A DNA stretch of 64,000 bases from Megasphaera coli (lineage in GTDB: Bacteria > Bacillota > Negativicutes > Veillonellales > Megasphaeraceae), in NCBI RefSeq assembly GCF_900095855.1, contig NZ_FMIY01000002.1, positions 425,322-489,321 of the forward strand, in the 5' to 3' direction. The notes under the pieces are model-generated. The model saw only the letters and a program-made list of their open reading frames with translations, made no database searches and was not told the origin of the DNA. This document shows, one piece after another, positions 1-64,000 of this stretch; position 1 is the first letter of the stretch; every line of letters begins with the position of its first letter. A program made the translations under genes and the position numbers.

Positions 1-61
1 GCACATTGCTGCGGATATTTGCGTATATACGAATCACAACGTAATTGTGGAAGAAATTTAG
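1..61 (+). CDS. hslV: HslV peptidase subunit, C-terminal end only
   Basis: The first bases read in frame from position 2 as the last 19 codons of a protein ending VYTNHNVIVEEI, then TAG at 59-61. This matches the usual HslV C-terminus (a CIYTN...IVVEEL-type end), and the gene stops 20 bases before hslU, the standard hslV-hslU order. HslV is the threonine protease core of the HslVU (ClpYQ) ATP-dependent protease. The catalytic N-terminal threonine lies outside the window, so only the tail can be judged. The identification rests on this short tail plus its neighbour. Confidence 0.8.
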   Translation, partial: HIAADICVYTNHNVIVEEI

Positions 62-81
62 AAACGGGGAATTCAGATATA

Positions 82-1488
82 ATGACACAGGAACAAGATT
101 TAACACCTAAACAAATTGTGGCGGAACTGGATAGATACATTGTCGGCCAGGACGACGCGAAGCGTTCCGTTGCCATTGCCCTGCGAAATCGGTGGCGCCG
201 CAAAAAGCTGGGCACCGACATGCAGAAGGAAATCATTCCCAAGAACATCCTTCTCATCGGGCCGACGGGTGTCGGCAAGACGGAAATTGCCAGACGCTTG
301 GCCGGCCTTGCCGGCGCACCGTTTATCAAGGTGGAAGCGACGAAGTATACGGAAGTGGGCTATGTGGGCCGCGATGTGGAACAGATGATTCGCGATCTCG
401 TGACCAACGCTATTCGCATGGTGCAGGAGCGGGAAAGCCGCCGCTTTGAAGCACGGGCGGAAGAAGAAGCGAACAAACGCATCCTTCAGGTTTTCTGGCC
501 GAAGAAGGAAGCCGTAAAAGAAGCCGTTACGGATCCGATGGGTTTTCTCTTCGGCAGCGGTGAAGAAACGGCAAAGAAAGAAGATCGTGAGGAAGCGCCG
601 GAACCGGGTTCGGAAAAACGGAAGAAGGTGTTGGAGCAAATTGTCTCTCATGCTTGGGATGAGCGGGAAATTGAAGTGGAAGTGACTGAAGCGGATCGGG
701 CCGTCCAGGGCATATTGACAGGCAGTTCAACGGAAGAACTGACCAATAATTTTCAGGAAATGCTCGGCAACCTCGTACCCAAGAAAAAGCGGAAAAAGAA
801 GATGACCGTTGCGAAGGCACGGGAAATTTTTAAAGAAGAAGAACTGGGCAAGTTTCTCGACATGGATATCATCGTTGAAAAGGCCGTTCAGGCTGCGGAA
901 GAATCGGGCATCGTTTTTATTGACGAGTTTGATAAGATTGCCGAAAAAGGCAGAACGAGCGGCCCCGATGTTTCGCGTGAAGGCGTACAGCGCGATATAC
1001 TGCCTATTGTCGAAGGGGCGACGGTAAATACGAAGTACGGGCCCGTGAAGACGGATCATATCCTCTTTATTGCAGCCGGCGCCTTTCACGTTTCCAAGCC
1101 GTCCGATCTTATTCCCGAGCTGCAGGGGCGCTTTCCCATTCGCGTGGAATTACAGTCGCTTACGGTCGACGACTTCAAACGGATTCTAACGGAGCCGAGC
1201 CAATCGCTTATCAAGCAGTACACGGCTCTTCTCAGCGCTGACGGCATGGAATTGGAATTTACGGCCGACGGCATCGGCACGATTGCCGAATATGCCCACC
1301 GCGTCAATTCGGAAACGGAAAACATCGGTGCCCGCCGGCTTCATACAATTTTGGAAAAAATCTTGGAAGACATTGCCTTCAACGCACCTGACGCGGACGA
1401 AAAACACATTGTCGTCAACCAGGCATTTGTAACGGACAAACTGAGCGAAGTCGTGCAGAATGTCGACTTGAGCCGCTACATCTTATAG
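82..1488 (+). CDS. hslU: HslU, ATPase/unfoldase subunit of HslVU protease
   Basis: AAA+ unfoldase that feeds substrates into the HslV peptidase in the cytoplasm. Read from ATG 82 it is 468 residues, the normal family length; an upstream in-frame extension lies inside hslV and is not needed. Walker A GPTGVGKT is at residues 60-67 and Walker B IVFIDEFDKI around 277-286. The charged I-domain lies between them. The C-terminus ends DLSRYIL, the tail that in this family docks into HslV pockets. It sits 20 bases after hslV and 7 bases before the next gene, so all three are probably co-transcribed. Confidence 0.97.
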   Translation: MTQEQDLTPKQIVAELDRYIVGQDDAKRSVAIALRNRWRRKKLGTDMQKEIIPKNILLIGPTGVGKTEIARRLAGLAGAPFIKVEATKYTEVGYVGRDVEQMIRDLVTNAIRMVQERESRRFEARAEEEANKRILQVFWPKKEAVKEAVTDPMGFLFGSGEETAKKEDREEAPEPGSEKRKKVLEQIVSHAWDEREIEVEVTEADRAVQGILTGSSTEELTNNFQEMLGNLVPKKKRKKKMTVAKAREIFKEEELGKFLDMDIIVEKAVQAAEESGIVFIDEFDKIAEKGRTSGPDVSREGVQRDILPIVEGATVNTKYGPVKTDHILFIAAGAFHVSKPSDLIPELQGRFPIRVELQSLTVDDFKRILTEPSQSLIKQYTALLSADGMELEFTADGIGTIAEYAHRVNSETENIGARRLHTILEKILEDIAFNAPDADEKHIVVNQAFVTDKLSEVVQNVDLSRYIL

Positions 1489-1495
1489 GAGATAT

Positions 1496-2722
1496 ATGCG
1501 AACATTTACAAAGCTTATTATCAATAAAAAAGCGGAGAGATTGGCTCTCACAGGTCATCCCTGGGTATACGGCGAAGAGGTTGTCCGTACGGAAGGCGAG
1601 TATGAGACAGGCGATCTCGTCGACGTGTATACGGAGAAAGGACGCTATATAGGCACGGGCTTTGCCAACGACATCTCCAAGATTCGCGTCCGCCTCGTCT
1701 CACGCAATGCAAACGATTGTTTTGATGAAGCCTTTTGGCAGCGCCGCGTCTCCTATGCCGCGGCCTATCGCCGAACCGTCATGAAGGGCAGGGACTTTGA
1801 ATGCTGTCGTCTCATCCACGGTGATGCCGACGGTATGCCGGGCCTCACCGTGGACAGATACAACGACATCTTGGTCGCCCGGACGCTGTGCTACGGTACG
1901 GATGCCGTTAAAAAGCGTATTTTTAAAGCCCTTGTCGGCGTTCTTAACGAATACGGTGTGGCTATAAGCGGTATATACGAGCGAAATGACGTGAAAGTTC
2001 GCGATCTCGACGGATTGGCGCAGCACAAGGGCTGGTATGAGGCGGATTTTCTGCCCGAGCCGCCGGCAACGGTTGTGACGACTATCAATGAAAACGGTGT
2101 CCTCTACGACGTGGATGTGGAAAACGGTCAAAAGACAGGCTTTTTCCTCGATCAGAAGTATAACCGTGCTGCTGCGGCGCGCCTTGCCGCAGGCAAACGG
2201 GTCCTTGACTGCTTTACGCATACGGGGGGCTTCGCCTTAAATGCCGCCGCGGGCGGTGCCCTTTCCGTCCGGGCCGTCGACATATCGGCCGAAGCCGTGC
2301 GGCAGACGGAAGCGAATATTTATAAAAACGGCTTGTCCGAGGTTGTGACTGTTGAAGAGGCGAATGTCTTCGACGTCCTTACGGAGTTGACGGAGAAAAA
2401 GAAGAAAGACTATGACTTTATCATCCTCGATCCGCCTGCCTTTGCCAAGTCGGCCAAGGCGCTGCACAATGCACGGCGCGGCTATAAGGAAATAAATCTC
2501 AAGGCCATGCGCATTCTGCCGCGGGGCGGCTATTTGGCGACGTGCTCGTGCTCTCATTTTATGACGGATGAGCTCTTTCGCAGGATGCTGGCCGAGGCGG
2601 CGGCCGACTCGGGTGTCTCGCTCAGGCAAATCGAAGGACGGCAGCAGTCGCCGGATCATCCCATCCTGTGGAATGCCGGCGAAACGGGTTATTTAAAATT
2701 CTATCTTTTCCAAGTGGTATGA
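1496..2722 (+). CDS. RlmI-type 23S rRNA (cytosine-C5) methyltransferase, PUA domain plus SAM fold
   Basis: A 408-residue SAM-dependent RNA methyltransferase of the RlmI/YwbD group. The N-terminal ~80 residues look like a PUA RNA-binding domain. The C-terminal Rossmann fold carries DCFTHTGGFAL as the SAM loop, the catalytic-site motif DPPAFAKS near residue 312, and ATCSCSHF near 347, which supplies the catalytic cysteine of m5C enzymes. In Escherichia coli, RlmI makes m5C1962 in 23S rRNA; that exact target here is inferred from the family. The start ATG is preceded by AGGAGATAT, 7 bases after hslU. Confidence 0.88.
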   Translation: MRTFTKLIINKKAERLALTGHPWVYGEEVVRTEGEYETGDLVDVYTEKGRYIGTGFANDISKIRVRLVSRNANDCFDEAFWQRRVSYAAAYRRTVMKGRDFECCRLIHGDADGMPGLTVDRYNDILVARTLCYGTDAVKKRIFKALVGVLNEYGVAISGIYERNDVKVRDLDGLAQHKGWYEADFLPEPPATVVTTINENGVLYDVDVENGQKTGFFLDQKYNRAAAARLAAGKRVLDCFTHTGGFALNAAAGGALSVRAVDISAEAVRQTEANIYKNGLSEVVTVEEANVFDVLTELTEKKKKDYDFIILDPPAFAKSAKALHNARRGYKEINLKAMRILPRGGYLATCSCSHFMTDELFRRMLAEAAADSGVSLRQIEGRQQSPDHPILWNAGETGYLKFYLFQVV

Positions 2723-2724
2723 AA

Positions 2725-2769
2725 AAAGGCGCCTGCAACGATATTCAGAACATGTTGCAGACGTCTTTT
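2725..2769 (+). terminator. Rho-independent terminator after the methyltransferase gene
   Basis: An inverted repeat pairs AAAAGGCG and CTGCAAC on the left with GTTGCAG and CGTCTTTT on the right, around a 14-base loop, immediately after the stop codon at 2722. It separates the hslVU operon from the convergent aminopeptidase gene. Confidence 0.7.
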
Positions 2770-2786
2770 GTATAGATGCAGGCTAT

Positions 2787-4016
2787 TTATTCGGCCCAAT
2801 TGCCGTCTTTGAAGACCGGTACCTCAGTGCCGTCTTTTTTTATGCCCGTAATTTGTAAATCCGCGGAGCCGATCATAAAATCCACGTGTACGACCGAGTC
2901 GTTCAGTCCCGCCGTCCTCAGCTCGTCGTCGTTCATGTTCGCACCGCCGCGCAGGCACGTAGGGTAGGCCCTGCCGAGGGCGACGTGGCAAGAAGCATTT
3001 TCGTCGAAGAGAGTTTCATAAAAGAGCGTATTTGTCAGAGAAATGGGAGAATTGTACGGGATAAGGGCAACTTCGCCCAAACGGCGAGACCCTTCGTCGG
3101 TATCCAAGAGGGTTGTGAGAATATCATTGCCTTTTTCGGCAATTGAATCGATGACGGCACCGTCTTTAAAAACAAGGCAAAAGCGGTCAATAATGTTGCC
3201 CCGGTAGACAAGCGGTTTCGTGCTGTAAACGACCCCGTTCACCTGGTCGGGCTGCGGTGCTGAATAGACTTCTTCCGTCGGCACGTTGGCGTTAAAGAGG
3301 ATGCCCGTTGTCGTGGCTTCCGTGCCGCCCTGCCAAATATGACCTTTCGGCAGGCCGATGGTGAGATCCGTGCCGAGCTCGTTCGTGCAGCGGAGAGCAG
3401 TAAAGGCCTTCTCCGTCAACCAGGTACGGCGTTTTCTCAGATTTTCCAGGTGCCCGTCCCAAGCGGACAACGGGTCCGGGCCGTCGGCGCGGGATGCCTT
3501 GAGGATAGCCTGCTCCAGTTTGGCATAGGCCGTGTCGGTATCGTCCTCCGGGTAGAGGAGCTTGGCCCACGTGCAGGACGGGACGGCTGCGACGAGCCAC
3601 GTGACTTTTGAAGCCATAATGCCGTCGGAATACTCTTTTAAGGCCTTGTGTGATGCGTGCTGAAAGGCCGTGATTTTTTTTGTGTCCACGCCGGCGAGCA
3701 GATTCGGATTTGCCGAAATAAGGCTCAGGAAAGCGGCTCCCTTGCGATAGTAGGAGAGACTGAAGTCGCGGCGCCAATCGGGGAAGCTTTCAAAATTTGC
3801 CAAAGCCTCCCGATTGTAACGCAGCTTCGTTAAATTGTCACAGCGCCAGCTGACGACGACCTGCGACGCGCCGTCGTTGTAGGCCGCTTCGGCCAGAGCG
3901 GTCGTAAATTCGGCCGCCTCGACAGGCGCATTGATGACGAGGATTTGGTCTTTTTGCAGGTTGATGCCCTTCTTTAAGAGCACTTGGGCGTAAGCTTTCT
4001 TTTCGTTTTCAGTCAT
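2787..4016 (-). CDS. M29-family metallo-aminopeptidase (AmpS/PepS type)
   Basis: A 409-residue aminopeptidase of the thermophilic M29 family, cytoplasmic, removing N-terminal residues with a dinuclear metal centre. Family hallmarks are visible: GTDLTIGLPKGHIWQGG, the NVPTEEVYSAP segment containing metal-ligand glutamates, and near the C-terminus NDSVVHVDFMIGS with the His and Asp ligands. Length is normal for the family. It starts with ATG at 4016 after GGAG and is followed downstream by a convergent gene. It lies 12 bases after the MATE gene on the same strand and may share its transcript. Substrate preference cannot be read from sequence. Confidence 0.9.
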   Translation of the reverse strand: MTENEKKAYAQVLLKKGINLQKDQILVINAPVEAAEFTTALAEAAYNDGASQVVVSWRCDNLTKLRYNREALANFESFPDWRRDFSLSYYRKGAAFLSLISANPNLLAGVDTKKITAFQHASHKALKEYSDGIMASKVTWLVAAVPSCTWAKLLYPEDDTDTAYAKLEQAILKASRADGPDPLSAWDGHLENLRKRRTWLTEKAFTALRCTNELGTDLTIGLPKGHIWQGGTEATTTGILFNANVPTEEVYSAPQPDQVNGVVYSTKPLVYRGNIIDRFCLVFKDGAVIDSIAEKGNDILTTLLDTDEGSRRLGEVALIPYNSPISLTNTLFYETLFDENASCHVALGRAYPTCLRGGANMNDDELRTAGLNDSVVHVDFMIGSADLQITGIKKDGTEVPVFKDGNWAE

Positions 4017-4028
4017 GATTTTTCTCCT

Positions 4029-5369
4029 TTATAAGGGGCGCCGGCTCGTAAAGAACCAGAGCCTGCCGTTTAAGGCGAAGGCATTGATGGCCAGGCTGAT
4101 GACAAGGCTCAGCCAGTAACCGTACGGGCCGTACGGAGTATAGTGTGCCAATACGTATCCCAGGGGGATGGCGATGAGCCAATACGTGACAAAGGCGACG
4201 TACGTAATGACCTTGACGTCCTTATAGCCGCGCAGCATGCCCTGTACGGGCGTGCCCAGGGCATCAAATACGGAAAACATAAGGGCGAAAATGAGAAAGT
4301 TGCGAATGGCACGGAAGGTTTCCAGATCATGCGTAAATATGGCGGCAATATCGCCCAGGAAAGTATATGTCAAAAAGGCCGTGATACAGACGGCGGTGAG
4401 GGACGTGAGGCTGCAAATCATGTCGTATTGGAGGGCGCCCTTGCGATTTTTTGCACCTGCTTCATAGCCGACAACGATAGTCGCGGTCAAACTGATACTC
4501 CAGGGCAGCGTATAGACGAGGGTGGAGTAGCTGATAGCCGCTTGGTTTGCCGCAATGTAGAGTGTGCCGAACTCACTCATGAGGAGCCCGACGATACTGA
4601 AAAGGCTGGTCTCACAAAATATGGCGACAAAAATGGGCAGGCCCAGGCGCAGCTGTTCACGGCAATAAATCCAGCTGAAAGAGCGTATGTTCGTCCATAA
4701 GCGATAATTACTGAAAGGCTTTTTAAAGTGTAGGATGACCATGAAGGCAATACACGTAACCCACGCTGCCAGAGAGATGGCATAACCCGTGCCGGCGCCG
4801 CCGAGGGCGGGAATGCCGAAGCCGCCGAAGACGAAGAGGCCGAAAAGGGCGACCGTGAGAATCATATTTGCCATGAGGACGGCCATGGAGAGCTTCGTCA
4901 TGCCGTGGGCATCGACGACGTAGCGCAGCGTCGCCTGCACGAAGAGCGGCAAGACGCCGAAAGCAAGGGCAAAAAGGTATTCCTCCGAAATGGACTGGAC
5001 GGCAGGGTTCAAATGCAGAAATCCTAAGAAAGGCTTCAGGAAAACCTTGCCGAGGAGGAGAATAATCAAGGTCAAGGCAACGGCTATATAGATCCCCTGC
5101 ATGATATAGACGGGAATTACTTCTTCTTTCCCGGCACCGCGCAATTGGGCAATAATGGGCGAAACGCCGAAAGCGATACCGCAGGAACCGGCAAAAAGGG
5201 GAAACCAAATGTTTGCGGCGACGGCGACACCTGCCAGATCGATAGTGCCTGCATTGCCGCTGAAAATACTGCTGAAGAGATTGCTTCCCACCTGGGCGAA
5301 CTGCGTCAGCAAAAGGGGAAAGAAGAGTCCCAAAAAGTATGTAAATTGTCTAAGCTTCGGTGCTGTCAT
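4029..5369 (-). CDS. MATE-family multidrug efflux transporter
   Basis: A polytopic inner-membrane protein of about 446 residues with the two-fold repeat of the MATE family (NorM/DinF branch), exporting cationic drugs or metabolites using Na+ or H+ gradients. Roughly twelve hydrophobic segments are visible, with a typical N-terminal run (FPLLLTQFAQVGSNLF) and a central GYEAGAKNR loop. I place the start at 5369 (MTAPKLRQF), because a GAGG ribosome site lies about 7 bases upstream; an upstream extension of 12 codons is possible but lacks one. The substrate is unknown. It is co-directional with the aminopeptidase gene. Confidence 0.9.
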   Translation of the reverse strand: MTAPKLRQFTYFLGLFFPLLLTQFAQVGSNLFSSIFSGNAGTIDLAGVAVAANIWFPLFAGSCGIAFGVSPIIAQLRGAGKEEVIPVYIMQGIYIAVALTLIILLLGKVFLKPFLGFLHLNPAVQSISEEYLFALAFGVLPLFVQATLRYVVDAHGMTKLSMAVLMANMILTVALFGLFVFGGFGIPALGGAGTGYAISLAAWVTCIAFMVILHFKKPFSNYRLWTNIRSFSWIYCREQLRLGLPIFVAIFCETSLFSIVGLLMSEFGTLYIAANQAAISYSTLVYTLPWSISLTATIVVGYEAGAKNRKGALQYDMICSLTSLTAVCITAFLTYTFLGDIAAIFTHDLETFRAIRNFLIFALMFSVFDALGTPVQGMLRGYKDVKVITYVAFVTYWLIAIPLGYVLAHYTPYGPYGYWLSLVISLAINAFALNGRLWFFTSRRPL

Positions 5370-5403
5370 ACATAACCTCATATAATATTTGAAAATATAA
5401 AAC

Positions 5404-5426
5404 AAGCCCCGTTTACACGGGGCTTA
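5404..5426 (-). terminator. Terminator of rpsT
   Basis: On the minus strand AAGCCCCGT, a four-base loop and ACGGGGCTT form a 9 bp GC-rich stem followed by GTTTTATATTTT. It lies 12 bases after the rpsT stop, separating this gene from the MATE gene. Confidence 0.85.
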
Positions 5427-5438
5427 CAGGCATCTCAG

Positions 5439-5705
5439 TTATTTGCTTGCACTGTTTACTTTAGCAGCTAAGCGGGATTTTTTACGAGCAGCTGTGTTTT
5501 TGTGAAGCACACCCTTTTGAGCGGCGCTGTCAATAACGCTGCTGGCTTTATCAAATGCTTTTTTGACCGCGTCGGCATCACCCGTAGCGATTGCTTCCGT
5601 CGTACGGCGAATAGCTGTGTGTACAGAAGACTTTACACGAGAATTGGCTGCGTGACGAGCGGCATCTTTTTCCATAGATTTGATATTGGATTTAATTTGC
5701 GGCAA
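5439..5705 (-). CDS. rpsT: 30S ribosomal protein S20
   Basis: An 88-residue basic protein, MPQIKSNIKSMEKDA..., ending in a lysine-rich AARKKSRLAAKVN helix; this is the primary rRNA-binding protein S20 of the small subunit. The start codon is TTG (5705-5703), 8 bases after a strong GGGAGGTG ribosome site. A weak start codon on a ribosomal protein gene is often linked to autogenous translational control, known for S20 in Escherichia coli (which starts with UUG). It is monocistronic with its own terminator. Confidence 0.97.
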   Translation of the reverse strand: MPQIKSNIKSMEKDAARHAANSRVKSSVHTAIRRTTEAIATGDADAVKKAFDKASSVIDSAAQKGVLHKNTAARKKSRLAAKVNSASK

Positions 5706-5845
5706 ACTGATTCACCTCCCTGCTTACAATAACACCGGAATTAATTTTAGCACACAATATATTGAAAAGCAAGAAATTACGCCTGCTTCAGTCCTATAAC
5801 CGGAAAGTGAAGTTAAAATGCCCTTTGCTGCAGTATAAAGCGATA

Positions 5846-6509
5846 TTAGCCGGATTGTATAAACGTGTTTTTGGCCACTTCGATCATGGCGTTTATACAA
5901 GGGTTGTTTTCCTGCGACCACAGGAGGTAGCGGTTGAACAGTTTCTCACCCCGCAAGGGAACAAAGACCACGTTGTCGCCGGAATTGGCCTGGTGTTCTT
6001 TGTAGAGGACGGATATGCCGGCGTCGCAGGCCACCTGCATTAAGAGGGCCGATATGGTATCGGCCTGTCCGACAATGTCCGGTGTGAAGCCCGCCGCAGC
6101 CGCATGAAGAATAATCGATTCATATCCCGCCTCCGACGAAGCGCGGGAAATTGCAATGAATTTTTCCTGACGCAGCTCCGAAAAATCCACTTCCTCCCGA
6201 CTTGCCAGAGGATGGAAGGGAGAAACGGCGATACAGTCGCGGCGCCGGTCGATTAAGAGGGACTTACTTTTGCGGCGCGGTTTCCCCGAGGCGACGATAA
6301 TGTCTACCGTACCGTCATCAAGAGAGCGGAGAAGACCTGTAGGCGATGTAAATTTCAGATTGACGCTGATGTCCGAAGTTGATTTCCTTCTCCAAGGCCG
6401 CAATACTGCGGCTTAAGGCCGGTTGAGTAATGAATTGTCGATTTGCGGCCAATGTAAAATTTAGAGATTGAGCTAAGGCGTAATAACATTCCAATTGAAA
6501 GATGGTCAT
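5846..6509 (-). pseudogene. LysR-type regulator, broken by an internal deletion with frameshift
   Basis: The gene starts at 6509 (MTIFQLECYYALAQ) after a GAGGTG site and reads a normal LysR winged helix up to ALEKEIN (about 45 residues). It then jumps out of frame into SDISVNLKFTSPTGLL, which corresponds to the start of the effector-binding domain in intact LysR proteins, and reads to the stop at 5846. Roughly 65-70 codons (rest of the HTH, linker helix, start of the effector domain) are missing and the frame is shifted. The junction is near 6377-6387. It is divergent from the CoA-transferase operon, so it was probably that operon's regulator and is now non-functional. Confidence 0.8.
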
Positions 6510-6757
6510 GGAAGACACCTCATTGTTTTACAGTGTTTACTTAATTTTACCTGACCGGGAAGACGGTTTCAATATAAACTGCACATGTGTACTGAAGAGA
6601 AATTTGGCCTTTTCGCCTAGATACATGCTTAAACATAAAATTTATAATGCAAAAATGTTATAATAAATGCCGTGTTTTTGGCATTTCACGAGAAAACATA
6701 TCATTGTTATAATTTTCTTATAAAAGACATTCGAATTCAGTTCGGAAGGGAGCTTAT

Positions 6758-7975
6758 ATGATGGAACGGAAACTTTTAGCAGGGATCAGAGTGCTTGATT
6801 TTACGGATTTCTTGGCAGGTCCTTATTGCGGTATGTATTTTGCCGACATGGGTGCCGATGTCATCAAGGTGGAAAACCTGCGAAGCGGCGGCAACTTTGT
6901 GAGAAACGCGAGACCCTTGGAAAAAAACAGCGGCCTCAGCATGTATTTTCAAAACCTCAACCGCAATAAACGCGGCGTCGCTATCGATTTAAAGCAGCCT
7001 GAAGGAAAGGATTTGTTTGCAGCCTTGATAAAATCGGCGGATGTGCTCCTTGAAAACAATCGGCCCGGTGTCATGGAGCGTTTGGGCTTCAGCTATGAGG
7101 ATTGTAAAAAAATAAACCCGCAGCTCATATACGCGTCCATTTCCGGCTTCGGCCAATACGGTCCCAACTCCGGGCGGCCGGGCTATGACTTGATCGGCCA
7201 GGCCATGGGCGGGAGCATGAGTATTACAGGCTGGCCGGACATGGAACCGACCCGCGCGGGCATGGCTATCGGCGATTTGTTTGCCGGATTAAACGCAGGC
7301 TTTGCCGTCTGTGCTTCCCTTTTTGAACGGGAAAAAAGCGGCAAGGGTAATCATATAGATGTGGCTCTGGTCGATTCCATCTATTCCGGCATGGAGGCGA
7401 AGATGATGCAATACGTTTATACGGGCGTAAGTCCGACAAAGACGGGAAATAAGTATATTTCATCGGCGCCGTATGACTCGTTTAAAGCAAAGGACGACTA
7501 TTTTGTTATCGCTTCCGGTACGGATAAGCATTTTGCCTGTCTCGCCGCCGCCATAGGGCAGCCCGAATTGGCCGGCAATCCGTTGTACATCGATACGGAA
7601 AAGAGAAAGAAGAATGCCGACGCCTTAAAGAAGATTATTGAAACATGGGCAAGTACGAAGACCGTTGCCGAAGTATGCCGTATCATTGACGGGGCCGGCA
7701 TACCGGTCGCGCCGATTTACAATTGCGAGCAGTTGGCCGGGGATAAAAACATTACGGAAGTACGCGAAATGCTGGTTAGAGTTCCGGCTCCGGCAAAGCA
7801 TCCCGAGGCGCCGGAATTGACGGTTATCGGTAATCCCGTGAAAATGAAGGAGTCGCCCTGCACGTACAAAAAAGCCGCTCCCGATTTGGGTGAAGATAAC
7901 GGGGCCGTCTTTACGGACCTCGGATTTACGGAGAATGAGTTGGCGGTCCTGCGGGCCAAGAAGGTTATCAATTAG
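6758..7975 (+). CDS. Class III CoA-transferase (CaiB/BaiF family)
   Basis: A 405-residue family III CoA-transferase, moving CoA between acyl-CoA donors and carboxylic acids through an aspartyl-CoA anhydride. The family opening RVLDFTDFLAGPYCGMYFADMGADVIKVE, the GRPGYDLIGQAMGG segment (whose Asp is the catalytic one in the family) and the GNHIDVALVDS block are all visible. It starts at ATG 6758 after AAGGGAG. It forms an apparent operon with a MatC-like permease and an HMG-CoA-lyase homologue, so the substrate is likely a branched dicarboxylate such as 3-hydroxy-3-methylglutarate or citramalate. That substrate is inference only. Confidence 0.88.
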   Translation: MMERKLLAGIRVLDFTDFLAGPYCGMYFADMGADVIKVENLRSGGNFVRNARPLEKNSGLSMYFQNLNRNKRGVAIDLKQPEGKDLFAALIKSADVLLENNRPGVMERLGFSYEDCKKINPQLIYASISGFGQYGPNSGRPGYDLIGQAMGGSMSITGWPDMEPTRAGMAIGDLFAGLNAGFAVCASLFEREKSGKGNHIDVALVDSIYSGMEAKMMQYVYTGVSPTKTGNKYISSAPYDSFKAKDDYFVIASGTDKHFACLAAAIGQPELAGNPLYIDTEKRKKNADALKKIIETWASTKTVAEVCRIIDGAGIPVAPIYNCEQLAGDKNITEVREMLVRVPAPAKHPEAPELTVIGNPVKMKESPCTYKKAAPDLGEDNGAVFTDLGFTENELAVLRAKKVIN

Positions 7976-8007
7976 TCTAAGCTTTAAACGGCGGAGGAGA
8001 GAATACC

Positions 8008-9285
8008 ATGGTTGCGGATATGGCTTCACTTATCGTTTTTATCGGTATTATCGGCATAGCCTTTTGGCGAAAAAATAATATCGGCATTCTTGCGCTGTCT
8101 GCCGGCGTCGTTCTTGTCAATGCCGTCGGCATGCCTGAAAAGGTGCTTATCGGCGGTATCAGCGCATCCCTGTTTATTACGCTCGTCGGTATTACGCTCC
8201 TGTTTTCCATCGTCATCGATACGGGGGCCCTGGACTTATTGGCCAGAAAGGTAATTGCCACGGCAGGAGAACGGATGTGGGTCTTGCCGATTCTGATTTT
8301 TATAGCCGGCTTTACCGTCGTTTCCGTCGGGCCCGGCGGGGTTCCCGCTCTGGCTATTATTCCGCCGCTTGCCGCATCGATTGCCGTACGTGTGGGATTT
8401 CATCCGATTATGCTCATCCTCATCGGCATTTGCGGCATGACGGCCGGACGCTTTTCGCCGATTACGCCCGAATCGGCCATCGTTGCGGAAGCCGTCATGA
8501 AGGCGGGACTTAACGGTAGCGATATTATTCCTGCCCTCATGGTGAGTGTCGCCTTTGCCAATTTTCTCGCTGCTTTGGTTCTGTATGTAATTTACGGCGG
8601 TTATAAATTAAAACGGCCCCTACAAAAGTTGGAAACGAGTGTGGAAGCTTTTTCGACACGGCAAATTGTCTCCTTATCGGGAATTGTCGCTATGCTGGTG
8701 CTCGTCGTCTGTTTTCATGTTACTCTCGGCCTGGCCGCTTTATTGGTATCGGGCGTGCTCCTCTTCTGCCACGTGGCGGAAGATTCGACTGTAGTGAAAA
8801 TGATTCCCTGGTCAACCATCGTCATGGTATTGGGTGTAGGTGCCCTGCTCAGCGTCGTCAACAAGTTGGGCGGCATTGAACTGATGAACGACTTCATGGC
8901 GTCCGTCATGACCGAGTCTACGGCGATTCCTGCAATGGGCATATCTGCAGGGCTGCTCAGTTTCGTCAGTTCCGCCTTGGGCGTAGTGTATCCGACGATG
9001 ATGCCTATGTGCGTCGATATTGCCCGTCAGATCGGTAACGTAAATCCTGTGGCCATGATGTCGGCCGTTGCCGCAGGCGGTGCCGTGAGCGGCATATCGC
9101 CGGCTTCAACGGGAGGCGCTTTAATACTGGCTGCCGTTGCGGGGAGTTATAAGGAAAAATATACGAAAGAAGTGGAAGGAAAGTATTTTCTGGAATTACT
9201 CATTGTTGCGGCGGCGGGATTGGTCTTGTTTGTGACCGTAGCGGCCCTTACCTTTAACTTTATTGCCGATATGATGTGTCCGTAA
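8008..9285 (+). CDS. MatC/SLC13-like dicarboxylate permease
   Basis: A 425-residue very hydrophobic protein with about eleven to twelve membrane segments. The N-terminal half resembles the dicarboxylate carrier MatC domain: a repeated GI-rich membrane segment, then VSVGPGGVPALAIIPPLAA and GMTAGRFSPITPESAIVAE, the re-entrant-loop type signature of ion/organic-acid transporters. A second repeat-like loop, VAAGGAVSGISPASTGG, occurs near residue 350. The ATG at 8008 follows GGAGGAG. It lies between a CoA-transferase and a CoA-lyase gene, consistent with import of the acid those enzymes degrade. Confidence 0.82.
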   Translation: MVADMASLIVFIGIIGIAFWRKNNIGILALSAGVVLVNAVGMPEKVLIGGISASLFITLVGITLLFSIVIDTGALDLLARKVIATAGERMWVLPILIFIAGFTVVSVGPGGVPALAIIPPLAASIAVRVGFHPIMLILIGICGMTAGRFSPITPESAIVAEAVMKAGLNGSDIIPALMVSVAFANFLAALVLYVIYGGYKLKRPLQKLETSVEAFSTRQIVSLSGIVAMLVLVVCFHVTLGLAALLVSGVLLFCHVAEDSTVVKMIPWSTIVMVLGVGALLSVVNKLGGIELMNDFMASVMTESTAIPAMGISAGLLSFVSSALGVVYPTMMPMCVDIARQIGNVNPVAMMSAVAAGGAVSGISPASTGGALILAAVAGSYKEKYTKEVEGKYFLELLIVAAAGLVLFVTVAALTFNFIADMMCP

Positions 9286-9305
9286 TTTCAGAGAGGTGGA
9301 TAATC

Positions 9306-10205
9306 GTGTCTTTTCCCAAGCGTGTACGTATTCAGGAATGTTGTCCCCGGGACGGATGGCAGAATCATAGCGACTTTATTCCGACGGAGACGAAAATAAA
9401 ATACATAAAAAAGATGATTGACTGCGGCATTAAGATGATGGAAGTGACGAGTTTCGTCAATCCGAAAGTCATGCCTCAAATGACCGATGCGAAAGAAGTG
9501 TATAGAGATGTTAAAGACTATGCCTCGTCCCGTGACGTTACCTTGACGGCATTGGCTTTAAATAAGAGAGGCGTCGAAGATGCCGAGGCTGCAGGCGTAA
9601 GGACGGTGGAATTCGTACTCAGTGCCAGCGAAGAGCATAATTTACGCAATTCCCGCTGCACTGTCGAAGAGAGCCTGAACACGTTTAAAGAGCTGGCGTC
9701 TCATTCGGAAGGACTGGACGTAATCCTTTGCCTGCCTTGTGTATTCGGCTCCCCCTTCGGTGATGAAATTTCCTTGGAGCGGCTGCGGAAGATTATCGAC
9801 GTAGCCCGCAGCGTAGGTGTGGAATCCTTCGGATTGGCCGATACGGCAGGCATATCCGCGCCTGATCATACGCGGGAAATATTACGCTTTTTTGCAAATT
9901 ATGCCGATATCAGTAAAATCAGTGTTCACTTCCATGACACGTACGGTATGGGCATTGCCAATGCGTACGTCGCACTGGAAGAAGGATTTACCCGTTTGGA
10001 TTCTTCCTTGGCGGCCATGGGAGGATGCCCTTTTTCTCCCGGAGCCAAAGGAAATATTTCGACAGAAGATCTGGTTTACATGTGCGAGGCCATGGGCATA
10101 GAAACGGGATGCGATTTGCCGGCCCTGGCTCAAACGGCGAAAAGCATGTGTAACGATATTCATGCCGACTTGGGCGGCAGCTTCAGCTTGGCCTGCTGCG
10201 ATTGA
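9306..10205 (+). CDS. Hydroxymethylglutaryl-CoA lyase family protein
   Basis: A 299-residue TIM-barrel lyase of the HMG-CoA lyase branch of the DRE-TIM superfamily, cleaving a 3-hydroxyacyl-CoA to acetyl-CoA and a keto acid. Visible are PRDGWQN (catalytic Arg-Asp; the usual motif has Leu where this has Trp), EVTSFVNPK, the metal ligands in VHFHDTYGMGIAN, and the catalytic-cysteine loop MGGCPFSPGAKGN. Start is GTG 9306, 8 bases after GAGAGGTGG; the longer frame overlaps the permease gene and lacks a ribosome site. Citramalyl-CoA or HMG-CoA are both plausible substrates. It is the last gene of the operon, with a terminator after it. Confidence 0.87.
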   Translation: MSFPKRVRIQECCPRDGWQNHSDFIPTETKIKYIKKMIDCGIKMMEVTSFVNPKVMPQMTDAKEVYRDVKDYASSRDVTLTALALNKRGVEDAEAAGVRTVEFVLSASEEHNLRNSRCTVEESLNTFKELASHSEGLDVILCLPCVFGSPFGDEISLERLRKIIDVARSVGVESFGLADTAGISAPDHTREILRFFANYADISKISVHFHDTYGMGIANAYVALEEGFTRLDSSLAAMGGCPFSPGAKGNISTEDLVYMCEAMGIETGCDLPALAQTAKSMCNDIHADLGGSFSLACCD

Positions 10206-10256
10206 TCGTGACAAAAAGAAAATTAACTATCCGGTTTAATATCTTTTTCCATGATA

Positions 10257-10292
10257 AAGCCCGGACATTCTGCACGCAGAATGTCCGGGCTT
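10257..10292. terminator. Bidirectional terminator between convergent genes
   Basis: A perfect 17 bp inverted repeat beginning AAGCCCGGACATTCTGC, with its reverse complement two bases later, lies between the lyase gene (+) and fba (-). A-rich sequence on the left and TTA on the right allow use in both directions. Confidence 0.85.
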
Positions 10293-10316
10293 ATCCGCTA
10301 TAAAATAAAAGCTGTA

Positions 10317-11285
10317 TTATGCTTTGTTTTCCGAGCCTAATACTTCCTTAATTTTGTGTTTTACAATGTCCTTGACGAATTGACGGCCGTCTTTTAAGTA
10401 TTGGCGCGGATCGAAGTGATCCGGATGGGCCGTGAGATGCTGCCGTACACCTGCCGTCAGGGCAAGACGCAGATCCGAATCGACGTTGATCTTGCACACG
10501 GCCAGAGATGCCGCACGGCGCAGCTGGTCTTCAGGGATGCCGATGGCTTCGTCCAGCCTGCCGCCGTTGGCATTGATGATTTTAACGTATTCCGGGACGA
10601 CCGACGATGCACCGTGGAGGACGATGGGGAAGTCGGGCAGGCGTTTCGCTACTTTTTCGAGAATGTCGAAGCGCAGTGTAGGCGGCACGTAAACACCGTC
10701 TTTGGTGAGCGTACATTGTTCGGGCCTGAATTTATACGCGCCGTGGCTCGTGCCGATGGCGATGGCCAGAGAATCGACACCTGTCCGCTCGACAAATTCT
10801 TCAACCTCTTCAGGCCGGGTATACGACGCTTCGTCGTCGGCGACCTTGACATCGTCTTCAATACCTGCAAGCTTGCCGAGTTCCGCCTCTACAACGACGC
10901 CGTGCGCATGTGCGTATTCGACGACCCGTTTGGCCAGTTCAATGTTTTCGTCAAACTCATACTGGGAGCCGTCGATCATGACGGACGTAAAGCCGCCGTC
11001 AATGCAGTCCTTACACGTTTCAAAATCGGCACCGTGGTCGAGATGAAGGGCCATGGGGATGTTCGGAAATTCTTCCAGCGCCGCTTTGACGAGATGCTTC
11101 AGGTATGCGGGCTTCGCATATTTGCGCGCTCCTGCCGACGCCTGAAGAATGACGGGCGAGTTCATATCTCCCGCCGCTTCCGTGACGGCCTGGACGATTT
11201 CCATGTTGTTGATGTTGAAGGCGCCGACGGCATAATGGCCGGCGTAGGCTTTTTTGAACATTTCCGTAGTAGTAACTAAGGGCAT
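10317..11285 (-). CDS. fba: Class II fructose-1,6-bisphosphate aldolase
   Basis: A 322-residue zinc-dependent aldolase of glycolysis/gluconeogenesis interconverting fructose-1,6-bisphosphate with dihydroxyacetone phosphate and glyceraldehyde-3-phosphate. Signatures visible: YAVGAFNINNMEI, zinc-ligand region ALHLDHGADFETC, SVMIDGSQYEFDEN, EAELGKLAGIEDD, and AIGTSHGAYKF with a metal histidine. Length fits the family. Start ATG 11285 follows AAGGAGGAA. It is downstream of a pseudouridine synthase gene on the same strand with a 12-base gap, so they may share a transcript ending at the convergent terminator. Confidence 0.95.
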   Translation of the reverse strand: MPLVTTTEMFKKAYAGHYAVGAFNINNMEIVQAVTEAAGDMNSPVILQASAGARKYAKPAYLKHLVKAALEEFPNIPMALHLDHGADFETCKDCIDGGFTSVMIDGSQYEFDENIELAKRVVEYAHAHGVVVEAELGKLAGIEDDVKVADDEASYTRPEEVEEFVERTGVDSLAIAIGTSHGAYKFRPEQCTLTKDGVYVPPTLRFDILEKVAKRLPDFPIVLHGASSVVPEYVKIINANGGRLDEAIGIPEDQLRRAASLAVCKINVDSDLRLALTAGVRQHLTAHPDHFDPRQYLKDGRQFVKDIVKHKIKEVLGSENKA

Positions 11286-11297
11286 TTGTGTTCCTCC

Positions 11298-12188
11298 TTA
11301 AATTGTATGAGTCTTAAAATCCCAGCCGGCCTTTTGCACTAAGCTGTGCATATCCGCCGGCAGGGGTGAGTAAACGGCAATGATTTTTTTGGTCACAGGA
11401 TGCAGAAATTGCATGCGCCAAGCGTGCAGCCCCTGCCGCCGTAAGAGCTCCCGACCGCCGCCGTAGAGATCGTCGCCTACAAGGGGGTGGCCCAAATAAG
11501 CGCTGTGTACACGAATTTGGTGTGTCCGTCCCGTCGCAAGGATAACTTGGACGAGACTGTACGTCTTATTTGCTTCGAGACGAAAAAAATCCGAGTGAGC
11601 CGGTTTTCCGTCCGGGCAGGTGCAGCGCTTAATAATGCTTTCCGGATCCCGGCCGACAGGCGCGTGAACCGTTGCCATGGCAGCCGGAAAAAATCCTTCC
11701 GTCAGAGCCAAATAAGAGCGCTTATAAAAGCGGTCCTTGCCGTCGAAGAGATGTTGAATATGGGGATACTTGGCAATGAGACAGAGGCCGGATGTATTTC
11801 TGTCCAGGCGGTGCATGGGATGGTAAGAAAGAGTAAGGCCCCGCTTTCCATAATAATACATGACCGCGTTTGCCAAGGTGCCGGTCCGTTCGCCGCTCGT
11901 TTGGTGCATGAGCATTCCCGCCGGCTTATTAACGACGAGGAGCCAATCATCCTCGTAGGCAATATCGAGATCGATGGGCTCCGCCGCAACGGTATCCGCC
12001 GCGGGGAAGGTGACTTCGATGACATCTCCTTCTTCTACAAGGACGCGCAAATCCGTTGCCGTACCGTTTCGCCTGCAAAGACCTTCATGCTTAATGCGGC
12101 GGCGCATGCCGGCGGATATGCCGAAATGACGCAGCGCACCTGCTACGGACGTGGGCTTATGCAGCTGTCCTACTGTAAATCGAATCAT
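11298..12188 (-). CDS. RluA/RluD-family pseudouridine synthase
   Basis: A 296-residue RNA pseudouridine synthase. An S4-like N-terminal segment (TSVAGALRHFGISAGMRRRIK) precedes the catalytic domain with HRLDRNTSGLCLIAK, whose Asp is the catalytic residue, and GRTHQIRVHSAYLGHPLVGD. It modifies rRNA or tRNA uridines; the exact site is not predictable. I start it at 12188 (MIRFTVGQL), where GGAGAAG lies 8 bases upstream; a 62-codon upstream in-frame extension is not typical of the family and overlaps the dnaG promoter region. Divergent from dnaG. Confidence 0.9.
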   Translation of the reverse strand: MIRFTVGQLHKPTSVAGALRHFGISAGMRRRIKHEGLCRRNGTATDLRVLVEEGDVIEVTFPAADTVAAEPIDLDIAYEDDWLLVVNKPAGMLMHQTSGERTGTLANAVMYYYGKRGLTLSYHPMHRLDRNTSGLCLIAKYPHIQHLFDGKDRFYKRSYLALTEGFFPAAMATVHAPVGRDPESIIKRCTCPDGKPAHSDFFRLEANKTYSLVQVILATGRTHQIRVHSAYLGHPLVGDDLYGGGRELLRRQGLHAWRMQFLHPVTKKIIAVYSPLPADMHSLVQKAGWDFKTHTI

Positions 12189-12406
12189 TTGACACTTCTC
12201 CGGAATGAGAATTCTTCGCTCCTGCCGTATACATATTATACAGAATTGATGTCGATAAATCCATATAAAAGGCCGGTCATGAAGCCTTCCCGCATGATTA
12301 TAAGCGGAAATTGGCAAAGGCAGGCCGAAAAAAGCAGGAAATAAAGCATATCCATAGAATAGTATATAAAGCATAATAAATTGGACAGTACAGGTGAGCT
12401 GCGACG

Positions 12407-14233
12407 ATGAGATTTTCAGATGAATTTATCGAACAAGTACGGCAGGCAAACGATATTGTCTCCGTTATTTCGGACTATGTAAGTCTGAAGCGGAGGGGGA
12501 GTAATTTTTGGGCCTGCTGTCCTTTTCATAATGAAAAGACCGCGTCTTTCAGCGTTGCTGCCGATAAGGGCTTTTTTTATTGTTTCGGCTGCCATGCTGC
12601 CGGTGATGTGTTCAAGTTTATTATGAAAAGAGAAAACCTCACTTTCGGCGAAGCCGTACAGAGACTTGCCGAAAGAGCGCACATTCCCTTGCCCGAAGCG
12701 GAACGGACGGAAGAGGAAAAGAAGCGGGACCGCATGAGGCAGCGCCTCTTTTCCATAAACGAGATGGCCTGCAGCTTCTTTCATAATTGTCTCGTCAAGA
12801 CGAAGTACGGCGAACCGGGACTGGCTTATTTCAAGCAGCGCGGCCTTACGGAACAGACTATTCGCGACTTTCGTCTCGGCTTTGCACCGGACAGCTGGAA
12901 TAAGTTGTCCGACGCGTTCATGAAAAAGGGAATAAGCGGCAAAGAGCTGGTGAAATTAGGGCTGGCTAAAGAAAAAAACGGCCGTTATTACGATGCTTTT
13001 CGCAATCGTGTTATCTTTCCCATTTACGACGGCCGGAATCGGGTCGTCGGCTTCGGCGGCCGCGTTCTCGGCGACAGTAAGCCGAAGTATTTGAATTCGC
13101 CGGAAACACCGGTTTTCAATAAGCGGCAAATTCTTTTCGCCTTCAACAAGGCTCATCGCTCCGTGTACAGCGAAGGCAGGGCGGTTCTCGTCGAAGGCTA
13201 TATGGATGTCGTTTCCGCCCACAACCGCGGTGTTACGAATGTAGTGGCTTCGCTGGGAACGTCCTTTACGGCCGAACAGGCACGGCTCCTGCAGCGTCAG
13301 GCAAAGGAACTCATCCTTGCCTACGACATGGATAATGCCGGCAGGCAGGCGACGCTGCGGGCCATGGAAATCGTGCGCACCCTGGGTATGAATATTCGCG
13401 TTCTCTCTCTCCCTGACGGCAAGGACCCGGACGAGTATATTAACGCTCACGGGGAAGCGGCCTTTAAAGAGGCCCTGGCCGGTGCGCCGAACGTTCTCGA
13501 TTACATGCTTTACACGAGCCTGCGGGAGAACGACGCAGCCACGCTGGAAGGAAAGTCGGCCGTTACGGCGGCGGTTATGCCCGTCCTCGTGCAGACGGAC
13601 AGCCCCATTATCGTGGAAGCCTTCATGAAGAAGATGGCTGAACGTCTGCAGATCGATGAAAACGCCGTGCGCAGTGAGTACAACGCCTATGTGCGCGCTC
13701 ATCCTGAAGCCGGCGGCAGACAGGTTGTCATTTCCCGTGCCGTGTCAAGGCAAAATGCGGCCGCCCGCGGCGTAAACTCCATGGCCGTGGCGGAAGAAAA
13801 CATTTTGCGTTATCTTCTGGAGCATCCCGGCTTTTACGGGTCCGTAAAGGAAAAAATAGTACCGACCTATTTTACCGACTTGAAGCGCCGCGGCGTTTAT
13901 GAGAAAATAGACCGGCAACACACGGCAAACGGCACCTATTCGCTCCAATCCGTACAGGAAGAGCTGACAGCGGAAGAAAGTGAAGAACTGGCGCGTATTA
14001 TGGTCCTTGAGGACGTACCCATCGACGAGCATGTGCTCTTTGATTACGTGCTGCGTTTCCAGCTGGCAAGTGTGCAGGCGGAATACCGTGTACACAGCGC
14101 TTTGGCCGCCGAATACAGTGTGCACGACGACGGACGCTTAAAAGAAGAATTGGCCATATGTAAAGAGTTGAATGAAAAAATAAAACAACTGATTTTGTCT
14201 GCAAAGAAAGGAGCGCACACTAATGGCAACTAA
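12407..14233 (+). CDS. dnaG: DNA primase
   Basis: A 608-residue primase that makes RNA primers at the replication fork. The N-terminal CHC2-type zinc ribbon ([12 protein letters not shown] ... [11 protein letters not shown]) spans residues ~38-65. The TOPRIM domain carries [14 protein letters not shown] and [12 protein letters not shown], with the acidic catalytic residues. The C-terminal part is the DnaB-helicase-binding region. It starts at ATG 12407. Its 3' end overlaps rpoD by 11 bases, giving the classic dnaG-rpoD part of the macromolecular synthesis operon; rpsU is not adjacent. Confidence 0.96.
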
Positions 14234-15542
14234 GAAAAAAGAAGCGGAAGAACAAGCCGTGTCGGCGGAAAAAACTGCAGCCGTCGCGGAAGAAAGCGCC
14301 CCCGTAAAGCAGGCCGCCGCAAAGAAGGCAACGAAAAAAAAGCAAACTGCAAAGACGGCGAAGACCGCGTCCAAGAAGAAAGCGGAAAAAAAGAGAATTT
14401 CCGATGAAGAACGACGGACCCGCTCGTTGGAACATATTCAGGAACTTTGCGAAAAGGGCAAGGGGCAAGGTTGTTTGACGTACACGGAAATCATGAATGC
14501 CATGGGCGAGTACGACATGACGGCCGACGAAATGGATCGTATGTATGAATATTTTGCCGACAACGGCATCGATATTATCGGCGAGTCGGAGCAGATCAAC
14601 GGGAACGAAAGCATAAATGACGACGAAGACGAAAAAGACGATAAATCGGTCAATGTCAACCTGTCCGTGCCGGAAGGCGTCAATATTGATGACCCGGTTC
14701 GCATGTATTTGAAAGAAATCGGCCGCGTTCCACTTTTGTCGGCAGAAGAAGAAATTATACTGGCGAAGCGCATTGAAGCGGGCAACGGCGAAACCGCGAC
14801 AGCTGAAGAAATAAGCGTCGGCAACTTGGCGAAGAAAAAATTGACTGATGCCAACTTGCGCCTCGTTGTCAGCATTGCCAAGCGGTATGTAGGAAGGGGC
14901 ATGCTTTTTCTCGACCTCATTCAGGAAGGGAATCTGGGCCTTTTAAAAGCCGTTGAAAAGTTTGATTACAGCAAGGGCTATAAATTCAGTACATATGCGA
15001 CCTGGTGGATTCGTCAGGCCATTACGCGCGCCATTGCCGACCAGGCGCGGACCATCCGTATTCCCGTTCACATGGTGGAAACAATCAATAAACTTATCCG
15101 CATTTCCCGGCAACTCCTGCAGGATAAGGGACGCGAACCCTTGCCGGAAGAGATTGCGGAAAAAATGGGCGTTTCCGTTGAACGGGTACGGGAAATTATG
15201 AAGATTGCTCAAGAGCCGGTTTCCCTGGAAACGCCCATTGGTGAAGAAGAAGATTCTCACTTGGGCGATTTCATTGAAGACCATGAAGCGATTGCTCCCG
15301 ATGACGCGGCATCCTTCATTTTGCTCAAAGAACAGATAGAAGATGTATTTTCATGCCTTACGGACAGAGAACGGAAGGTCCTTTACTTGCGCTTCGGCCT
15401 GAAAGACGGCCGGCCGCGGACCTTGGAAGAAGTAGGACAGCACTTCAATGTTACGCGTGAACGTATTCGCCAGATTGAAGGAAAGGCGCTCAGCAAACTG
15501 CGTAACTGGGGCAAGCGGGAAAAGATTAAAGACTTCTTGTAA
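14223..15542 (+). CDS. rpoD: Primary sigma factor RpoD (sigma-70/SigA) with Lys/Ala-rich N-terminal tail
   Basis: A 439-residue housekeeping sigma factor. Regions 1.2 to 4.2 are intact: [17 protein letters not shown] (1.2), [12 protein letters not shown] and [21 protein letters not shown] (2.1-2.2), the -10-recognition stretch [19 protein letters not shown], region 3 [10 protein letters not shown], and the region 4 helix-turn-helix [20 protein letters not shown]. Ahead of region 1.1 is an unusual ~60-residue tail dominated by Lys, Ala and Thr, with KKA/KKK repeats resembling a histone H1 tail. ATG 14223 follows AAAGGAG and lies inside the dnaG end, implying translational coupling. Confidence 0.96.
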
Positions 15543-15556
15543 GTATATGCAGAATA

Positions 15557-15596
15557 GAAAAGGGCGACCCCGACGGTTTATCCGGGGCGCCCTTTT
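15557..15596. terminator. Terminator between rpoD and metI
   Basis: AAAAGGGCG-CCCCG pairs with CGGGG-CGCCCTTTT across a short ACGGTTTAT loop; A and T tracts on both sides suit both convergent transcripts. Confidence 0.85.
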
Positions 15597-15614
15597 CGTA
15601 TAGCCGTAAAGAGG

Positions 15615-16268
15615 TTACTTCTTGTTCGTTTTATGAGAGAGGAAATCGCCGCATGCCTGAATGAGGTTGACACCGATGATCAGGATAACGATAGTTGCCA
15701 ACATGACATCGGCGCGGAAACGCTGATAGCCGTAGCGGATGGCAATGTCGCCGAGGCCGCCGCCGCCGATGGCGCCGGCCATGGCGGAGGAGCCGATGAG
15801 ATTGACGACGAGAACCGTAATGTTGTTGATCAGCGTGGGCAAGGCTTCGGGAAGTAAAACCTTATAAATGATTTGCAAAGGGCTTGCCCCCATGGACTGG
15901 GCCGCTTCAACGAGGCCGTAGTCGACGTCGCGCACGGACGTTTCCACGAGACGGCTTAAGAAAGGAATAGCCACGATTGTCAAGGGCACGCAAGCTGCCG
16001 TCGTACCGATGGACGTACCGGCGACTATTCTCGTAAAGGGAATGATGGCTACCATGAGGATGATGAAGGGGATCGAGCGGATGATATTGATGACCGTGCC
16101 TAATACACGGTTGATGAAGGCATTTTCCAGAATGTGTCCGCGGCTTGTAGTGACCAGCGTAATGCCCAGCGGAATGCCGACAGCCGTTGCAATGCACGTA
16201 GAGACGGCGACCATGATGGCTGTTTCTTCAATACCTTGGAGGAGAAGTTTAATTATTTCCGGGGACAT
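15615..16268 (-). CDS. metI: Methionine ABC transporter permease
   Basis: A 217-residue inner-membrane permease with five to six membrane segments and the ABC EAA loop (EAAQSMGASPLQIIYKVLLPEALP), typical of MetI, which imports D/L-methionine with MetN and a lipoprotein MetQ. I choose ATG 16268 (MSPEIIKLL) because GAGGT lies 8 bases upstream; a GTG five codons earlier is alternative. It overlaps the end of metN by 20 bases. No metQ gene follows: a terminator comes directly after, so the binding protein must be encoded elsewhere or be shared. Confidence 0.92.
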   Translation of the reverse strand: MSPEIIKLLLQGIEETAIMVAVSTCIATAVGIPLGITLVTTSRGHILENAFINRVLGTVINIIRSIPFIILMVAIIPFTRIVAGTSIGTTAACVPLTIVAIPFLSRLVETSVRDVDYGLVEAAQSMGASPLQIIYKVLLPEALPTLINNITVLVVNLIGSSAMAGAIGGGGLGDIAIRYGYQRFRADVMLATIVILIIGVNLIQACGDFLSHKTNKK

Positions 16269-17292
16269 AGCCGAGTACCTCACTTTCTACGGGAAGGGTC
16301 TTAATGTAAGAAAAAGCCTTTGCCTGCGTTTCCATACTGCCGCTGATGACGACGATTAAGTAACCGAACGGTTCATCCTGAATGTAATCGATGTTGCCGT
16401 AGAGGACGCTCAAGTCCGCGTCGGAATGGCGAATGACATTGGCCATGAGCGGTTCATTCGTGACACTTCCCTTAAAACGCAGGCGTACGAGCATGTTGCG
16501 GCCTTCTGCAGGCTGGTCCGTCACGCCGAGTCGTGTAATTCCTTCCGGTACTTCCACATTGATGACGGATTTTACAAACTCCCGCATCGTTTCGGACTGC
16601 GGGTTTGTAAAGATGTCGACGACGCGGCCGCATTCTTTAATGACGCCGCCTTCGATGACGGCCACACGGTTGCAAATGTCCTTGATGACGGCCATTTCAT
16701 GCGTAATAATGATAATTGTAATGCCCAGGCGCTTATTAATATCCTGGAGCAGTGTGAGAATGGAATGGGTTGTCTGCGGGTCCAGGGCCGATGTCGCTTC
16801 GTCGCAGAGTAAAAGCTTCGGATCGCTGGCTAAGGCGCGGGCTATACCGACACGCTGCTTTTGGCCGCCTGAAAGCTGAGACGGATAGTTATACTGCCGA
16901 TCCGTCAGACCGACGAGTTCGAGGAGGCCTTCCACCTTATTGCGAATAATGTCCTTCGGCGTGCCCGTAAGTTCCAGGGGAAAGGCAATATTGTCAAAAA
17001 CCGTGCGGGAAGAAAGCAAATTGAAATGTTGAAAGATCATGCCGATAGATTTTCTTTCTTGCCGCAGTTGCAAGTCCGATAGGGTCGTCATGTCCCTGCC
17101 GTCGATGATGACTTTGCCCGTTGTCGGCCGTTCCAACATATTGATGCAGCGTACGAGCGTCGATTTGCCGGCGCCGCTCTTGCCGATAATACCGAAAATC
17201 TCGCCGGCCTTTACGGACAGGTCAATCCCCTTTAAGGCTTTAACCTGCGTTTTGGTGCCGTACGTTTTGGTAATATGCTCCAGTGTAATCAC
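16249..17292 (-). CDS. metN: Methionine ABC transporter ATP-binding protein
   Basis: An ABC ATPase of about 347 residues powering MetI. Walker A GIIGKSGAGKSTL, signature LSGGQKQRVGIARAL and Walker B LLLCDEATSALDP are intact. The C-terminal ~90 residues form the NIL domain (LVRLRFKGSVTNEPL...), which in MetN binds methionine and gives trans-inhibition. The start is probably GTG 17292 (MITLEHITK), 7-8 bases after AAAGGAG; a GTG three codons earlier overlaps that ribosome site. Expression is controlled by the SAM-I riboswitch just upstream. Confidence 0.93.
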   Translation of the reverse strand: MITLEHITKTYGTKTQVKALKGIDLSVKAGEIFGIIGKSGAGKSTLVRCINMLERPTTGKVIIDGRDMTTLSDLQLRQERKSIGMIFQHFNLLSSRTVFDNIAFPLELTGTPKDIIRNKVEGLLELVGLTDRQYNYPSQLSGGQKQRVGIARALASDPKLLLCDEATSALDPQTTHSILTLLQDINKRLGITIIIITHEMAVIKDICNRVAVIEGGVIKECGRVVDIFTNPQSETMREFVKSVINVEVPEGITRLGVTDQPAEGRNMLVRLRFKGSVTNEPLMANVIRHSDADLSVLYGNIDYIQDEPFGYLIVVISGSMETQAKAFSYIKTLPVESEVLGYVPGNN

Positions 17293-17332
17293 GAAATCCA
17301 CTCCTTTAAAAGGAAAAACTCAAAAGGGCAAC

Positions 17333-17356
17333 AAAAAAACCGTCAACAGATGACGG
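17333..17356 (-). terminator. Expression-platform terminator of the metNI riboswitch
   Basis: On the minus strand CCGTCA-TCTGT-TGACGG is followed by seven T residues, about 40 bases before metN. The left arm includes bases (GTCATCTG) that can alternatively pair with the riboswitch P1 region, the expected terminator/antiterminator switch. Confidence 0.8.
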
Positions 17357-17371
17357 CAATACGTATACAGC

Positions 17372-17464
17372 TTCATCTGTCGGAAAATCCGATGGAATTG
17401 GCACCTTCCCGAACGGGGGTTGCCGCAGCGTCATAGGGCCAATCCCTCGGCTGCTCTGGATGAA
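17372..17464 (-). promoter_or_regulatory. SAM-I (S-box) riboswitch controlling metNI
   Basis: The minus strand carries the S-box core in order: P1 strand TTCATC, CAGAG, GAGGGATTGGCCCTATGA, CGGCAACC, then AAGGTGCCAATTCC and the closing P1 strand GATGAA. These match the strongly conserved SAM-binding elements of SAM-I riboswitches. When S-adenosylmethionine is plentiful the downstream hairpin should form and stop transcription before metN. Recognised from consensus by eye; a covariance search would confirm the exact boundaries. Confidence 0.95.
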
Positions 17465-17637
17465 CGGATTATGATGTTGTCGGAAATGATAGTATCATGA
17501 ATGGGCGCCCTTGTCAAACGTGCCGAAAAGGGGGAAATTCTTTTTTACAGCAGGATATAAGCGGCATTTGTTGAATAGTATAAATAGAAAATTCTGTCGT
17601 TGTACAGGCGGGATTGCAAGGAAAAGGAGGTTTTATT

Positions 17638-18162
17638 ATGGCAACTATTGTCAGAGGAAAGAACTTGGAAGTAACACAGGCCTTAAAGGAATATGTGCTG
17701 AAGCACGAAAAGAAGATTACCAAATATTTTGACAGTGAAATAAATCTGCAAGCCATGCTTGCTGTAGAAAAAGAGCGCAAATCCGTGGAGCTTACGCTGA
17801 AAGTGGACGGTGTCGTCCTGCGCGTCGTCGAAGGCAATGAAGACATGTATGCCGCCATTGACGTCGTCTTCGACAAGATGGTGCGGCAAATTCATAAATA
17901 TAAGACCCGTATTGCCCGCCGTATTAAGAGCGGTTCTTTCCAGACACAGTTGGCTACGGAATCACCTGAATCGGAAGAAGTTTTTGAAGTGGTTCGCCGC
18001 AAGAAATTCGCTCCCCGCCCGATGGACGTGGAAGAAGCTATTTTACAGATGAACTTGGTAGGCCATGATTTCTTTGTTTTTCTCAATTCGGAAACGGAAG
18101 CGATCAGCGTCGTATATAAACGTAAACACGGCACGTACGGTCTCATCGAACCGGAAATGTAA
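17638..18162 (+). CDS. hpf: Ribosome hibernation promoting factor, long form
   Basis: A 174-residue long-form HPF (RaiA/YfiA family), which inactivates 70S ribosomes by driving 100S dimers in stationary phase. Residues 1-100 form the ribosome-binding domain (IVRGKNLEVTQALKEYV...), with a linker, then a C-terminal dimerisation domain of ~55 residues (VVRRKKFAPRPMDVEEAILQM ... GHDFFVF). ATG 17638 lies 8 bases after AAAAGGAGG; the preceding in-frame codons have no ribosome site. Single-gene unit with its own terminator. Confidence 0.95.
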   Translation: MATIVRGKNLEVTQALKEYVLKHEKKITKYFDSEINLQAMLAVEKERKSVELTLKVDGVVLRVVEGNEDMYAAIDVVFDKMVRQIHKYKTRIARRIKSGSFQTQLATESPESEEVFEVVRRKKFAPRPMDVEEAILQMNLVGHDFFVFLNSETEAISVVYKRKHGTYGLIEPEM

Positions 18163-18182
18163 CAGGTCTGCAGTAAGTTTTC

Positions 18183-18209
18183 AGCCGCCCTCTGCGTAGG
18201 GCGGCTTTT
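18183..18209 (+). terminator. Terminator of hpf
   Basis: AGCCGCCCT, a six-base loop, AGGGCGGCT and TTTTG form a strong 9 bp GC-rich intrinsic terminator 20 bases after the hpf stop. Confidence 0.9.
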
Positions 18210-18386
18210 GTGTATCGTTTTTAAGGCCGAATAAACAAGTCTCATTGATTATTTATTTTAATAAATGATATATATGTGTCAAGATTATTAATAGAAATTG
18301 ACCGGCCGTATATTCCTACAGTATTATATAATATTGAAAAAGTGCCTTTTTACGGTACTTATTATTACGTGAATGAGGTGTATATA

Positions 18387-19286
18387 GTGGTGAAAAAAAG
18401 ATTGATTACGGCATTTTTATTGATCGGTGCCATGTTTGTGGTAGCAGCCTGCGGTAACGGCGAAAAGTCGAAGGAAGGTGCCGGGAAGAGCGCGCAAATC
18501 GCTTTTAACGGTTCTTCCACGTTGGCACCGGTCGTTTCCAAAGTTGCGACCGATTTTACGGAAAAAAATGTAAAGTGGAATAAAGTCGATTCATCCCTTC
18601 CCGATGAAAATATTACGATTTATGTTTCTTCCGGCGGCTCCGGTGCGGGCATTAAAGCCGTTCTCGACAAGACTGCCGACTTCGGCCTTGTAGCGCGGGA
18701 AGTAAAGGACGGCGAAAAACAGAAGATTAAGGACTACAAGGAATATAAGGTCGGCATCGATGCTCTGACTATTGCGGTCAATCCGAATAACCCCATTACC
18801 AAGATTAAAGATAATTTGACGAGCGAACAGATTAAGAAGATTTTCTCCGGCGAATATAAGACGTGGAACGAAGTGGATCCGTCTTTACCGGCTAACGAAA
18901 TCGTCGTTGTAACACGTGATCTCGGCGGCGGTGCGCATGAAGTATTCCAGCAGAAAATTATGGGCGACACGAAGGTAACGGAAAAAGCCGTGCAGGCTCC
19001 GTCTATGGGCGCTCTCGTAGCGAAGATTATTGAAAATGAAAATGCCATCGGCTATGCGTCGTACGGAGTGTCCAAGCAAAACGAAGGCAAGCTTTTCCGG
19101 CTTAAAGTTGACGGCGTGGCGGCTGCACCCGATACGATTACGGACGGTTCCTATAAGATTCAGCGGCCTTTGCTCATCGTCGGCAGCGGCGAATTGAAGG
19201 CTATTCAGAAGGCATTTATGGATTATCTCCGTTCCGACGCGGGTATGGCTGTAATCGAAAATATGGGCTTTATCCCTGTTAAATAA
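18387..19286 (+). CDS. pstS: Phosphate ABC transporter substrate-binding lipoprotein
   Basis: A 299-residue periplasmic-type phosphate-binding lipoprotein. The N-terminus KKRLITAFLLIGAMFVVAAC is a lipoprotein signal peptide, with the lipobox cysteine at residue 22. The mature part has the PstS phosphate-loop features NGSSTLAPV, SSGGSGAGIKAV and GGGAHEVFQQ. The start is GTG 18387 (or the adjacent GTG 18390) after GAGGTG; the longer in-frame upstream extension lacks a ribosome site and would bury the signal peptide. First gene of pstSCAB; no phoU follows. Confidence 0.93.
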   Translation: MVKKRLITAFLLIGAMFVVAACGNGEKSKEGAGKSAQIAFNGSSTLAPVVSKVATDFTEKNVKWNKVDSSLPDENITIYVSSGGSGAGIKAVLDKTADFGLVAREVKDGEKQKIKDYKEYKVGIDALTIAVNPNNPITKIKDNLTSEQIKKIFSGEYKTWNEVDPSLPANEIVVVTRDLGGGAHEVFQQKIMGDTKVTEKAVQAPSMGALVAKIIENENAIGYASYGVSKQNEGKLFRLKVDGVAAAPDTITDGSYKIQRPLLIVGSGELKAIQKAFMDYLRSDAGMAVIENMGFIPVK

Positions 19287-19291
19287 GTCTC

Positions 19292-20158
19292 ATGAAAACC
19301 GGAGGAAGTATTATAAGAGGAGCCGTAACAGTGACGGCGCTGCTGACAATCGGCGTTTTCCTGTTCCTATTCCTCTTTATCGGTTATGAAGGAATGCCCG
19401 TCTTTTCCCTGACCGGCGGGTACACGTTTTTATTTACAACCGCCTGGAATCCGACGGCGGCACGCCCGGAGCTGGGAATCGGTACGATGATTGCCGGCAG
19501 CCTCTACGTTTCTTTTCTTGCCGTTCTCATGGCCTTGCCTTGCGGCGTGGGCTGCGCCGTGTATATCATCTTTTGCGCACCCCGACGGTGGCGGGAAATG
19601 CTCCTTTCTTTCATTGATTTAATTGCCGGTGTGCCTTCCGTTATTTTCGGCTTCATCGGCCTGACGACGGTGGTCAGGTTTATGGAACGAAGCCTGTCCG
19701 TGTCGACGGGCGAGTGCGTCCTTGCGGCGGCCGTCGTTTTGGCCGTTATGATTTTGCCCTTTATTGTCGCCAATTGTGCCGAATCCGTGTGCTCCGGCAG
19801 AGAACGCTATGAAGAGGCGTCTCTTGCTCTCGGCGTCGACAAATGGCACATGATTATGCATCTTTTGCCCCGTCATTTGAGGGAAGCGCTGACAGTTTCT
19901 CTTATCCTTTCTTTTGCCCGGGCCACGGGTGAAACCATGGCCGTCATGATGGTTATGGGAAATGCGGCCGTCATGCCGACACTTCTGGGTAAGGGCGAGT
20001 CCGTGCCGGCGCTCATCGCTTTGGAAATGGGCAGTGCCGAATACGGCAGTCCTCATTATCATGCCCTCTATGCGGCAGGTATGGTGCTCATGGCCGTGCT
20101 CATATTGTCAAACCTTCTTTTCTATTACATTAAAAGACGGGGAGGCGGAGAGCGGTGA
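19292..20158 (+). CDS. pstC: Phosphate ABC transporter permease PstC
   Basis: A 288-residue inner-membrane permease with about six membrane helices and the EAA loop EEASLALGVDKWHMIMHLLPRHL that contacts PstB. GFIGLTTVVRF and SFARATGETMAVMMVMGN are typical of PstC. It starts 5 bases after pstS and overlaps pstA by 4 bases (ATGA-like junction around GTGA), so translation is coupled. Works with PstA and PstB to import phosphate. Confidence 0.93.
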   Translation: MKTGGSIIRGAVTVTALLTIGVFLFLFLFIGYEGMPVFSLTGGYTFLFTTAWNPTAARPELGIGTMIAGSLYVSFLAVLMALPCGVGCAVYIIFCAPRRWREMLLSFIDLIAGVPSVIFGFIGLTTVVRFMERSLSVSTGECVLAAAVVLAVMILPFIVANCAESVCSGRERYEEASLALGVDKWHMIMHLLPRHLREALTVSLILSFARATGETMAVMMVMGNAAVMPTLLGKGESVPALIALEMGSAEYGSPHYHALYAAGMVLMAVLILSNLLFYYIKRRGGGER

Positions 20159-20970
20159 AGAGGGCGGGACTTATCTTTTTCGTCTATGTGACGGCTTTTC
20201 TCGTCCTTGCGGCGACGGCCTTTATTTTTGTGAAAATCCTTGCCGAAGGGATCCGGGTTATGACCTGGGACTTTATCTTCGAATTTCCCCAAGGTATGCC
20301 GCCCGGTACGGCCGGCGGCATTTTTCCGGCTATCGTCGGCTCGCTGCTGTCGGGCCTCGTCGCGGCGGTTGTGGCGTCCTTTACGGCCATTGCCCTTGCG
20401 GCGTGGCTGACTTTCTTCTGTATGAACAGGACGGTTTACAGGATTTGCCGTTTTTGCACGGAATGCGTATCGGGCATACCGTCTATCTTGCTCGGCCTTT
20501 TCGGGTACAGTTTTTTTCTCATGCATTTGGGCGTGCCCAAAAGCGTATTGACGGCGGGCCTGACCTTGGCGATTATGATCGTTCCCTTTATAGCCGTTCG
20601 GGCAGAGAAGATTTTTCGCGAATTTTCTGTCGCTCAAATCGAGGCGGCTGAAGCGCTGGGTGTATCAAAGGCCTATATTCTCGTGACGCTCATTATACGG
20701 AAGCAAGTGCGGCAGCTGGCTACGACCGTTGCTCTGGCAACGGCTTACGCCATGGGAGCGGCGGCACCGGTCATGTTTACGGGAGCCGTCCTGTACGCTC
20801 GTGAATTGCCGGGCCTTGCGGATCCTTTTATGTCCCTGCCGTATCACCTGTACATCCTCGTCAGCGAGGGCTATTCCTTAAACATGGCATACGGCACGGC
20901 CTTCGTCCTGCTTATTATGCTTCTGGGGATCAACATTCTGTGTCGCTTTGCCGGAAGATCGGGGAGGTAA
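20155..20970 (+). CDS. pstA: Phosphate ABC transporter permease PstA
   Basis: A 271-residue permease partner of PstC with six hydrophobic helices, the ISPSI-like segment CVSGIPSILLGLFGYSFF, and an EAA loop EAAEALGVSKAYILVTLIIR. Starts with GTG 20155, overlapping the pstC stop by 4 bases. Its end is two bases from pstB's ATG. The whole pstSCAB block is one operon; a Pho box was not clearly visible upstream of pstS. Confidence 0.92.
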   Translation: MKRAGLIFFVYVTAFLVLAATAFIFVKILAEGIRVMTWDFIFEFPQGMPPGTAGGIFPAIVGSLLSGLVAAVVASFTAIALAAWLTFFCMNRTVYRICRFCTECVSGIPSILLGLFGYSFFLMHLGVPKSVLTAGLTLAIMIVPFIAVRAEKIFREFSVAQIEAAEALGVSKAYILVTLIIRKQVRQLATTVALATAYAMGAAAPVMFTGAVLYARELPGLADPFMSLPYHLYILVSEGYSLNMAYGTAFVLLIMLLGINILCRFAGRSGR

Positions 20971-20972
20971 GG

Positions 20973-21716
20973 ATGGAACGCGAAATTTCTATACAAAATG
21001 TGTCCGTTTCAGCCGGTAAAAAAGATATTTTGCAGAAAGTGAATCTGGACATTTACAAGCATGCCGTTACGGCCGTTATCGGCATGTCCGGCTGCGGTAA
21101 GACGACACTCCTGCGGACACTTAACCGCATGCACGGTCCGGCCCTTCACTTGTCGTCCGGACAGATTCTTTTGGGCGGCTGCAATATATTCGGCATGCCC
21201 ATAGGCGACGTGCGCAAGCAAATAGGCCTCATTCAGCAGCAGCCGACGGTTTTCCCCTTTTCCGTCCGCAAGAATATGACGTACGCCCTGAATTATCACG
21301 GCATTACGGCCAAGGAAGAACAGGAGGAGCGCCTGGAAGAGGCCTTGAGGCAGGTCGGCCTTTATGAAGAAGTAAAGAACAGGCTGAGCGAAGGAGCGGC
21401 GGCTCTTTCGGGCGGCCAGCAGCAACGGCTTTGCATAGCCCGTGCCTTGACACTAAGGCCCAAGGTCCTGCTTCTCGACGAACCGTGTTCGGCCCTTGAT
21501 ATAAAGAACACGCTCATCGTGGAGCGTACGCTGAAAAAATTGAAAGAGAATTGCACCATAGTCATTGTGACACACAACCTGTCACAGGCAAAGCGCATTG
21601 CCGACTTCGCCGTCTACATGGAAGGCGGTACGGTCGTGGAAACGAAAGAAAGCGGTCAATTATTTTCACAGCCTGCAGATAAGCGTACGCGTGAGTATAT
21701 GAGCTATATACAATAG
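20973..21716 (+). CDS. pstB: Phosphate ABC transporter ATP-binding protein
   Basis: A 247-residue ABC ATPase. Walker A is IGMSGCGKTTLLRTLNRMH (the LNRM extension is typical of PstB), Q-loop IGLIQQQPTVFPFS, signature LSGGQQQRLCIARAL and Walker B VLLLDEPCSALD. ATG 20973 follows GGGGAGGTAAGG, the ribosome site overlapping the pstA stop. Last gene of the pst operon; 120 bases of apparently gene-free sequence follow before yedF. Confidence 0.93.
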   Translation: MEREISIQNVSVSAGKKDILQKVNLDIYKHAVTAVIGMSGCGKTTLLRTLNRMHGPALHLSSGQILLGGCNIFGMPIGDVRKQIGLIQQQPTVFPFSVRKNMTYALNYHGITAKEEQEERLEEALRQVGLYEEVKNRLSEGAAALSGGQQQRLCIARALTLRPKVLLLDEPCSALDIKNTLIVERTLKKLKENCTIVIVTHNLSQAKRIADFAVYMEGGTVVETKESGQLFSQPADKRTREYMSYIQ

Positions 21717-21836
21717 GCCGCGCCGGACGCAACTTTCGGTTCCTGTATGTTGAATATGCGCTCCAACGATTCTATAATAAATACGACGCCTTACAGACGT
21801 CCCTGATTTCACGAGTTACCTGAGGGGGAACAGAAA

Positions 21837-22427
21837 ATGTTTAAAGTAAATGCCGTAGGCTTGGCTTGCCCGTTGCCTGTCATTGAAACAAGAAAAGCCT
21901 TAAAGGATAACGACCGGGTTGAAACGACCGTAGATAATGAAATCGCAACGGAAAATTTACGTAAAATGGCCAATCAACTCGGTTTTACCTATGAATTGAA
22001 GAAGGAAAGCGAAAAACGCTTCGTCGTAACTATTACAAAGGCGGACAACGCTGAAAAAGCGGGGCAGCCCGAAGCGGCGACAAAAGACGGCGATGAATAT
22101 ATTGTCGTTATTGATTCCGTGACGATGGGAAACGGTGACGAACAATTCGGCGAGAATTTGATGAAAACATTTATTTACACCCTTACGGAACAGGACGTCT
22201 TGCCGAAACAGATTATTTTCTACAACGGCGGGGTTCCTCTCATCACGGAAGAATCGGAAGCTTTGACGGATTTGAAGAAACTTGCCGCTGCAGGAGTTAA
22301 GATTTACGGCTGCGGTGCGTGTTTGAATTTCTACGGCTTAACCGATAAAGTCGGAGTCGGTGAAATTACGAATATGTTTGCAATCGTGGAAATGATGCGT
22401 AAAGCCTATCGCATCATCAAGCCGTAA
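21837..22427 (+). CDS. yedF: YedF-type selenium-metabolism protein (TusA-like plus DsrE-like)
   Basis: A 196-residue two-domain protein of the sulfurtransferase-like selenium metabolism family YedF. Residues 1-70 are TusA-like with the sulfur/selenium-carrying cysteine in GLACPLPVIETRKAL. Residues ~85-196 form a DsrE/DsrF-like fold, with a second candidate cysteine pair in YGCGACLNFYGL. In many genomes this gene accompanies selD/selA, as here. A role as selenium carrier to selenophosphate synthesis is inferred from linkage. Its stop TAA overlaps the ATG of the next gene. Confidence 0.9.
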   Translation: MFKVNAVGLACPLPVIETRKALKDNDRVETTVDNEIATENLRKMANQLGFTYELKKESEKRFVVTITKADNAEKAGQPEAATKDGDEYIVVIDSVTMGNGDEQFGENLMKTFIYTLTEQDVLPKQIIFYNGGVPLITEESEALTDLKKLAAAGVKIYGCGACLNFYGLTDKVGVGEITNMFAIVEMMRKAYRIIKP

Positions 22428-22693
22428 TGGCCGAGACGGAACGGTACGGTGTAGCGCTCCTGCAATCGACGCGTGATGCCATGACCGTAGAAGAAGCGGC
22501 TAAAAAAGCGGGACTTGCGGTCCGAATTATACCGACACCGTCAAAAATTTATGCAAGCTGCGGCTTTTCGCTGAAATACGATCTTGGTGACGAGGCGTGT
22601 TTGGCGGACTTGCTGAATGAATTGGGACTTTCCGTCGACGGTTCTTACCATGCCGAACGGAAGGGCTTGTCCGTGTCTTATACGAAGATATAA
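22427..22693 (+). CDS. DUF3343 family protein, putative Se/S carrier
   Basis: An 88-residue small protein of the DUF3343 family (annotated in domain databases as putative Se/S carrier protein-like). It shows the family features: a start that binds substrate-like (YGVALLQSTRDAMTVEEAAKKAG) and a central ASCGFSLKYD with the conserved Cys-Gly. It overlaps yedF through TAATG and precedes selA, so the three are probably one selenium-handling operon. Biochemical function has not been shown for this family as far as I can state; the carrier role is inference. Confidence 0.82.
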   Translation: MAETERYGVALLQSTRDAMTVEEAAKKAGLAVRIIPTPSKIYASCGFSLKYDLGDEACLADLLNELGLSVDGSYHAERKGLSVSYTKI

Positions 22694-22733
22694 GTCGACA
22701 GCGCAGAAGAAGGAAGAAAGCAGGTGTGAATTC

Positions 22734-24137
22734 ATGGAAGAAACACAAAAAATATTGTCCCGCTTGCCGAAGGTCGATTTATTTTTAAGTCGGCCGTCCG
22801 TAAGCACCTTGGCCGAAACGTATTCGGCAGGTCTTGCAAAAGAAGCGGTACAATCCGTTTTGGCGGAGGTACGGCAAGCAATTCTCGCCGGTACGCGTGC
22901 GGACATACCGACGGACGGCGAATTGGAAAAAATGGTTTCCGAATACTTGAAAGAGCGGGAGACCTTTCATTTGCGCCGCCTTATCAACGCGACGGGAACG
23001 GTTTTGCATACGAATTTGGGACGCTCCATTTTAAGTAAAGCCGTCAGTCGTCACGTGGCGGCAGTTGCAACGAGTTATTCCAACTTGGAGTATGACTTGG
23101 AAGCGGGCGGCCGCGGTTCACGGTACAGCCATCTGACACGTATGTTGTGCAGGCTTACGGGGGCCGAAGACGTCCTTGTTGTCAACAACAACGCCGCAGC
23201 GGTCATGCTTGTCCTGAATACGCTTGTGCCGGGGAAGGAAGTCGTCATTTCCCGGGGCGAACTTGTGGAGATCGGCGGATTTTTCCGTATTCCCCAGGTT
23301 ATTGAGCACAGCGGCGGTATAATTCGTGAAGTCGGTACAACGAACAAGACCCACCTGGCCGATTACAAATCGGCCGTTACAGAGAATACGGGTGCTCTCA
23401 TGAAGGTGCACACCAGCAATTATCACATTATCGGCTTTACTCAGAGCGTAGGTACGGACGAACTGGCCGCTTTGGCGCATGCCGAAGGACTGCCGTTGAT
23501 CAATGATTTAGGCAGCGGCCTGCTCATTGATATGACCCGCTTCGGCCTTCCTTATGAACCGACCGTCAAGGAAGCCCTGCAGAACGGCTGCGACATTGTC
23601 ACCTTCAGCGGCGACAAACTTCTCGGCGGTCCGCAGGCGGGGATTATTGTCGGTAAGAAAGAATACATTCAGGCTATGAAAAAAAATCAGCTCCTCCGTG
23701 CCCTGCGCGTGGATAAAATGGTCATAGCCGCGTTGGAAGCGACGTTCCGTTCCTACCTCGACGAAGAATGGGCCGTCCGTGAAGTACCGGTTCTGCAAAT
23801 GCTGGCATTGACCAAGGAAGACTGTTACCGCAAGTGCGAGCAATTTATTGCGGCTCTTGAGGAAGAGCGCCTGCCCGTTACGGCGGAAATAGTCGAAGTG
23901 ACGGACATGGTCGGCGGCGGCTCCTATCCGGAGTATACCATGCCGAGCTATGCCGTGGCGCTTACCGTAAATGGCGTGGCGGCCGCGGAAATTGAGCGGC
24001 GCCTGCGCTTGATGGAAATTCCCGTCATCGCGCGCGTCCAGCATGATAAAGTATGTTTTGCCGTACGGACCATACAGGAAAATGAAGGGCTTATTATTTG
24101 CCGCAATTTGGAACGAATTTGTGCGGATCTGGCCTAA
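22734..24137 (+). CDS. selA: L-seryl-tRNA(Sec) selenium transferase
   Basis: A 467-residue PLP enzyme converting seryl-tRNA(Sec) to selenocysteyl-tRNA(Sec) with selenophosphate. Visible are RRLINATGTVLHTNLGRS, the YSNLEYDLEAGGRGSR segment, and FSGDKLLGGPQAG with the PLP lysine at residue 295, the same number as in Escherichia coli SelA. ATG 22734 follows AAGGAAG/CAGG; the longer in-frame upstream stretch runs into DUF3343. Grouped with yedF and DUF3343, 11-18 kb from selB and tRNA-Sec in the same window. Confidence 0.96.
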   Translation: MEETQKILSRLPKVDLFLSRPSVSTLAETYSAGLAKEAVQSVLAEVRQAILAGTRADIPTDGELEKMVSEYLKERETFHLRRLINATGTVLHTNLGRSILSKAVSRHVAAVATSYSNLEYDLEAGGRGSRYSHLTRMLCRLTGAEDVLVVNNNAAAVMLVLNTLVPGKEVVISRGELVEIGGFFRIPQVIEHSGGIIREVGTTNKTHLADYKSAVTENTGALMKVHTSNYHIIGFTQSVGTDELAALAHAEGLPLINDLGSGLLIDMTRFGLPYEPTVKEALQNGCDIVTFSGDKLLGGPQAGIIVGKKEYIQAMKKNQLLRALRVDKMVIAALEATFRSYLDEEWAVREVPVLQMLALTKEDCYRKCEQFIAALEEERLPVTAEIVEVTDMVGGGSYPEYTMPSYAVALTVNGVAAAEIERRLRLMEIPVIARVQHDKVCFAVRTIQENEGLIICRNLERICADLA

Positions 24138-24186
24138 AGAGCCATTCCTGCCGAGGCGCGCGTTTTACGTGAAGTGTAATACAGTC

Positions 24187-24224
24187 CGCAAAGGCCGCAA
24201 GGCTTTTGCGCGGCTGTTTATTTG
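24187..24224 (+). terminator. Possible selA terminator
   Basis: CAAAGGCC-GCAA-GGCTTTTG forms an 8 bp hairpin within a longer CCGC...GCGG stem followed by TGTTTATTT, about 50 bases past selA and just before the IS200-type element. Confidence 0.55.
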
Positions 24225-24290
24225 GCGCCGAACAGGCATGACTAAACCCCCAGTTTACTGGGGGAGCAAAAAATACTTATAGAAAAAGAA

Positions 24291-24354
24291 GGAACCTCCT
24301 GTGTTAGAATGATGATGGTCTGGCAACCACATCACATAACGGATAGGAGGTTCA
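24291..24354 (+). promoter_or_regulatory. Leader hairpin hiding the tnpA ribosome-binding site
   Basis: GAACCTCCT (24292-24300) is exactly complementary to AGGAGGTTC (24345-24353), which contains the Shine-Dalgarno for the ATG at 24361. Internal segments GATGATGGT and ACCACATC extend the stem. This is the arrangement known from IS200, where the transposase ribosome site is sequestered and translation is kept very low. Confidence 0.8.
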
Positions 24355-24360
24355 CTGTCA

Positions 24361-24825
24361 ATGAATGACGTACAAAGCTTATCACACAGTAAATGGAGAT
24401 GCAAATACCATATCGTATTTGCGCCCAAATATAGAAGACAAGCTATATATGGGACCATAAAGGTGGATATAGGAAAAATATTGCGGGAGTTGTGCACCCG
24501 GAAGCACGTAGAAATACTGGAAGCAGAATGTTGTCCGGATCATATCCACATGCTGGTGACAATACCACCACATCTAAGTGTATCCGGTTTCATGGGATAT
24601 CTAAAAAGTAAGAGCAGTTTAATGATATTTGATAAACATGCAAACTTAAAATATAAGTATGGCAATAGACATTTCTGGTGTCGGGGGTACTATGTGGACA
24701 CGGTAGGAAAATACGAAGGTGCGATAAAAACCTATATCCGACAACAACTGCAGGAAGATATAGCACAGGACACGTTGGATTTCAAAGAGTATGTAGACCC
24801 GTTTACGGGTAAGAAGAGTACATAA
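24361..24825 (+). CDS. tnpA: IS200/IS605-family Y1 transposase
   Basis: A 154-residue HUH transposase that moves single-stranded copies of the element. The HUH pair is in CCPDHIHMLVTIPP, and the nucleophilic tyrosine lies in RGYYVDTVG, followed by the helix KYEGAIKTYIRQQ. HSKWRCKYHIVFAPKYRR at the N-terminus is the usual family start. Full length and uninterrupted, so it may be active. Its ribosome site is sequestered in a leader hairpin. Confidence 0.95.
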   Translation: MNDVQSLSHSKWRCKYHIVFAPKYRRQAIYGTIKVDIGKILRELCTRKHVEILEAECCPDHIHMLVTIPPHLSVSGFMGYLKSKSSLMIFDKHANLKYKYGNRHFWCRGYYVDTVGKYEGAIKTYIRQQLQEDIAQDTLDFKEYVDPFTGKKST

Positions 24826-25018
24826 GTAGGCAAAGAAAGAGCCCCCGAGGAGGGGGCTACCAGTAACAGTGATGTGATTGCCGGATTTTATTCAGTGCAC
24901 CATTTGGTGCTACCACAAGAGATAGACCCTTATAGGGTCAGAGCAAACCACCAGTTCTACTGGTGGTTATGATTTTGACCGAAATCGGTCGTCTTTATAA
25001 AAAGGAGGAACTCTTCTT

Positions 25019-25135
25019 GTGCAGGATGAAGAGATAGCAGACGTGACGGACTATATTAATGAGAACGGCTGCGTGTATGAGCGTATCGTGCCATTGAAGA
25101 AACAAATCAATCCGCAGCGCGATAAATTCTGTTAA
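25019..25135 (+). CDS. Small unknown ORF (38 codons) after the IS200 element
   Basis: A GTG-initiated reading frame, MQDEEIADVTDYINENGC... to ...QRDKFC, ends with TAA. AAGGAGG lies 11 bases upstream, a good ribosome site at slightly long spacing. The composition is protein-like (acidic N-terminus, basic C-terminus, final residue Cys). I do not recognise it. It may be a small selenium- or proline-related gene, or the 3' remnant of a gene cut by the insertion; the hairpin GACCGA-AA-TCGGTC just before it could be a terminator. Conservation in relatives lacking the IS would settle it. Confidence 0.4.
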   Translation: MQDEEIADVTDYINENGCVYERIVPLKKQINPQRDKFC

Positions 25136-25173
25136 AAAAATAAAAAAAGCAGATTCATAATAGGGGTACTTGT

Positions 25174-25203
25174 TTACTCAAAACCATATATGTTATACTT
25201 TAA
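25174..25203 (+). promoter_or_regulatory. Possible sigma-A promoter for proS
   Basis: TTGTTT and TATACT are separated by 18 bases (TTGTTT at about 25169-25178, TATACT near 25195-25201), about 85 bases before the proS start. The leader has the hairpin-forming GTGATTTAATTCAC but no T-box elements. Confidence 0.45.
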
Positions 25204-25288
25204 TAAATTTAGTGATTTAATTCACGATTCTCTATAACTACTTTACATGGTTTTAGAGAAAGCACACCATAAACAGGAGGTCATGCGT

Positions 25289-27016
25289 ATGTTAGCGTCA
25301 CAATTATATTGCCCTACCTTGCGGGACGATCCTGCAGAAGCCGATGTTGTCAGTCATAAACTGATGTTGAAGGCCGGTATGATTCGCAAGAGTGCGGCAG
25401 GTTTGTATTCTTTCCTGCCCTTAGGGCGTCGGGTCGTACTTAAAATTGAAGCCATTGTACGCCGCGAAATGGATGGAGCAGGGGCGCAGGAGGTTATGAT
25501 GCCTATTGTACAGCCTGCGGAAATTTGGAAAGAAACGGGTCGCTGGGATGTATACGGACCGGAAATGTTCAAGCTTTCCGACCGCCACGACAACGAATAC
25601 TGTTTAGGGCCGACGCACGAAGAACTTATAACGACGCTCGTACGCAGTGAACTGCGTTCGTATAAGCAGCTTCCTGTCAACCTCTACCAGATGCAGAACA
25701 AGTATCGCGACGAAATTCGGCCGCGTTTCGGTCTCATGCGCAGCCGCGAATTTGTCATGAAGGATGCGTACACCTTTGATATCGACAAGGCGGGCATGAT
25801 CAAGAGCTATGAAAATATGTATAACGCATATTGCCGTGTCTTTGATGCATGCGGCCTTGACTATCGGCCCGTCCTGGCCGACTCCGGCCAAATCGGCGGT
25901 AATTACAGTCATGAATTTATGGCTCTTGCCGAGGCCGGCGAAGCGGACATCGTCACGTGTAATGAATGCGGTTTTGCAGCGAACGTGGAAAAAGCTGTGC
26001 CGAAAGCGCTCATAGGAAAAAAAGAAGAGCTGCGGGAAGCGGAATGTTTTGCTACACCGGCATGTGCGACCATACAGGACCTCGTCGAGGTGACGGGTAC
26101 GCCCGTTGAAAAGACGATTAAGGCCGTTGCCTTCGATATTGACGGCAAACTCGTTCTCGTCATGGTTCGCGGCGATCATGAAGTAAATGACGTAGCCGTA
26201 CAGAACCTTGTGGGGGGCAACGAAGTAACGCCGGCAACACCCGAACAGCTCCGTGCCCACGGTTTGGAACCGGGCTACATGAGTCCTTTGAATGCAGGAA
26301 AGCAGGGTGATGATTTCGTCATCCTGGCGGACGAAACGGTCATGCACATTTATAACGGCGTAACGGGAGCCAATAAACACGGCTACCATTATCGCAACGT
26401 AACGCCGTCACGTGACTTTACAAACGTTACGGTCGGTACGGTCCGACTCATTACGGAACACGATGAATGCCCCGAATGCGGCGGTCATGTTCAGTTGACA
26501 CAGGGAATTGAAGTGGGCCAGGTCTTCGGCTTGGGAACAAAATACTCCGAAGCGCTGCACGCAGGCTTCCTCGACAAAGACGGTCAATCCAGGCCCTTCT
26601 ACATGGGCTGCTACGGCATCGGCGTCACGCGCACCATGGCGGCGGCTATTGAACAGCTCCATGATGATAACGGCATTATATGGCCCGTCGCCATTGCGCC
26701 CTATGAAGCGGTCGTCCTACCGGTCAACGTGAAGGACGCCGAAATGGCGGCCGTTGCGGAAGGCATTTATAAAGAACTGCAGGCCGCAGGTGTCGATGCG
26801 ATTTTCGACGACAGGGAAGAGCGGGCAGGCGTTAAATTTAACGATGCCGATCTCATCGGTTACCCTGTACGTGTTACCGTCGGCAACACGGTAAAGGACA
26901 CGGGAGAAGTTGAAATTAAACTGCGCCGTTCCGGTGCGGAAGAACAGGTCACCGTTGCCGAGGCGGCAAAACGTGTTTGTGAAATCCTGACGGAATTACG
27001 CAATAAGAATATGTAA
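25289..27016 (+). CDS. proS: Prolyl-tRNA synthetase, bacterial type with editing domain
   Basis: A 575-residue class II synthetase charging tRNA-Pro. Motif 2 region RDEIRPRFGLMRSREFVMKD and motif 3 GCYGIGVTRTMAA are intact; residues ~220-400 hold the YbaK-like insertion domain that hydrolyses alanyl-tRNA-Pro. The C-terminal anticodon-binding domain follows. I start it at ATG 25289 (MLASQLYC), 8 bases after GGAGG; ATG 25283 would be too close. It has its own terminator yet directly precedes the D-proline reductase operon, so the two main consumers of proline are neighbours. Confidence 0.95.
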   Translation: MLASQLYCPTLRDDPAEADVVSHKLMLKAGMIRKSAAGLYSFLPLGRRVVLKIEAIVRREMDGAGAQEVMMPIVQPAEIWKETGRWDVYGPEMFKLSDRHDNEYCLGPTHEELITTLVRSELRSYKQLPVNLYQMQNKYRDEIRPRFGLMRSREFVMKDAYTFDIDKAGMIKSYENMYNAYCRVFDACGLDYRPVLADSGQIGGNYSHEFMALAEAGEADIVTCNECGFAANVEKAVPKALIGKKEELREAECFATPACATIQDLVEVTGTPVEKTIKAVAFDIDGKLVLVMVRGDHEVNDVAVQNLVGGNEVTPATPEQLRAHGLEPGYMSPLNAGKQGDDFVILADETVMHIYNGVTGANKHGYHYRNVTPSRDFTNVTVGTVRLITEHDECPECGGHVQLTQGIEVGQVFGLGTKYSEALHAGFLDKDGQSRPFYMGCYGIGVTRTMAAAIEQLHDDNGIIWPVAIAPYEAVVLPVNVKDAEMAAVAEGIYKELQAAGVDAIFDDREERAGVKFNDADLIGYPVRVTVGNTVKDTGEVEIKLRRSGAEEQVTVAEAAKRVCEILTELRNKNM

Positions 27017-27049
27017 GACGCAGTATATGCCTCATATATGTTGAGCGGA

Positions 27050-27074
27050 AGAGTCCCTTTCCGGGGCTCTTTTT
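27050..27074 (+). terminator. Terminator of proS
   Basis: AGAGTCCC-TTTCC-GGGGCTCT followed by TTTT is a clear intrinsic terminator isolating proS from the prd operon. Confidence 0.88.
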
Positions 27075-27184
27075 GTTTTGGATTACGGCAGGAAATTTAT
27101 TAAAAAAACTAATAAAGTGAAATGTATAACGAATATATATAAGGTTGCTTGTAAAATATGGTTTCATGTGATAATATCATAGGC

Positions 27185-27243
27185 GTGAATAATAAAAATT
27201 TTGAAAGGGACGAAATTCATCCCTGAAAAGTTCTTTTATTCAC
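27185..27243 (+). promoter_or_regulatory. Structured leader upstream of prdC
   Basis: GTGAATAA...AAAA at 27185-27197 pairs with TTTTATTCAC at 27234-27243, enclosing an inner AGGGA/TCCCT stem. The hairpin ends 27 bases before the prdC start. Upstream, TGTGATAAT (27163-27175 area) could be an extended -10. No T tract follows, so it is not a simple terminator. Role unknown; a leader or operator function is inference. Confidence 0.45.
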
Positions 27244-27270
27244 GAAATATATCTGGGAAGGGGGGTGAGA

Positions 27271-28566
27271 ATGAAAATGACAGAGATAAAAATACCACTC
27301 AGAATGCACGTCGGCGGTCCCTGTAAACCGATTGTCGAAGCAGGCGATCGCGTGAAGCGGGGACAGCTCATTGCCGAACCTGACGGGCTGGGTGCGAATA
27401 TTCACGCAAGCTATACGGGTGAAATCAAGGAAATTACGGACAACGAAATTGTCATTACGGCTGATGAAAATCAGGACTTTGATGAATATGTCCGTATTCC
27501 CGATACGAAGACGAACCTTGAAGCCATCGCGGCTGCAGGTGTTGTCGGTGCCGGCGGTGCCGGGTTTCCGACGGCTGTTAAGCTGAAGACGGAAATCCCC
27601 GAGGGTGCATTTATTGCCAACGCAGCGGAATGTGAACCGCTTTTGGCTCACAACATTCATCAAATCGAAGAAGATGCGGCACAACTGGTTCGCGGCGTCA
27701 AGTACTGTATGGAAATTACAAAAGCGCCGAAAGCGTATATCGCTATAAAACCGAAGCATAAAAAAGCGGTCATCGAATTGATTAAAGCGACAAAAGACGA
27801 ACCGTATATTGACGTCTTCCGTTTGCCCGATATGTATCCGGCCGGTGATGAACGCGTTATCGTTCGCGAAGTCATGGGTATCGAATTGGAACCCGGTCAG
27901 TTGCCCGGCACGGTAGGAGCCTGTATCGACAACGTGGAAACGATCAAGAACATTGTTCAGGCAATTGAAGAACGTAAGCCCGTTATCGATAAAGATGTCA
28001 CCGTTTCGGGGCGCGTACAACGCAAGGAATCGGTTTACGTCAATGTACCTATCGGCACCCCGATGAAGGTTTTGATCGATAAATCGGGCGGTTTTGTTAA
28101 CCCCCACGGTGAAATCGTAATCGGCGGTCCCATGACGGGAAGACCCGGCTCGGAAGACTCTCCGGTCACCAAGACGAGCGGCGGGTGTCTCGTTGCAATG
28201 CCGTTTCCTCAGGAAAAACGCAAAGCGGGCATTCTTATTTGTGAATGCGGCGGTTCGGAAGAACGGCTGACACAAATTGCCGAATCGATGGGTGCCGAAG
28301 TAGTTTCCAAAGAACGTTGCAAGAGAATGGTAGAAGTTAATGGACGATACAGATGCGGCTTACCGGGGATATGTCCCGGCCAGGCGGAAAAGGTCATGGC
28401 CTTGAAACGAGGCGGTGCGCAAGTATTAGTAGTCGGAACCTGCTCCGAATGAACGAACACCGTTATGGGTGTAGCTCCTAGGTTAGGAGTTCCGGTTTAT
28501 CATCATACAGACCATGTTCTGCGAGCTGACGGTCACAAGCTGTATCGGTCATTACCATCCACTTAA
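27271..28566 (+). CDS. prdC: PrdC, proline reductase-associated electron transfer selenoprotein (in-frame TGA = Sec)
   Basis: An RnfC-like protein supplying electrons to D-proline reductase. VGAGGAGFPTAVKL and NAAECEPLLAHN are the RnfC-type flavin/NADH-binding signatures, and CRCGLPGICPGQ looks like a cysteine cluster. A TGA at 28450-28452 would end it at GTCSE, but the frame continues as TNTVMGVAPRLGVPVYHHTD and on to TAA at 28564, 37 more residues. Selenocysteine-containing PrdC proteins are known from clostridia. Read through, it has 431 residues, with Sec at 394. Tandem hairpins follow the TGA. Start ATG 27271 follows AAGGGGGG. First gene of the operon. Confidence 0.9.
28453..28489 (+). 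promoter_or_regulatory. Candidate bacterial SECIS of prdC
   Basis: Directly after the TGA come two small hairpins: ACACC/GGTGT (28457-28472) and CTCCTA-GGT-TAGGAG (28475-28489). The second has a GGT apical loop 22-37 bases past the TGA, the distance and loop character expected of a SelB-binding element. Which one SelB binds is not known. Confidence 0.6.
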
Positions 28567-28590
28567 ATTTTCACAAGGAGGATTTAACGA

Positions 28591-30510
28591 ATGTCTATTA
28601 CAGCTGAAACAGCGCAAGAACATGCAAAAGATCCTGCAGTATTATGCTGCCGCGCTGAAAGCGGTACGGTATTGTCCGCTTCCAACTTGGAGGATCCCAA
28701 TATTTTCCCGGATTTGGAAGAATCCGGCTTGCTGACAATTCCCGATAATGTATGCCACATCGGCGAAGTTATCGGTGCAACACTCAAAGTAACGGCAGAT
28801 TCTCTCGTTGCTTTAACTCCCGATATGCTCGACGGCCTTCAGGCTATGGAAGCTCCTGCAGCGGCAGCTGCGGCACCTGAAGAAAAAACGGCAGAGGCCG
28901 CACCTGCAGCTGCAGACGTAGCGGCAGCTGTTCCGGTTGCAGGCGCTGCGGTAGCAACTGTAGGCGGCTCCGTACGTATTCATATCGGTGAAGGGAAGAA
29001 TATCGATCTCGAATTTCCTCTCGGCGGCGGTATTGCGGCTCCCGCGGCTGCAGTTCCGGCAGCAGCTGCAGCGGCAGGTGCCACTTCGGCGGCAACCGGT
29101 GAAGCCGTGGCGGCAGTAGCTGCCGAGTCCGCTCAGGAACCCGTTAAGGTTCGTGCACTTCGTCATGACCACTTGAAGATTGAAAATGTCGTCTTCGGCG
29201 ATGAAACGAAAATTGAAGGTACGACGCTGACAATCCGTAAAGACGGTATTTGTGAAGAAGCCGTTGAAACACAGGAACTCGTTGAACAACTCGAACTCGA
29301 TATCATCACGCCGGACCGTTACGGTGAAGTTTCCAATACGATTATGGACGTACAGCCGATTGCCACGAAAATGGAAGGCGATTTGGGTGAAGGCATTACC
29401 CGTGTATTGGACGGCGTAGTTTTCGTCGTATCCGGTACGGATCATGACGGCGTTCAAATCGGTGAATTCGGTTCTTCCGAAGGCGAAATGGACCGCAACA
29501 TCATGTGGGGCCGTCCGGGTGCTCCCGACAAGGGTGAAATCTTCATTAAGACGAACGTAACCATCAGAGCGCATTCCAACATGGAACGCCCCGGTCCTTT
29601 GGCGGCGCACCGCGCATCCGATTACATTGCGCAGGAAATTCGTGAAGCAATTAAAAAAGCGGATGATTCGTTGGTAGTTGAAAAAGAAGAAATCGTTCAA
29701 TATCGTCGCCCCGGTAAACCCAAGGTTCTCGTTATCAAAGAAATCATGGGACAGGGTGCGATGCACGATAATCTGATTCTGCCGGTTGAACCGGTCGGTA
29801 CGTTGGGCGCAAAACCGAACGTCGACCTCGGCAACCTGCCCGTATTGCTCAGCCCGCTTGAACTCGTCGACGGCGGCATTCATGCGTTAACCTGCATCGG
29901 GCCCGCTTCCAAAGAAATGTCCCGCCATTACTGGAGAGAACCGCTGGTTCATTTGGCAATGCGCGATGAAGAAATCGACTTGGTCGGCGTCATGCTCGTA
30001 GGTTCTCCTCAGGCCAACTCCGATAAGTTCTACGTTTCTCGCCGCGTCGGCCAGACCGTTGAATGCATGGGCATTGACGGTGCTATCGTAACGACGGAAG
30101 GTTTCGGCAATAACCACGTTGACTTCGCATCTCATATCGAACAAATCGGTAAACGCGGTGTCAAAGTTGTGGGCGCTTCGTATTGTGCCGTTCAGGGCGC
30201 CTTGGTTGTCGGCAATAAGTACATGGGTGCCATGTGCGACAACAACAAGTCCAAGCAGGGCATCGAAAACGAAATCCTGTCCAATAACACGCTCTGCGAA
30301 GAAGATGCCGTTCGCCAGCTCGCTATGCTCAAAACCTTGCTCGGCGGCGGTGAAATTAAGGCTGCGGAACGTAAATGGAACAATAACGTCAAGCTGAACA
30401 ACATTGAAATTATTGAAAAGACGACGGGCAAGAAAGTTCCTCTCGTAGATAACGAACAAGTATTGCCGAAGAGCAAGAAGCGTCTTGAAAAATACGAACC
30501 GGAAGCATAA
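28591..30510 (+). CDS. prdA: D-proline reductase proprotein PrdA
   Basis: A 639-residue proprotein of D-proline reductase, which reduces D-proline to 5-aminovalerate in Stickland fermentation. In this family PrdA self-cleaves before a cysteine that becomes the pyruvoyl cofactor; the matching site here is HALT|CIGPASKEMSRHYW, with Cys at residue 435. The N-terminal ~85 residues form a separate domain, followed by two alanine-rich linkers (about 87-127 and 148-180). ATG 28591 follows AAGGAGG. It acts with the selenoprotein PrdB. Confidence 0.96.
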   Translation: MSITAETAQEHAKDPAVLCCRAESGTVLSASNLEDPNIFPDLEESGLLTIPDNVCHIGEVIGATLKVTADSLVALTPDMLDGLQAMEAPAAAAAAPEEKTAEAAPAAADVAAAVPVAGAAVATVGGSVRIHIGEGKNIDLEFPLGGGIAAPAAAVPAAAAAAGATSAATGEAVAAVAAESAQEPVKVRALRHDHLKIENVVFGDETKIEGTTLTIRKDGICEEAVETQELVEQLELDIITPDRYGEVSNTIMDVQPIATKMEGDLGEGITRVLDGVVFVVSGTDHDGVQIGEFGSSEGEMDRNIMWGRPGAPDKGEIFIKTNVTIRAHSNMERPGPLAAHRASDYIAQEIREAIKKADDSLVVEKEEIVQYRRPGKPKVLVIKEIMGQGAMHDNLILPVEPVGTLGAKPNVDLGNLPVLLSPLELVDGGIHALTCIGPASKEMSRHYWREPLVHLAMRDEEIDLVGVMLVGSPQANSDKFYVSRRVGQTVECMGIDGAIVTTEGFGNNHVDFASHIEQIGKRGVKVVGASYCAVQGALVVGNKYMGAMCDNNKSKQGIENEILSNNTLCEEDAVRQLAMLKTLLGGGEIKAAERKWNNNVKLNNIEIIEKTTGKKVPLVDNEQVLPKSKKRLEKYEPEA

Positions 30511-30530
30511 AACTTCTGCGGAGACAGATA

Positions 30531-30824
30531 ATGGCTGAACACGAGTTAAGGTACATGTCCAGTGAGTCCATGTACGAAGGAGTTATTGTGGAACTGCATG
30601 ACGGCAGCGTCGGCATCGACTTGAAAGGCCGCTTGGGCCACTTGCGCATACCGAAACGCATGATTATCTCCGATTACGATTTGAAGCTCGGACAGGAAGT
30701 GGGGTTTCTCATGTCCTACCCGGAAGTCTTCAACGAAGAACCGGCGGAACATTATGTGAAAGCTATCGAGTACAGGGATAAGCTTCGCGAAGAAGCGAAG
30801 CGCAAAAACTCTGAAAGCAAATAA
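30531..30824 (+). CDS. Small conserved protein between prdA and prdB
   Basis: A 97-residue soluble protein, MAEHELRYMSSESMYEG..., predicted mostly beta with a charged helical C-terminus. A small gene at this position recurs in clostridial proline reductase operons (I believe the CBO2463/CBO2479-type family), but I know no assigned function. It begins 20 bases after prdA with GGAGACAG upstream and ends 18 bases before prdB, so it is clearly part of the operon. Its conserved position suggests a role in reductase assembly or cofactor maturation; that is inference. Confidence 0.78.
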   Translation: MAEHELRYMSSESMYEGVIVELHDGSVGIDLKGRLGHLRIPKRMIISDYDLKLGQEVGFLMSYPEVFNEEPAEHYVKAIEYRDKLREEAKRKNSESK

Positions 30825-30842
30825 GAGAGGAGACAAATTGTT

Positions 30843-31568
30843 ATGAGTTTAACAGTTTTTGAAGGCTTACAGTCCGAGATTTATGTGCCTATTACACCTA
30901 AATCCGTCTTCACGCCTGTAACCAAGCCTTTAAACGAAATGGTCATCGCCCTTGCATCCGCTTGCGGTGCCCATCTGAAAAGCGACAAACGCTTCAATCT
31001 TGCAGGGGACACGAGTTTCCGTGAAATCCCCGATTCGACGCCGACGAGCGAATTGATGATCTCTCACGGCGGTTACGACAACAGTGATGCAAACAAAGAC
31101 ATTAACTGCATGTTCCCCCTTGACCGGCTGCATGAGCTTGCGGCGGCAGGATTCATTAAGGGAACGGCTCCGACCCACTTCGGTTTCATGGGCGGCGGCG
31201 GCGACCAGGAAGCATTTAAAGAAAAGACCGGTCCCGAAATCGCTAAGAGACTGAAAGAAGAAAACGTCGACGGCGTTATTATGACAGCCGGGTGAGGTAC
31301 TTGCCACAGAACTGCCGTGATCGTGCAGAGAGCTATTGAAGAAATCGGTATCCCGACTATCATTATTGCAGCATTGCCGCCTGTTGTACGTCAAAACGGT
31401 ACACCGCGCGCTACGGCTCCTATCGTTCCGATGGGTGCGAACGCTGGCGAACCGCATAATATTGAAATGCAGACGGGCATCGTCAAGGACACGCTTATCC
31501 AGCTTGAAGAAATTGAAACGCCGGGTAAGATCGTTCCCTTGCCGTATGAATATGTAGCGCAAATCTAA
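30843..31568 (+). CDS. prdB: D-proline reductase selenoprotein subunit PrdB (in-frame TGA = Sec)
   Basis: The catalytic selenoprotein subunit. The frame runs from ATG 30843 to a TGA at 31293-31295 and continues without break to TAA at 31566. Around the TGA it reads MTAG-U-GTCHRTAVIV, the known PrdB selenocysteine context; Sec is residue 151 of 241, close to the Sec152 reported for the clostridial enzyme. Sec attacks the alpha carbon of the PrdA pyruvoyl-bound D-proline, then reforms through the nearby Cys (U-G-T-C). AGAGGAG precedes the start. Confidence 0.96.
31296..31335 (+). promoter_or_regulatory. Candidate SECIS of prdB
   Basis: Within 40 bases after the TGA, CTGC (31312-31315) can pair with GCAG (31325-31328) around a CGTGATCGT loop, the size and distance typical of bacterial SelB-binding hairpins inside the coding region. 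The exact fold needs modelling. Confidence 0.45.
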
Positions 31569-31608
31569 TTTGTTGTTGCGAGATACTTTGGAAAAGCAGG
31601 TGTTGAAT

Positions 31609-32346
31609 ATGCATGGTGAACCGTTAAAGATCAAGGTTTTTCATATGGAAGACGTACGGTTGGGGACATCCTTTAAATTGGAACCGAAGCGTCTGACCGT
31701 GCCGGAACACTTTGATCATGCATGCGAAATGATTGAACAGCTGAAGATTCAAGTATTACCTCCGCATCAGCACGATGTAGAAACCAACACCATCATGGAT
31801 GTGATTCCCATATCCACGAAGGTGTTGGGCCCCATCGGGGCAGGTATTACCCATACGTTGACCGGTGTGTATGTCGTCGTGTGCGGCGCTATTGAAGACG
31901 GCGAGCAGCTACATGAATTCGGTTCGTCCGAAGGTATACTCAAAGAGAATATGAAGTTTGACAAAATAGGTACACCGCGAGATAATGATTATATCATTCT
32001 TATAGATGCGCTTGTGAAAAAAGGTACTGCTTTTACTCGTGAAACCTGTATGAAAGTATTTGAACTCGTAGATAATTATATTCAGGAAATCAGGGAGCCC
32101 TTAAAGCTTCTTGACGGGCGTGACGCAGTGGAATCGCATACGTATACGGAGAATTATCATCCCGGTAAGCCGAAAGTCGCCGTTATTAAAGAAGTGGCCG
32201 GCCAGGGCGCCATGTACGATACCTTGGTATTTCCTCTTGAGCCGAGCGGGTTTAAAGGGGGAGTATCCATCATTGATATGAACAATATGCCGGTTCTGTT
32301 GTCGCCGAACGAATATCGTGACGGCGCAATCCGTGCAATGGATTAA
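31609..32346 (+). CDS. prdD: PrdD, homologue of the PrdA N-terminal chain
   Basis: A 245-residue protein from ATG 31609, preceded by AGCAGGTG. Its sequence follows the PrdA beta-chain block by block: TNTIMDVIPISTKV against NTIMDVQPIATKM, LHEFGSSEGIL against IGEFGSSEGEM, HPGKPKVAVIKEVAGQGAMYD against a PrdA stretch with KPKVLVIKEIMGQGAMHD, and LLSPNEYRDGAIRAMD at the very end. It stops exactly where PrdA is cleaved. Known component of clostridial prd operons; its biochemical role is unsettled. Confidence 0.9.
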   Translation: MHGEPLKIKVFHMEDVRLGTSFKLEPKRLTVPEHFDHACEMIEQLKIQVLPPHQHDVETNTIMDVIPISTKVLGPIGAGITHTLTGVYVVVCGAIEDGEQLHEFGSSEGILKENMKFDKIGTPRDNDYIILIDALVKKGTAFTRETCMKVFELVDNYIQEIREPLKLLDGRDAVESHTYTENYHPGKPKVAVIKEVAGQGAMYDTLVFPLEPSGFKGGVSIIDMNNMPVLLSPNEYRDGAIRAMD

Positions 32347-32373
32347 TCGGAACGGGAAAGTGGAGGTGTCGTT

Positions 32374-32847
32374 ATGGGTATCGGACCGTCAACAAAGGAA
32401 ACGTCCAAACATTATTTTCAGGATCCGCTGATTGATGTATTTGCCGATGATCCGGAAATTGATTTTCGAGGTGTCATCGTCGTAGGAACTCCGCAGGACA
32501 ACAGGATGAAGCATCTTGTCGGCCAGCGCGCTGCCGTGTGGCTCAAGGCCATGGGCTGCGCCGGTGCGGTTATCTCCGCCGACGGCTGGGGCAATTCGGA
32601 TGTCGATTTCGCCAATACGATGCAGCAGGTCGGAGATCGCGGAATCAGTATTGTAGGGCTCAAATTCATAGGCAAACAGGCGAAGTTCGTTGTAGAAAAC
32701 AAGTATACCGACCGAGTCTTGGACATGAATAAATCGGCCGAAGGTATTGAGACGGAGATAGTCGGGGAAAATGCCGTAGACAGGATTGATGCGATTAAGG
32801 CTTTAGCAGCAATCAAATTAGTGATGCGCAAAGATAAGAAGTTTTAA
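32374..32847 (+). CDS. prdE: PrdE, homologue of the PrdA C-terminal chain
   Basis: A 157-residue protein aligned with the PrdA alpha chain. MGIGPSTKETSKHYF corresponds to TCIGPASKEMSRHYW, so the start Met occupies the Thr and Gly the pyruvoyl-forming Cys position; no pyruvoyl group can form here. Further matches: GVIVVGTPQ/GVMLVGSPQ, SADGWGNSDVDFA/TTEGFGNNHVDFA. Start ATG follows GTGGAGGTG. PrdD and PrdE together therefore represent a PrdA-like pair encoded as two genes. Confidence 0.9.
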   Translation: MGIGPSTKETSKHYFQDPLIDVFADDPEIDFRGVIVVGTPQDNRMKHLVGQRAAVWLKAMGCAGAVISADGWGNSDVDFANTMQQVGDRGISIVGLKFIGKQAKFVVENKYTDRVLDMNKSAEGIETEIVGENAVDRIDAIKALAAIKLVMRKDKKF

Positions 32848-32868
32848 AACGACAAGGGAGGTAAAAAC

Positions 32869-33888
32869 ATGAAGTATGCAAGAATGCTTACAGCCATCGA
32901 TTCGCATACGGCCGGTGAAGCGGCACGCCTGATTATCGGCGGCGTTACGAAATTCCCGGGCAAGACAATGGCTGAAAAGAAGATTTATCTGGAAAAACAC
33001 GAAGATAACTTGCGTAAAGCCGTTATGCTCGAGGCAAGAGGGCATCAGGACATGTTTGGCGCATTTATTTGTGAGCCCGTCCATGATGAAGCCGACTACG
33101 GTATTATTTTTATGGATTCCGGCGGATATCTGAACATGTGCGGCCACAATACGATTGCCGCTATGACGGCTGCCGTTGAATGCGGCTGGGTTCATGTCAA
33201 ACCCGGCGATCGGGAAGTACCGGTTGTACAGGATGCTCCTGCAGGTATTATTCGCGGTCATGTTCATTTGAAAGACGACTATGTTGTCGATTCCGTATCT
33301 TTTGAAAATGTCGAATCCTTCTTGTACAAAGAAAACGTAGAGGTCGATGTTCCCGAACTGGGTAAAAAAATTCATTGTGACATTTCTTTCGGCGGCAGCT
33401 TTTTCGCTATTTTGCCGGCAACGGAAGTAGATCTCGATATTTGCCCGGAAAACGCGAGCAAGTTCTCTAAAATCGGCCTGATCATCCGTGATGCCGTCAA
33501 TAAACAGGTTGAAATTCAGCATCCTACCTTGGAACACATCAAGACGGTCGACCTCGTTGAATTTTACGGACCGCCCAAGAGCTCCGACGCAACGTATCAG
33601 AACGTTGTCGTCTTCGGTGAAGGATCTGTCGACCGTTCTCCCTGCGGCACCGGGACAAGCGCAAAAGTTGCTACGCTCCATGCCAAAGGTGAATTAAAGG
33701 TCGGGGAACACATTATTTATGAAAGCATTTTAGGTACAAAATTCAAAGGTGAGGTCTTGAAAGAAACGACTATTGCCGGTCGTAAGGCTATTATTCCGAG
33801 AATTACGGGATCTGCTTACATTAACGGCTTTAATACGTTTTTAGTGGATCCGGACGATCCCTTAAAAGACGGCTTTATCCTTGGCTAA
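32869..33888 (+). CDS. prdF: Proline racemase PrdF
   Basis: A 339-residue PLP-independent racemase converting L-proline to D-proline, the substrate of PrdA/PrdB. Both catalytic thiols are present: motif I YLNMCGHNTIAA and motif II DRSPCGTGTSAK. A Cys in both positions marks racemases; trans-3-hydroxyproline dehydratases have Thr in the second. Start ATG 32869 follows GGGAGG. It lies 21 bases after prdE. Confidence 0.96.
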   Translation: MKYARMLTAIDSHTAGEAARLIIGGVTKFPGKTMAEKKIYLEKHEDNLRKAVMLEARGHQDMFGAFICEPVHDEADYGIIFMDSGGYLNMCGHNTIAAMTAAVECGWVHVKPGDREVPVVQDAPAGIIRGHVHLKDDYVVDSVSFENVESFLYKENVEVDVPELGKKIHCDISFGGSFFAILPATEVDLDICPENASKFSKIGLIIRDAVNKQVEIQHPTLEHIKTVDLVEFYGPPKSSDATYQNVVVFGEGSVDRSPCGTGTSAKVATLHAKGELKVGEHIIYESILGTKFKGEVLKETTIAGRKAIIPRITGSAYINGFNTFLVDPDDPLKDGFILG

Positions 33889-33906
33889 TATTAGGGGGTT
33901 ATTCTT

Positions 33907-34821
33907 ATGGTAGTTAATGTATTACTCGGTTTATTAGGGATTTTATTTGTTTACTACTTTATTTTCTATGTACGCGATTTGATGAATCATAAAGGTGATT
34001 GGGGCGAAGGCAATGTGCCTATCAACCTTTTCATCGGTTTTATTACGAACTTCCTTGATACGTTGGGGATCGGTTCTTATGCGACGACGACAATGCTGCT
34101 CGGCGTGACGAAGCAGCTCAAGAGCGACAAGCTTCTGCCCGGCACGTTGAACGTTGCCGATACGATTCCCGTATTGATCGAAGCGTTCCTCTTCATCTCT
34201 GTTGTAGAAGTCGAATCGGTAACGTTGTTTTCCCTGATCATTGCAGCTATTATTGGCGCTGTTATCGGCGGCAAGACCGTTCCGAACCTTTCAGAAAAGA
34301 AAGTACAGACTTACTTGGGCTTCGCACTGCTCATTACGGCACTTCTTATGCTCGGCAAACAGCTCGGCCTCATGGCTTTCCTCGGCACGGGCAACACGGC
34401 TATGGGCTTGGAAGGACCGAAACTTATTCTTGCAGTCGTGTTGAATTTGATCTTCGGTGCCTTGATGACCATCGGCTGCGGTTTGTACGCACCTTGCATG
34501 GCTATGGTTTATCTTCTCGGTTTGAACCCGATTGTAGCATTTCCCGTTATGATGGGTTCCTGCGCGGCACTCATGCCCGTTGCATCCAAGGAATTCATCG
34601 TTTCCGGCGTATATGCACGTAAAATCAGCGTTATCATTGCAATCAGCGGGATTTTCGGTGTCGTCGTGGCAGCTAAACTGGTTCAGAGCATGGATCTCAA
34701 CATCCTTACGTGGCTCGTCATTATCGTTGTTATTTACACGGCCTTCATGTATATTCGTAAAGGCCTGAAGAATAAAGAAGAAGCGGCTCCTGCAGGAGAA
34801 GATGACAACTTCCAGGGCTAA
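33907..34821 (+). CDS. TSUP (TauE/SafE-like) membrane permease
   Basis: A 304-residue membrane protein with about eight hydrophobic helices arranged as two repeats (NFLDTLGIGSYATTTMLLG near residue 50 and LYAPCMAMVYLLGLNPIVAF near 200), the pattern of the TSUP family (sulfite/organic anion exporters). The C-terminus is short and acidic. It starts 18 bases after prdF with AGGGGG and precedes a terminator, so it is the last prd-operon gene. Export of 5-aminovalerate or transport of proline or selenium/sulfur oxyanions are all conceivable; nothing in the sequence decides. Confidence 0.8.
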   Translation: MVVNVLLGLLGILFVYYFIFYVRDLMNHKGDWGEGNVPINLFIGFITNFLDTLGIGSYATTTMLLGVTKQLKSDKLLPGTLNVADTIPVLIEAFLFISVVEVESVTLFSLIIAAIIGAVIGGKTVPNLSEKKVQTYLGFALLITALLMLGKQLGLMAFLGTGNTAMGLEGPKLILAVVLNLIFGALMTIGCGLYAPCMAMVYLLGLNPIVAFPVMMGSCAALMPVASKEFIVSGVYARKISVIIAISGIFGVVVAAKLVQSMDLNILTWLVIIVVIYTAFMYIRKGLKNKEEAAPAGEDDNFQG

Positions 34822-34854
34822 AAGCCGAGATTTTTCAGTATAAAGTGCTGATGA

Positions 34855-34894
34855 AAAACCCGATTTCTATTATAATAGGAATTGGGTTTTTTAT
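34855..34894 (+). terminator. Terminator of the prd operon
   Basis: AAAACCCGATTTCTAT pairs with ATAGGAATTGGGTTTT across a four-base loop; a T-rich tail follows. It closes the prd operon and separates it from selB. Confidence 0.88.
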
Positions 34895-34926
34895 TTTGGC
34901 ACCTATGCGCGTGGAGGAAATGAAAT

Positions 34927-36846
34927 ATGGCAAATATTGTAATCGGAACGGCAGGCCATGTCGATCATGGTAAGACGACTTTGATCAAGGCGTTGACAGG
35001 CATTGAAACGGATACGACAAAAGAAGAGAAAAAACGCGGCATGTCCATTAATTTGGGCTTTGCTTATTTGGATTTACCCAACGGACAGCGTGTCGGTATC
35101 GTTGATGTGCCGGGACATGAAAAGTTTATTAAAAATATGGTTGCCGGATTGCCGGGTATCAATCTTGTCCTTCTCGTTATCGATGCGGGCGAAGGTGTTA
35201 TGCCGCAGACGCGGGAACACATCGATATATTGACGCTCCTGGGTGTCAAAAATTTTCTCATTGTCCTCACGAAGGTTGATACGGTTGATAAAGAGCTCCT
35301 GGAACTTGCCGTTGATGACATTCGCGGCCAACTCGCCGATACGCCCCTGGCCGATGCGGACATCGTTGAAACGGATGCCGTAAGCGGCAAGGGCATTCCC
35401 GAACTCCTCTCCAAAATTGAAGAGTGGACTGAAAAAATTCCCGATACGACGGCGGACGGCAAGGCGCGGCTCAACGTGGATCGCGTGTTTTCCGTCAAAG
35501 GCTTCGGCACGGTTGTCACGGGGACACTCCTGGACGGCTCCGTTACCGTCGGCGATGAACTGACCGTCTATCCGAGCCGGAAGAAAACGCGCATCCGCAG
35601 TATACAGGTCCATGAAGAAGATGTGAAACAGGTCACCGCGCGGCATCGGACGGCTTTAAATCTCGCCAATATCGCCGTAGATGAGATTAAGCGCGGCGAC
35701 GTTCTTTCCGCATCGGACCGACTCAAGCCTACGTGGATGCTCGACGTCAAGGTGACATGCCTGCATGATGCCGTCGCGCCTATCGGCCTCTGGGACAGAG
35801 TGCGCCTTTTGGTCGGTACGCGCGAGGTCATGGCCAGAGCCGTACCTATCGGGGCGGAGCGTATCGAGCCGGGGGAAGAGGGATTCCTTCAACTGCGCCT
35901 GGAAATGGAACAGGTTGTCGTCAAAGAGCGGGACCGTTTCATTTTACGCACCTATTCGCCCATGCACACCATTGCGGGCGGCGAAGTGCTTGACGCGGCA
36001 CCGAAAAAACATCGCCGCTTCAAAGCGGCCGTCTTGGAGAGTTTGAAGACGAAAGAAGAAGGCAACTTGACCGACATTATAGAAGACTTCCTCGTTCACA
36101 AAAAAGAATCCTTCACGGCGGCTAAAGAGTTGGCCGAATATACGGGTCTCAATCAGGAAACCCTGAAAGGGGAAGTACGGAGTCTCATGGATGCCGGTAA
36201 GGTCATACAGACGTCTTCCGGGTATATTCATGCAGACGTATATAAGAAGCTGAAATGTCTGGCCGTACAGCTTTTATTGGTTTACCATCAGAAATTTCCG
36301 CTGCGCCGCGGCATGTCGGCAGAAGAATTCCGCTCCCGCCTGCAGCAAAAGAGCGACGACAAGAATATGAGTGAACGGGAAGTGTCCGCCCTGCTCAAGC
36401 TTCTTCTGGCCGACGGTGCCTGCCGGGAAGAGGGCAATCTCATGGCGGCGGCAAACTTTACGGTTCATTTTAATGAAAAACAGGCGGCACTGCGCAAAAA
36501 GATTGAAGAAGTTGTCAAAAAAAGCGGCTATACGCCTGTAAAGAAAGATGTCTTCGACTCGCTAGATAAGGAAGCGCCGGCCGTAGTGGAAGCCCTGTGC
36601 GGTGACTCGCTTGTCCAGCTTACGCCGGAATACGTCATCGACAAGGCGAAGTTTGCGGCAGCAGTGCAGGCCGTACACGACTATATCGGGTCACATGAAA
36701 AGATGGCTCTCGGTGATTTCCGTGACATTACGGAGTCGAGCCGCAAGTCGTCCATGCTTATTTTGGAATACATGGATCAGTTGGAAATTACGAAGCGAGT
36801 CGAAAATTATCGTATTCTCGGAGCGTATTGGAAGGATGAATCGTAA
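34927..36846 (+). CDS. selB: Selenocysteine-specific elongation factor
   Basis: A 639-residue GTPase that brings Sec-tRNA(Sec) to UGA codons marked by a SECIS hairpin. G1 [13 protein letters not shown] (residues 6-18), G3 [10 protein letters not shown]4 TKVD. Domains II and III are EF-Tu-like, and the C-terminal ~250 residues contain the winged-helix repeats that bind SECIS RNA (e.g. [19 protein letters not shown]). ATG 34927 follows GGAGGAA. Its placement directly after the prd operon, which contains two Sec codons, is functionally apt. Confidence 0.96.
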
Positions 36847-36962
36847 TATAATATGGGCATGGACCGTAAATGTTACTGTACGTCTCACCGATCTCGTAGT
36901 ATGATTAACATAAAAAGCTCCGCATATATAATATGGAGCGAAATGAAAAGAGGGATACACTT

Positions 36963-38366
36963 ATGCTTAACAAGAAAATCGGCCTGTGGGACCTCGTCTT
37001 TATGGACGTGTCGGCATTGTTCGGCATCCGTTGGATTGCCAAATCCACGGCGTCCAGTTTCGGCCTGGGCCTCGGCGCTATTCCGTCATGGGTGCTGTTT
37101 ACCTTTATTTTCTTTGTGCCCTGCGCGCTTATTTGCGCAGAACTGGCGTCCACATACCCGCGTGACGGCGGTTTGTTCGAATGGGTAAAAGAGGCGTACG
37201 GCGAGAAGTTCGGTTTCATGGTTTCGTGGCTGAACTGGACGGCAAAGATATTCTGGTATACATCATTCTTAACCTTTTTGACGATTAATGTTTCTTTTGC
37301 CATCAACATGCCGGCTCTTTCGGAGAACAAGACGTTTGTTCTTATTCTTTCCCTGGCGGTCTTCTGGATTCTGTCCTTTATCAGTACGAAAGGCATGACT
37401 TTAGGCAAATTTTTTACCAACCTAGGTTCGCTCGGCTCTACGGTTCCGGCTATTCTGCTCATTCTCCTGGCTTTTGCGGCAACATTTATTTTCGGCCGTG
37501 AGTCCGCATCGGTCTATACGATCGAGACGATGACTCCTGTCCTCAACTGGGATTCTCTGGGTGCCATTTCCACCGTTATGTTTGCTTTGGCAGGTTCGGA
37601 AATTACGGCCAACTTCGTTACGGAAATGGATAATCCGAAACGTGATTTTCCCCGTGCCATCCTGATTGCGGCCGCTATCGTATCGGGTATTTACATGCTC
37701 GGCTCTATTGCCATCACCATGATTCTGCCGACCGACCAGATTACGGCGTCTCAAGGCATCCTTGTCAGCCTGGCGACCATTGCCCGGTGGTTCGGCATCG
37801 GCACGTGGTTCATTCAGCTTGTCGCCCTGGGCATTACGTTCTCCATGATCGGTGCCATTATTCTCTACATCGCTTCGCCTGTTAAAATGCTTTTCGGCAG
37901 CGTAAAACCCGGCATTTTTCCGGAATCCCTGACGAAGACGAACGCTCACAACGTGCCGGAAAAGGCCGTATACCTGCAGGCGGTTATCGTCACGGTTATT
38001 ATCCTGTCCATTCAGTTCATTCCGTCCGTCGACGCTATTTACAACGTTCTCGTCACGATGACGGCACTGACGGCACTCTTCCCGTACGCGCTTCTCTTCC
38101 TGTCGTACATCAAACTGCGCAAGACGAGACCCGGCGAAGAACGTCCTTATGAAATGGTCAAGGGCAACGGCACGGCCGTATCCATTGCGACCATGTCTTT
38201 TGTCGTCGTCATCATCGGTATTGTTCTTTCCGCATCGCCGGTCATGAAGACCTTTGAAGATAATCTTATTTATGAATGCGAAATGATTGGCGGTGCCGTC
38301 ATCATCATTGCCGCCGGTCTCATGCTTTGGAATCGTTTTGTAAAACGGACGGGCTTTAAAGAATAA
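36963..38366 (+). CDS. APC-superfamily amino acid permease
   Basis: A 467-residue permease with about twelve membrane helices, of the amino acid-polyamine-organocation superfamily. Seen are the start GLWDLVFMDVSALFGIRWIA, CAELASTYPRDGGLFEWVKEAYGEKFGF in helix 2-3, and FALAGSEITANFVTEMDNPKRDFPRA (the consensus transport motif). It starts at ATG 36963, 9 bases after GAGGG. Nearest groups import or exchange acidic or neutral amino acids; in this setting uptake of proline or a proline precursor is possible but unproven. Confidence 0.85.
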   Translation: MLNKKIGLWDLVFMDVSALFGIRWIAKSTASSFGLGLGAIPSWVLFTFIFFVPCALICAELASTYPRDGGLFEWVKEAYGEKFGFMVSWLNWTAKIFWYTSFLTFLTINVSFAINMPALSENKTFVLILSLAVFWILSFISTKGMTLGKFFTNLGSLGSTVPAILLILLAFAATFIFGRESASVYTIETMTPVLNWDSLGAISTVMFALAGSEITANFVTEMDNPKRDFPRAILIAAAIVSGIYMLGSIAITMILPTDQITASQGILVSLATIARWFGIGTWFIQLVALGITFSMIGAIILYIASPVKMLFGSVKPGIFPESLTKTNAHNVPEKAVYLQAVIVTVIILSIQFIPSVDAIYNVLVTMTALTALFPYALLFLSYIKLRKTRPGEERPYEMVKGNGTAVSIATMSFVVVIIGIVLSASPVMKTFEDNLIYECEMIGGAVIIIAAGLMLWNRFVKRTGFKE

Positions 38367-38418
38367 GCGGCCTGCCTGATAGATATATTCTTACATTTTA
38401 ATATAAGGAGGGTTTAGT

Positions 38419-39498
38419 ATGCATCAGAATCGAGTTAAGCGAGTATTGGAAGGTATGGCGAAAGAAAATTTAACACAAATGATCGTCTCCGATCCGTGTG
38501 CGATTTTTTACTTGACCGGCGTATGGATTCATCCGGGAGAACGCATGTTGGCTCTGTATTTGACACAGAGCGGCAAGCATAAGCTGTTCGTAAATGAACT
38601 TTTCCCTTATGCAGCCGACGTGGAAGCCGAAAAAATTTGGCTCAACGACAATCAGGATGCCGTTTCCATTTTGGCCGACTACCTCGAAAAAGACAAGACT
38701 CTGGGCGTCGACAAGAACTGGCCGTCCCGTTTCCTCATCGGCCTCATTGAGCGCCATGCAGGCAGCGCTTTTGTAAACGGTTCCGACATTATCGACCGCG
38801 TACGCATGGTAAAAGATGCGGAAGAACTGGATATTATGCGCAAGGCGTCGGAACTCAACGATATTGCCATGGGTAAAATGGTGAAGCTCGCGTCTGAAGA
38901 CTTGGATGAAGCGGCGATGGGACGCAAGCTCGGTGAAATTTGGGAAGAGCTCGGTGCGGAAGGTCATTCATTCGAACCGATTATGGCATACGGCCCGAAC
39001 GGTGCCGATCCTCATCATACGACGGTGAAAGGGGCGTATAAAAAGCCCGGCGACAGCGTCGTCATCGACATGGGCTGCATTTATAAGTCCTATTGCTCCG
39101 ACATGACACGTACGGTCTTCTATAAGTCCGTGTCGGATGAAGCGAAAAAAGTATATGAAATTACGCGGGACGCAAACCTCAAGGCCATCGAAAAGATTAA
39201 ACCGGGCGTGAAGTTCAGCGAACTTGATGCGGCGGCGCGCGATTACATTACGGAACACGGTTATGGCAAGTATTTTACCCATCGTCTCGGCCATTCCATC
39301 GGCCTGGAAGACCACGAAGTGGGAGACGTTTCGGCCGTTAACCACGACGTTGTCGTACCGGGCCGCGTATTTTCCATTGAACCGGGGATTTACTTGCCCG
39401 GTAAGCTCGGCGTGCGCGTAGAAGACCTCGTCATCGCGACGGAAGACGGCTGCGAAGTCTTGAACAAGTACACGAAAGACCTTATCGTCGTCGAATAA
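38419..39498 (+). CDS. M24-family Xaa-Pro peptidase
   Basis: A 359-residue creatinase/prolidase-fold metallopeptidase that cleaves X-Pro bonds (aminopeptidase P or prolidase type). The N-terminal creatinase-like domain is ~130 residues. Metal ligands are visible in VIDMGC, SDMTRT, HRLGHSIGLEDHE, FSIEPGIY and VRVEDLV. ATG 38419 follows AAGGAGGG. Release of proline from peptides would feed the nearby D-proline reductase, so its position is meaningful. Confidence 0.93.
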   Translation: MHQNRVKRVLEGMAKENLTQMIVSDPCAIFYLTGVWIHPGERMLALYLTQSGKHKLFVNELFPYAADVEAEKIWLNDNQDAVSILADYLEKDKTLGVDKNWPSRFLIGLIERHAGSAFVNGSDIIDRVRMVKDAEELDIMRKASELNDIAMGKMVKLASEDLDEAAMGRKLGEIWEELGAEGHSFEPIMAYGPNGADPHHTTVKGAYKKPGDSVVIDMGCIYKSYCSDMTRTVFYKSVSDEAKKVYEITRDANLKAIEKIKPGVKFSELDAAARDYITEHGYGKYFTHRLGHSIGLEDHEVGDVSAVNHDVVVPGRVFSIEPGIYLPGKLGVRVEDLVIATEDGCEVLNKYTKDLIVVE

Positions 39499-39509
39499 GT
39501 TGATACGGG

Positions 39510-39548
39510 AGAGCCGTGCTGCACCGAAATAGGCACGGCTCTTTTTTT
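39510..39548 (+). terminator. Terminator after the Xaa-Pro peptidase
   Basis: AGAGCCGTGC and GCACGGCTCT form a 10 bp stem with a loop of about 13 bases and a run of T residues. The T run ends only a few bases before the ribosome site of the next gene. Confidence 0.88.
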
Positions 39549-39564
39549 GAGAGAGGAGATATGC

Positions 39565-40548
39565 ATGCTCTTATTGAAACGGGCGGATATAGAAAGCATA
39601 TATACCATGAAAGACGCCATCAAAGCGGTGAAGCGGTCGTACAGCCTCGCTTCGGCCGGCAAGGCCGTCGTGCCCTTGCGGACGAGTCTCATCAATAAGG
39701 AAGCGGACGGCACTTTTTTGTTTATGCCGGCCTATGCGGCGGAAACGGGCAAAGATTCCTTAAAGGTTGTCAGCGTATTTCCCCGCAATAAAGATAAAGG
39801 ACTGCCCGTGACGCAGGGCGTCATTCTTCTCATGGACGGCGAAAATGGCGGCTATCTCGCTATGCTTGACGGCACGTACATTACAGCTTTGCGTACAGGT
39901 GCCTCGGCAGGTGCCGCCTTTGACCTTTTTGCGCGCCCCGATGCGACCGTAGGCGCACTCATCGGTACGGGCGGCCAGGCGGAAGCACAACTAGCGGCCA
40001 TGCTGTGCGGCAGAAATTTAAAAGAAGTGCGTTTATACAGCCGCAACCGGGAAAAACGGGAAAACTTTGCCGCAGTTATGGCGAAACGCTTCGCTCAGGC
40101 GGGTACGCGTATTGTCGCCGCCGCATCGGCCGATGCGGCCGTTGCAGGTGCCGACCTGATCAGTGCCGCTACGACGGCGACGAGTCCGGTTGTTCGCGGT
40201 GAAATCGTAAAGGAAGGGGCCGTCGTTTGCAGTATCGGCTCGTACCGGCCCGACATGATTGAACTGGACGGGGACGTCTTGAGAAGAGCCGCTGCTGTCT
40301 ATGTCGATTCGAAAGAAGCCGTTCTCGCCGAAGCTGGCGATTTGATTCAGCCTATAGAAGCCGGAGAATTTTCAGCTGAAAACATAACGGGCGAGCTGGG
40401 CGACGTCATTAACAAGAAGCTGCACCCACGCAGAAGCGATAAGGACATCCTCGTATTTAAGAGTGTCGGCATCGGCATTCAGGACTTAGTGACGGCGGCG
40501 GACATTTACGAAAAGGCCCGTACTGCCGAAGTCGGGACAAAATGGTAA
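39565..40548 (+). CDS. Ornithine cyclodeaminase / mu-crystallin family protein
   Basis: A 327-residue NAD(P)-dependent enzyme of the ornithine cyclodeaminase superfamily. The LRTGASAGAAFDLFARPDA and GALIGTGGQAEAQLAAM (dinucleotide-binding glycine loop) segments are typical; SIGSYRPDMIELD and VYVDSKEAVL follow. The start is ATG 39565 (MLLLKRADIES), 7 bases after GAGAGGAG. Family members deaminate ornithine to proline, or reduce pyrroline-2-carboxylate or make other cyclic amino acids. Either activity would supply proline to the adjacent reductase system; which one is not decidable here. Confidence 0.82.
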   Translation: MLLLKRADIESIYTMKDAIKAVKRSYSLASAGKAVVPLRTSLINKEADGTFLFMPAYAAETGKDSLKVVSVFPRNKDKGLPVTQGVILLMDGENGGYLAMLDGTYITALRTGASAGAAFDLFARPDATVGALIGTGGQAEAQLAAMLCGRNLKEVRLYSRNREKRENFAAVMAKRFAQAGTRIVAAASADAAVAGADLISAATTATSPVVRGEIVKEGAVVCSIGSYRPDMIELDGDVLRRAAAVYVDSKEAVLAEAGDLIQPIEAGEFSAENITGELGDVINKKLHPRRSDKDILVFKSVGIGIQDLVTAADIYEKARTAEVGTKW

Positions 40549-40611
40549 GTACGGCGGCTAAAAATGATTGTCAAAGGGCGTGTAATGTGATACCATTAAC
40601 ATGATGTTTTT

Positions 40612-40708
40612 GGGGGGGGCTGGGTTCTGGTGTGCCCTCCGGTCTTCAAAACCGGTATGAGGAGTTAGGAGCTTCTTAGGTGGGTTCGATTCCCACACCT
40701 TCCCGCCA
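40612..40708 (+). tRNA. selC: tRNA-Sec (anticodon TCA)
   Basis: A 97-base tRNA with anticodon loop CTTCAAA (UCA) on a 5 bp CCGGT/ACCGG stem, a long variable arm (AGGAG/CTTCT stem), T arm GTGGG-TTCGATT-CCCAC, and encoded GCCA. The acceptor is 8 bp, as in bacterial tRNA-Sec, made of eight consecutive G residues; the last pairs poorly (G-A). It reads UGA for SelB-dependent selenocysteine insertion. Located 4 kb from selB. Confidence 0.95.
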
Positions 40709-40720
40709 AATGTGTATTGG

Positions 40721-40745
40721 GGCCGAGCAGTTGCTCGGCTCTTTT
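40721..40745 (+). terminator. Terminator of tRNA-Sec
   Basis: GGCCGAGCA and TGCTCGGC(T) pair, followed by CTTTT, 13 bases after the encoded CCA. Confidence 0.75.
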
Positions 40746-40765
40746 AAATAGAAGCATGAGGATAT

Positions 40766-43700
40766 ATGAAAAAGACGGAACGTCTCTTCGAGTGGCTGGA
40801 AGAAGATAAATCAATACGTGCCGTCGCCGCTTTGCAACGGGGCGGCGTATACGGTATGTACGGCTTGGGCGGTTCGGCAAAGGCCGCCGTCACGGCAAAT
40901 CTCCTGAACCGCACGGGTAAAAAGGCAATTATCATCGTGCCGACAGCGGAACAGCAGCACGAATGGCTTACGGATCTGCATTTTTTTGCACCCGAGCGGC
41001 AGGCCTATTCATTCCCCGTCGTGCCTAAGGCGTCTTTTACGGTTACGGCCGGGAGCCTTGACTTTGCGGCAAAACGCATGGAAGCCCTCACGGCCTTGCG
41101 CGGCGAAGCGCCGTGCTTTGTCATTGCCACGGCCGTGGAAGCGGCGCAATTCATAGCACCGCCGCAGCGCATTGACGAAGCGGTTCTTGTTTTTTCTGCA
41201 GATTCCGACTACAATCGCGATACCATCTTGACAGGCTTTGTCGACGGCGGTTATGAAAGGACGGATCTTGTCGACCGGCGCGGTTCTTTTTCCGTGCGCG
41301 GCGATATTATTGACGTTTATCCCGTAAATGAAGATCAACCGGTGCGTTTGGAATTTTTCGGCGATACATTGGAACATATTCGTTACTTTGATATAAATAC
41401 GCAGAAGTCGCAGGATGATATGAAGTTTATACGCATCCTGCCCTTTGCGGCTGTCCGTGATGCCGGTGAGGAGGAGGCGACCTTACTTGATTACGGCGAA
41501 AATGCCTATATCATCTGGGATGAAGGAAATCGTGTAAAAGAAGAATTGAAGAAGGCGCGAACCGACGGCGAACATGATAAGGAACAATTGGCGGCATGGC
41601 GGAACCTGATCTCGTCGAAGGGGCAGGAAGGGACTCTTTTTATATCCCTTTTGGCACAGTCTGTAAGCGATGTGACGCTCACTGCCGTCTTCGGCTTTAC
41701 GGCTAAACTTGTTGCCGCCTTTCGCAAGGAATTTACGCTCTTAAAAGATGAAATACTCAACTGGATTCACACGGGCTGCCGCGTGGTCTTTATCTTTGCA
41801 GACCGGCGCCGCAGCACGGCCTTTCAAAACTGGCTGCGTCAAAACGAGTTGGCTGCAAGGACTTTGGATACAGGTGCTTATGAACCGGGACTTTATATAT
41901 CGGAAGGAGAAATTCAGCACGGTTTTGAACTTCCATACGCCAAGACCGTCGTTCTGGCCGAACGGGATGTATACGGAACGCAGAAAAAACGGCTGCGCCG
42001 CCGTCGGGAAAAAGGGCAGGAAATCAATGCTTTTACGGATTTAAAGAACGGCGACTATGTCGTCCACGAGACGCACGGTATCGGCAGATATATGGGTATC
42101 GCCACGATTGAGACGGACGGGATTCACAAGGATTATTTGGAAGTACATTATGCCGGCAGCGATACGCTTTATGTGCCGACGGATCAGCTTGAACTTTTGC
42201 AGCGCTACATCGGCAATGACGGAGAAGTGCCGCGCCTTCACCGTATGGGAGGTGCCGACTGGAAAAAGACCCGCTTGAAGGCGCAAAAATCTATTGACGA
42301 TTTGGCGGAGAAACTGATCGCCTTATATGCGGCGCGGGAAGTCGTGCCGGGTTACGCCTTTCCTCCGGACACGTCCTTTCAGCGCGAATTTGAAGACACC
42401 TTTCCGTATGAAGAAACGCAGGATCAGCTGCGGGCCGTGGCGGAGATCAAAGAGAGTATGGAAAAGCCCGTGCCAATGGACTGCCTCGTCTGCGGCGATG
42501 TGGGCTTCGGCAAGACGGAGGTAGCCCTCCGCGCCGCCTTCAAAGCGGTCATGGGCGGCAAGCAGGTGGCCGTCCTCGTGCCGACGACCGTCCTGGCGCA
42601 GCAGCATTATCAGACCTTTACGGAACGGTTTCAATCCTTTGCCGTGACTTGTGACGTATTAAACCGCTTTCGCTCGATAAAGGAACGGAAGGTCATCTTG
42701 GAAAAACTGGCTGCCGGAAATATTGATATCCTCATCGGCACACACAGTATACTTAATAAAAATGTCAGGTTTAAAGACGCAGGGCTTCTCATTGTTGATG
42801 AAGAGCAGCGTTTCGGTGTGGCACAGAAAGAAAAGTGGAAATCATGGGCTACGGGCATAGATGTGCTTACCTTGTCGGCTACGCCCATTCCGCGTACCCT
42901 GCACATGTCGCTCGTGCATTTACGGCAAATGTGCCTTATCGAGACGCCGCCGACGGATCGCCTGCCTGTGCAGACCTATGTGACCGAGTATGATGCCGCC
43001 GTCGTGCGCGATGCCGTCATGCGCGAGAAGCGGCGGGGCGGACAGGTTTTCTTCGTCTATAACCGCGTCGCATCCATGGCACGCATGAAGGTGGAATTGG
43101 AAGCCATCCTGCCGGACGTCACTATCGGTATGGCTCACGGTCAAATGGCGGGAAACGTCTTGGAAGCGACGATGTTCGCTTTTTACGAGGGCGAATACGA
43201 TGTTCTTCTTTGCTCAAGCCTCGTCGAAAACGGCCTGGATATCGCCAATGCCAATACGATTATCGTTTACGACGCGGACCGGTTCGGCCTGTCGCAGCTT
43301 TATCAGATGCGCGGCCGCGTAGGACGCAGCTATCGTATGGCCTACGCATATTTCCTCTACAGGCGCAATAAGATTCTCTCGGAAGTGGCCGAAAAACGAC
43401 TTCAGGCGGTGAAGGATTTTACAGAACTCGGTTCGGGTTTTAAAATCGCCATGCGCGACTTGGAAATTCGCGGTGCCGGCAACCTCCTAGGACGCGAACA
43501 GCACGGCAATATTGCAGGTGTCGGCTTCGCCATGTACTGCCGCATGCTGGAAGATGCTATCCGGCGGCTGCAGCACGAAGGGCCGAAGAATCGGCCCGAG
43601 GTGCATACGGTCATGGACATTCACGTCGATGCCTTCATTGACGAGACCTATATACAGCACGGCGGGCAGAAAATAGAAATGTATCAGCGCCTGGCCTTGG

Positions 43701-44050
43701 CGGAAACGCCCGCACAGGTCAATGAGTTGGAAGAAGAACTGCGTGACCGCTACGGCAAGCCGACGGAAGCGGTTGAAAAACTCCTCACGGTTACGCGTCT
43801 TCGTCTTACGGCACAGGACATGGGCATTGTCCACATCGGGCAAAAAGCGTCGGTCCTGGAAATTCGCTGGCAAGACGGCACGGTCTTGCCGGATCCGGAT
43901 ACATTTGCCCTCATCCTGCGCAAGCGGTGTCGTCGCCTGCCCGGCTTCAGATCGGCCTTTCAGTTCGACTTGACCGGCATACCCGATGTTTTATCGTACT
44001 TGGACTATATTTTAAAAGCCTGCCGGGGAGAGGAGGCCGCCAATGGCTAA
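40766..44050 (+). CDS. mfd: Transcription-repair coupling factor
   Basis: A 1094-residue ATP-dependent translocase that removes stalled RNA polymerase and recruits UvrA. N-terminal UvrB-like domains, the RNA polymerase-interacting domain (NGDYVVHETHGIGRYMGI near residue 425), then the RecG-like motor with Walker A VCGDVGFGKTEVAL, DEEQ box LIVDEEQRFGV and SATPIPRTL, and the TRG/relay segment LGREQHGN. Start ATG 40766 follows TGAGGA. Length is slightly below the 1150-1180 typical of other species. Overlaps the next gene by 8 bases. Confidence 0.96.
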   Translation: MKKTERLFEWLEEDKSIRAVAALQRGGVYGMYGLGGSAKAAVTANLLNRTGKKAIIIVPTAEQQHEWLTDLHFFAPERQAYSFPVVPKASFTVTAGSLDFAAKRMEALTALRGEAPCFVIATAVEAAQFIAPPQRIDEAVLVFSADSDYNRDTILTGFVDGGYERTDLVDRRGSFSVRGDIIDVYPVNEDQPVRLEFFGDTLEHIRYFDINTQKSQDDMKFIRILPFAAVRDAGEEEATLLDYGENAYIIWDEGNRVKEELKKARTDGEHDKEQLAAWRNLISSKGQEGTLFISLLAQSVSDVTLTAVFGFTAKLVAAFRKEFTLLKDEILNWIHTGCRVVFIFADRRRSTAFQNWLRQNELAARTLDTGAYEPGLYISEGEIQHGFELPYAKTVVLAERDVYGTQKKRLRRRREKGQEINAFTDLKNGDYVVHETHGIGRYMGIATIETDGIHKDYLEVHYAGSDTLYVPTDQLELLQRYIGNDGEVPRLHRMGGADWKKTRLKAQKSIDDLAEKLIALYAAREVVPGYAFPPDTSFQREFEDTFPYEETQDQLRAVAEIKESMEKPVPMDCLVCGDVGFGKTEVALRAAFKAVMGGKQVAVLVPTTVLAQQHYQTFTERFQSFAVTCDVLNRFRSIKERKVILEKLAAGNIDILIGTHSILNKNVRFKDAGLLIVDEEQRFGVAQKEKWKSWATGIDVLTLSATPIPRTLHMSLVHLRQMCLIETPPTDRLPVQTYVTEYDAAVVRDAVMREKRRGGQVFFVYNRVASMARMKVELEAILPDVTIGMAHGQMAGNVLEATMFAFYEGEYDVLLCSSLVENGLDIANANTIIVYDADRFGLSQLYQMRGRVGRSYRMAYAYFLYRRNKILSEVAEKRLQAVKDFTELGSGFKIAMRDLEIRGAGNLLGREQHGNIAGVGFAMYCRMLEDAIRRLQHEGPKNRPEVHTVMDIHVDAFIDETYIQHGGQKIEMYQRLALAETPAQVNELEEELRDRYGKPTEAVEKLLTVTRLRLTAQDMGIVHIGQKASVLEIRWQDGTVLPDPDTFALILRKRCRRLPGFRSAFQFDLTGIPDVLSYLDYILKACRGEEAANG

Positions 44051-45620
44051 GAACATTTTTTTGCGGGGTGCCATGGCGCTTACCGTAGCCGGCATCATCG
44101 TCAAACTTCTGGGCGGCGTTAACCGTATTCTCCTGTCGCGCATTCTCGGCGGCGAAGGGATCGGTCTCTATCAAATCGCTTATCCTGTTTACATACTGGC
44201 CCTCAGCATTGCCGGGGCCGGCGTGCCCATTGCCCTTTCCGTCATGATCGCCGAGCGGGCGGCACAGCGGGACTATGCCGGGGCGCGGCGAATTTTCTAC
44301 ATTGTCCTCGCCTTTATGAGTATCATTGCTCTTTTCTTCGGCTTGGCCCTGATCATCGGCGCCGAAGGACTTATCGAATACGGTCTCGTACGGGATGTGC
44401 GTGCTCATGTTCCCTTAACGGTCTTGGCGCCGGCCCTTGTTTTCGCCGTTATTGCCTGCGTTTTTCGCGGTTATTTCCAAGGCCTGCAGCTCATGACGCC
44501 GACGGCCGTATCGCAAATGTGTGATCAGTTCGTGCGTGTCTGCGTCATGCTCTTATTGGCCTATATTCTTCTGCCGTACGGTTTGGAGACGGCCGTGACC
44601 GGTGCCGCCTTCGGTGCCGTTCCGGGCGCTTTAGCGGGTCTGACGGTCATCGGCGCCATGTATGTACACCATGTGCGCAGCTTTGATATATCCGATACGG
44701 GAGAGGTAATAAAAGAACCGGCATTTCGTTTATTGAAGCGTTTCGTCGTTCTTGCCGTTCCCGTGGCGGCAGCCAATATGCTCTTGCCGGCCGTCGCGGG
44801 GATCGACATGCTTATCGTACCGTTGCGCCTGGAGGCGGCAGGCTATTCCGTTCAGGAAGCGACTGCCTTGTACGGTTATTTGACAGGCATGGCCAACGGG
44901 CTGGTCCAGGTACCGACTATTTTGACGCTCTCCTTGGCGACAAGTCTCGTTCCTGCCGTATCGTCGGCCTTTTCGGCCGGCCGTCTTAACGAGGTGAAGC
45001 AGCGCACGGATACGGCTATGCGCATTGCCAACCTGATTACGGTACCCGCCTGCTTCGGTCTTGCCGTTTTGGCCGCACCCATATCACAGCTCTTGTATAA
45101 CACGAGCGCTGCCGGTCCGGCTATCAGGGTTCTTGCATTGGCAGCCTTTCTTATCGGGCTGCAGCAAGTGACGAACGGACTGCTTCAGGGTATGGGCCGC
45201 ACGGGAATCCCACTTATGAACATGGGGATTGCGGCTGTTATAAAAATTATTTTGAGCTGGCATCTTACGGCCTTGCCATGGTTCGGTGAAGTCGGGGCGG
45301 CTTGGGCGACGAATGCGGATATTGCTGTTGCTACGGCGCTTAATATTTACTTTGCCCGCAGATTGAGTGGTTATCATCTCGAATGGGCCTATATCGGCCG
45401 CCTTTTCATTGCTGCCGCTGCCATGGCGGGAACGGCCGTCCTTTTATATTATTTACTCTTGCCGCTGGTCGGCAATTCAGCGGCAACACTCGTTTCCATT
45501 GCCGTGTCGGGTCTCGTTTATTGTATCGGCCTGTTTCTCGTGCGTGCCGTTGATATAACTACGGTACAGGCATTGCCCGTAGCGGGAAAAAAATTTAGGA
45601 AAGAGAAGGGGAAGAAGTAG
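44043..45620 (+). CDS. SpoVB/MurJ-like polysaccharide flippase (MOP superfamily)
   Basis: A 525-residue membrane protein with about 14 hydrophobic segments. The opening IFLRGAMALTVAGIIVKLLGGVNRI is typical of the SpoVB/PST branch of oligosaccharide-lipid flippases. Such proteins flip lipid II or other lipid-linked sugars for cell-wall or surface polymer assembly. Homology to a sporulation protein does not imply sporulation here. ATG 44043 is inside the mfd end (8-base overlap) after GGAGAGGAGG, coupling the two. Confidence 0.87.
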   Translation: MAKNIFLRGAMALTVAGIIVKLLGGVNRILLSRILGGEGIGLYQIAYPVYILALSIAGAGVPIALSVMIAERAAQRDYAGARRIFYIVLAFMSIIALFFGLALIIGAEGLIEYGLVRDVRAHVPLTVLAPALVFAVIACVFRGYFQGLQLMTPTAVSQMCDQFVRVCVMLLLAYILLPYGLETAVTGAAFGAVPGALAGLTVIGAMYVHHVRSFDISDTGEVIKEPAFRLLKRFVVLAVPVAAANMLLPAVAGIDMLIVPLRLEAAGYSVQEATALYGYLTGMANGLVQVPTILTLSLATSLVPAVSSAFSAGRLNEVKQRTDTAMRIANLITVPACFGLAVLAAPISQLLYNTSAAGPAIRVLALAAFLIGLQQVTNGLLQGMGRTGIPLMNMGIAAVIKIILSWHLTALPWFGEVGAAWATNADIAVATALNIYFARRLSGYHLEWAYIGRLFIAAAAMAGTAVLLYYLLLPLVGNSAATLVSIAVSGLVYCIGLFLVRAVDITTVQALPVAGKKFRKEKGKK

Positions 45621-45625
45621 ACCAT

Positions 45626-47134
45626 ATGGGAAGATTACAAATCGTCGGCCTCGGACCGGGAGATCCGGGCCTGATTACGATGGCATCCATCGTTATAATG
45701 AAACGGGCGGCTCGCCTTCTCTTGCGGACTGCCGTTCATCCGACGGCGGCATACTTGAATGAGAAGGGCATTTTCTATGAATCCCTTGATCGATTTTATG
45801 AAAACTGCGCATCATTTGAAGACGTGTATACTCATATTGTCGACTATGTTCTCGCAGCAGTAAAGGAAGGAGATGTCGTGTATGCCGTACCGGGCAGTCC
45901 GGCAGTGGCCGAGCGGACCGTAACGCTTTTGGAAGAACGCTGCAGGCGGGAAAATATTGATGTGGAAATCCTGCCGGGCATGAGCTTTCTCGAAAGCTTG
46001 TATTCGAAAATCGGCCTCGACCCGGTGAACGGCCTTTTGGTGGCGGACAGTTTCGACATTACGGCTTTGCAGACCGTACCGAACGTGCCCGTAGTCATTA
46101 CACAAATCTATGACGAACACACGGCCTCGGACGTTAAGCTCTTTTTGACAAAGCGGTACGGCGATGGATATGAAGCTTTGCTGGTGCACCATATCAGCCT
46201 GCCTGACGAAAAGATTGAAAAAATAAAACTCTATGAATTGGACAGGCACCGTGAAACGGATCATCTGACGAGCCTCGTCTTGCCTTCGGCGCCGCCTGCC
46301 GCAGAGGAAGAGGCGAAAATGCCCTTTGACATAACGCCACTGACGGAGGTTATGGACCGACTGCGCGGTGAGCACGGCTGTCCGTGGGACAAGTCGCAGA
46401 CTCACAAGACACTGCGCCGTTTCCTTGTGGAAGAGGTTTATGAAGCTCTCGATGCCATTGATAACAACGATAATGAGGGCATTTGCGAAGAATTCGGCGA
46501 TATTTTGTATCAAGTTGTCATTCACGCGAAAATCGGGGAAGAAGAAGGGCTGTTTAATGCCCAGGATATAGTGGATCACGTGACGAAAAAGATGATTAAG
46601 CGACATCCGCACGTTTTTTCTGAAAAAAGCCTTGAAAATACTGGTGCTAGTGTGATAAACTGGGATAGACTTAAACAGGATGAAGGGCGCCAACAGCATA
46701 AATACTTGCTTGACGGCGTGACGAAGGGGTTACCGTCCCTACTTGAATCCTATAAGTTGCAGGACAAAGCCGGTAAGGTCGGATTCGGATGGTCTTCCGT
46801 CGAAGGCGTATGGGACAAGCTTTCTGAAGAGCTTGCCGAATTTAAGGCGGCCGTGCAGGGCGGTGAAGCGAACCATATGGAAGAAGAAGCCGGCGATGTG
46901 CTGTTCGTTCTCGTCAATCTGCTGCGGTATTACGGGATTGAGCCTGAATGCGCGTTACATCGAGCCAATACCAAGTTTCGTCGTAGATTTGCCCATGTAG
47001 AAGATCGGGTCACCGCATCCGGTCGGACGTGGAGTGAATTTACACCGGACGAATTGGACAACTTCTGGAGTGAGGCTAAAGCTGCGGAGCGGCAACTCAC
47101 CGGAAAGAGATTGGCCGATAATAATAAGATGTAA
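45626..47134 (+). CDS. mazG: MazG/YabN: tetrapyrrole-methylase-like domain fused to nucleoside triphosphate pyrophosphohydrolase
   Basis: A 502-residue fusion. Residues 1-225 resemble tetrapyrrole (corrin/porphyrin) methylases ([27 protein letters not shown]). Residues ~240-500 are MazG, with [17 protein letters not shown] and [14 protein letters not shown] / [14 protein letters not shown], the EExxE...ExxD Mg-binding helices, twice repeated. MazG hydrolyses non-canonical or excess NTPs. The fusion is the standard Firmicutes YabN architecture. ATG 45626 lies 5 bases after the flippase gene. Confidence 0.93.
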
Positions 47135-47156
47135 CTATTTAAAGGAGGATTTATTG

Positions 47157-47435
47157 ATGAATAAGACAGAATTGATTGCCAGTGTTGCTCAGAAATCCGA
47201 GCTGACGAAAAAAGATGCTGAAAAAGCGGTAAAGGCCGTTTTCGAAGCAGTCAGCGAAACACTGAAAAAAGGCAAAAAAGTTCAGATTATCGGTTTCGGT
47301 ACATTTGAAGTTCGTCAGCGCAAAGCTCGCGAAGGCCGCAACCCCCGCAACAATCAGGTGATTAAGATTCCCGCATCTAAGACGCCTGCATTCAAAGCCG
47401 GAAAACAGTTGAAAGATTTAGTAAATAAAAAATAA
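47157..47435 (+). CDS. hup: HU-type DNA-binding protein
   Basis: A 92-residue HU/IHF histone-like protein: [24 protein letters not shown], then the beta-arm signature [20 protein letters not shown] and [13 protein letters not shown]. Bends and compacts DNA as a dimer. ATG 47157 follows AAAGGAGG; the longer in-frame stretch upstream is inside mazG. Adjacent downstream terminator. Confidence 0.97.
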
Positions 47436-47453
47436 GTATTTTGATTAAAATGA

Positions 47454-47486
47454 AGAGCCGTGTTTACGTGACGCGGCTCTTTCTTT
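47454..47486 (+). terminator. Terminator of hup
   Basis: AGAGCCG and CGGCTCT enclose a TG-rich loop and are followed by TTCTTTTTTT. Confidence 0.88.
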
Positions 47487-47566
47487 TTTTACCCGAATAG
47501 CGTAATATATATATGATAGACAGGTGCTTTCTGTAAAATGCGGTAAAAAGTCGAGCGGAGTAAACA

Positions 47567-48718
47567 ATGGCTAAAAAAATCCTGATTATGTCCGCGTCCA
47601 TCGGGACGGGTCATACACAAGCTGCGCGCGCCATAGAAGAATATATGAGCGCAGTCTATGCCGATTACGAAGTGGAACATGTGGATTTTATATCCAATGA
47701 GGTGTTGTCCATTGATAATCTCGTAAAAGAAACATATATCAAGATTTTGGATTTCTTTCCACTCGTCTATGACCTAATGTATTATTCGTCCCAAGGGTAT
47801 AAAAAGGGCATGATTGTCAAAACCTGTTTTGCCTGGGGGCTGAAGCGGCGGATGTCACGTATTTTGGCGGAAAAGAGGCCGGACATCCTCGTCTGCACGC
47901 ACCCCTTTCCGGCAGGTGCCGCAGCCCTCTTGAAGCGGCAGCGCAGGCTTGACGTGCCCATTGCAGGCGTCATCACGGATTTTGCTGTTCACTCCCTCTG
48001 GGTGTACCCGCAGATTGACCGGTATTTTGTGGCGGCGCCGCACTTAAAGGCCAAACTTGCCGGCCAAGGTATTGATGCAGCCAAAATTTTCGTCTCCGGT
48101 ATTCCGGTGCGCACGGCCTTTACACAGGAGCGTCGGCAAAACGACGGGGCCGGGCAAAAAGAGAAGAACGTGCTCATCATGGGCGGCGGTCTCGGCATGG
48201 GTTCCATCAAAGAATCGCTCGTGCTTCTGGACAAGTTATCCTGTGTCGATACGTTTACAGTCATTACGGGCCACAATGCGGATCTTTTTGACGACTTGTC
48301 GCAGGTGCAGGCAAGCTTACGGCACAAGGTACATATTTACGGTTACACGAATCAAGTGTCTTCTTTAATGGCACAGGCATCGCTCCTTGTGACCAAGCCG
48401 GGTGCCCTGACCTGTACGGAAGCGGCTGCCGTCGGCGTACCGTCCGTCTTTTTCAGCCCCATTCCCGGCCAGGAAGAGGCCAATGCGGCGTATATGCAGG
48501 AAAAAGGCTGTGCGCGCTGGGTCAAGACACAGGACAGGCTCATTGAAGCCGTGACGGATTTGTTGGAACATCCGGACTGCCTGCGGGATATGTCCCGGGC
48601 GTGCCGTTTTTGCCGCTGTGACGGTGCGCAAATCATCGGCCGCCGTGTGATGGAACTCATGGCGCCTGACCGTGAAGGAGTGTCTCCGGTAGGCATTAAG
48701 ATCCCTTCCGAGGCGTAA
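47567..48718 (+). CDS. MGDG synthase/UgtP-like glycosyltransferase
   Basis: A 383-residue GT-B fold, family 28-type glycosyltransferase. The N-terminus ILIMSASIGTGHTQAARAIEEYM matches the MGDG_synth domain, and the C-terminal nucleotide-sugar site includes MGGGLGMGSIKESL and VTKPGALTCTEAAAVGVPSVF. Enzymes of this type glycosylate diacylglycerol (glycolipids) or act in cell-wall precursor synthesis; the acceptor is not predictable. ATG 47567 follows GGAG. A strong terminator follows. Confidence 0.9.
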   Translation: MAKKILIMSASIGTGHTQAARAIEEYMSAVYADYEVEHVDFISNEVLSIDNLVKETYIKILDFFPLVYDLMYYSSQGYKKGMIVKTCFAWGLKRRMSRILAEKRPDILVCTHPFPAGAAALLKRQRRLDVPIAGVITDFAVHSLWVYPQIDRYFVAAPHLKAKLAGQGIDAAKIFVSGIPVRTAFTQERRQNDGAGQKEKNVLIMGGGLGMGSIKESLVLLDKLSCVDTFTVITGHNADLFDDLSQVQASLRHKVHIYGYTNQVSSLMAQASLLVTKPGALTCTEAAAVGVPSVFFSPIPGQEEANAAYMQEKGCARWVKTQDRLIEAVTDLLEHPDCLRDMSRACRFCRCDGAQIIGRRVMELMAPDREGVSPVGIKIPSEA

Positions 48719-48744
48719 ATTCCATTATTGTGATCAGTATAAGT

Positions 48745-48783
48745 TCGGTGTAGAAAGAATTCTTTTTACGCCGACCTTTTTTA
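48745..48783 (+). terminator. Terminator after the glycosyltransferase gene
   Basis: TCGGTGTAGAAAGAA is immediately followed by its near-perfect complement TTCTTTTTACGCCGA and CCTTTTTTA: a 12-15 bp hairpin with T tail. Confidence 0.85.
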
Positions 48784-48795
48784 TAAGGAGAAAAA

Positions 48796-49698
48796 ATGGC
48801 GGGAAAAAGAAGAAGGACCGCGAAAAATCAGGGTATTTCCAAAAAGGCCGTGTTTATCCTGGGGCTTTTTATTGCGCTCTGCGTAATCGGCTTTGCTTAT
48901 ATGCGCCAATCGGGGGAAGAAGTCATTACCTTCAGTACGGACAGTGCCGTCGCGACGTCGACCGATGCGGACAAGACCGACAAGACGGAAAAGGATGACA
49001 CGGCCAAAGAGCGGGAAAAAGGGCACAAACAGCCGAAAACGGTGAAGGGACGGCTGTCAATCGTCATTGACGACTGCGGCACCGATATGGCGGTCCTTGA
49101 AGGACTAAACGCCGTTCCCGTCGATTTGACATACGCCGTCATGCCCTTTAAGTCTCATACGATTGACAGTGCGGAAAGCGGACGTAATGCAGGGCGGAAG
49201 ATCATCGTCCACTTGCCTATGGAGCCCTTGGATGTGCCTTCGTCGGAAGAGATTTTCATCAGTTCGGACATGGGTGACAGCAAGATACGGGCGACAATGA
49301 ACGAACTCATCGATCAGGTTCCTTATGCGGTGGGTATTAACAATCATCAGGGTTCGAAGGCGACGGCCGACAGCCGTGTCATGAAGGCCGTCATGTCGGT
49401 CCTTAAAAAGCGGGATCTCGTCTTTTTGGACAGCCGTACGAACACCGGATCCGTCGGTGAAGAGACGGCCCGTGCCGCCGGTGTGGCGACGACGAGGAAC
49501 AATCTCTTTCTCGACAACGATACGTCCGTGAATGCTGTAAAAGAGCGGCTGCGCCAAGCGGCAAGGATGGCCGTAAAGAACGGCCACGCCGTCGCCATCG
49601 GCCACTGCAGGGAAAATACTCTGCGTGCCATCAGGGAGACGGTCGACGAACTGACCGATGAGGGCATAAAATTTGTTTTTGTAACGGATCTTATGTAA
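48796..49698 (+). CDS. Divergent polysaccharide deacetylase family protein
   Basis: A 300-residue protein with one membrane anchor near residues 14-34 (KKAVFILGLFIALCVIGFAY), an acidic/Thr-Asp-Lys-rich linker, and a C-terminal NodB-like barrel of the 'divergent polysaccharide deacetylase' family (RLSIVIDDCGTDMAVLEGL, VHLPMEPL, YAVGINNHQGSKATAD, VFLDSRTNTGSV, AIGHCRENTLRAI). Probably faces the periplasm and acts on cell envelope glycans; enzymatic activity of the family is not established. AGGAGAAAAA precedes ATG. Confidence 0.87.
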   Translation: MAGKRRRTAKNQGISKKAVFILGLFIALCVIGFAYMRQSGEEVITFSTDSAVATSTDADKTDKTEKDDTAKEREKGHKQPKTVKGRLSIVIDDCGTDMAVLEGLNAVPVDLTYAVMPFKSHTIDSAESGRNAGRKIIVHLPMEPLDVPSSEEIFISSDMGDSKIRATMNELIDQVPYAVGINNHQGSKATADSRVMKAVMSVLKKRDLVFLDSRTNTGSVGEETARAAGVATTRNNLFLDNDTSVNAVKERLRQAARMAVKNGHAVAIGHCRENTLRAIRETVDELTDEGIKFVFVTDLM

Positions 49699-49717
49699 AG
49701 GAAGGTGGTGAGCGTTT

Positions 49718-50461
49718 ATGAACTCTAAAGCGGTTCTCATCAGCGGCGGTACGTCGGGCATCGGTCTGGCAACGGCGGAAATCCTCTTACGGCGCGGTTG
49801 GCGCGTAGCCGTAAACGGCCGCGATATAGTGCGCGGCGAGGCCGCTTTGGCATATCTCGCCGCGCAGGAAAGAGCCGTCTTCATACGCGGCGACGTGGCG
49901 ACGGCGGAGGGGTGTGATGATATTGTCGCACAGACCTTGCACTGTTTCGGCCGTTTGGACGGGCTGGTTACATCGGCAGGATACTACGCTGAGGGGATCC
50001 TTCCGCATGTGAGCGAAGAAGACGCGCAGCGCATATTTGCAGTCAACGTATACGGCACGATTTTTCTCTGTAAGGCGGCCTTACCTTATCTTAAAAAGAC
50101 AGGCGGCTCTATCGTTACCGTTTCCAGTGATGCCGCCATACAGGGGAATATTGCCTGTTCTCTCTACGCCGCTACGAAGGGAGCCGTTACGGCTTTTTCC
50201 CGATCTCTCGCCCTTGAAACGGCTCTCCACGGCGTGCGTGTGAACTGCATTTGCCCGGGTGACGTGAAAACGCCTCTCGTCGACAAACAATTGGCGGCAG
50301 ACGAAAAACTCGATTTACAGAGTATGGGTGACCTTTATCCCCTCGGGCGCATTGCCGAAGCGGCGGAAGTAGGAAAGGCTGCGGCCTTTCTTTTAAGTGA
50401 TGACGCATCCTTCATTACGGCGACGGTCCTGCCTGTTGACGGCGGTTTGACAAGCTGGTAA
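49718..50461 (+). CDS. Short-chain dehydrogenase/reductase (SDR)
   Basis: A 247-residue classical SDR. The NAD(P)-binding loop SGGTSGIGLATAEIL, catalytic Ser in VSSDAA and Tyr-x-x-x-Lys in YAATKGAVTAF, and the C-terminal DGGLTSW ending are all present. Substrate cannot be read. ATG 49718 follows AAGGAAGGTGGTG, 20 bases after the deacetylase gene, so probably co-transcribed. Confidence 0.92.
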   Translation: MNSKAVLISGGTSGIGLATAEILLRRGWRVAVNGRDIVRGEAALAYLAAQERAVFIRGDVATAEGCDDIVAQTLHCFGRLDGLVTSAGYYAEGILPHVSEEDAQRIFAVNVYGTIFLCKAALPYLKKTGGSIVTVSSDAAIQGNIACSLYAATKGAVTAFSRSLALETALHGVRVNCICPGDVKTPLVDKQLAADEKLDLQSMGDLYPLGRIAEAAEVGKAAAFLLSDDASFITATVLPVDGGLTSW

Positions 50462-50475
50462 AAACGTGGGAAAAT

Positions 50476-50503
50476 ATGACAATTAACAGGGTAATACTAT
50501 AAT
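50476..50503 (+). promoter_or_regulatory. Sigma-A promoter upstream of the DUF697-like gene
   Basis: ATGACA (50476-50481), a 16-base spacer and a perfect TATAAT (50498-50503), 34 bases before the ATG at 50537. Confidence 0.65.
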
Positions 50504-50536
50504 TGACTGGGTATAGTGAAATAAGAGGTGGTTCTC

Positions 50537-51349
50537 ATGACGAACGAAGAAATGGAACAATTGAAAAAGTTGGAAGAAGAAATTGCCGCCTTGAAGGCTA
50601 AGGTTGCGGAGCTTACGGAAAATGGCGAAACGAATGCCGATACGCAGGCATTGACCGTCATTAACGCTATGGACGAAACGACGGAAGATAAGGACGTAAA
50701 AGTGGAAACGCTGTGCCGCTGGGCTGCGGCCCGTGCCGGCGCCATTGTCGTCGCTCCTCTTGTCGGCACGGTAGCGCTCATGGCCAACGAGGTATACCTC
50801 GTCAGCCGCATTGCGCGCATTTATGATGTAAAATTGACGGAACGGGCCGTGCTTGCGTTCCTGGGTGCCATGGGCAGCCGTATGGCGGGCAACCTCCTGA
50901 CGACGCTCATTCCTTTCTCGGCTATTCAGGTTCCCGTTGCCGTCGGCATTACATACAGCCTCGGCCGCGTGACGCAGCGCTGGCTCCGTGACGGCATGCC
51001 CGACGACATGACGCCGTATATTGAAATGTTCGGCCAGTGGAAGGACAAGGCGAAAGAACAGGTCGAAAAGCTGAAAGATAATCCGCTCAAAAACGTTCCC
51101 CTCGGAGACGAAACGAAGGATTTCTTGGCCAAATGGGGGAATGTCGCTAAGGATGCCGCAGTAGACGTAAAGGAAAAGGGCAAGGAAATTTATAAGCAAG
51201 TACTCAATCAGCGCGATCTGGCCGATGAAATCGTTGCGGACGGCGAAGAAGGGGAAGAAGAAACGGCCGTTGACGGGGAAGTCATGGACGAACAGATTGA
51301 AGATCAAGTTCGCGCCGCCGTTGAAGACGCCAAGAAGCCCTTAGAGTAA
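50537..51349 (+). CDS. Membrane protein with DUF697-like region
   Basis: A 270-residue protein I cannot assign a function. Residues 1-40 are coiled-coil (LKKLEEEIAALKAKVAEL). The central stretch (about 70-170: GAIVVAPLVGTVALMANEVY ... RIARIYDVKLTERAVLAFL ... LIPFSAIQVPVAVGITYSLG) resembles DUF697, a membrane-associated domain found in some GTPase-linked proteins. The C-terminus is acidic and low complexity. AGAGGTGG precedes the ATG. Followed after 13 bases by a DUF1232 gene, probably co-expressed. Confidence 0.75.
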   Translation: MTNEEMEQLKKLEEEIAALKAKVAELTENGETNADTQALTVINAMDETTEDKDVKVETLCRWAAARAGAIVVAPLVGTVALMANEVYLVSRIARIYDVKLTERAVLAFLGAMGSRMAGNLLTTLIPFSAIQVPVAVGITYSLGRVTQRWLRDGMPDDMTPYIEMFGQWKDKAKEQVEKLKDNPLKNVPLGDETKDFLAKWGNVAKDAAVDVKEKGKEIYKQVLNQRDLADEIVADGEEGEEETAVDGEVMDEQIEDQVRAAVEDAKKPLE

Positions 51350-51362
51350 GAAAGGAAACACC

Positions 51363-51704
51363 ATGCTCAAATGGTTAATCTGCTTTTCCCGCTTTTATTC
51401 ACCCGTGAAGTTCTTGCATTTCATCAAGACGGCATGCAGAAAGATTCGTTTTTTGCCGAAGCTCATGATGATTTATTATTGCCTCACCGATGCGGATACG
51501 CCGAAATTCGTGCGGCTCGTCCTCATGGGCGCTGTAGGTTATGCGATTCTGCCCTTTGATTTTATTCCCGACCTCCTGCCGGGAGTCGGCTGGATTGATG
51601 ATGCGGCCGTCATTGCGGCGGCGCTGTCTTTTGCCGGTACGTACGTCAAGCCGGAACACAGGGAGAAGGTGCGCAAGCTCTTTCCCCTTGCCAAATTATC
51701 GTAA
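51363..51704 (+). CDS. DUF1232 (YkvA-type) membrane protein
   Basis: A 113-residue protein containing the DUF1232 core (LMMIYYCLTDADTPKFVRLV and AILPFDFIPDLLPGVGWIDD, the conserved P-x-D-x-I-P-D motif). Two membrane segments are likely. Function unknown for the family. It starts 13 bases after the previous gene with AAAGGAAAC, and a terminator follows. Confidence 0.88.
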   Translation: MLKWLICFSRFYSPVKFLHFIKTACRKIRFLPKLMMIYYCLTDADTPKFVRLVLMGAVGYAILPFDFIPDLLPGVGWIDDAAVIAAALSFAGTYVKPEHREKVRKLFPLAKLS

Positions 51705-51713
51705 GTCATGAAG

Positions 51714-51749
51714 ATTCCAACAGGTAAGCACGCCTGTTGGAATTTCTTT
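51714..51749 (+). terminator. Terminator after DUF1232 gene
   Basis: ATTCCAACAGG, an eight-base loop, CCTGTTGGAAT and TTCTTTG: an 11 bp perfect stem with T-rich tail. Confidence 0.88.
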
Positions 51750-52034
51750 GTCCGGATTATTGAGAAACCCCGTTCTATACTATCGGATCTGTTCCGGCAG
51801 GAATGGAATATTTGTCGATTTTGTACTCTTGCTTACTTGGGTGTATGGGCGAGGTATTTCATTTGCTCTCTGCGAGCAGAGAGCAATGTTCGCTTATGAG
51901 ATACACTGTACGGTTGAAATGGATCAGGAGGCTGAATGCCGGGGCGTGGTATTTGACGATATTATTTTACCCATACCGTTATGGAGCATTCTGCCAAGTT
52001 ATGTTTGACGGCTTGGGACGGAAGGCGGCATAAA
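51750..52034. other. Gene-poor 285 bp stretch with a perfect hairpin
   Basis: Overlapping short frames occur here, but none has a convincing ribosome site or recognisable product. The only clear structure is a perfect 11 bp inverted repeat TTGCTCTCTGC-GA-GCAGAGAGCAA at 51863-51886, with no T tail. The stretch could encode a small RNA or hold a long leader; I recognise no known RNA family in it. Confidence 0.5.
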
Positions 52035-52063
52035 TTGACAAAAAACGGGCGTCAGCGTACAAT
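52035..52063 (+). promoter_or_regulatory. Consensus sigma-A promoter for the thioesterase-murI operon
   Basis: TTGACA (52035-52040), exactly 17 bases, TACAAT (52058-52063), followed 41 bases later by the ATG at 52104. Probably drives thioesterase, murI and perhaps the genes down to speD. Confidence 0.85.
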
Positions 52064-52103
52064 TAACGTGTTGTTTCGGTGATTTGCAGGGGAGCTATGC
52101 AAG

Positions 52104-52547
52104 ATGATTATTACAACGGAAAAGGTTCGCTTTTATGAAACGGACATGATGGGAATCGTCCATCATTCCAATCAGATTCGCTGGTTTGAATGCGGCCGCT
52201 GCGCTTATTTTGACGCGGCCGGTCTGGATCTGTTCGAGCTGATGGATGAAGGGATTCTCTTTCCTATAAAAAATATTACGTGCGATTATATTAATCCTAT
52301 AAATTTCAATGACGTCATCGATATTGAAACGCGCCTGACGAAGTTGACGCGGGCACAAATGGTCTTTACATACCGGATTGTGCGCCATGACGACGGTACG
52401 CTCTTATGTGTCGGCACGTCGCAGAACGTTTTTACATACAAAGAAAATAACCGCGTTGCCCGCTTGCCGGACAGGCATTTTAACAAATTCAAAGAGTTAT
52501 ATGAAGCCGATAAGGCCGCGGTGCAGGCGGTGCCCGACCGTGGCTGA
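52104..52547 (+). CDS. YbgC-type acyl-CoA thioesterase (hotdog fold)
   Basis: A 147-residue single hotdog-domain thioesterase. The N-terminal catalytic region RFYETDMMGIVHHSNQIRWFECGR carries the Asp of the YbgC/4-hydroxybenzoyl-CoA thioesterase motif. Natural acyl substrate is unknown. It is preceded by GGGGAGC and overlaps murI by 8 bases, so the two are translated together. Confidence 0.9.
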   Translation: MIITTEKVRFYETDMMGIVHHSNQIRWFECGRCAYFDAAGLDLFELMDEGILFPIKNITCDYINPINFNDVIDIETRLTKLTRAQMVFTYRIVRHDDGTLLCVGTSQNVFTYKENNRVARLPDRHFNKFKELYEADKAAVQAVPDRG

Positions 52548-53343
52548 TTCGGCGCGGCCCATAGGCGTATTCGACTCGGGTGTCGGCGGCCTTACGGTCG
52601 TCAACAAACTGCGCCACTTATTGCCGCATGAGGATATTGTCTACTTGGGCGATACGAAGCGCAACCCCTACGGTGCACGGACGAAAGAAGAGCTTATCCG
52701 TTTTACGCGGGAAATCATCGCTTTTCTCAAAACGCGGCACGTAAAGCTCATCGCCTTTGCCTGCAATACGGCGACGGCAGCGGCATACGACACGGTTGTC
52801 GGCGAAACGGATATACCTCTTCTCGGTATGTGCCGCGGCATCAAGACGGCTGCCGGTATCAGCTCGGAAAAGCGCATTGCCGTCTTTGCCACACCCGTCA
52901 CCATTGCCAACCACATTCACAGGAATGAGGCTGCCCGCCTTGATAAGACGCTGGAAATCGTGGAGCAGCCCTGCGCGACTTTAGCGGGTCTCATTGAACG
53001 GGGATGCCTGGAAGGCGAAGAAATACGTGCCGCCGTCGCTGCCGACACGGCACCTGTCCTTAAAGCCGGTGTCGATACGGCCATCTTCGGCTGCACGCAC
53101 TATCCCTTTGTACAGCCTGTCTTCGAGTCTTTCTGCGGTGACTCCGTCGTCTTTGTCGACCCGGCCCATGAAACGGCCCTTCAGGCGTCTGCGCTCCTAA
53201 AGAAGCGCGGCCTTTTGAATGAGCAGAAGCAAAACGGGTATTTGCAGCTTTTCTTTACGGCCGAAGCGGGGCGAGGAGCCGATTTGGCTACGCACCTTTT
53301 GGAGCCCGACTCGTTCACAGTCAGGGAAGCCCTTTTGTCTTAA
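52540..53343 (+). CDS. murI: Glutamate racemase
   Basis: A 267-residue cofactor-independent racemase providing D-glutamate for peptidoglycan. The two catalytic thiols are in FACNTATAAAYD and IFGCTHYPF, with the start GVFDSGVGGLTVVNKL. I use GTG 52540 (MADSARPIGVFDSG), inside the end of the thioesterase gene; the in-frame extension upstream lies entirely within that gene. Confidence 0.95.
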   Translation: MADSARPIGVFDSGVGGLTVVNKLRHLLPHEDIVYLGDTKRNPYGARTKEELIRFTREIIAFLKTRHVKLIAFACNTATAAAYDTVVGETDIPLLGMCRGIKTAAGISSEKRIAVFATPVTIANHIHRNEAARLDKTLEIVEQPCATLAGLIERGCLEGEEIRAAVAADTAPVLKAGVDTAIFGCTHYPFVQPVFESFCGDSVVFVDPAHETALQASALLKKRGLLNEQKQNGYLQLFFTAEAGRGADLATHLLEPDSFTVREALLS

Positions 53344-53378
53344 CAGTTTACAGTCTTAGCGAAAAGGAGTCTTGTACC

Positions 53379-53921
53379 GTGTATTTTTATATTGGCCTGA
53401 ACATCATCATCGCTCTTATCGGTTGTATTGCCGCACTCTACTTGGCATTTCGCCTGTTCTCGTGGAAACAGGGGGACGCCAAATTTATCATTGAGGCACG
53501 CCGGCGCGATCCCTTTGCCTTGAAGTCGATGAGTACGGACACGGCCGTTTTTGAAACGGAAGTACCATTTCACAACGGCGGTAAACAGTTGGGCACGATT
53601 ATGGACTTTTATCCGCGCGTCCTTTTACCGCGTGAACAGTACGACCTTTGTGCCGTTACGGCGCAGCTTGCCAATAAGGACGCGGAACGGGACGACGGCT
53701 ACTGGGAATCGGTCATTTATTACCCTCACAAGGGCAGCCGCATTCGCGTTACCGTGACGCTCACGAGCAAGGGAGGCAATATTCGCGAAGACCTGCGCAC
53801 CTTTCCGGACATGCCTGTCGACCTCGTCTATCAGGCCGTGTCGCGCAGTGAATGGTACATACACAAGGCACGCATTACGCTGAAAGCATCGGAAGTGCGG
53901 CATGCTTTGGAACAGGCGTAA
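53379..53921 (+). CDS. Unknown membrane-anchored protein
   Basis: A 180-residue protein that I do not recognise. One N-terminal membrane helix (about residues 5-28, YIGLNIIIALIGCIAALYLAF) is followed by a soluble domain probably rich in beta strands (FETEVPFHNGGKQLGTIMDFYP ... SRIRVTVTL). Orientation suggests the soluble part faces the cytoplasm or cell surface; not decidable. It uses GTG 53379 after AAAAGGAG and lies 35 bases after murI, 14 before the next gene. Confidence 0.7.
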   Translation: MYFYIGLNIIIALIGCIAALYLAFRLFSWKQGDAKFIIEARRRDPFALKSMSTDTAVFETEVPFHNGGKQLGTIMDFYPRVLLPREQYDLCAVTAQLANKDAERDDGYWESVIYYPHKGSRIRVTVTLTSKGGNIREDLRTFPDMPVDLVYQAVSRSEWYIHKARITLKASEVRHALEQA

Positions 53922-53935
53922 AGGAGGATGCAACC

Positions 53936-54613
53936 ATGGCGGAATTGGAATTAATTCCTGTAAAAACACGGATTCTTACGGATAAAGATAATATTGTCGA
54001 TGCTGTTGAAGAGTACACACGCGGTACCGCAGGCGCGGACGACCTTGTTTGTGTCGCCGAAAGCGTTGTAGCCATTACACAGCACCGCTTTACGCGCCCT
54101 GAAGAGCTGACGCCGTCGTGGCAGGCGCACCTCATGCGCCGTTTCGTGCCGGGCGAAGGCAGTATGGCCAGCCTCTACGGCATGCAGGCGGCCATGGAGC
54201 TGGAAGGGGAATGGAAGATGCTCTTTGCCTTTATCGTCGGCTTCATTGCCAAATTATTCGGCAGAGACGGCGTCTGGTACAAACTGTGCCGCCAGGCATC
54301 TTTGACGGATGATGTGACGGGAACCATGCCTCCTTTTGACAAATGCATCGTCTACGGACCGGAAGACCCGCACGGCGTGGCGGAAAAAATAAAGCACCGC
54401 CTCGGCTGCTACGGTGCCTGCGTAGCCGATGTAAACGACTTGAAGCGCTCCGCCGTCCTCGGTTATTCCAAGGGCCTGCACCCGCAGGAAATCGCCAAGA
54501 TCCTGATCGATAATCCCTTCGGCAACGCGTCTCAGAAGACGCCTGTCGTCATCATTAAAAACTATGGCGCCGTCGCGAGAAATCGCAGGGCCGAACAAAA
54601 GGCCGGGCAGTAA
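53936..54613 (+). CDS. CofE-like F420-0:gamma-glutamyl ligase family protein
   Basis: A 225-residue protein related to the F420-0:gamma-glutamyl ligase (CofE/FbiB N-terminal) fold: LIPVKTRILTDKDNIVDAVEEY, VVAITQHRF, and a C-terminal segment around DVNDLKRSAVLGYSKG. No F420 biosynthesis gene lies nearby and the organism type does not usually make F420, so the real substrate is probably another acceptor. ATG 53936 follows AAGGAGG. It ends one base before the next start. Confidence 0.8.
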   Translation: MAELELIPVKTRILTDKDNIVDAVEEYTRGTAGADDLVCVAESVVAITQHRFTRPEELTPSWQAHLMRRFVPGEGSMASLYGMQAAMELEGEWKMLFAFIVGFIAKLFGRDGVWYKLCRQASLTDDVTGTMPPFDKCIVYGPEDPHGVAEKIKHRLGCYGACVADVNDLKRSAVLGYSKGLHPQEIAKILIDNPFGNASQKTPVVIIKNYGAVARNRRAEQKAGQ

Positions 54614-54614
54614 G

Positions 54615-55232
54615 ATGAAGCGCATAGAGATGCTTGTAATGGCCACGCACAATAGTGGAAAGCTTCGCGAGTTTCGGCGTGTCCTCGAACCCCTCGGCTT
54701 TGAAGTCAAAGCCGTCCGTGACGTCGTGCCCGGCATAACCGAGCCGGAAGAGACGGGAACGACGTTTGCGGAAAATGCTCTTCTCAAGGCCGAATACTAC
54801 GCACAAAAGACGGGATTACCCGTTCTGGCCGATGATTCGGGCCTCGTTGTGGATGCCTTGGACGGAAGGCCGGGTGTCTATTCGGCGCGTTATGCCGGAA
54901 TGCCGTCCGATGATGAAGCAAACAACCGAAAACTCGTGCAGGAACTGACGGGCGTGCCTAAAGAAAAGCGGACGGCCCGCTATATGTGCGTTCTCATCTT
55001 GGTCGTGCCCGGGTGTGAACCGGTTGTCTGTGAAGGCACCTGTGAAGGACTCATTCATGACGAGCCCGCCGGTAACGGCGGTTTCGGCTATGATCCGTAT
55101 TTTTACGTGCCTGCAAAAGGGAAGACCATGGCTGCCATGAGCCTTGACGAAAAAAATGAAATCAGCCACAGGGGCAAGGCCCTGCGGCACATGGCGAAAC
55201 GGCTGCAGGAGCTTGCGGCCTTATCGGTATAA
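54615..55232 (+). CDS. rdgB: XTP/dITP pyrophosphatase (RdgB/HAM1 family)
   Basis: A 205-residue house-cleaning enzyme hydrolysing deaminated purine triphosphates to monophosphates. The signatures MATHNSGKLREF, LADDSGLVVDALDG and GNGGFGYDPYF are all present, as is SHRGKALRHM near the end. ATG 54615 overlaps the TAAG of the previous gene with CAGTAAG spacing; an ATG five codons in is possible. Overlap-free operon with its neighbours. Confidence 0.94.
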   Translation: MKRIEMLVMATHNSGKLREFRRVLEPLGFEVKAVRDVVPGITEPEETGTTFAENALLKAEYYAQKTGLPVLADDSGLVVDALDGRPGVYSARYAGMPSDDEANNRKLVQELTGVPKEKRTARYMCVLILVVPGCEPVVCEGTCEGLIHDEPAGNGGFGYDPYFYVPAKGKTMAAMSLDEKNEISHRGKALRHMAKRLQELAALSV

Positions 55233-55283
55233 TAGACAAAACATACAGGCAACTGTAAATTCAGAGGGGAATAAGGGGAGACC

Positions 55284-56057
55284 ATGACTGTAAAAAAGAA
55301 AAAATTAAAACTCTACGGCTTTAATAACCTGACCAAAACGCTGAGCTTTAATATTTATGATGTCTGTTATGCCGATACGGAAGAAGCGCGCCGTCATTAC
55401 ATTGAATATATTGACGAAGTCTACAACGCCGCACGGCTTACGGAAATTTTGAAAAATGTTGCCTCCATCATCGGTGCCAACGTGCTGAACGTAGCCAGCC
55501 AGGACTACGATCCCCAAGGAGCGAGCGTGACCATCCTCATATCGGAAGAAGAAATCGCGCCCGATGCGGACGTTGTCTGTCATCTCGACAAGAGTCACTT
55601 GACCGTCCATACGTACCCGGAAAGTCATCCCCAAAAGGGTATATCCACGTTCCGTGCCGATATTGACGTATCGACGTGCGGCAAAATATCACCCCTCAAC
55701 GCCTTGAATTACCTTCTCGGCTGCTTCGACTCGGACATCGTCACCTTGGATTATCGCGTCCGCGGTTTTACGCGCGACATGAACGGAAAGAAGCTCTTCA
55801 TCGATCATCGTATCAATTCCATCCAAAATTATATTGCCCGTGATACGCGTCATTTGTACAATATGATTGACGTCAACGTATATCAGGAAAATATATTCCA
55901 TACGAAGATGATGCTCAAAGAGTTTGAACTGAACAACTATCTTTTCGACATTACGGAAGACCAGTTGCCGGCAAAGAAACGGGAGGATATCCGCCGCCAA
56001 TTGAAGCAGGAAATGCTGGAAATTTTCAACGGCCGCAACATGCCGACCATTCGTTAG
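55284..56057 (+). CDS. speD: S-adenosylmethionine decarboxylase proenzyme, E. coli-type
   Basis: A 257-residue proenzyme producing decarboxylated SAM for spermidine synthesis. The self-cleavage Lys-Ser pair that yields the pyruvoyl group is in [17 protein letters not shown], as in E. coli SpeD, and the [17 protein letters not shown] block follows. GGGGAG upstream of ATG 55284. No speE adjacent. Second pyruvoyl enzyme in the window besides PrdA. Confidence 0.94.
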
Positions 56058-56103
56058 ATAATTTGACAATATACATGAAAATCAGTATAATTACTACTGT
56101 TGG

Positions 56104-56180
56104 CGGGGCATAGCGCAGCTTGGCAGCGCACCTGGCTTGGGACCAGGGGGTCGCAGGTTCAAATCCTGCTGCTCCGACCA
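56104..56180 (+). tRNA. tRNA-Pro (anticodon TGG)
   Basis: A 77-base cloverleaf: acceptor CGGGGCA/TGCTCCG, D arm GCGC...GCGC, anticodon stem CCTGG/CCAGG with loop CTTGGGA (TGG), T arm with GTTCAAAT, encoded ACCA end. Confidence 0.96.
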
Positions 56181-56193
56181 AAACGGTATGCGT

Positions 56194-56267
56194 GCGGGTG
56201 TAGCTCAATGGTAGAGCGCCAGCCTTCCAAGCTGGTTACGTGGGTTCGATTCCCATCACCCGCTCCA
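56194..56267 (+). tRNA. tRNA-Gly (anticodon TCC)
   Basis: A 74-base cloverleaf: acceptor GCGGGTG/CACCCGC, anticodon stem CCAGC/GCTGG with loop CTTCCAA (TCC), T loop TTCGATT, encoded TCCA. Thirteen bases after tRNA-Pro, same transcript. Confidence 0.96.
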
Positions 56268-56295
56268 TTTTTAATTTTTTCAATAGAGGAAGAAT

Positions 56296-56553
56296 ATGAC
56301 TAGTAAAATAGCAAAACTTGGCTCAATTGCTTCGGCGATGTCGATATGTATGTATGTTTCATATATTCCGCAAATTATGGGAAATCTTTCCGGTCATAGG
56401 GGCGACTGGATTCAACCGTTCGTCGCTTTTATTAACTGCACGTTGTGGGTCTGCTACGGTTTATTCAAAAAAGAGCGTGACTGGCCTATCATATTTGCCA
56501 ATATTCCGGGGATCATTTTCGGTTTAACGGCAGCACTTACAGCTTTATTTTGA
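56296..56553 (+). CDS. SemiSWEET-type sugar transporter
   Basis: An 85-residue three-helix membrane protein of the SemiSWEET/PQ-loop family. The PQ motif is in YVSYIPQIMGNLSG, followed by QPFVAFINCTLWVCYGL and NIPGIIFGLTAAL. Such proteins dimerise to carry sugars across the membrane. ATG 56296 follows AGAGGAAG, 28 bases after tRNA-Gly. Confidence 0.87.
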   Translation: MTSKIAKLGSIASAMSICMYVSYIPQIMGNLSGHRGDWIQPFVAFINCTLWVCYGLFKKERDWPIIFANIPGIIFGLTAALTALF

Positions 56554-56674
56554 TTGTTACGTAAAAAAACGTTGAACCGGTTTTTTTGTATAGAATTTAT
56601 GTAATTATTGTTTATAGACTAGCGCCTCTGAGATCCGCATAATAGACATGACTTATATAATCCGGGGGGATATC

Positions 56675-57241
56675 ATGAAAAAAGTAACGATATATGCACT
56701 TTTAACGGTTTCCGTGCTTACGTCAAGCGTTTTTGTGAATGCTTCGGCAGTTGACGGGAGAATGGGAAGAGATCGGGATAAACCGGTTCTTGCGGCTGTA
56801 ATAAAGGCAAACCAATCTGTTGATTATTTAGATGCTGTCTTACTCTTCAAGAAACAATACGGCACAGATATACGGATTAAATCCGTGTCCTTCGAAGGCA
56901 AACACCGTCCTTATTATAAGGTGAAAGGATTTACCCCGTATGCAGAAAAAACACTGAAGATTTATGTTGATACGGGAGAAGTTTTCAATGAAGAAAGTAA
57001 TAAAAAAGATGTGGACTGGCAGAAGAAAGACGTCCTCTCTTTGAGCAGTCTTATTACGCCGCAAATTGCTATGGACATCGCCATGAAAGCGGTCAACAAA
57101 GAGACGCAGGTTTCCGAATGGTCTCTCGAAAGAGGACAGGATGGAAACGTCTGCTATGAATTTGAACTTGTCGACAACGGCGGCAACGAAAAAGAAGTTA
57201 AGATTGATGCGGTCATCGGCAAGATCGTTTCCGTAAAATAA
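56675..57241 (+). CDS. Secreted protein with two PepSY-like domains
   Basis: A 188-residue protein with a cleavable signal peptide (MKKVTIYALLTVSVLTSSVF...NASA). Two PepSY-like units follow: AYAEKTLKIYVDTGEVF-type at ~60-110 and ITPQIAMDIAMKAVNKETQV ... EFELVDNGGNEKEVKIDAVIGKIVSV at ~125-188. PepSY domains are linked to inhibition of proteases or envelope metabolism, but no function can be fixed here. Start ATG 56675 follows GGGGGG. Confidence 0.8.
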   Translation: MKKVTIYALLTVSVLTSSVFVNASAVDGRMGRDRDKPVLAAVIKANQSVDYLDAVLLFKKQYGTDIRIKSVSFEGKHRPYYKVKGFTPYAEKTLKIYVDTGEVFNEESNKKDVDWQKKDVLSLSSLITPQIAMDIAMKAVNKETQVSEWSLERGQDGNVCYEFELVDNGGNEKEVKIDAVIGKIVSVK

Positions 57242-57249
57242 GCGGAGTT

Positions 57250-57331
57250 AGGCGGTCTTTGCGGCGACCTCTTTTCTTGGATAAGCCTGATGATAATGGT
57301 ATACTCATACAGGACGCCGTAAAGACCGCCT
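57250..57331. repeat. Long inverted repeat around a tRNA promoter
   Basis: AGGCGGTCTTTGCGGCGACCT (57250-57270) and AGGACGCCGTAAAGACCGCCT (57311-57331) match as inverted copies at 19 of 21 positions, 40 bases apart. Between them lie TTGGAT (57277-57282) and TATACT (57300-57305), 17 bases apart, a promoter for tRNA-Arg. Confidence 0.75.
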
Positions 57332-57345
57332 GTAAGCATATACAT

Positions 57346-57422
57346 GACTCAGTAGCTCAGCTGGATAGAGCAACAGCCTTCTAAGCTGTGGGTCTAGGGT
57401 TCGAATCCCTACTGGGTCACCA
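57346..57422 (+). tRNA. tRNA-Arg (anticodon TCT)
   Basis: A 77-base cloverleaf: acceptor GACTCAG/CTGGGTC, anticodon stem ACAGC/GCTGT with loop CTTCTAA (TCT), T loop GTTCGAATC, encoded ACCA. Followed by a weak AAAGAGCTT...AAGCTCTTTTT terminator at 57428-57458. Confidence 0.96.
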
Positions 57423-57512
57423 AAGTAAAAGAGCTTTCTTAAAGGGAAGCTCTTTTTGCGTTATATCATATATGCAAAGATAGGGTCGTTAATATTAAAA
57501 ATTCACAACTAC

Positions 57513-57545
57513 TATTGACAAAAATTCTTATTTTAATATATACTC
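57513..57545 (+). promoter_or_regulatory. Sigma-A promoter for the DUF2325 gene
   Basis: TTGACA (near 57516) and TATACT (near 57540) are 18 bases apart in an AT-rich stretch, about 75 bases before the start codon. Confidence 0.65.
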
Positions 57546-57618
57546 GTAACTGTAATTGAAATACGTTATCAAAATATAGAAAATAAGTATTCGTGTTCAT
57601 AGAGAAGGGGAGATGAGA

Positions 57619-57912
57619 ATGAACGTAGTCATAGTAGGTGGTAATGACTGTATGGTGTGTAGATACAAGAATATTTGCAAGAAATATTCTTATAAGGCAA
57701 AGGTATTCACACAAGTACCGAGCGACTTCAAATCAAAAATCGGCTGCCCCGATTTAGTCGTCCTCTTTACGAGTACTGTCAGCCACAGTATGGTACGGTG
57801 TGCCGTTAAAGAAGCACAGCGGAAAAATGTGGAAGTCATTCGCTCGCATACGAGCAGTGCCAATGCGCTCGTAAATATTTTGGAAGAGCGTGCCGACCGC
57901 AGCGTCGGGTAG
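57619..57912 (+). CDS. DUF2325 family protein
   Basis: A 97-residue small protein of the DUF2325 family. It starts VVIVGGNDCMVCRYKNICKKY, a Cys-x-x-Cys plus a third Cys that may bind metal, and ends with the conserved HTSSANALVNILE. Function unknown. ATG 57619 is 8 bases after GGGG; ATG 57613 two codons earlier is an alternative. Confidence 0.82.
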   Translation: MNVVIVGGNDCMVCRYKNICKKYSYKAKVFTQVPSDFKSKIGCPDLVVLFTSTVSHSMVRCAVKEAQRKNVEVIRSHTSSANALVNILEERADRSVG

Positions 57913-57979
57913 AACGGTTGAAAGTCCCTCTTTTTGTGATATAGTAGAAATAAGCAGACTATATGAAAGGGTGACGGCT

Positions 57980-58255
57980 ATGGAGTTTAAATACGGCGAT
58001 GAACGGGTTTGGTTGGAAGACAAGGATGGCAAGACTGTTGCGGAAGTTGATTTTCCGATGCAGCCGGACGGAACATATACGATTACGCATACCTTTGTGG
58101 ACGATTCTTTGCGTGGCGGGGGCGTGGCCGGTAAAATCGTTCAGGCGGCGGCGGAATATATTCGCCGTACGGGAAGAAAGGCTTCCGTTACCTGCTCTTA
58201 TGCGGAAACTTGGGCAAAGCGGCATAAAGAGTTCGAAGATATATTTATTAAATAG
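57980..58255 (+). CDS. GNAT-like N-acetyltransferase (small, CG type)
   Basis: A 91-residue minimal GNAT of the YjdJ/'GCN5-related, Acetyltransf_CG' family. VDDSLRGGGVAGKIVQAAAEYIRRTG contains the acetyl-CoA pyrophosphate-binding loop. Substrate unknown. ATG 57980 follows GAAAGGGTG; the in-frame upstream extension overlaps the previous gene and lacks a ribosome site. Confidence 0.85.
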   Translation: MEFKYGDERVWLEDKDGKTVAEVDFPMQPDGTYTITHTFVDDSLRGGGVAGKIVQAAAEYIRRTGRKASVTCSYAETWAKRHKEFEDIFIK

Positions 58256-58260
58256 TGAAG

Positions 58261-58303
58261 AGAGGCCGTTTCGCATGCAGCATGCATGGCGAAACAGCCT
58301 CTT
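58261..58303. terminator. Bidirectional terminator
   Basis: AGAGGCCGTTTCGC and GCGAAACAGCCTCT pair with one wobble around ATGCAGCATGCATG, between convergent genes with A/T-rich flanks. Confidence 0.8.
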
Positions 58304-58305
58304 AC

Positions 58306-58833
58306 TTATTTTAACATCTTCTCAAACCAATTATCTATCATTACCTGATCAGGTGATTTGTCTTTGTCCCGTTCTCTTTTTTTCTCCGCATTTTTTTCTT
58401 TTTCTATGGCCAATTCCAATTCTTTTTCTTTGATGCGGCTGTTATAATGATTTTCCGCTATGCTGTTCACCACGGCAAGGGCATAGTCCTTACCGGAAGG
58501 ATAGACCGAGGTATTATAGAGATCCGCTTCCGCATGCCGGTATAAGGGCAGGCGGTCCGTATGGAAATAGTCTTCCCTGTTATACTCGCGAACGGTTTGA
58601 TTATAATCCTGTATTGCGTGCTGGCGTTTGGCATATAATTTTTCGATTGCCCTGTTGATATTCCGTACGTATGCATCCACCTCATTTTTATAGGCATCCA
58701 TTTCCCGGCGGGTGGCCATATTCGGCAGCACCGGCTTCTCATAGCTCACAAAGTCGGGATAGTCGCTGTACGCATTGCAGGCAAAGGACTGCATGGCAAC
58801 CAGAAGAGTAAAAATGATATGTCGTTTTTTCAT
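58306..58833 (-). CDS. Unknown exported, charged helical protein
   Basis: A 175-residue protein, not recognised. N-terminus KKRHIIFTLLVAMQSFACNA is a signal peptide, perhaps a lipoprotein (Cys at residue 19 in SFAC). The mature region is helical with Tyr-rich positions and a C-terminal Glu/Lys coiled-coil (KEKELELAIEKEKNAEKKRE). ATG 58833 follows AAAGGAGAC. Its end abuts the convergent terminator. Confidence 0.72.
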   Translation of the reverse strand: MKKRHIIFTLLVAMQSFACNAYSDYPDFVSYEKPVLPNMATRREMDAYKNEVDAYVRNINRAIEKLYAKRQHAIQDYNQTVREYNREDYFHTDRLPLYRHAEADLYNTSVYPSGKDYALAVVNSIAENHYNSRIKEKELELAIEKEKNAEKKRERDKDKSPDQVMIDNWFEKMLK

Positions 58834-58948
58834 TCACTGTCTCCTTTGTGTAAAATAAAATCACTGTCATTTTACCAAAAATACGGAGGAAATGGGAAGA
58901 GCGGCACCTATAGAAGTATGTAAACGGATTTATGCCGGTTGCTCAAGT

Positions 58949-59752
58949 TCAGCGAAAGGCTATTTTTACGATCTTGTCGTTGCAATTCTGATTCCACCAG
59001 GGAATGCATGATAAAATACCCATGATGCCCCAACGCTTCCTATACCCTTCATACAGCGTCCGCTGCCCTTTATAAATAATGGCGGGATTCATCGTTTCAA
59101 GCTCCCTGCCGTCTTTAACGCCCCATTTGAAAGGGGCCGTTTTTTCCGATACGGAGTCATGATACTTTTGCTTTCCGATAATAAACGGCGGCATGACTTC
59201 TATCAACATGTAAGCTCCCGGGAAGTTTGTCGCTATACCGGCAAAAAGATTCTTCATTTCGTCCTTTGAAAAATACATGGAAGCGCCTTCCATAATAAAA
59301 AGTACGGGGCGGTTACCGGCGTCCACCGAGGATACCCAGGACGGATCCAGGATGGACCGGCCTATGTTGTGCACGTTTTCCGGCTCCTCGGGCAGAAGTG
59401 TGCGGCGCAGTGCCATGACCTCGGGCAGATCGAAATTATACCAGTCCGCTCGGCCGCAGTCCAACCGGTAAAACCGCGTATCCAGCCCGGCGGCCAAATT
59501 AATGCATACGGCATTCTGATGCTGATGCAGAAAGTCTTGTGCTTCCTTATCGAAAATATGACTGCGGACGACCGTTCCGATTTGAGACCATTTGGCCTTG
59601 GCAAATTTATTGAAATCATAATCAAGCTTATTCATCATCTCAACGGCCAGAGGATCCTCGAGCAGCCCGGAAGTCGTTTTTTTTGTTTCATAAGCGCGTG
59701 CCCAAAGCGTTATTAATAATGTTTCTTCCACTCCCTGTAATTTTACTTCCAT
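58949..59752 (-). CDS. Leucine carboxyl methyltransferase-family SAM methyltransferase
   Basis: A 267-residue class I SAM methyltransferase of the LCM (Ppm1/PCMT-like, TcmP-related) family. The SAM loop is in CINLAAGLDTRFYRLDCG, with FDLPEVMALRR and FIMEGASMYFSKDE following. Bacterial LCM-fold enzymes methylate small carboxylic or hydroxylated metabolites; target not predictable. ATG 59752 follows CAGGAGGTC. It is divergent from the cyclase gene. GC content is lower than in the central window. Confidence 0.87.
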   Translation of the reverse strand: MEVKLQGVEETLLITLWARAYETKKTTSGLLEDPLAVEMMNKLDYDFNKFAKAKWSQIGTVVRSHIFDKEAQDFLHQHQNAVCINLAAGLDTRFYRLDCGRADWYNFDLPEVMALRRTLLPEEPENVHNIGRSILDPSWVSSVDAGNRPVLFIMEGASMYFSKDEMKNLFAGIATNFPGAYMLIEVMPPFIIGKQKYHDSVSEKTAPFKWGVKDGRELETMNPAIIYKGQRTLYEGYRKRWGIMGILSCIPWWNQNCNDKIVKIAFR

Positions 59753-59953
59753 AGTTTCAGACCTCCTGTTCGAGATTATATATTTAACGGATTACCTAAG
59801 AATAGCACAACATAGATTAAATGACAATTAATTTCAATATATTTCGCTTTATCATATAAAAGGATTTGCCCCTTTCCGCGGAGAATTATAACAATATACA
59901 TATTATTTATATTCGCAGCAATAAATGCATATGATGCGGAAAGGAGGCTTAGT

Positions 59954-60688
59954 ATGACTAATCTATGGGAATTGGTAAAGGAGCTTAAATCCGAGGACTG
60001 CCGCTGGATAGATCTGACACATGAGTTGAGTCCTCAGACACCGCACTGGTACGGCTTCGGAGAGTTGGAGACGGAACGTATTTTCGATTTTGGCCCGGAT
60101 TGTATCTTTCGGGCCGACAAATACGTCATTCCTGCAGGACAATTCGGTACGCATGTCGACGCACCGGGGCACTTCAATCAAGGCTGCCGCAGTCTGGAGC
60201 AGATAAAACTTACGGAAATGCTGTATCCTCTCGTCGTTGTTGATAAATCCCGGTCCTGCGCGGAAAATGCCGACTACGAACTTACTGTCGACGATTTAAA
60301 AGAATGGGAGGCAGCACACGGAACGATTCCGGAAGGTGCCTTCGTAGCCTTTCGTTCCGATTGGTCCAAGCGTGCGGATATGAATAATTACGATGAAAAC
60401 AAAGCTCCGCACTATCCGGGATGGAAGCCTGACGCTATCCGGTGGCTCGTGGAAGAACGGAATATCGGTGCCGTCGGGCATGAAACCGGCGATACGGATG
60501 CACCGGCGGCGGGAACAAATTTTGCCGGAGAGACGTATATTCTGAAAACGGATCGCATCCAGGTCGAACTCATGACAAATCTGGATAGTGTCCCGCCCAC
60601 GGGGGCAATCATTTTCGTCACCTTCCCCAAAGTAAAAGACGGTATGGGGTTCCCCGCACGAGTTTTCGCCATCTGCCCGGCCAATTGA
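59954..60688 (+). CDS. Cyclase family protein (kynurenine formamidase-like)
   Basis: A 244-residue metal-dependent hydrolase of the cyclase/KynB fold. The metal-binding motif is QFGTHVDAPGHF (H-x-G-T-H-x-D-x-P-x-H type), with IDLTHELSPQTPHW near the start and VGHETGDTDAP later. Family members include kynurenine formamidase and isatin hydrolase; substrate cannot be chosen here. ATG 59954 follows AAAGGAGG. Its own terminator follows. Confidence 0.88.
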   Translation: MTNLWELVKELKSEDCRWIDLTHELSPQTPHWYGFGELETERIFDFGPDCIFRADKYVIPAGQFGTHVDAPGHFNQGCRSLEQIKLTEMLYPLVVVDKSRSCAENADYELTVDDLKEWEAAHGTIPEGAFVAFRSDWSKRADMNNYDENKAPHYPGWKPDAIRWLVEERNIGAVGHETGDTDAPAAGTNFAGETYILKTDRIQVELMTNLDSVPPTGAIIFVTFPKVKDGMGFPARVFAICPAN

Positions 60689-60706
60689 AATTTGCCTGCC
60701 TGAGCG

Positions 60707-60745
60707 GCAAGGCGGTTTCCTATAAGCGGAAGCCGCCTTGCTTTT
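60707..60745 (+). terminator. Terminator of the cyclase gene
   Basis: GCAAGGCGGTTTCC and GGAAGCCGCCTTGC form a 14 bp stem around a seven-base loop; CTTTTG follows. Confidence 0.88.
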
Positions 60746-60792
60746 GTGTCGGAGTGACCTGCGGAGCGGTAAAAAACCGGAAAAATTAAAAC

Positions 60793-60821
60793 TTTATGAA
60801 TGTTGTGTGGATTGATATAAT
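60793..60821 (+). promoter_or_regulatory. Possible promoter of the helicase gene
   Basis: TATAAT at 60816-60821 with a weak TTTATG 17 bases upstream, 53 bases before the ATG at 60874. Confidence 0.5.
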
Positions 60822-60873
60822 AAAATGGTGAGACAGAACGGAATAAAATATGTATAGGGAGCACCAAAATAAA

Positions 60874-63800
60874 ATGGGAACAAAGGTATTTAACAATACG
60901 ACAAAAATAGTTCGTGATGATATGATTGCTACTATTCGCAGAGGGAGCAAGATTTCTATTGCTGCGGCCTGCTTTTCTATATATGCGTATCAAGAATTGA
61001 AAAAACAATTGGAGTCTGTAGAGGGATTTCGTTTTATCTTTACAGCACCTACTTTCGTAGCAGAAAAAGTGGAGAAACAAAAACGGGAATTTTACATACC
61101 ACGGTTACAGCGTGAAATCGGCCTTTACGGGACAGAATTTGAAGTACGCCTGCGCAATGAATTGACACAAAGGGCAATCGCAAAAGAATGCGCTGACTGG
61201 ATTAAAGAGAAAGGTACTTTTAAATCCAATAGAACTGGGGAAAATATGAGTAGTTTCATGACTGTTATTAACGAACAGCAGCAAATTACCTATGTGCCAT
61301 TAACTGAATTTACAACAGTTGGCATAGGTTGTGAGCGTGGCAATAATAGTTATAATTTGATTACAAGTATTGAATCACCGGAATCCATGGAATTCATACA
61401 AACGTTCGAGTCACTGTGGAATGACAAACATAAGTTGCAGGACGTGACGAAAGAAGTTATTGAAAACATTACTACGATCTACACAGAAAATTCGCCTGAA
61501 TTTATGTATTTTATGACGCTTTATCATGTGTTCAGCGAATTTCTCGATGATATTTCCGAAGATGAACTGCCCAACGAAGCGACGGGATTTAAACAGAGCA
61601 AGATCTGGAGTATGCTTTATGAGTTCCAACGAGAAGCGGTTTTGGCGATTATTAATAAATTAGAGCGCTATAACGGTTGTATTTTGGCGGATAGTGTCGG
61701 CTTGGGCAAGACCTTTACAGCTCTTGCGGTTATAAAGTATTACGAAAACAGAAATAAAAGCGTTCTTGTTCTTTGCCCGAAAAAACTGGTTGAAAATTGG
61801 AATACATACAAAGATAACTATGTTAACAATCCGATTGCTACCGATCGTTTGAATTATGATGTTCTCTTCCATACGGACCTGTCACGAGATCATGGTATAT
61901 CGAACGGTCTTGATTTGGATAGATTGAATTGGGGTAATTATGACCTTGTTGTTATTGACGAGTCCCATAACTTTCGTAACGGCGTGGGTACGCAGACGAA
62001 TACGAAAGAAAATAGGTATGTGCGGCTGCGAAATAGAATTATTAAAGCCGGCGTAAAAACGAAAGTACTGATGATTTCTGCAACGCCCGTAAATAATCAC
62101 TTCACAGATTTAAAGAATCAATTAGCCCTTGCCTATGAAGGCGATGCAAAAAATATTAATAACAAGCTGGATACTAAGAAGCCCATTGATGATATTTTTA
62201 AACAGGCGCAAAAAGCCTTTCGTGAGTGGAGTGATTTAGATGCGCCGGAACGGACAACGGAAACATTGTTGAAGAAGTTGGACTTTAACTTCTTCAAGCT
62301 TCTTGACGGTGTTACAATTGCGCGTTCAAGAAAACATATTGAAAAATACTACGACACGAGAGAAATCGGAGAATTCCCAGAACGGAAAAAACCTATTACT
62401 TTACGGCCGAAACTGACGGATTTGAATTCAGTTATTAATTACAACGAAATTTATGAAGAAATGTCAAAGCTAAATCTGAGCATCTATACGCCGTCAAACT
62501 ATATTTTTGAGAGTCATTTGGATAAATATATTGACGTCATGCATAATAAGGGAAATCTTACGCAGAAGGGGCGTGAAGCGGGCATACGTCGTTTAATGAG
62601 CATTAATTTGTTGAAACGTTTGGAAAGTTCCGTCAATTCCTTTTTGTTGACCTTGCAGCGTATGCAGACACTTATAGAGGCAACAATAAAAAATATTGAT
62701 CACTATGAAACATATAAAGAAGTAAGTTCTGCAGCCTATGAAGCGAATACGGACGATTTTGACATGGATGAAAATGATGTGGAAGATTTTACGGTAGGCA
62801 AAACATTTGCCATTGATTTGAGAGACATGGATTATAAAACATGGCGCAGTCACCTTTGCAATGATGCGGAAATATTAGGGATTCTCATTTTAATGGTTAA
62901 AGATATTACACCGGAACATGATTTCAAATTACAACAACTGCTCAGTCTTATTTCTGAAAAAATTGAGCGTCCTTTTAATGTCGATAATAAAAAGATACTT
63001 ATCTTTTCAGCTTTTTCTGATACGGCAAAGTATTTATATGCGAATGTTGCGCCGTATATAAAAAAGAAATACGGTTTGAATACGGGCATTGTTACAGGGA
63101 CGGAAGACGAAAAAACGAATATTGTCGGGTTTCCGGCGACACTGAACAATGTGCTTACCTGTTTTTCACCGATCTCTAAAGGAAAAAACCTGTTGATGCC
63201 GACAAGTCATGATGAAATTGACGTGCTTATCGCAACGGACTGTATTTCGGAAGGACAAAACCTTCAGGACTGTGACTACGTAGTGAACTATGACATCCAT
63301 TGGAATCCCGTGCGGATTATACAGCGCTTCGGGCGAATTGACCGTATCGGCAGCAAGAATGAATACATTCAGCTTGTCAATTTCTGGCCCGACATGAATT
63401 TAGATGAGTATATCAATCTGAAGGACCGCGTCGAAACGCGCATGAAAATTTCCGTTATGACCTCGACCGGTGATGACGACCTGATTAATACCGAGGAAAA
63501 GGGGGATCTTGAATACAGAAAAACACAACTAAAAAGGTTGCAAGAAGAAATTGTGGATATTGAAGATATGTCCACAGGTGTATCTATTATGGATTTGGGC
63601 CTTAACGAATTTCGGCTCGACCTTATGGAATACGTCAAAGCACACGGTGATATGGATAAGTTCCCCAAGGGGATGCATGCTGTTGTAAAAGCGACGGAAG
63701 AACTCCCGGAAGGCACTATATTTGTGTTGAAAAACAGAAACAATGGCGTAAATATTGACAATCAAAACAGGATTCATCCGTTTTACATGGTCTATATAGC

Positions 63801-64000
63801 CACGACAGGAAAAATTATTTGTGACTACTTAAATCCGAAAAAACTTCTTGATGATATTCGCCTGTTATGCAGAGGTAAGAAAGAACCGATAAAAGACCTT
63901 TGTGCACAATTCAATGCCGAAACGGATGACGGCAAAAAAATGGATGTTATGTCTGGACTTCTTAACGAAGCAATTGCGTCTATCATTAACAGGAAAGAAG
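60874..64000 (+). CDS. PLD-like/SNF2-type helicase, 5' part (truncated by the window)
   Basis: An open frame from ATG 60874 to the window end, 1042 codons with no stop. Residues ~1-190 look like a phospholipase D-like domain without a clear HKD pair ([17 protein letters not shown] ... [17 protein letters not shown]). Then a superfamily 2 Swi2/Snf2-type motor: Walker [17 protein letters not shown] near residue 273, DESH box [24 protein letters not shown], an inserted helical region, and motifs [19 protein letters not shown] / [14 protein letters not shown]. Large proteins of this build often sit in restriction or defence loci. Starts after GGGAG. AT-rich relative to its neighbours. Confidence 0.9.

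Follow-up and report, generated by a model that had tools for sequence, protein, structure and literature searches.

The prdC gene in the window (the whole stretch of 64,000 nucleotides of Megasphaera coli DNA analysed here) very probably encodes a selenoprotein of 431 residues, in which SelB bound to an mRNA hairpin would bring about selenocysteine insertion at the UGA at 28450 and the resulting CxxU pair would re-reduce PrdB. The frame runs from ATG 27271 through 393 codons to TGA 28450-28452 and then through 37 further codons to TAA 28564-28566, which agrees in every coordinate with an earlier note on this DNA when checked against the sequence and its readthrough translation. The list of open reading frames gives 395 amino acids ahead of the TGA, with an upstream GTG (27265) as the start, and the readthrough product has the context GTCSE-U-TNTVMGVAPRLGVPVYHHTD. 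The features of the gene are these:

27271-28566, plus strand: prdC, predicted selenoprotein of 431 residues (393, selenocysteine and 37; TAA included), from the readthrough translation and TIGR04481
28450-28452, plus strand: TGA predicted to encode selenocysteine as residue 394, within the motif CSEU (CxxU), from the column comparison of 47 PrdC
28453-28563, plus strand: C-terminal tail of 37 codons after the selenocysteine, from pN/pS
28457-28472, plus strand: first hairpin, less conserved, from pairing counts
28473-28491, plus strand: predicted bSECIS hairpin with 8 bp in the stem and a GGU loop (28481-28483), 28 nt past the UGA, from folding and pairing counts

An open frame past a TGA is weak ground on which to build. 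With uniform codons, a 37-codon open run has a chance of about 17%, and of the 10 open stretches on both strands of the 64,000-nt window that end in TGA and span 200 codons or more, 4 continue for at least 37 codons, prdC being one of them. Since 3 of the other 9 are equally open, antisense or overlapping frames among them, the openness of the tail was rejected as stand-alone evidence. To that extent the count lends something to the reading of the TGA as an ordinary stop, with a PrdC of 393 residues and, behind it, an open tail that is a product of chance or a decayed remnant. Such a stop would, however, delete the second half of the CxxU motif together with a modelled helix (residues 392 to 405), and the homologues and the tail itself speak against it strongly enough that we consider it extremely improbable.

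Homology is decisive for the reality of the readthrough frame, because the NCBIfam model for PrdC, TIGR04481, matches across the whole length with the tail included (582.9 bits, cut-off 490; residues 7-428 on profile positions 2-424 of 425), as the earlier note had anticipated in saying that the tail fits the known PrdC C terminus. Merging copies from 15 loci of a genome-collection scan, 21 places above the cut-off in a class-level search of 300 genomes and 17 such places in a phylum-level search of 398 genomes gave 47 PrdC, the window included, an uneven sample in that the genome-collection scan favours window-like sequences. The column of residue 394 holds TGA in 20 of the 47, TGT in 18, TGC in 9 and no other codon, and no extracted PrdC stretch has a second in-frame TGA. 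All 47 continue past this column, none ending at the equivalent of residue 393, and cysteines 324, 326, 350, 362, 368 and 391 are invariant in 47/47, as is Cys/Sec at 394. The five nearest relatives share 94-95% of the tail residues with the window and 77-88% of those in the body. Neither of the two observations that the earlier note had named as refuting its reading, homologues that stop at this point and an unconserved tail, was thus borne out.

Among six Veillonellaceae sequences (the window and five relatives), codons 19-34 after the selenocysteine have a pS of 0.609 and a pN of 0.036, a ratio of 0.059, compared with a pS of 0.707 and a pN/pS of 0.185 in the PrdC body. Selection thus acts on the tail as protein, the sequence past the TGA being coding as it had appeared to be, and this conservation refutes an ordinary stop. 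Relatives with cysteine codons do exist, so that a sequencing error or a point mutation could have turned TGT or TGC into TGA in this genome. That proposal is refuted by what the relatives share: 20 PrdC from different genera have both TGA and the hairpin, and TGA stands at residue 394 in each of the five nearest relatives, which leaves the proposal a negligible probability. In a tree of PrdC with the Sec residue masked, a single branch with a support of 100/100 separates the 20 Sec forms from the rest.

Two hairpins follow the TGA directly, as the earlier note had seen, and the second of them is the candidate signal for selenocysteine insertion. Folding of 28450-28500, a stretch that the note had proposed to fold, gives a z of -2.02, a level attained by 5 of 200 shuffles, and the fold of 28470-28492 has an MFE of -8.4 kcal/mol and a z of -2.87; by itself, this folding strength is modest. 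According to the available part of PMC13188914, the bSECIS model has a loop of 3-9 nt, an upper stem of 4-16 bp, a G within the first two loop positions, a distance of 16-37 nt from the UGA and an MFE of at most -7.5 kcal/mol, and the prdC hairpin falls within each of these bounds with its GGU loop, 8 bp, 28 nt and -8.4 kcal/mol. Folding by itself discriminates poorly, as illustrated by the stretch after the prdB UGA, which does no better than its shuffles (z 0.07), and we therefore relied on comparison. Standard pairs fill 152 of 160 cells of the stem (95.0%) in the 20 Sec forms, near copies included (16 distinct 48-nt stretches), against 102 of 216 (47.2%) in the 27 Cys forms, and when the 3' strand of the stem is displaced by 1-3 bases, 31.2-48.1% of cells in the Sec forms remain paired. 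The loop opens with GG in 19 of the Sec forms and with GT in the other one. The first hairpin (28457-28472) is paired in 83/100 cells of Sec forms and 61/135 of Cys forms and is broken in several distant Sec forms. Most pairs of the bSECIS stem hardly vary, so that it shows conservation and not covariation, which is scarce (one pair with a single two-sided change, another with a few). Rfam, searched over window positions 20000-40000 at E <= 5, gave five matches, all under their gathering scores and none to a SECIS family.

Codon usage over the hairpin bears the mark of the same constraint. In the six Veillonellaceae, codons 7-14 after the selenocysteine have a pS of 0.091 with zero replacement changes, from which we conclude that the RNA itself is constrained there, and at codons 8-12 synonymous identity is 1.00 in 14 Sec forms against 0.23-0.57 in 17 Cys forms. 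The 14-codon window right after the selenocysteine ranks 7th of 433 by synonymous identity in the six Veillonellaceae and 11th of 379 in nine diverse Sec forms, against 248th of 343 in Cys forms. When the six Veillonellaceae are taken from the 47-row alignment, each of the top 15 of 429 fourteen-codon windows overlaps the hairpin, with synonymous identities of 0.81-0.95; the highest value entirely upstream of it is 0.708. The tenth residue after the selenocysteine is arginine in 20/20 Sec forms and 0/27 Cys forms, and the twelfth is glycine in 20/20 and 9/27, respectively, a pattern that fits an RNA signal fixing amino acids and that shared descent of the Sec clade would explain in part. Homologue comparison, tail selection and the hairpin thus support the central claim of the earlier note, that prdC has an in-frame UGA and makes a selenoprotein.

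That the protein is PrdC and not the RnfC subunit of an Rnf complex follows from family scores and gene context. The case for RnfC lies in a match to its model TIGR01945 (221.3 bits) and in the best PDB structural matches, which are RnfC chains, the top one being 9eri_C over 331 columns; Pfam likewise finds an RnfC barrel-sandwich domain and a Nuo51 FMN-binding domain, with a sub-threshold match to SLBB. Yet the RnfC score is below its cut-off of 245.95 while that for PrdC is above its own, and the gene adjoins prdA and prdB, both over their NCBIfam cut-offs, so that the RnfC reading is refuted and, in our estimation, most unlikely. The PrdC assignment is further framed by neighbours that comprise proS, prdA, prdB, prdD, a gene like the PrdA C-terminal part, a proline racemase-like gene, a TauE-like gene and selB, with selA upstream:

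22617-24137, plus strand: selA, PF03841 505.9 bits; the true start is probably inside the open reading frame
28591-30510, plus strand: prdA, D-proline reductase proprotein, TIGR04480 986.4 bits (cut-off 700)
30531-30824, plus strand: 97-aa open reading frame between prdA and prdB, conserved in relatives
30843-31568, plus strand: prdB, selenoprotein with TGA 31293-31295 as residue 151, TIGR04483 404.9 bits (cut-off 300); TGA in relatives
31570-32346, plus strand: prdD, TIGR04482 362.9 bits (cut-off 320)
32374-32847, plus strand: prdE-like, resembling the PrdA C-terminal part, TIGR04480 positions 415-564, 163 bits (below cut-off); presumably prdE, going by gene order
32869-33888, plus strand: proline racemase-like, NF010576 502.7 bits (below cut-off 556); taken to be prdF, again from its place in the gene order
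34927-36846, plus strand: selB, TIGR00475 334.4 bits (cut-off 242.25)
40612-40708, plus strand: selC, tRNA-Sec with anticodon tca, ARAGORN

The 97-aa open reading frame has no Pfam match; relatives occupy the same place in 14 of 15 scan loci, the remaining locus stopping before that place, and the E. raffinosus gene there is named "CBO2463/CBO2479 domain protein". Between selA and proS, positions 24361-24825 of the window hold a small transposase-like open reading frame, which we take to be of IS200/IS605 type, with a relative only in L052 (84%) among 20 loci. In Lutispora (L011:10328-11533), a single PrdA-like stretch stands in place of the separate prdD and prdE of the window and is possibly a fusion of the two.

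The genome encodes SelA, SelB, SelD and tRNA-Sec, with selD elsewhere (G000:C1:1219446-1220369) and itself containing an in-frame TGA. PrdB, GrdA and GrdB have one in-frame TGA apiece, and counting PrdB, PrdC, GrdA, GrdB and SelD, each with a single in-frame TGA, the genome has at least five selenoproteins. The description of PrdC as a second selenoprotein thus holds for the operon and falls short for the genome.

Cysteine replaces selenocysteine throughout some related clusters. Within the same genus, a Cys-type prdC occurs in five genomes, and in four of these five, those for which prdB was seen (L003/L049, L051, L052 and L054), prdB has TGC at the Sec codon. As a side observation, a second prdC-prdA-prdB cluster with cysteine in both PrdC and PrdB lies at L049:5681-9956 and L051:6227-10510 and also in L052 and L054, all from the Megasphaera group; in L051, its PrdA, PrdB and PrdC each score above the NCBIfam cut-off. 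Two of the five genomes, those of Anaeroglobus geminatus and M. cerevisiae, carry both Sec-type and Cys-type prdC, which stand in tandem in M. cerevisiae. The Cys cluster may be a backup that needs no selenium, or its reductase may act on another substrate.

Such clusters would accord with a UGA that acts as a selenium sensor, giving selenocysteine when selenium is ample and, under shortage, a truncation at residue 393 that purposely lowers PrdC. Truncation at unfilled Sec codons is generally expected, which adds to the appeal of this idea. In the genome itself (89.94% complete), however, we found only the Sec-type prdC and no all-cysteine cluster, with one PrdC-model match above the cut-off, and the B-subunit model matched only GrdB and PrdB, both with TGA. 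We regard a sensor function as unlikely. Three further PrdC-model matches, located elsewhere in the genome and below the cut-off, could hold its RnfC.

A separate observation concerns Enterococcus termitis and Listeria farberi, which share a block of about 15.5 kb (L091-L094; L007, L008) that is 94.8-96.1% identical between mostly unrelated flanks. It consists of selC, prdC-A-B-D-E-F, a TauE-like gene, selD, a yedF-like gene, selB, a gene that we take to be cysteine desulfurase-like, and selA. In the Listeria copy, selD scores above its cut-off. The selA open reading frame has 465 aa in Listeria and 195 aa in E. termitis, so that the E. termitis copy may be damaged or misassembled. Unless one of the assemblies is contaminated, the block represents a recent transfer. 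It is conceivable, and we put it forward tentatively, that prd together with selA, selB and selC (in Listeria also selD) forms a self-sufficient block moving between distant Firmicutes orders, that the SECIS fixed PrdC residues and that the Cys cluster could work without selenium. Plasmid-borne prd-sel clusters are in print, in the accessible portions of the reports, for Terrisporobacter (PMC10564238) and Lactobacillus salivarius (PMC4165912). In Table 2 of the latter, a proline reductase gene of pMP1046A that sits where prdB is expected is called a probable pseudogene, and, as far as this table goes, the call may have been caused by an in-frame Sec UGA.

We propose that SelB on the hairpin at 28473-28491 would deliver Sec-tRNA(Sec) to UGA 28450, where selenocysteine would be inserted and translation would run on to TAA 28564; for Megasphaera coli, we infer this insertion from the comparisons above. 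PrdC would then combine an RnfC/NuoF-like, NADH- and FMN-binding front with a Cys-rich C-terminal domain that carries C391-S-E-U394. Electrons would probably pass from NADH to the flavin, perhaps over an Fe-S or cysteine-bound centre, and on to the CxxU pair, the presumed path to proline reductase. After D-proline cleavage, the CxxU pair would restore PrdB by reducing its selenenyl-sulfide, a step modelled by analogy on the 2010 proposal for C. sticklandii in the part of PMC3091704 available to us. An AlphaFold model of the whole protein with the TGA as cysteine has a mean pLDDT of 90.1, and its helix 392-405 starts within the CxxU motif; the last 119 residues modelled alone reach 77.0. For this C-terminal domain (window positions 28207-28563), a structural search of the PDB gave no match at E <= 0.001, which makes the Fe-S centre a guess; a profile search of PDB sequences had a best E of 0.42, and Pfam matches were all below cut-offs. 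A known Fe-S or thioredoxin type was set aside for the domain as unsupported by the structure, profile and Pfam searches.

These results secure a full-length PrdC in a bacterium of the Megasphaera group and a complete selenium-dependent proline fermentation set in its lineage. The Sec/Cys contrast at synonymous sites offers a clean natural case in which an RNA signal takes precedence over the choice of codons and amino acids, and a genome with both a Sec-type and an all-cysteine prd cluster would allow a direct test of what selenium contributes to proline reduction. The expectation that automatic annotation would cut the protein at the TGA fails for the RefSeq plasmid records of E. raffinosus and E. 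gilvus, where the prdC CDS spans the TGA; a third record has no annotation at the prdC place. Simpler annotation pipelines may still cut PrdC short.

Among the matches listed, the literature on Megasphaera selenoproteins and proline reductase held no title on prdC of the Megasphaera group. PrdC as a CxxU selenoprotein was described in 2010 for Clostridium sticklandii, with Sec 392 of 428, whereas PrdC of Clostridioides difficile has cysteine, in the portion of PMC3091704 that was accessible; the earlier statement that clostridial PrdC can carry selenocysteine is hence right for the former species, where it has long been in print, and does not extend to the latter. Reviews list PrdC among the selenoproteins as well, and the available parts of PMC13188914 and PMC9312934 distinguish PrdC forms 1 and 2. 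In form 2 (UPGQ, as excerpted from PMC13188914), a member of the same family has its selenocysteine at the CPGQ cysteine; the corresponding residue here is Cys 368, and the selenocysteine would lie at 394. RnfC has in common with PrdC the FMN/NADH-binding front half (PDB 9eri_C, 331 columns), but a Cys-rich C-terminal domain of its own, which bears the CxxU, and a place in a proline reductase operon set PrdC apart. PrdC of C. difficile (PMC3091704) and of the Terrisporobacter plasmids (PMC10564238) is of the same family with the same C-terminal CxxC/CxxU site and, going by the accessible text of both sources, has cysteine in place of selenocysteine; the 27 Cys forms compared here, with C. difficile outside them, do not keep the SECIS hairpin as a group. 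The closest counterpart is form 1 of C. sticklandii, with the same operon, a CxxU near the C terminus (392/428 in the available account, 394/431 here) and the same kinship to RnfC, and the gene in the window likewise has its in-frame TGA in the C-terminal CxxU with cysteine in other homologues. Selenocysteine-containing PrdC is therefore a kind already known, of which the present protein is a well supported, ordinary example, set apart from the C. sticklandii form by a host of the Megasphaera-group Veillonellaceae and by the presence of selA, selB and selC in the same stretch as prdC.
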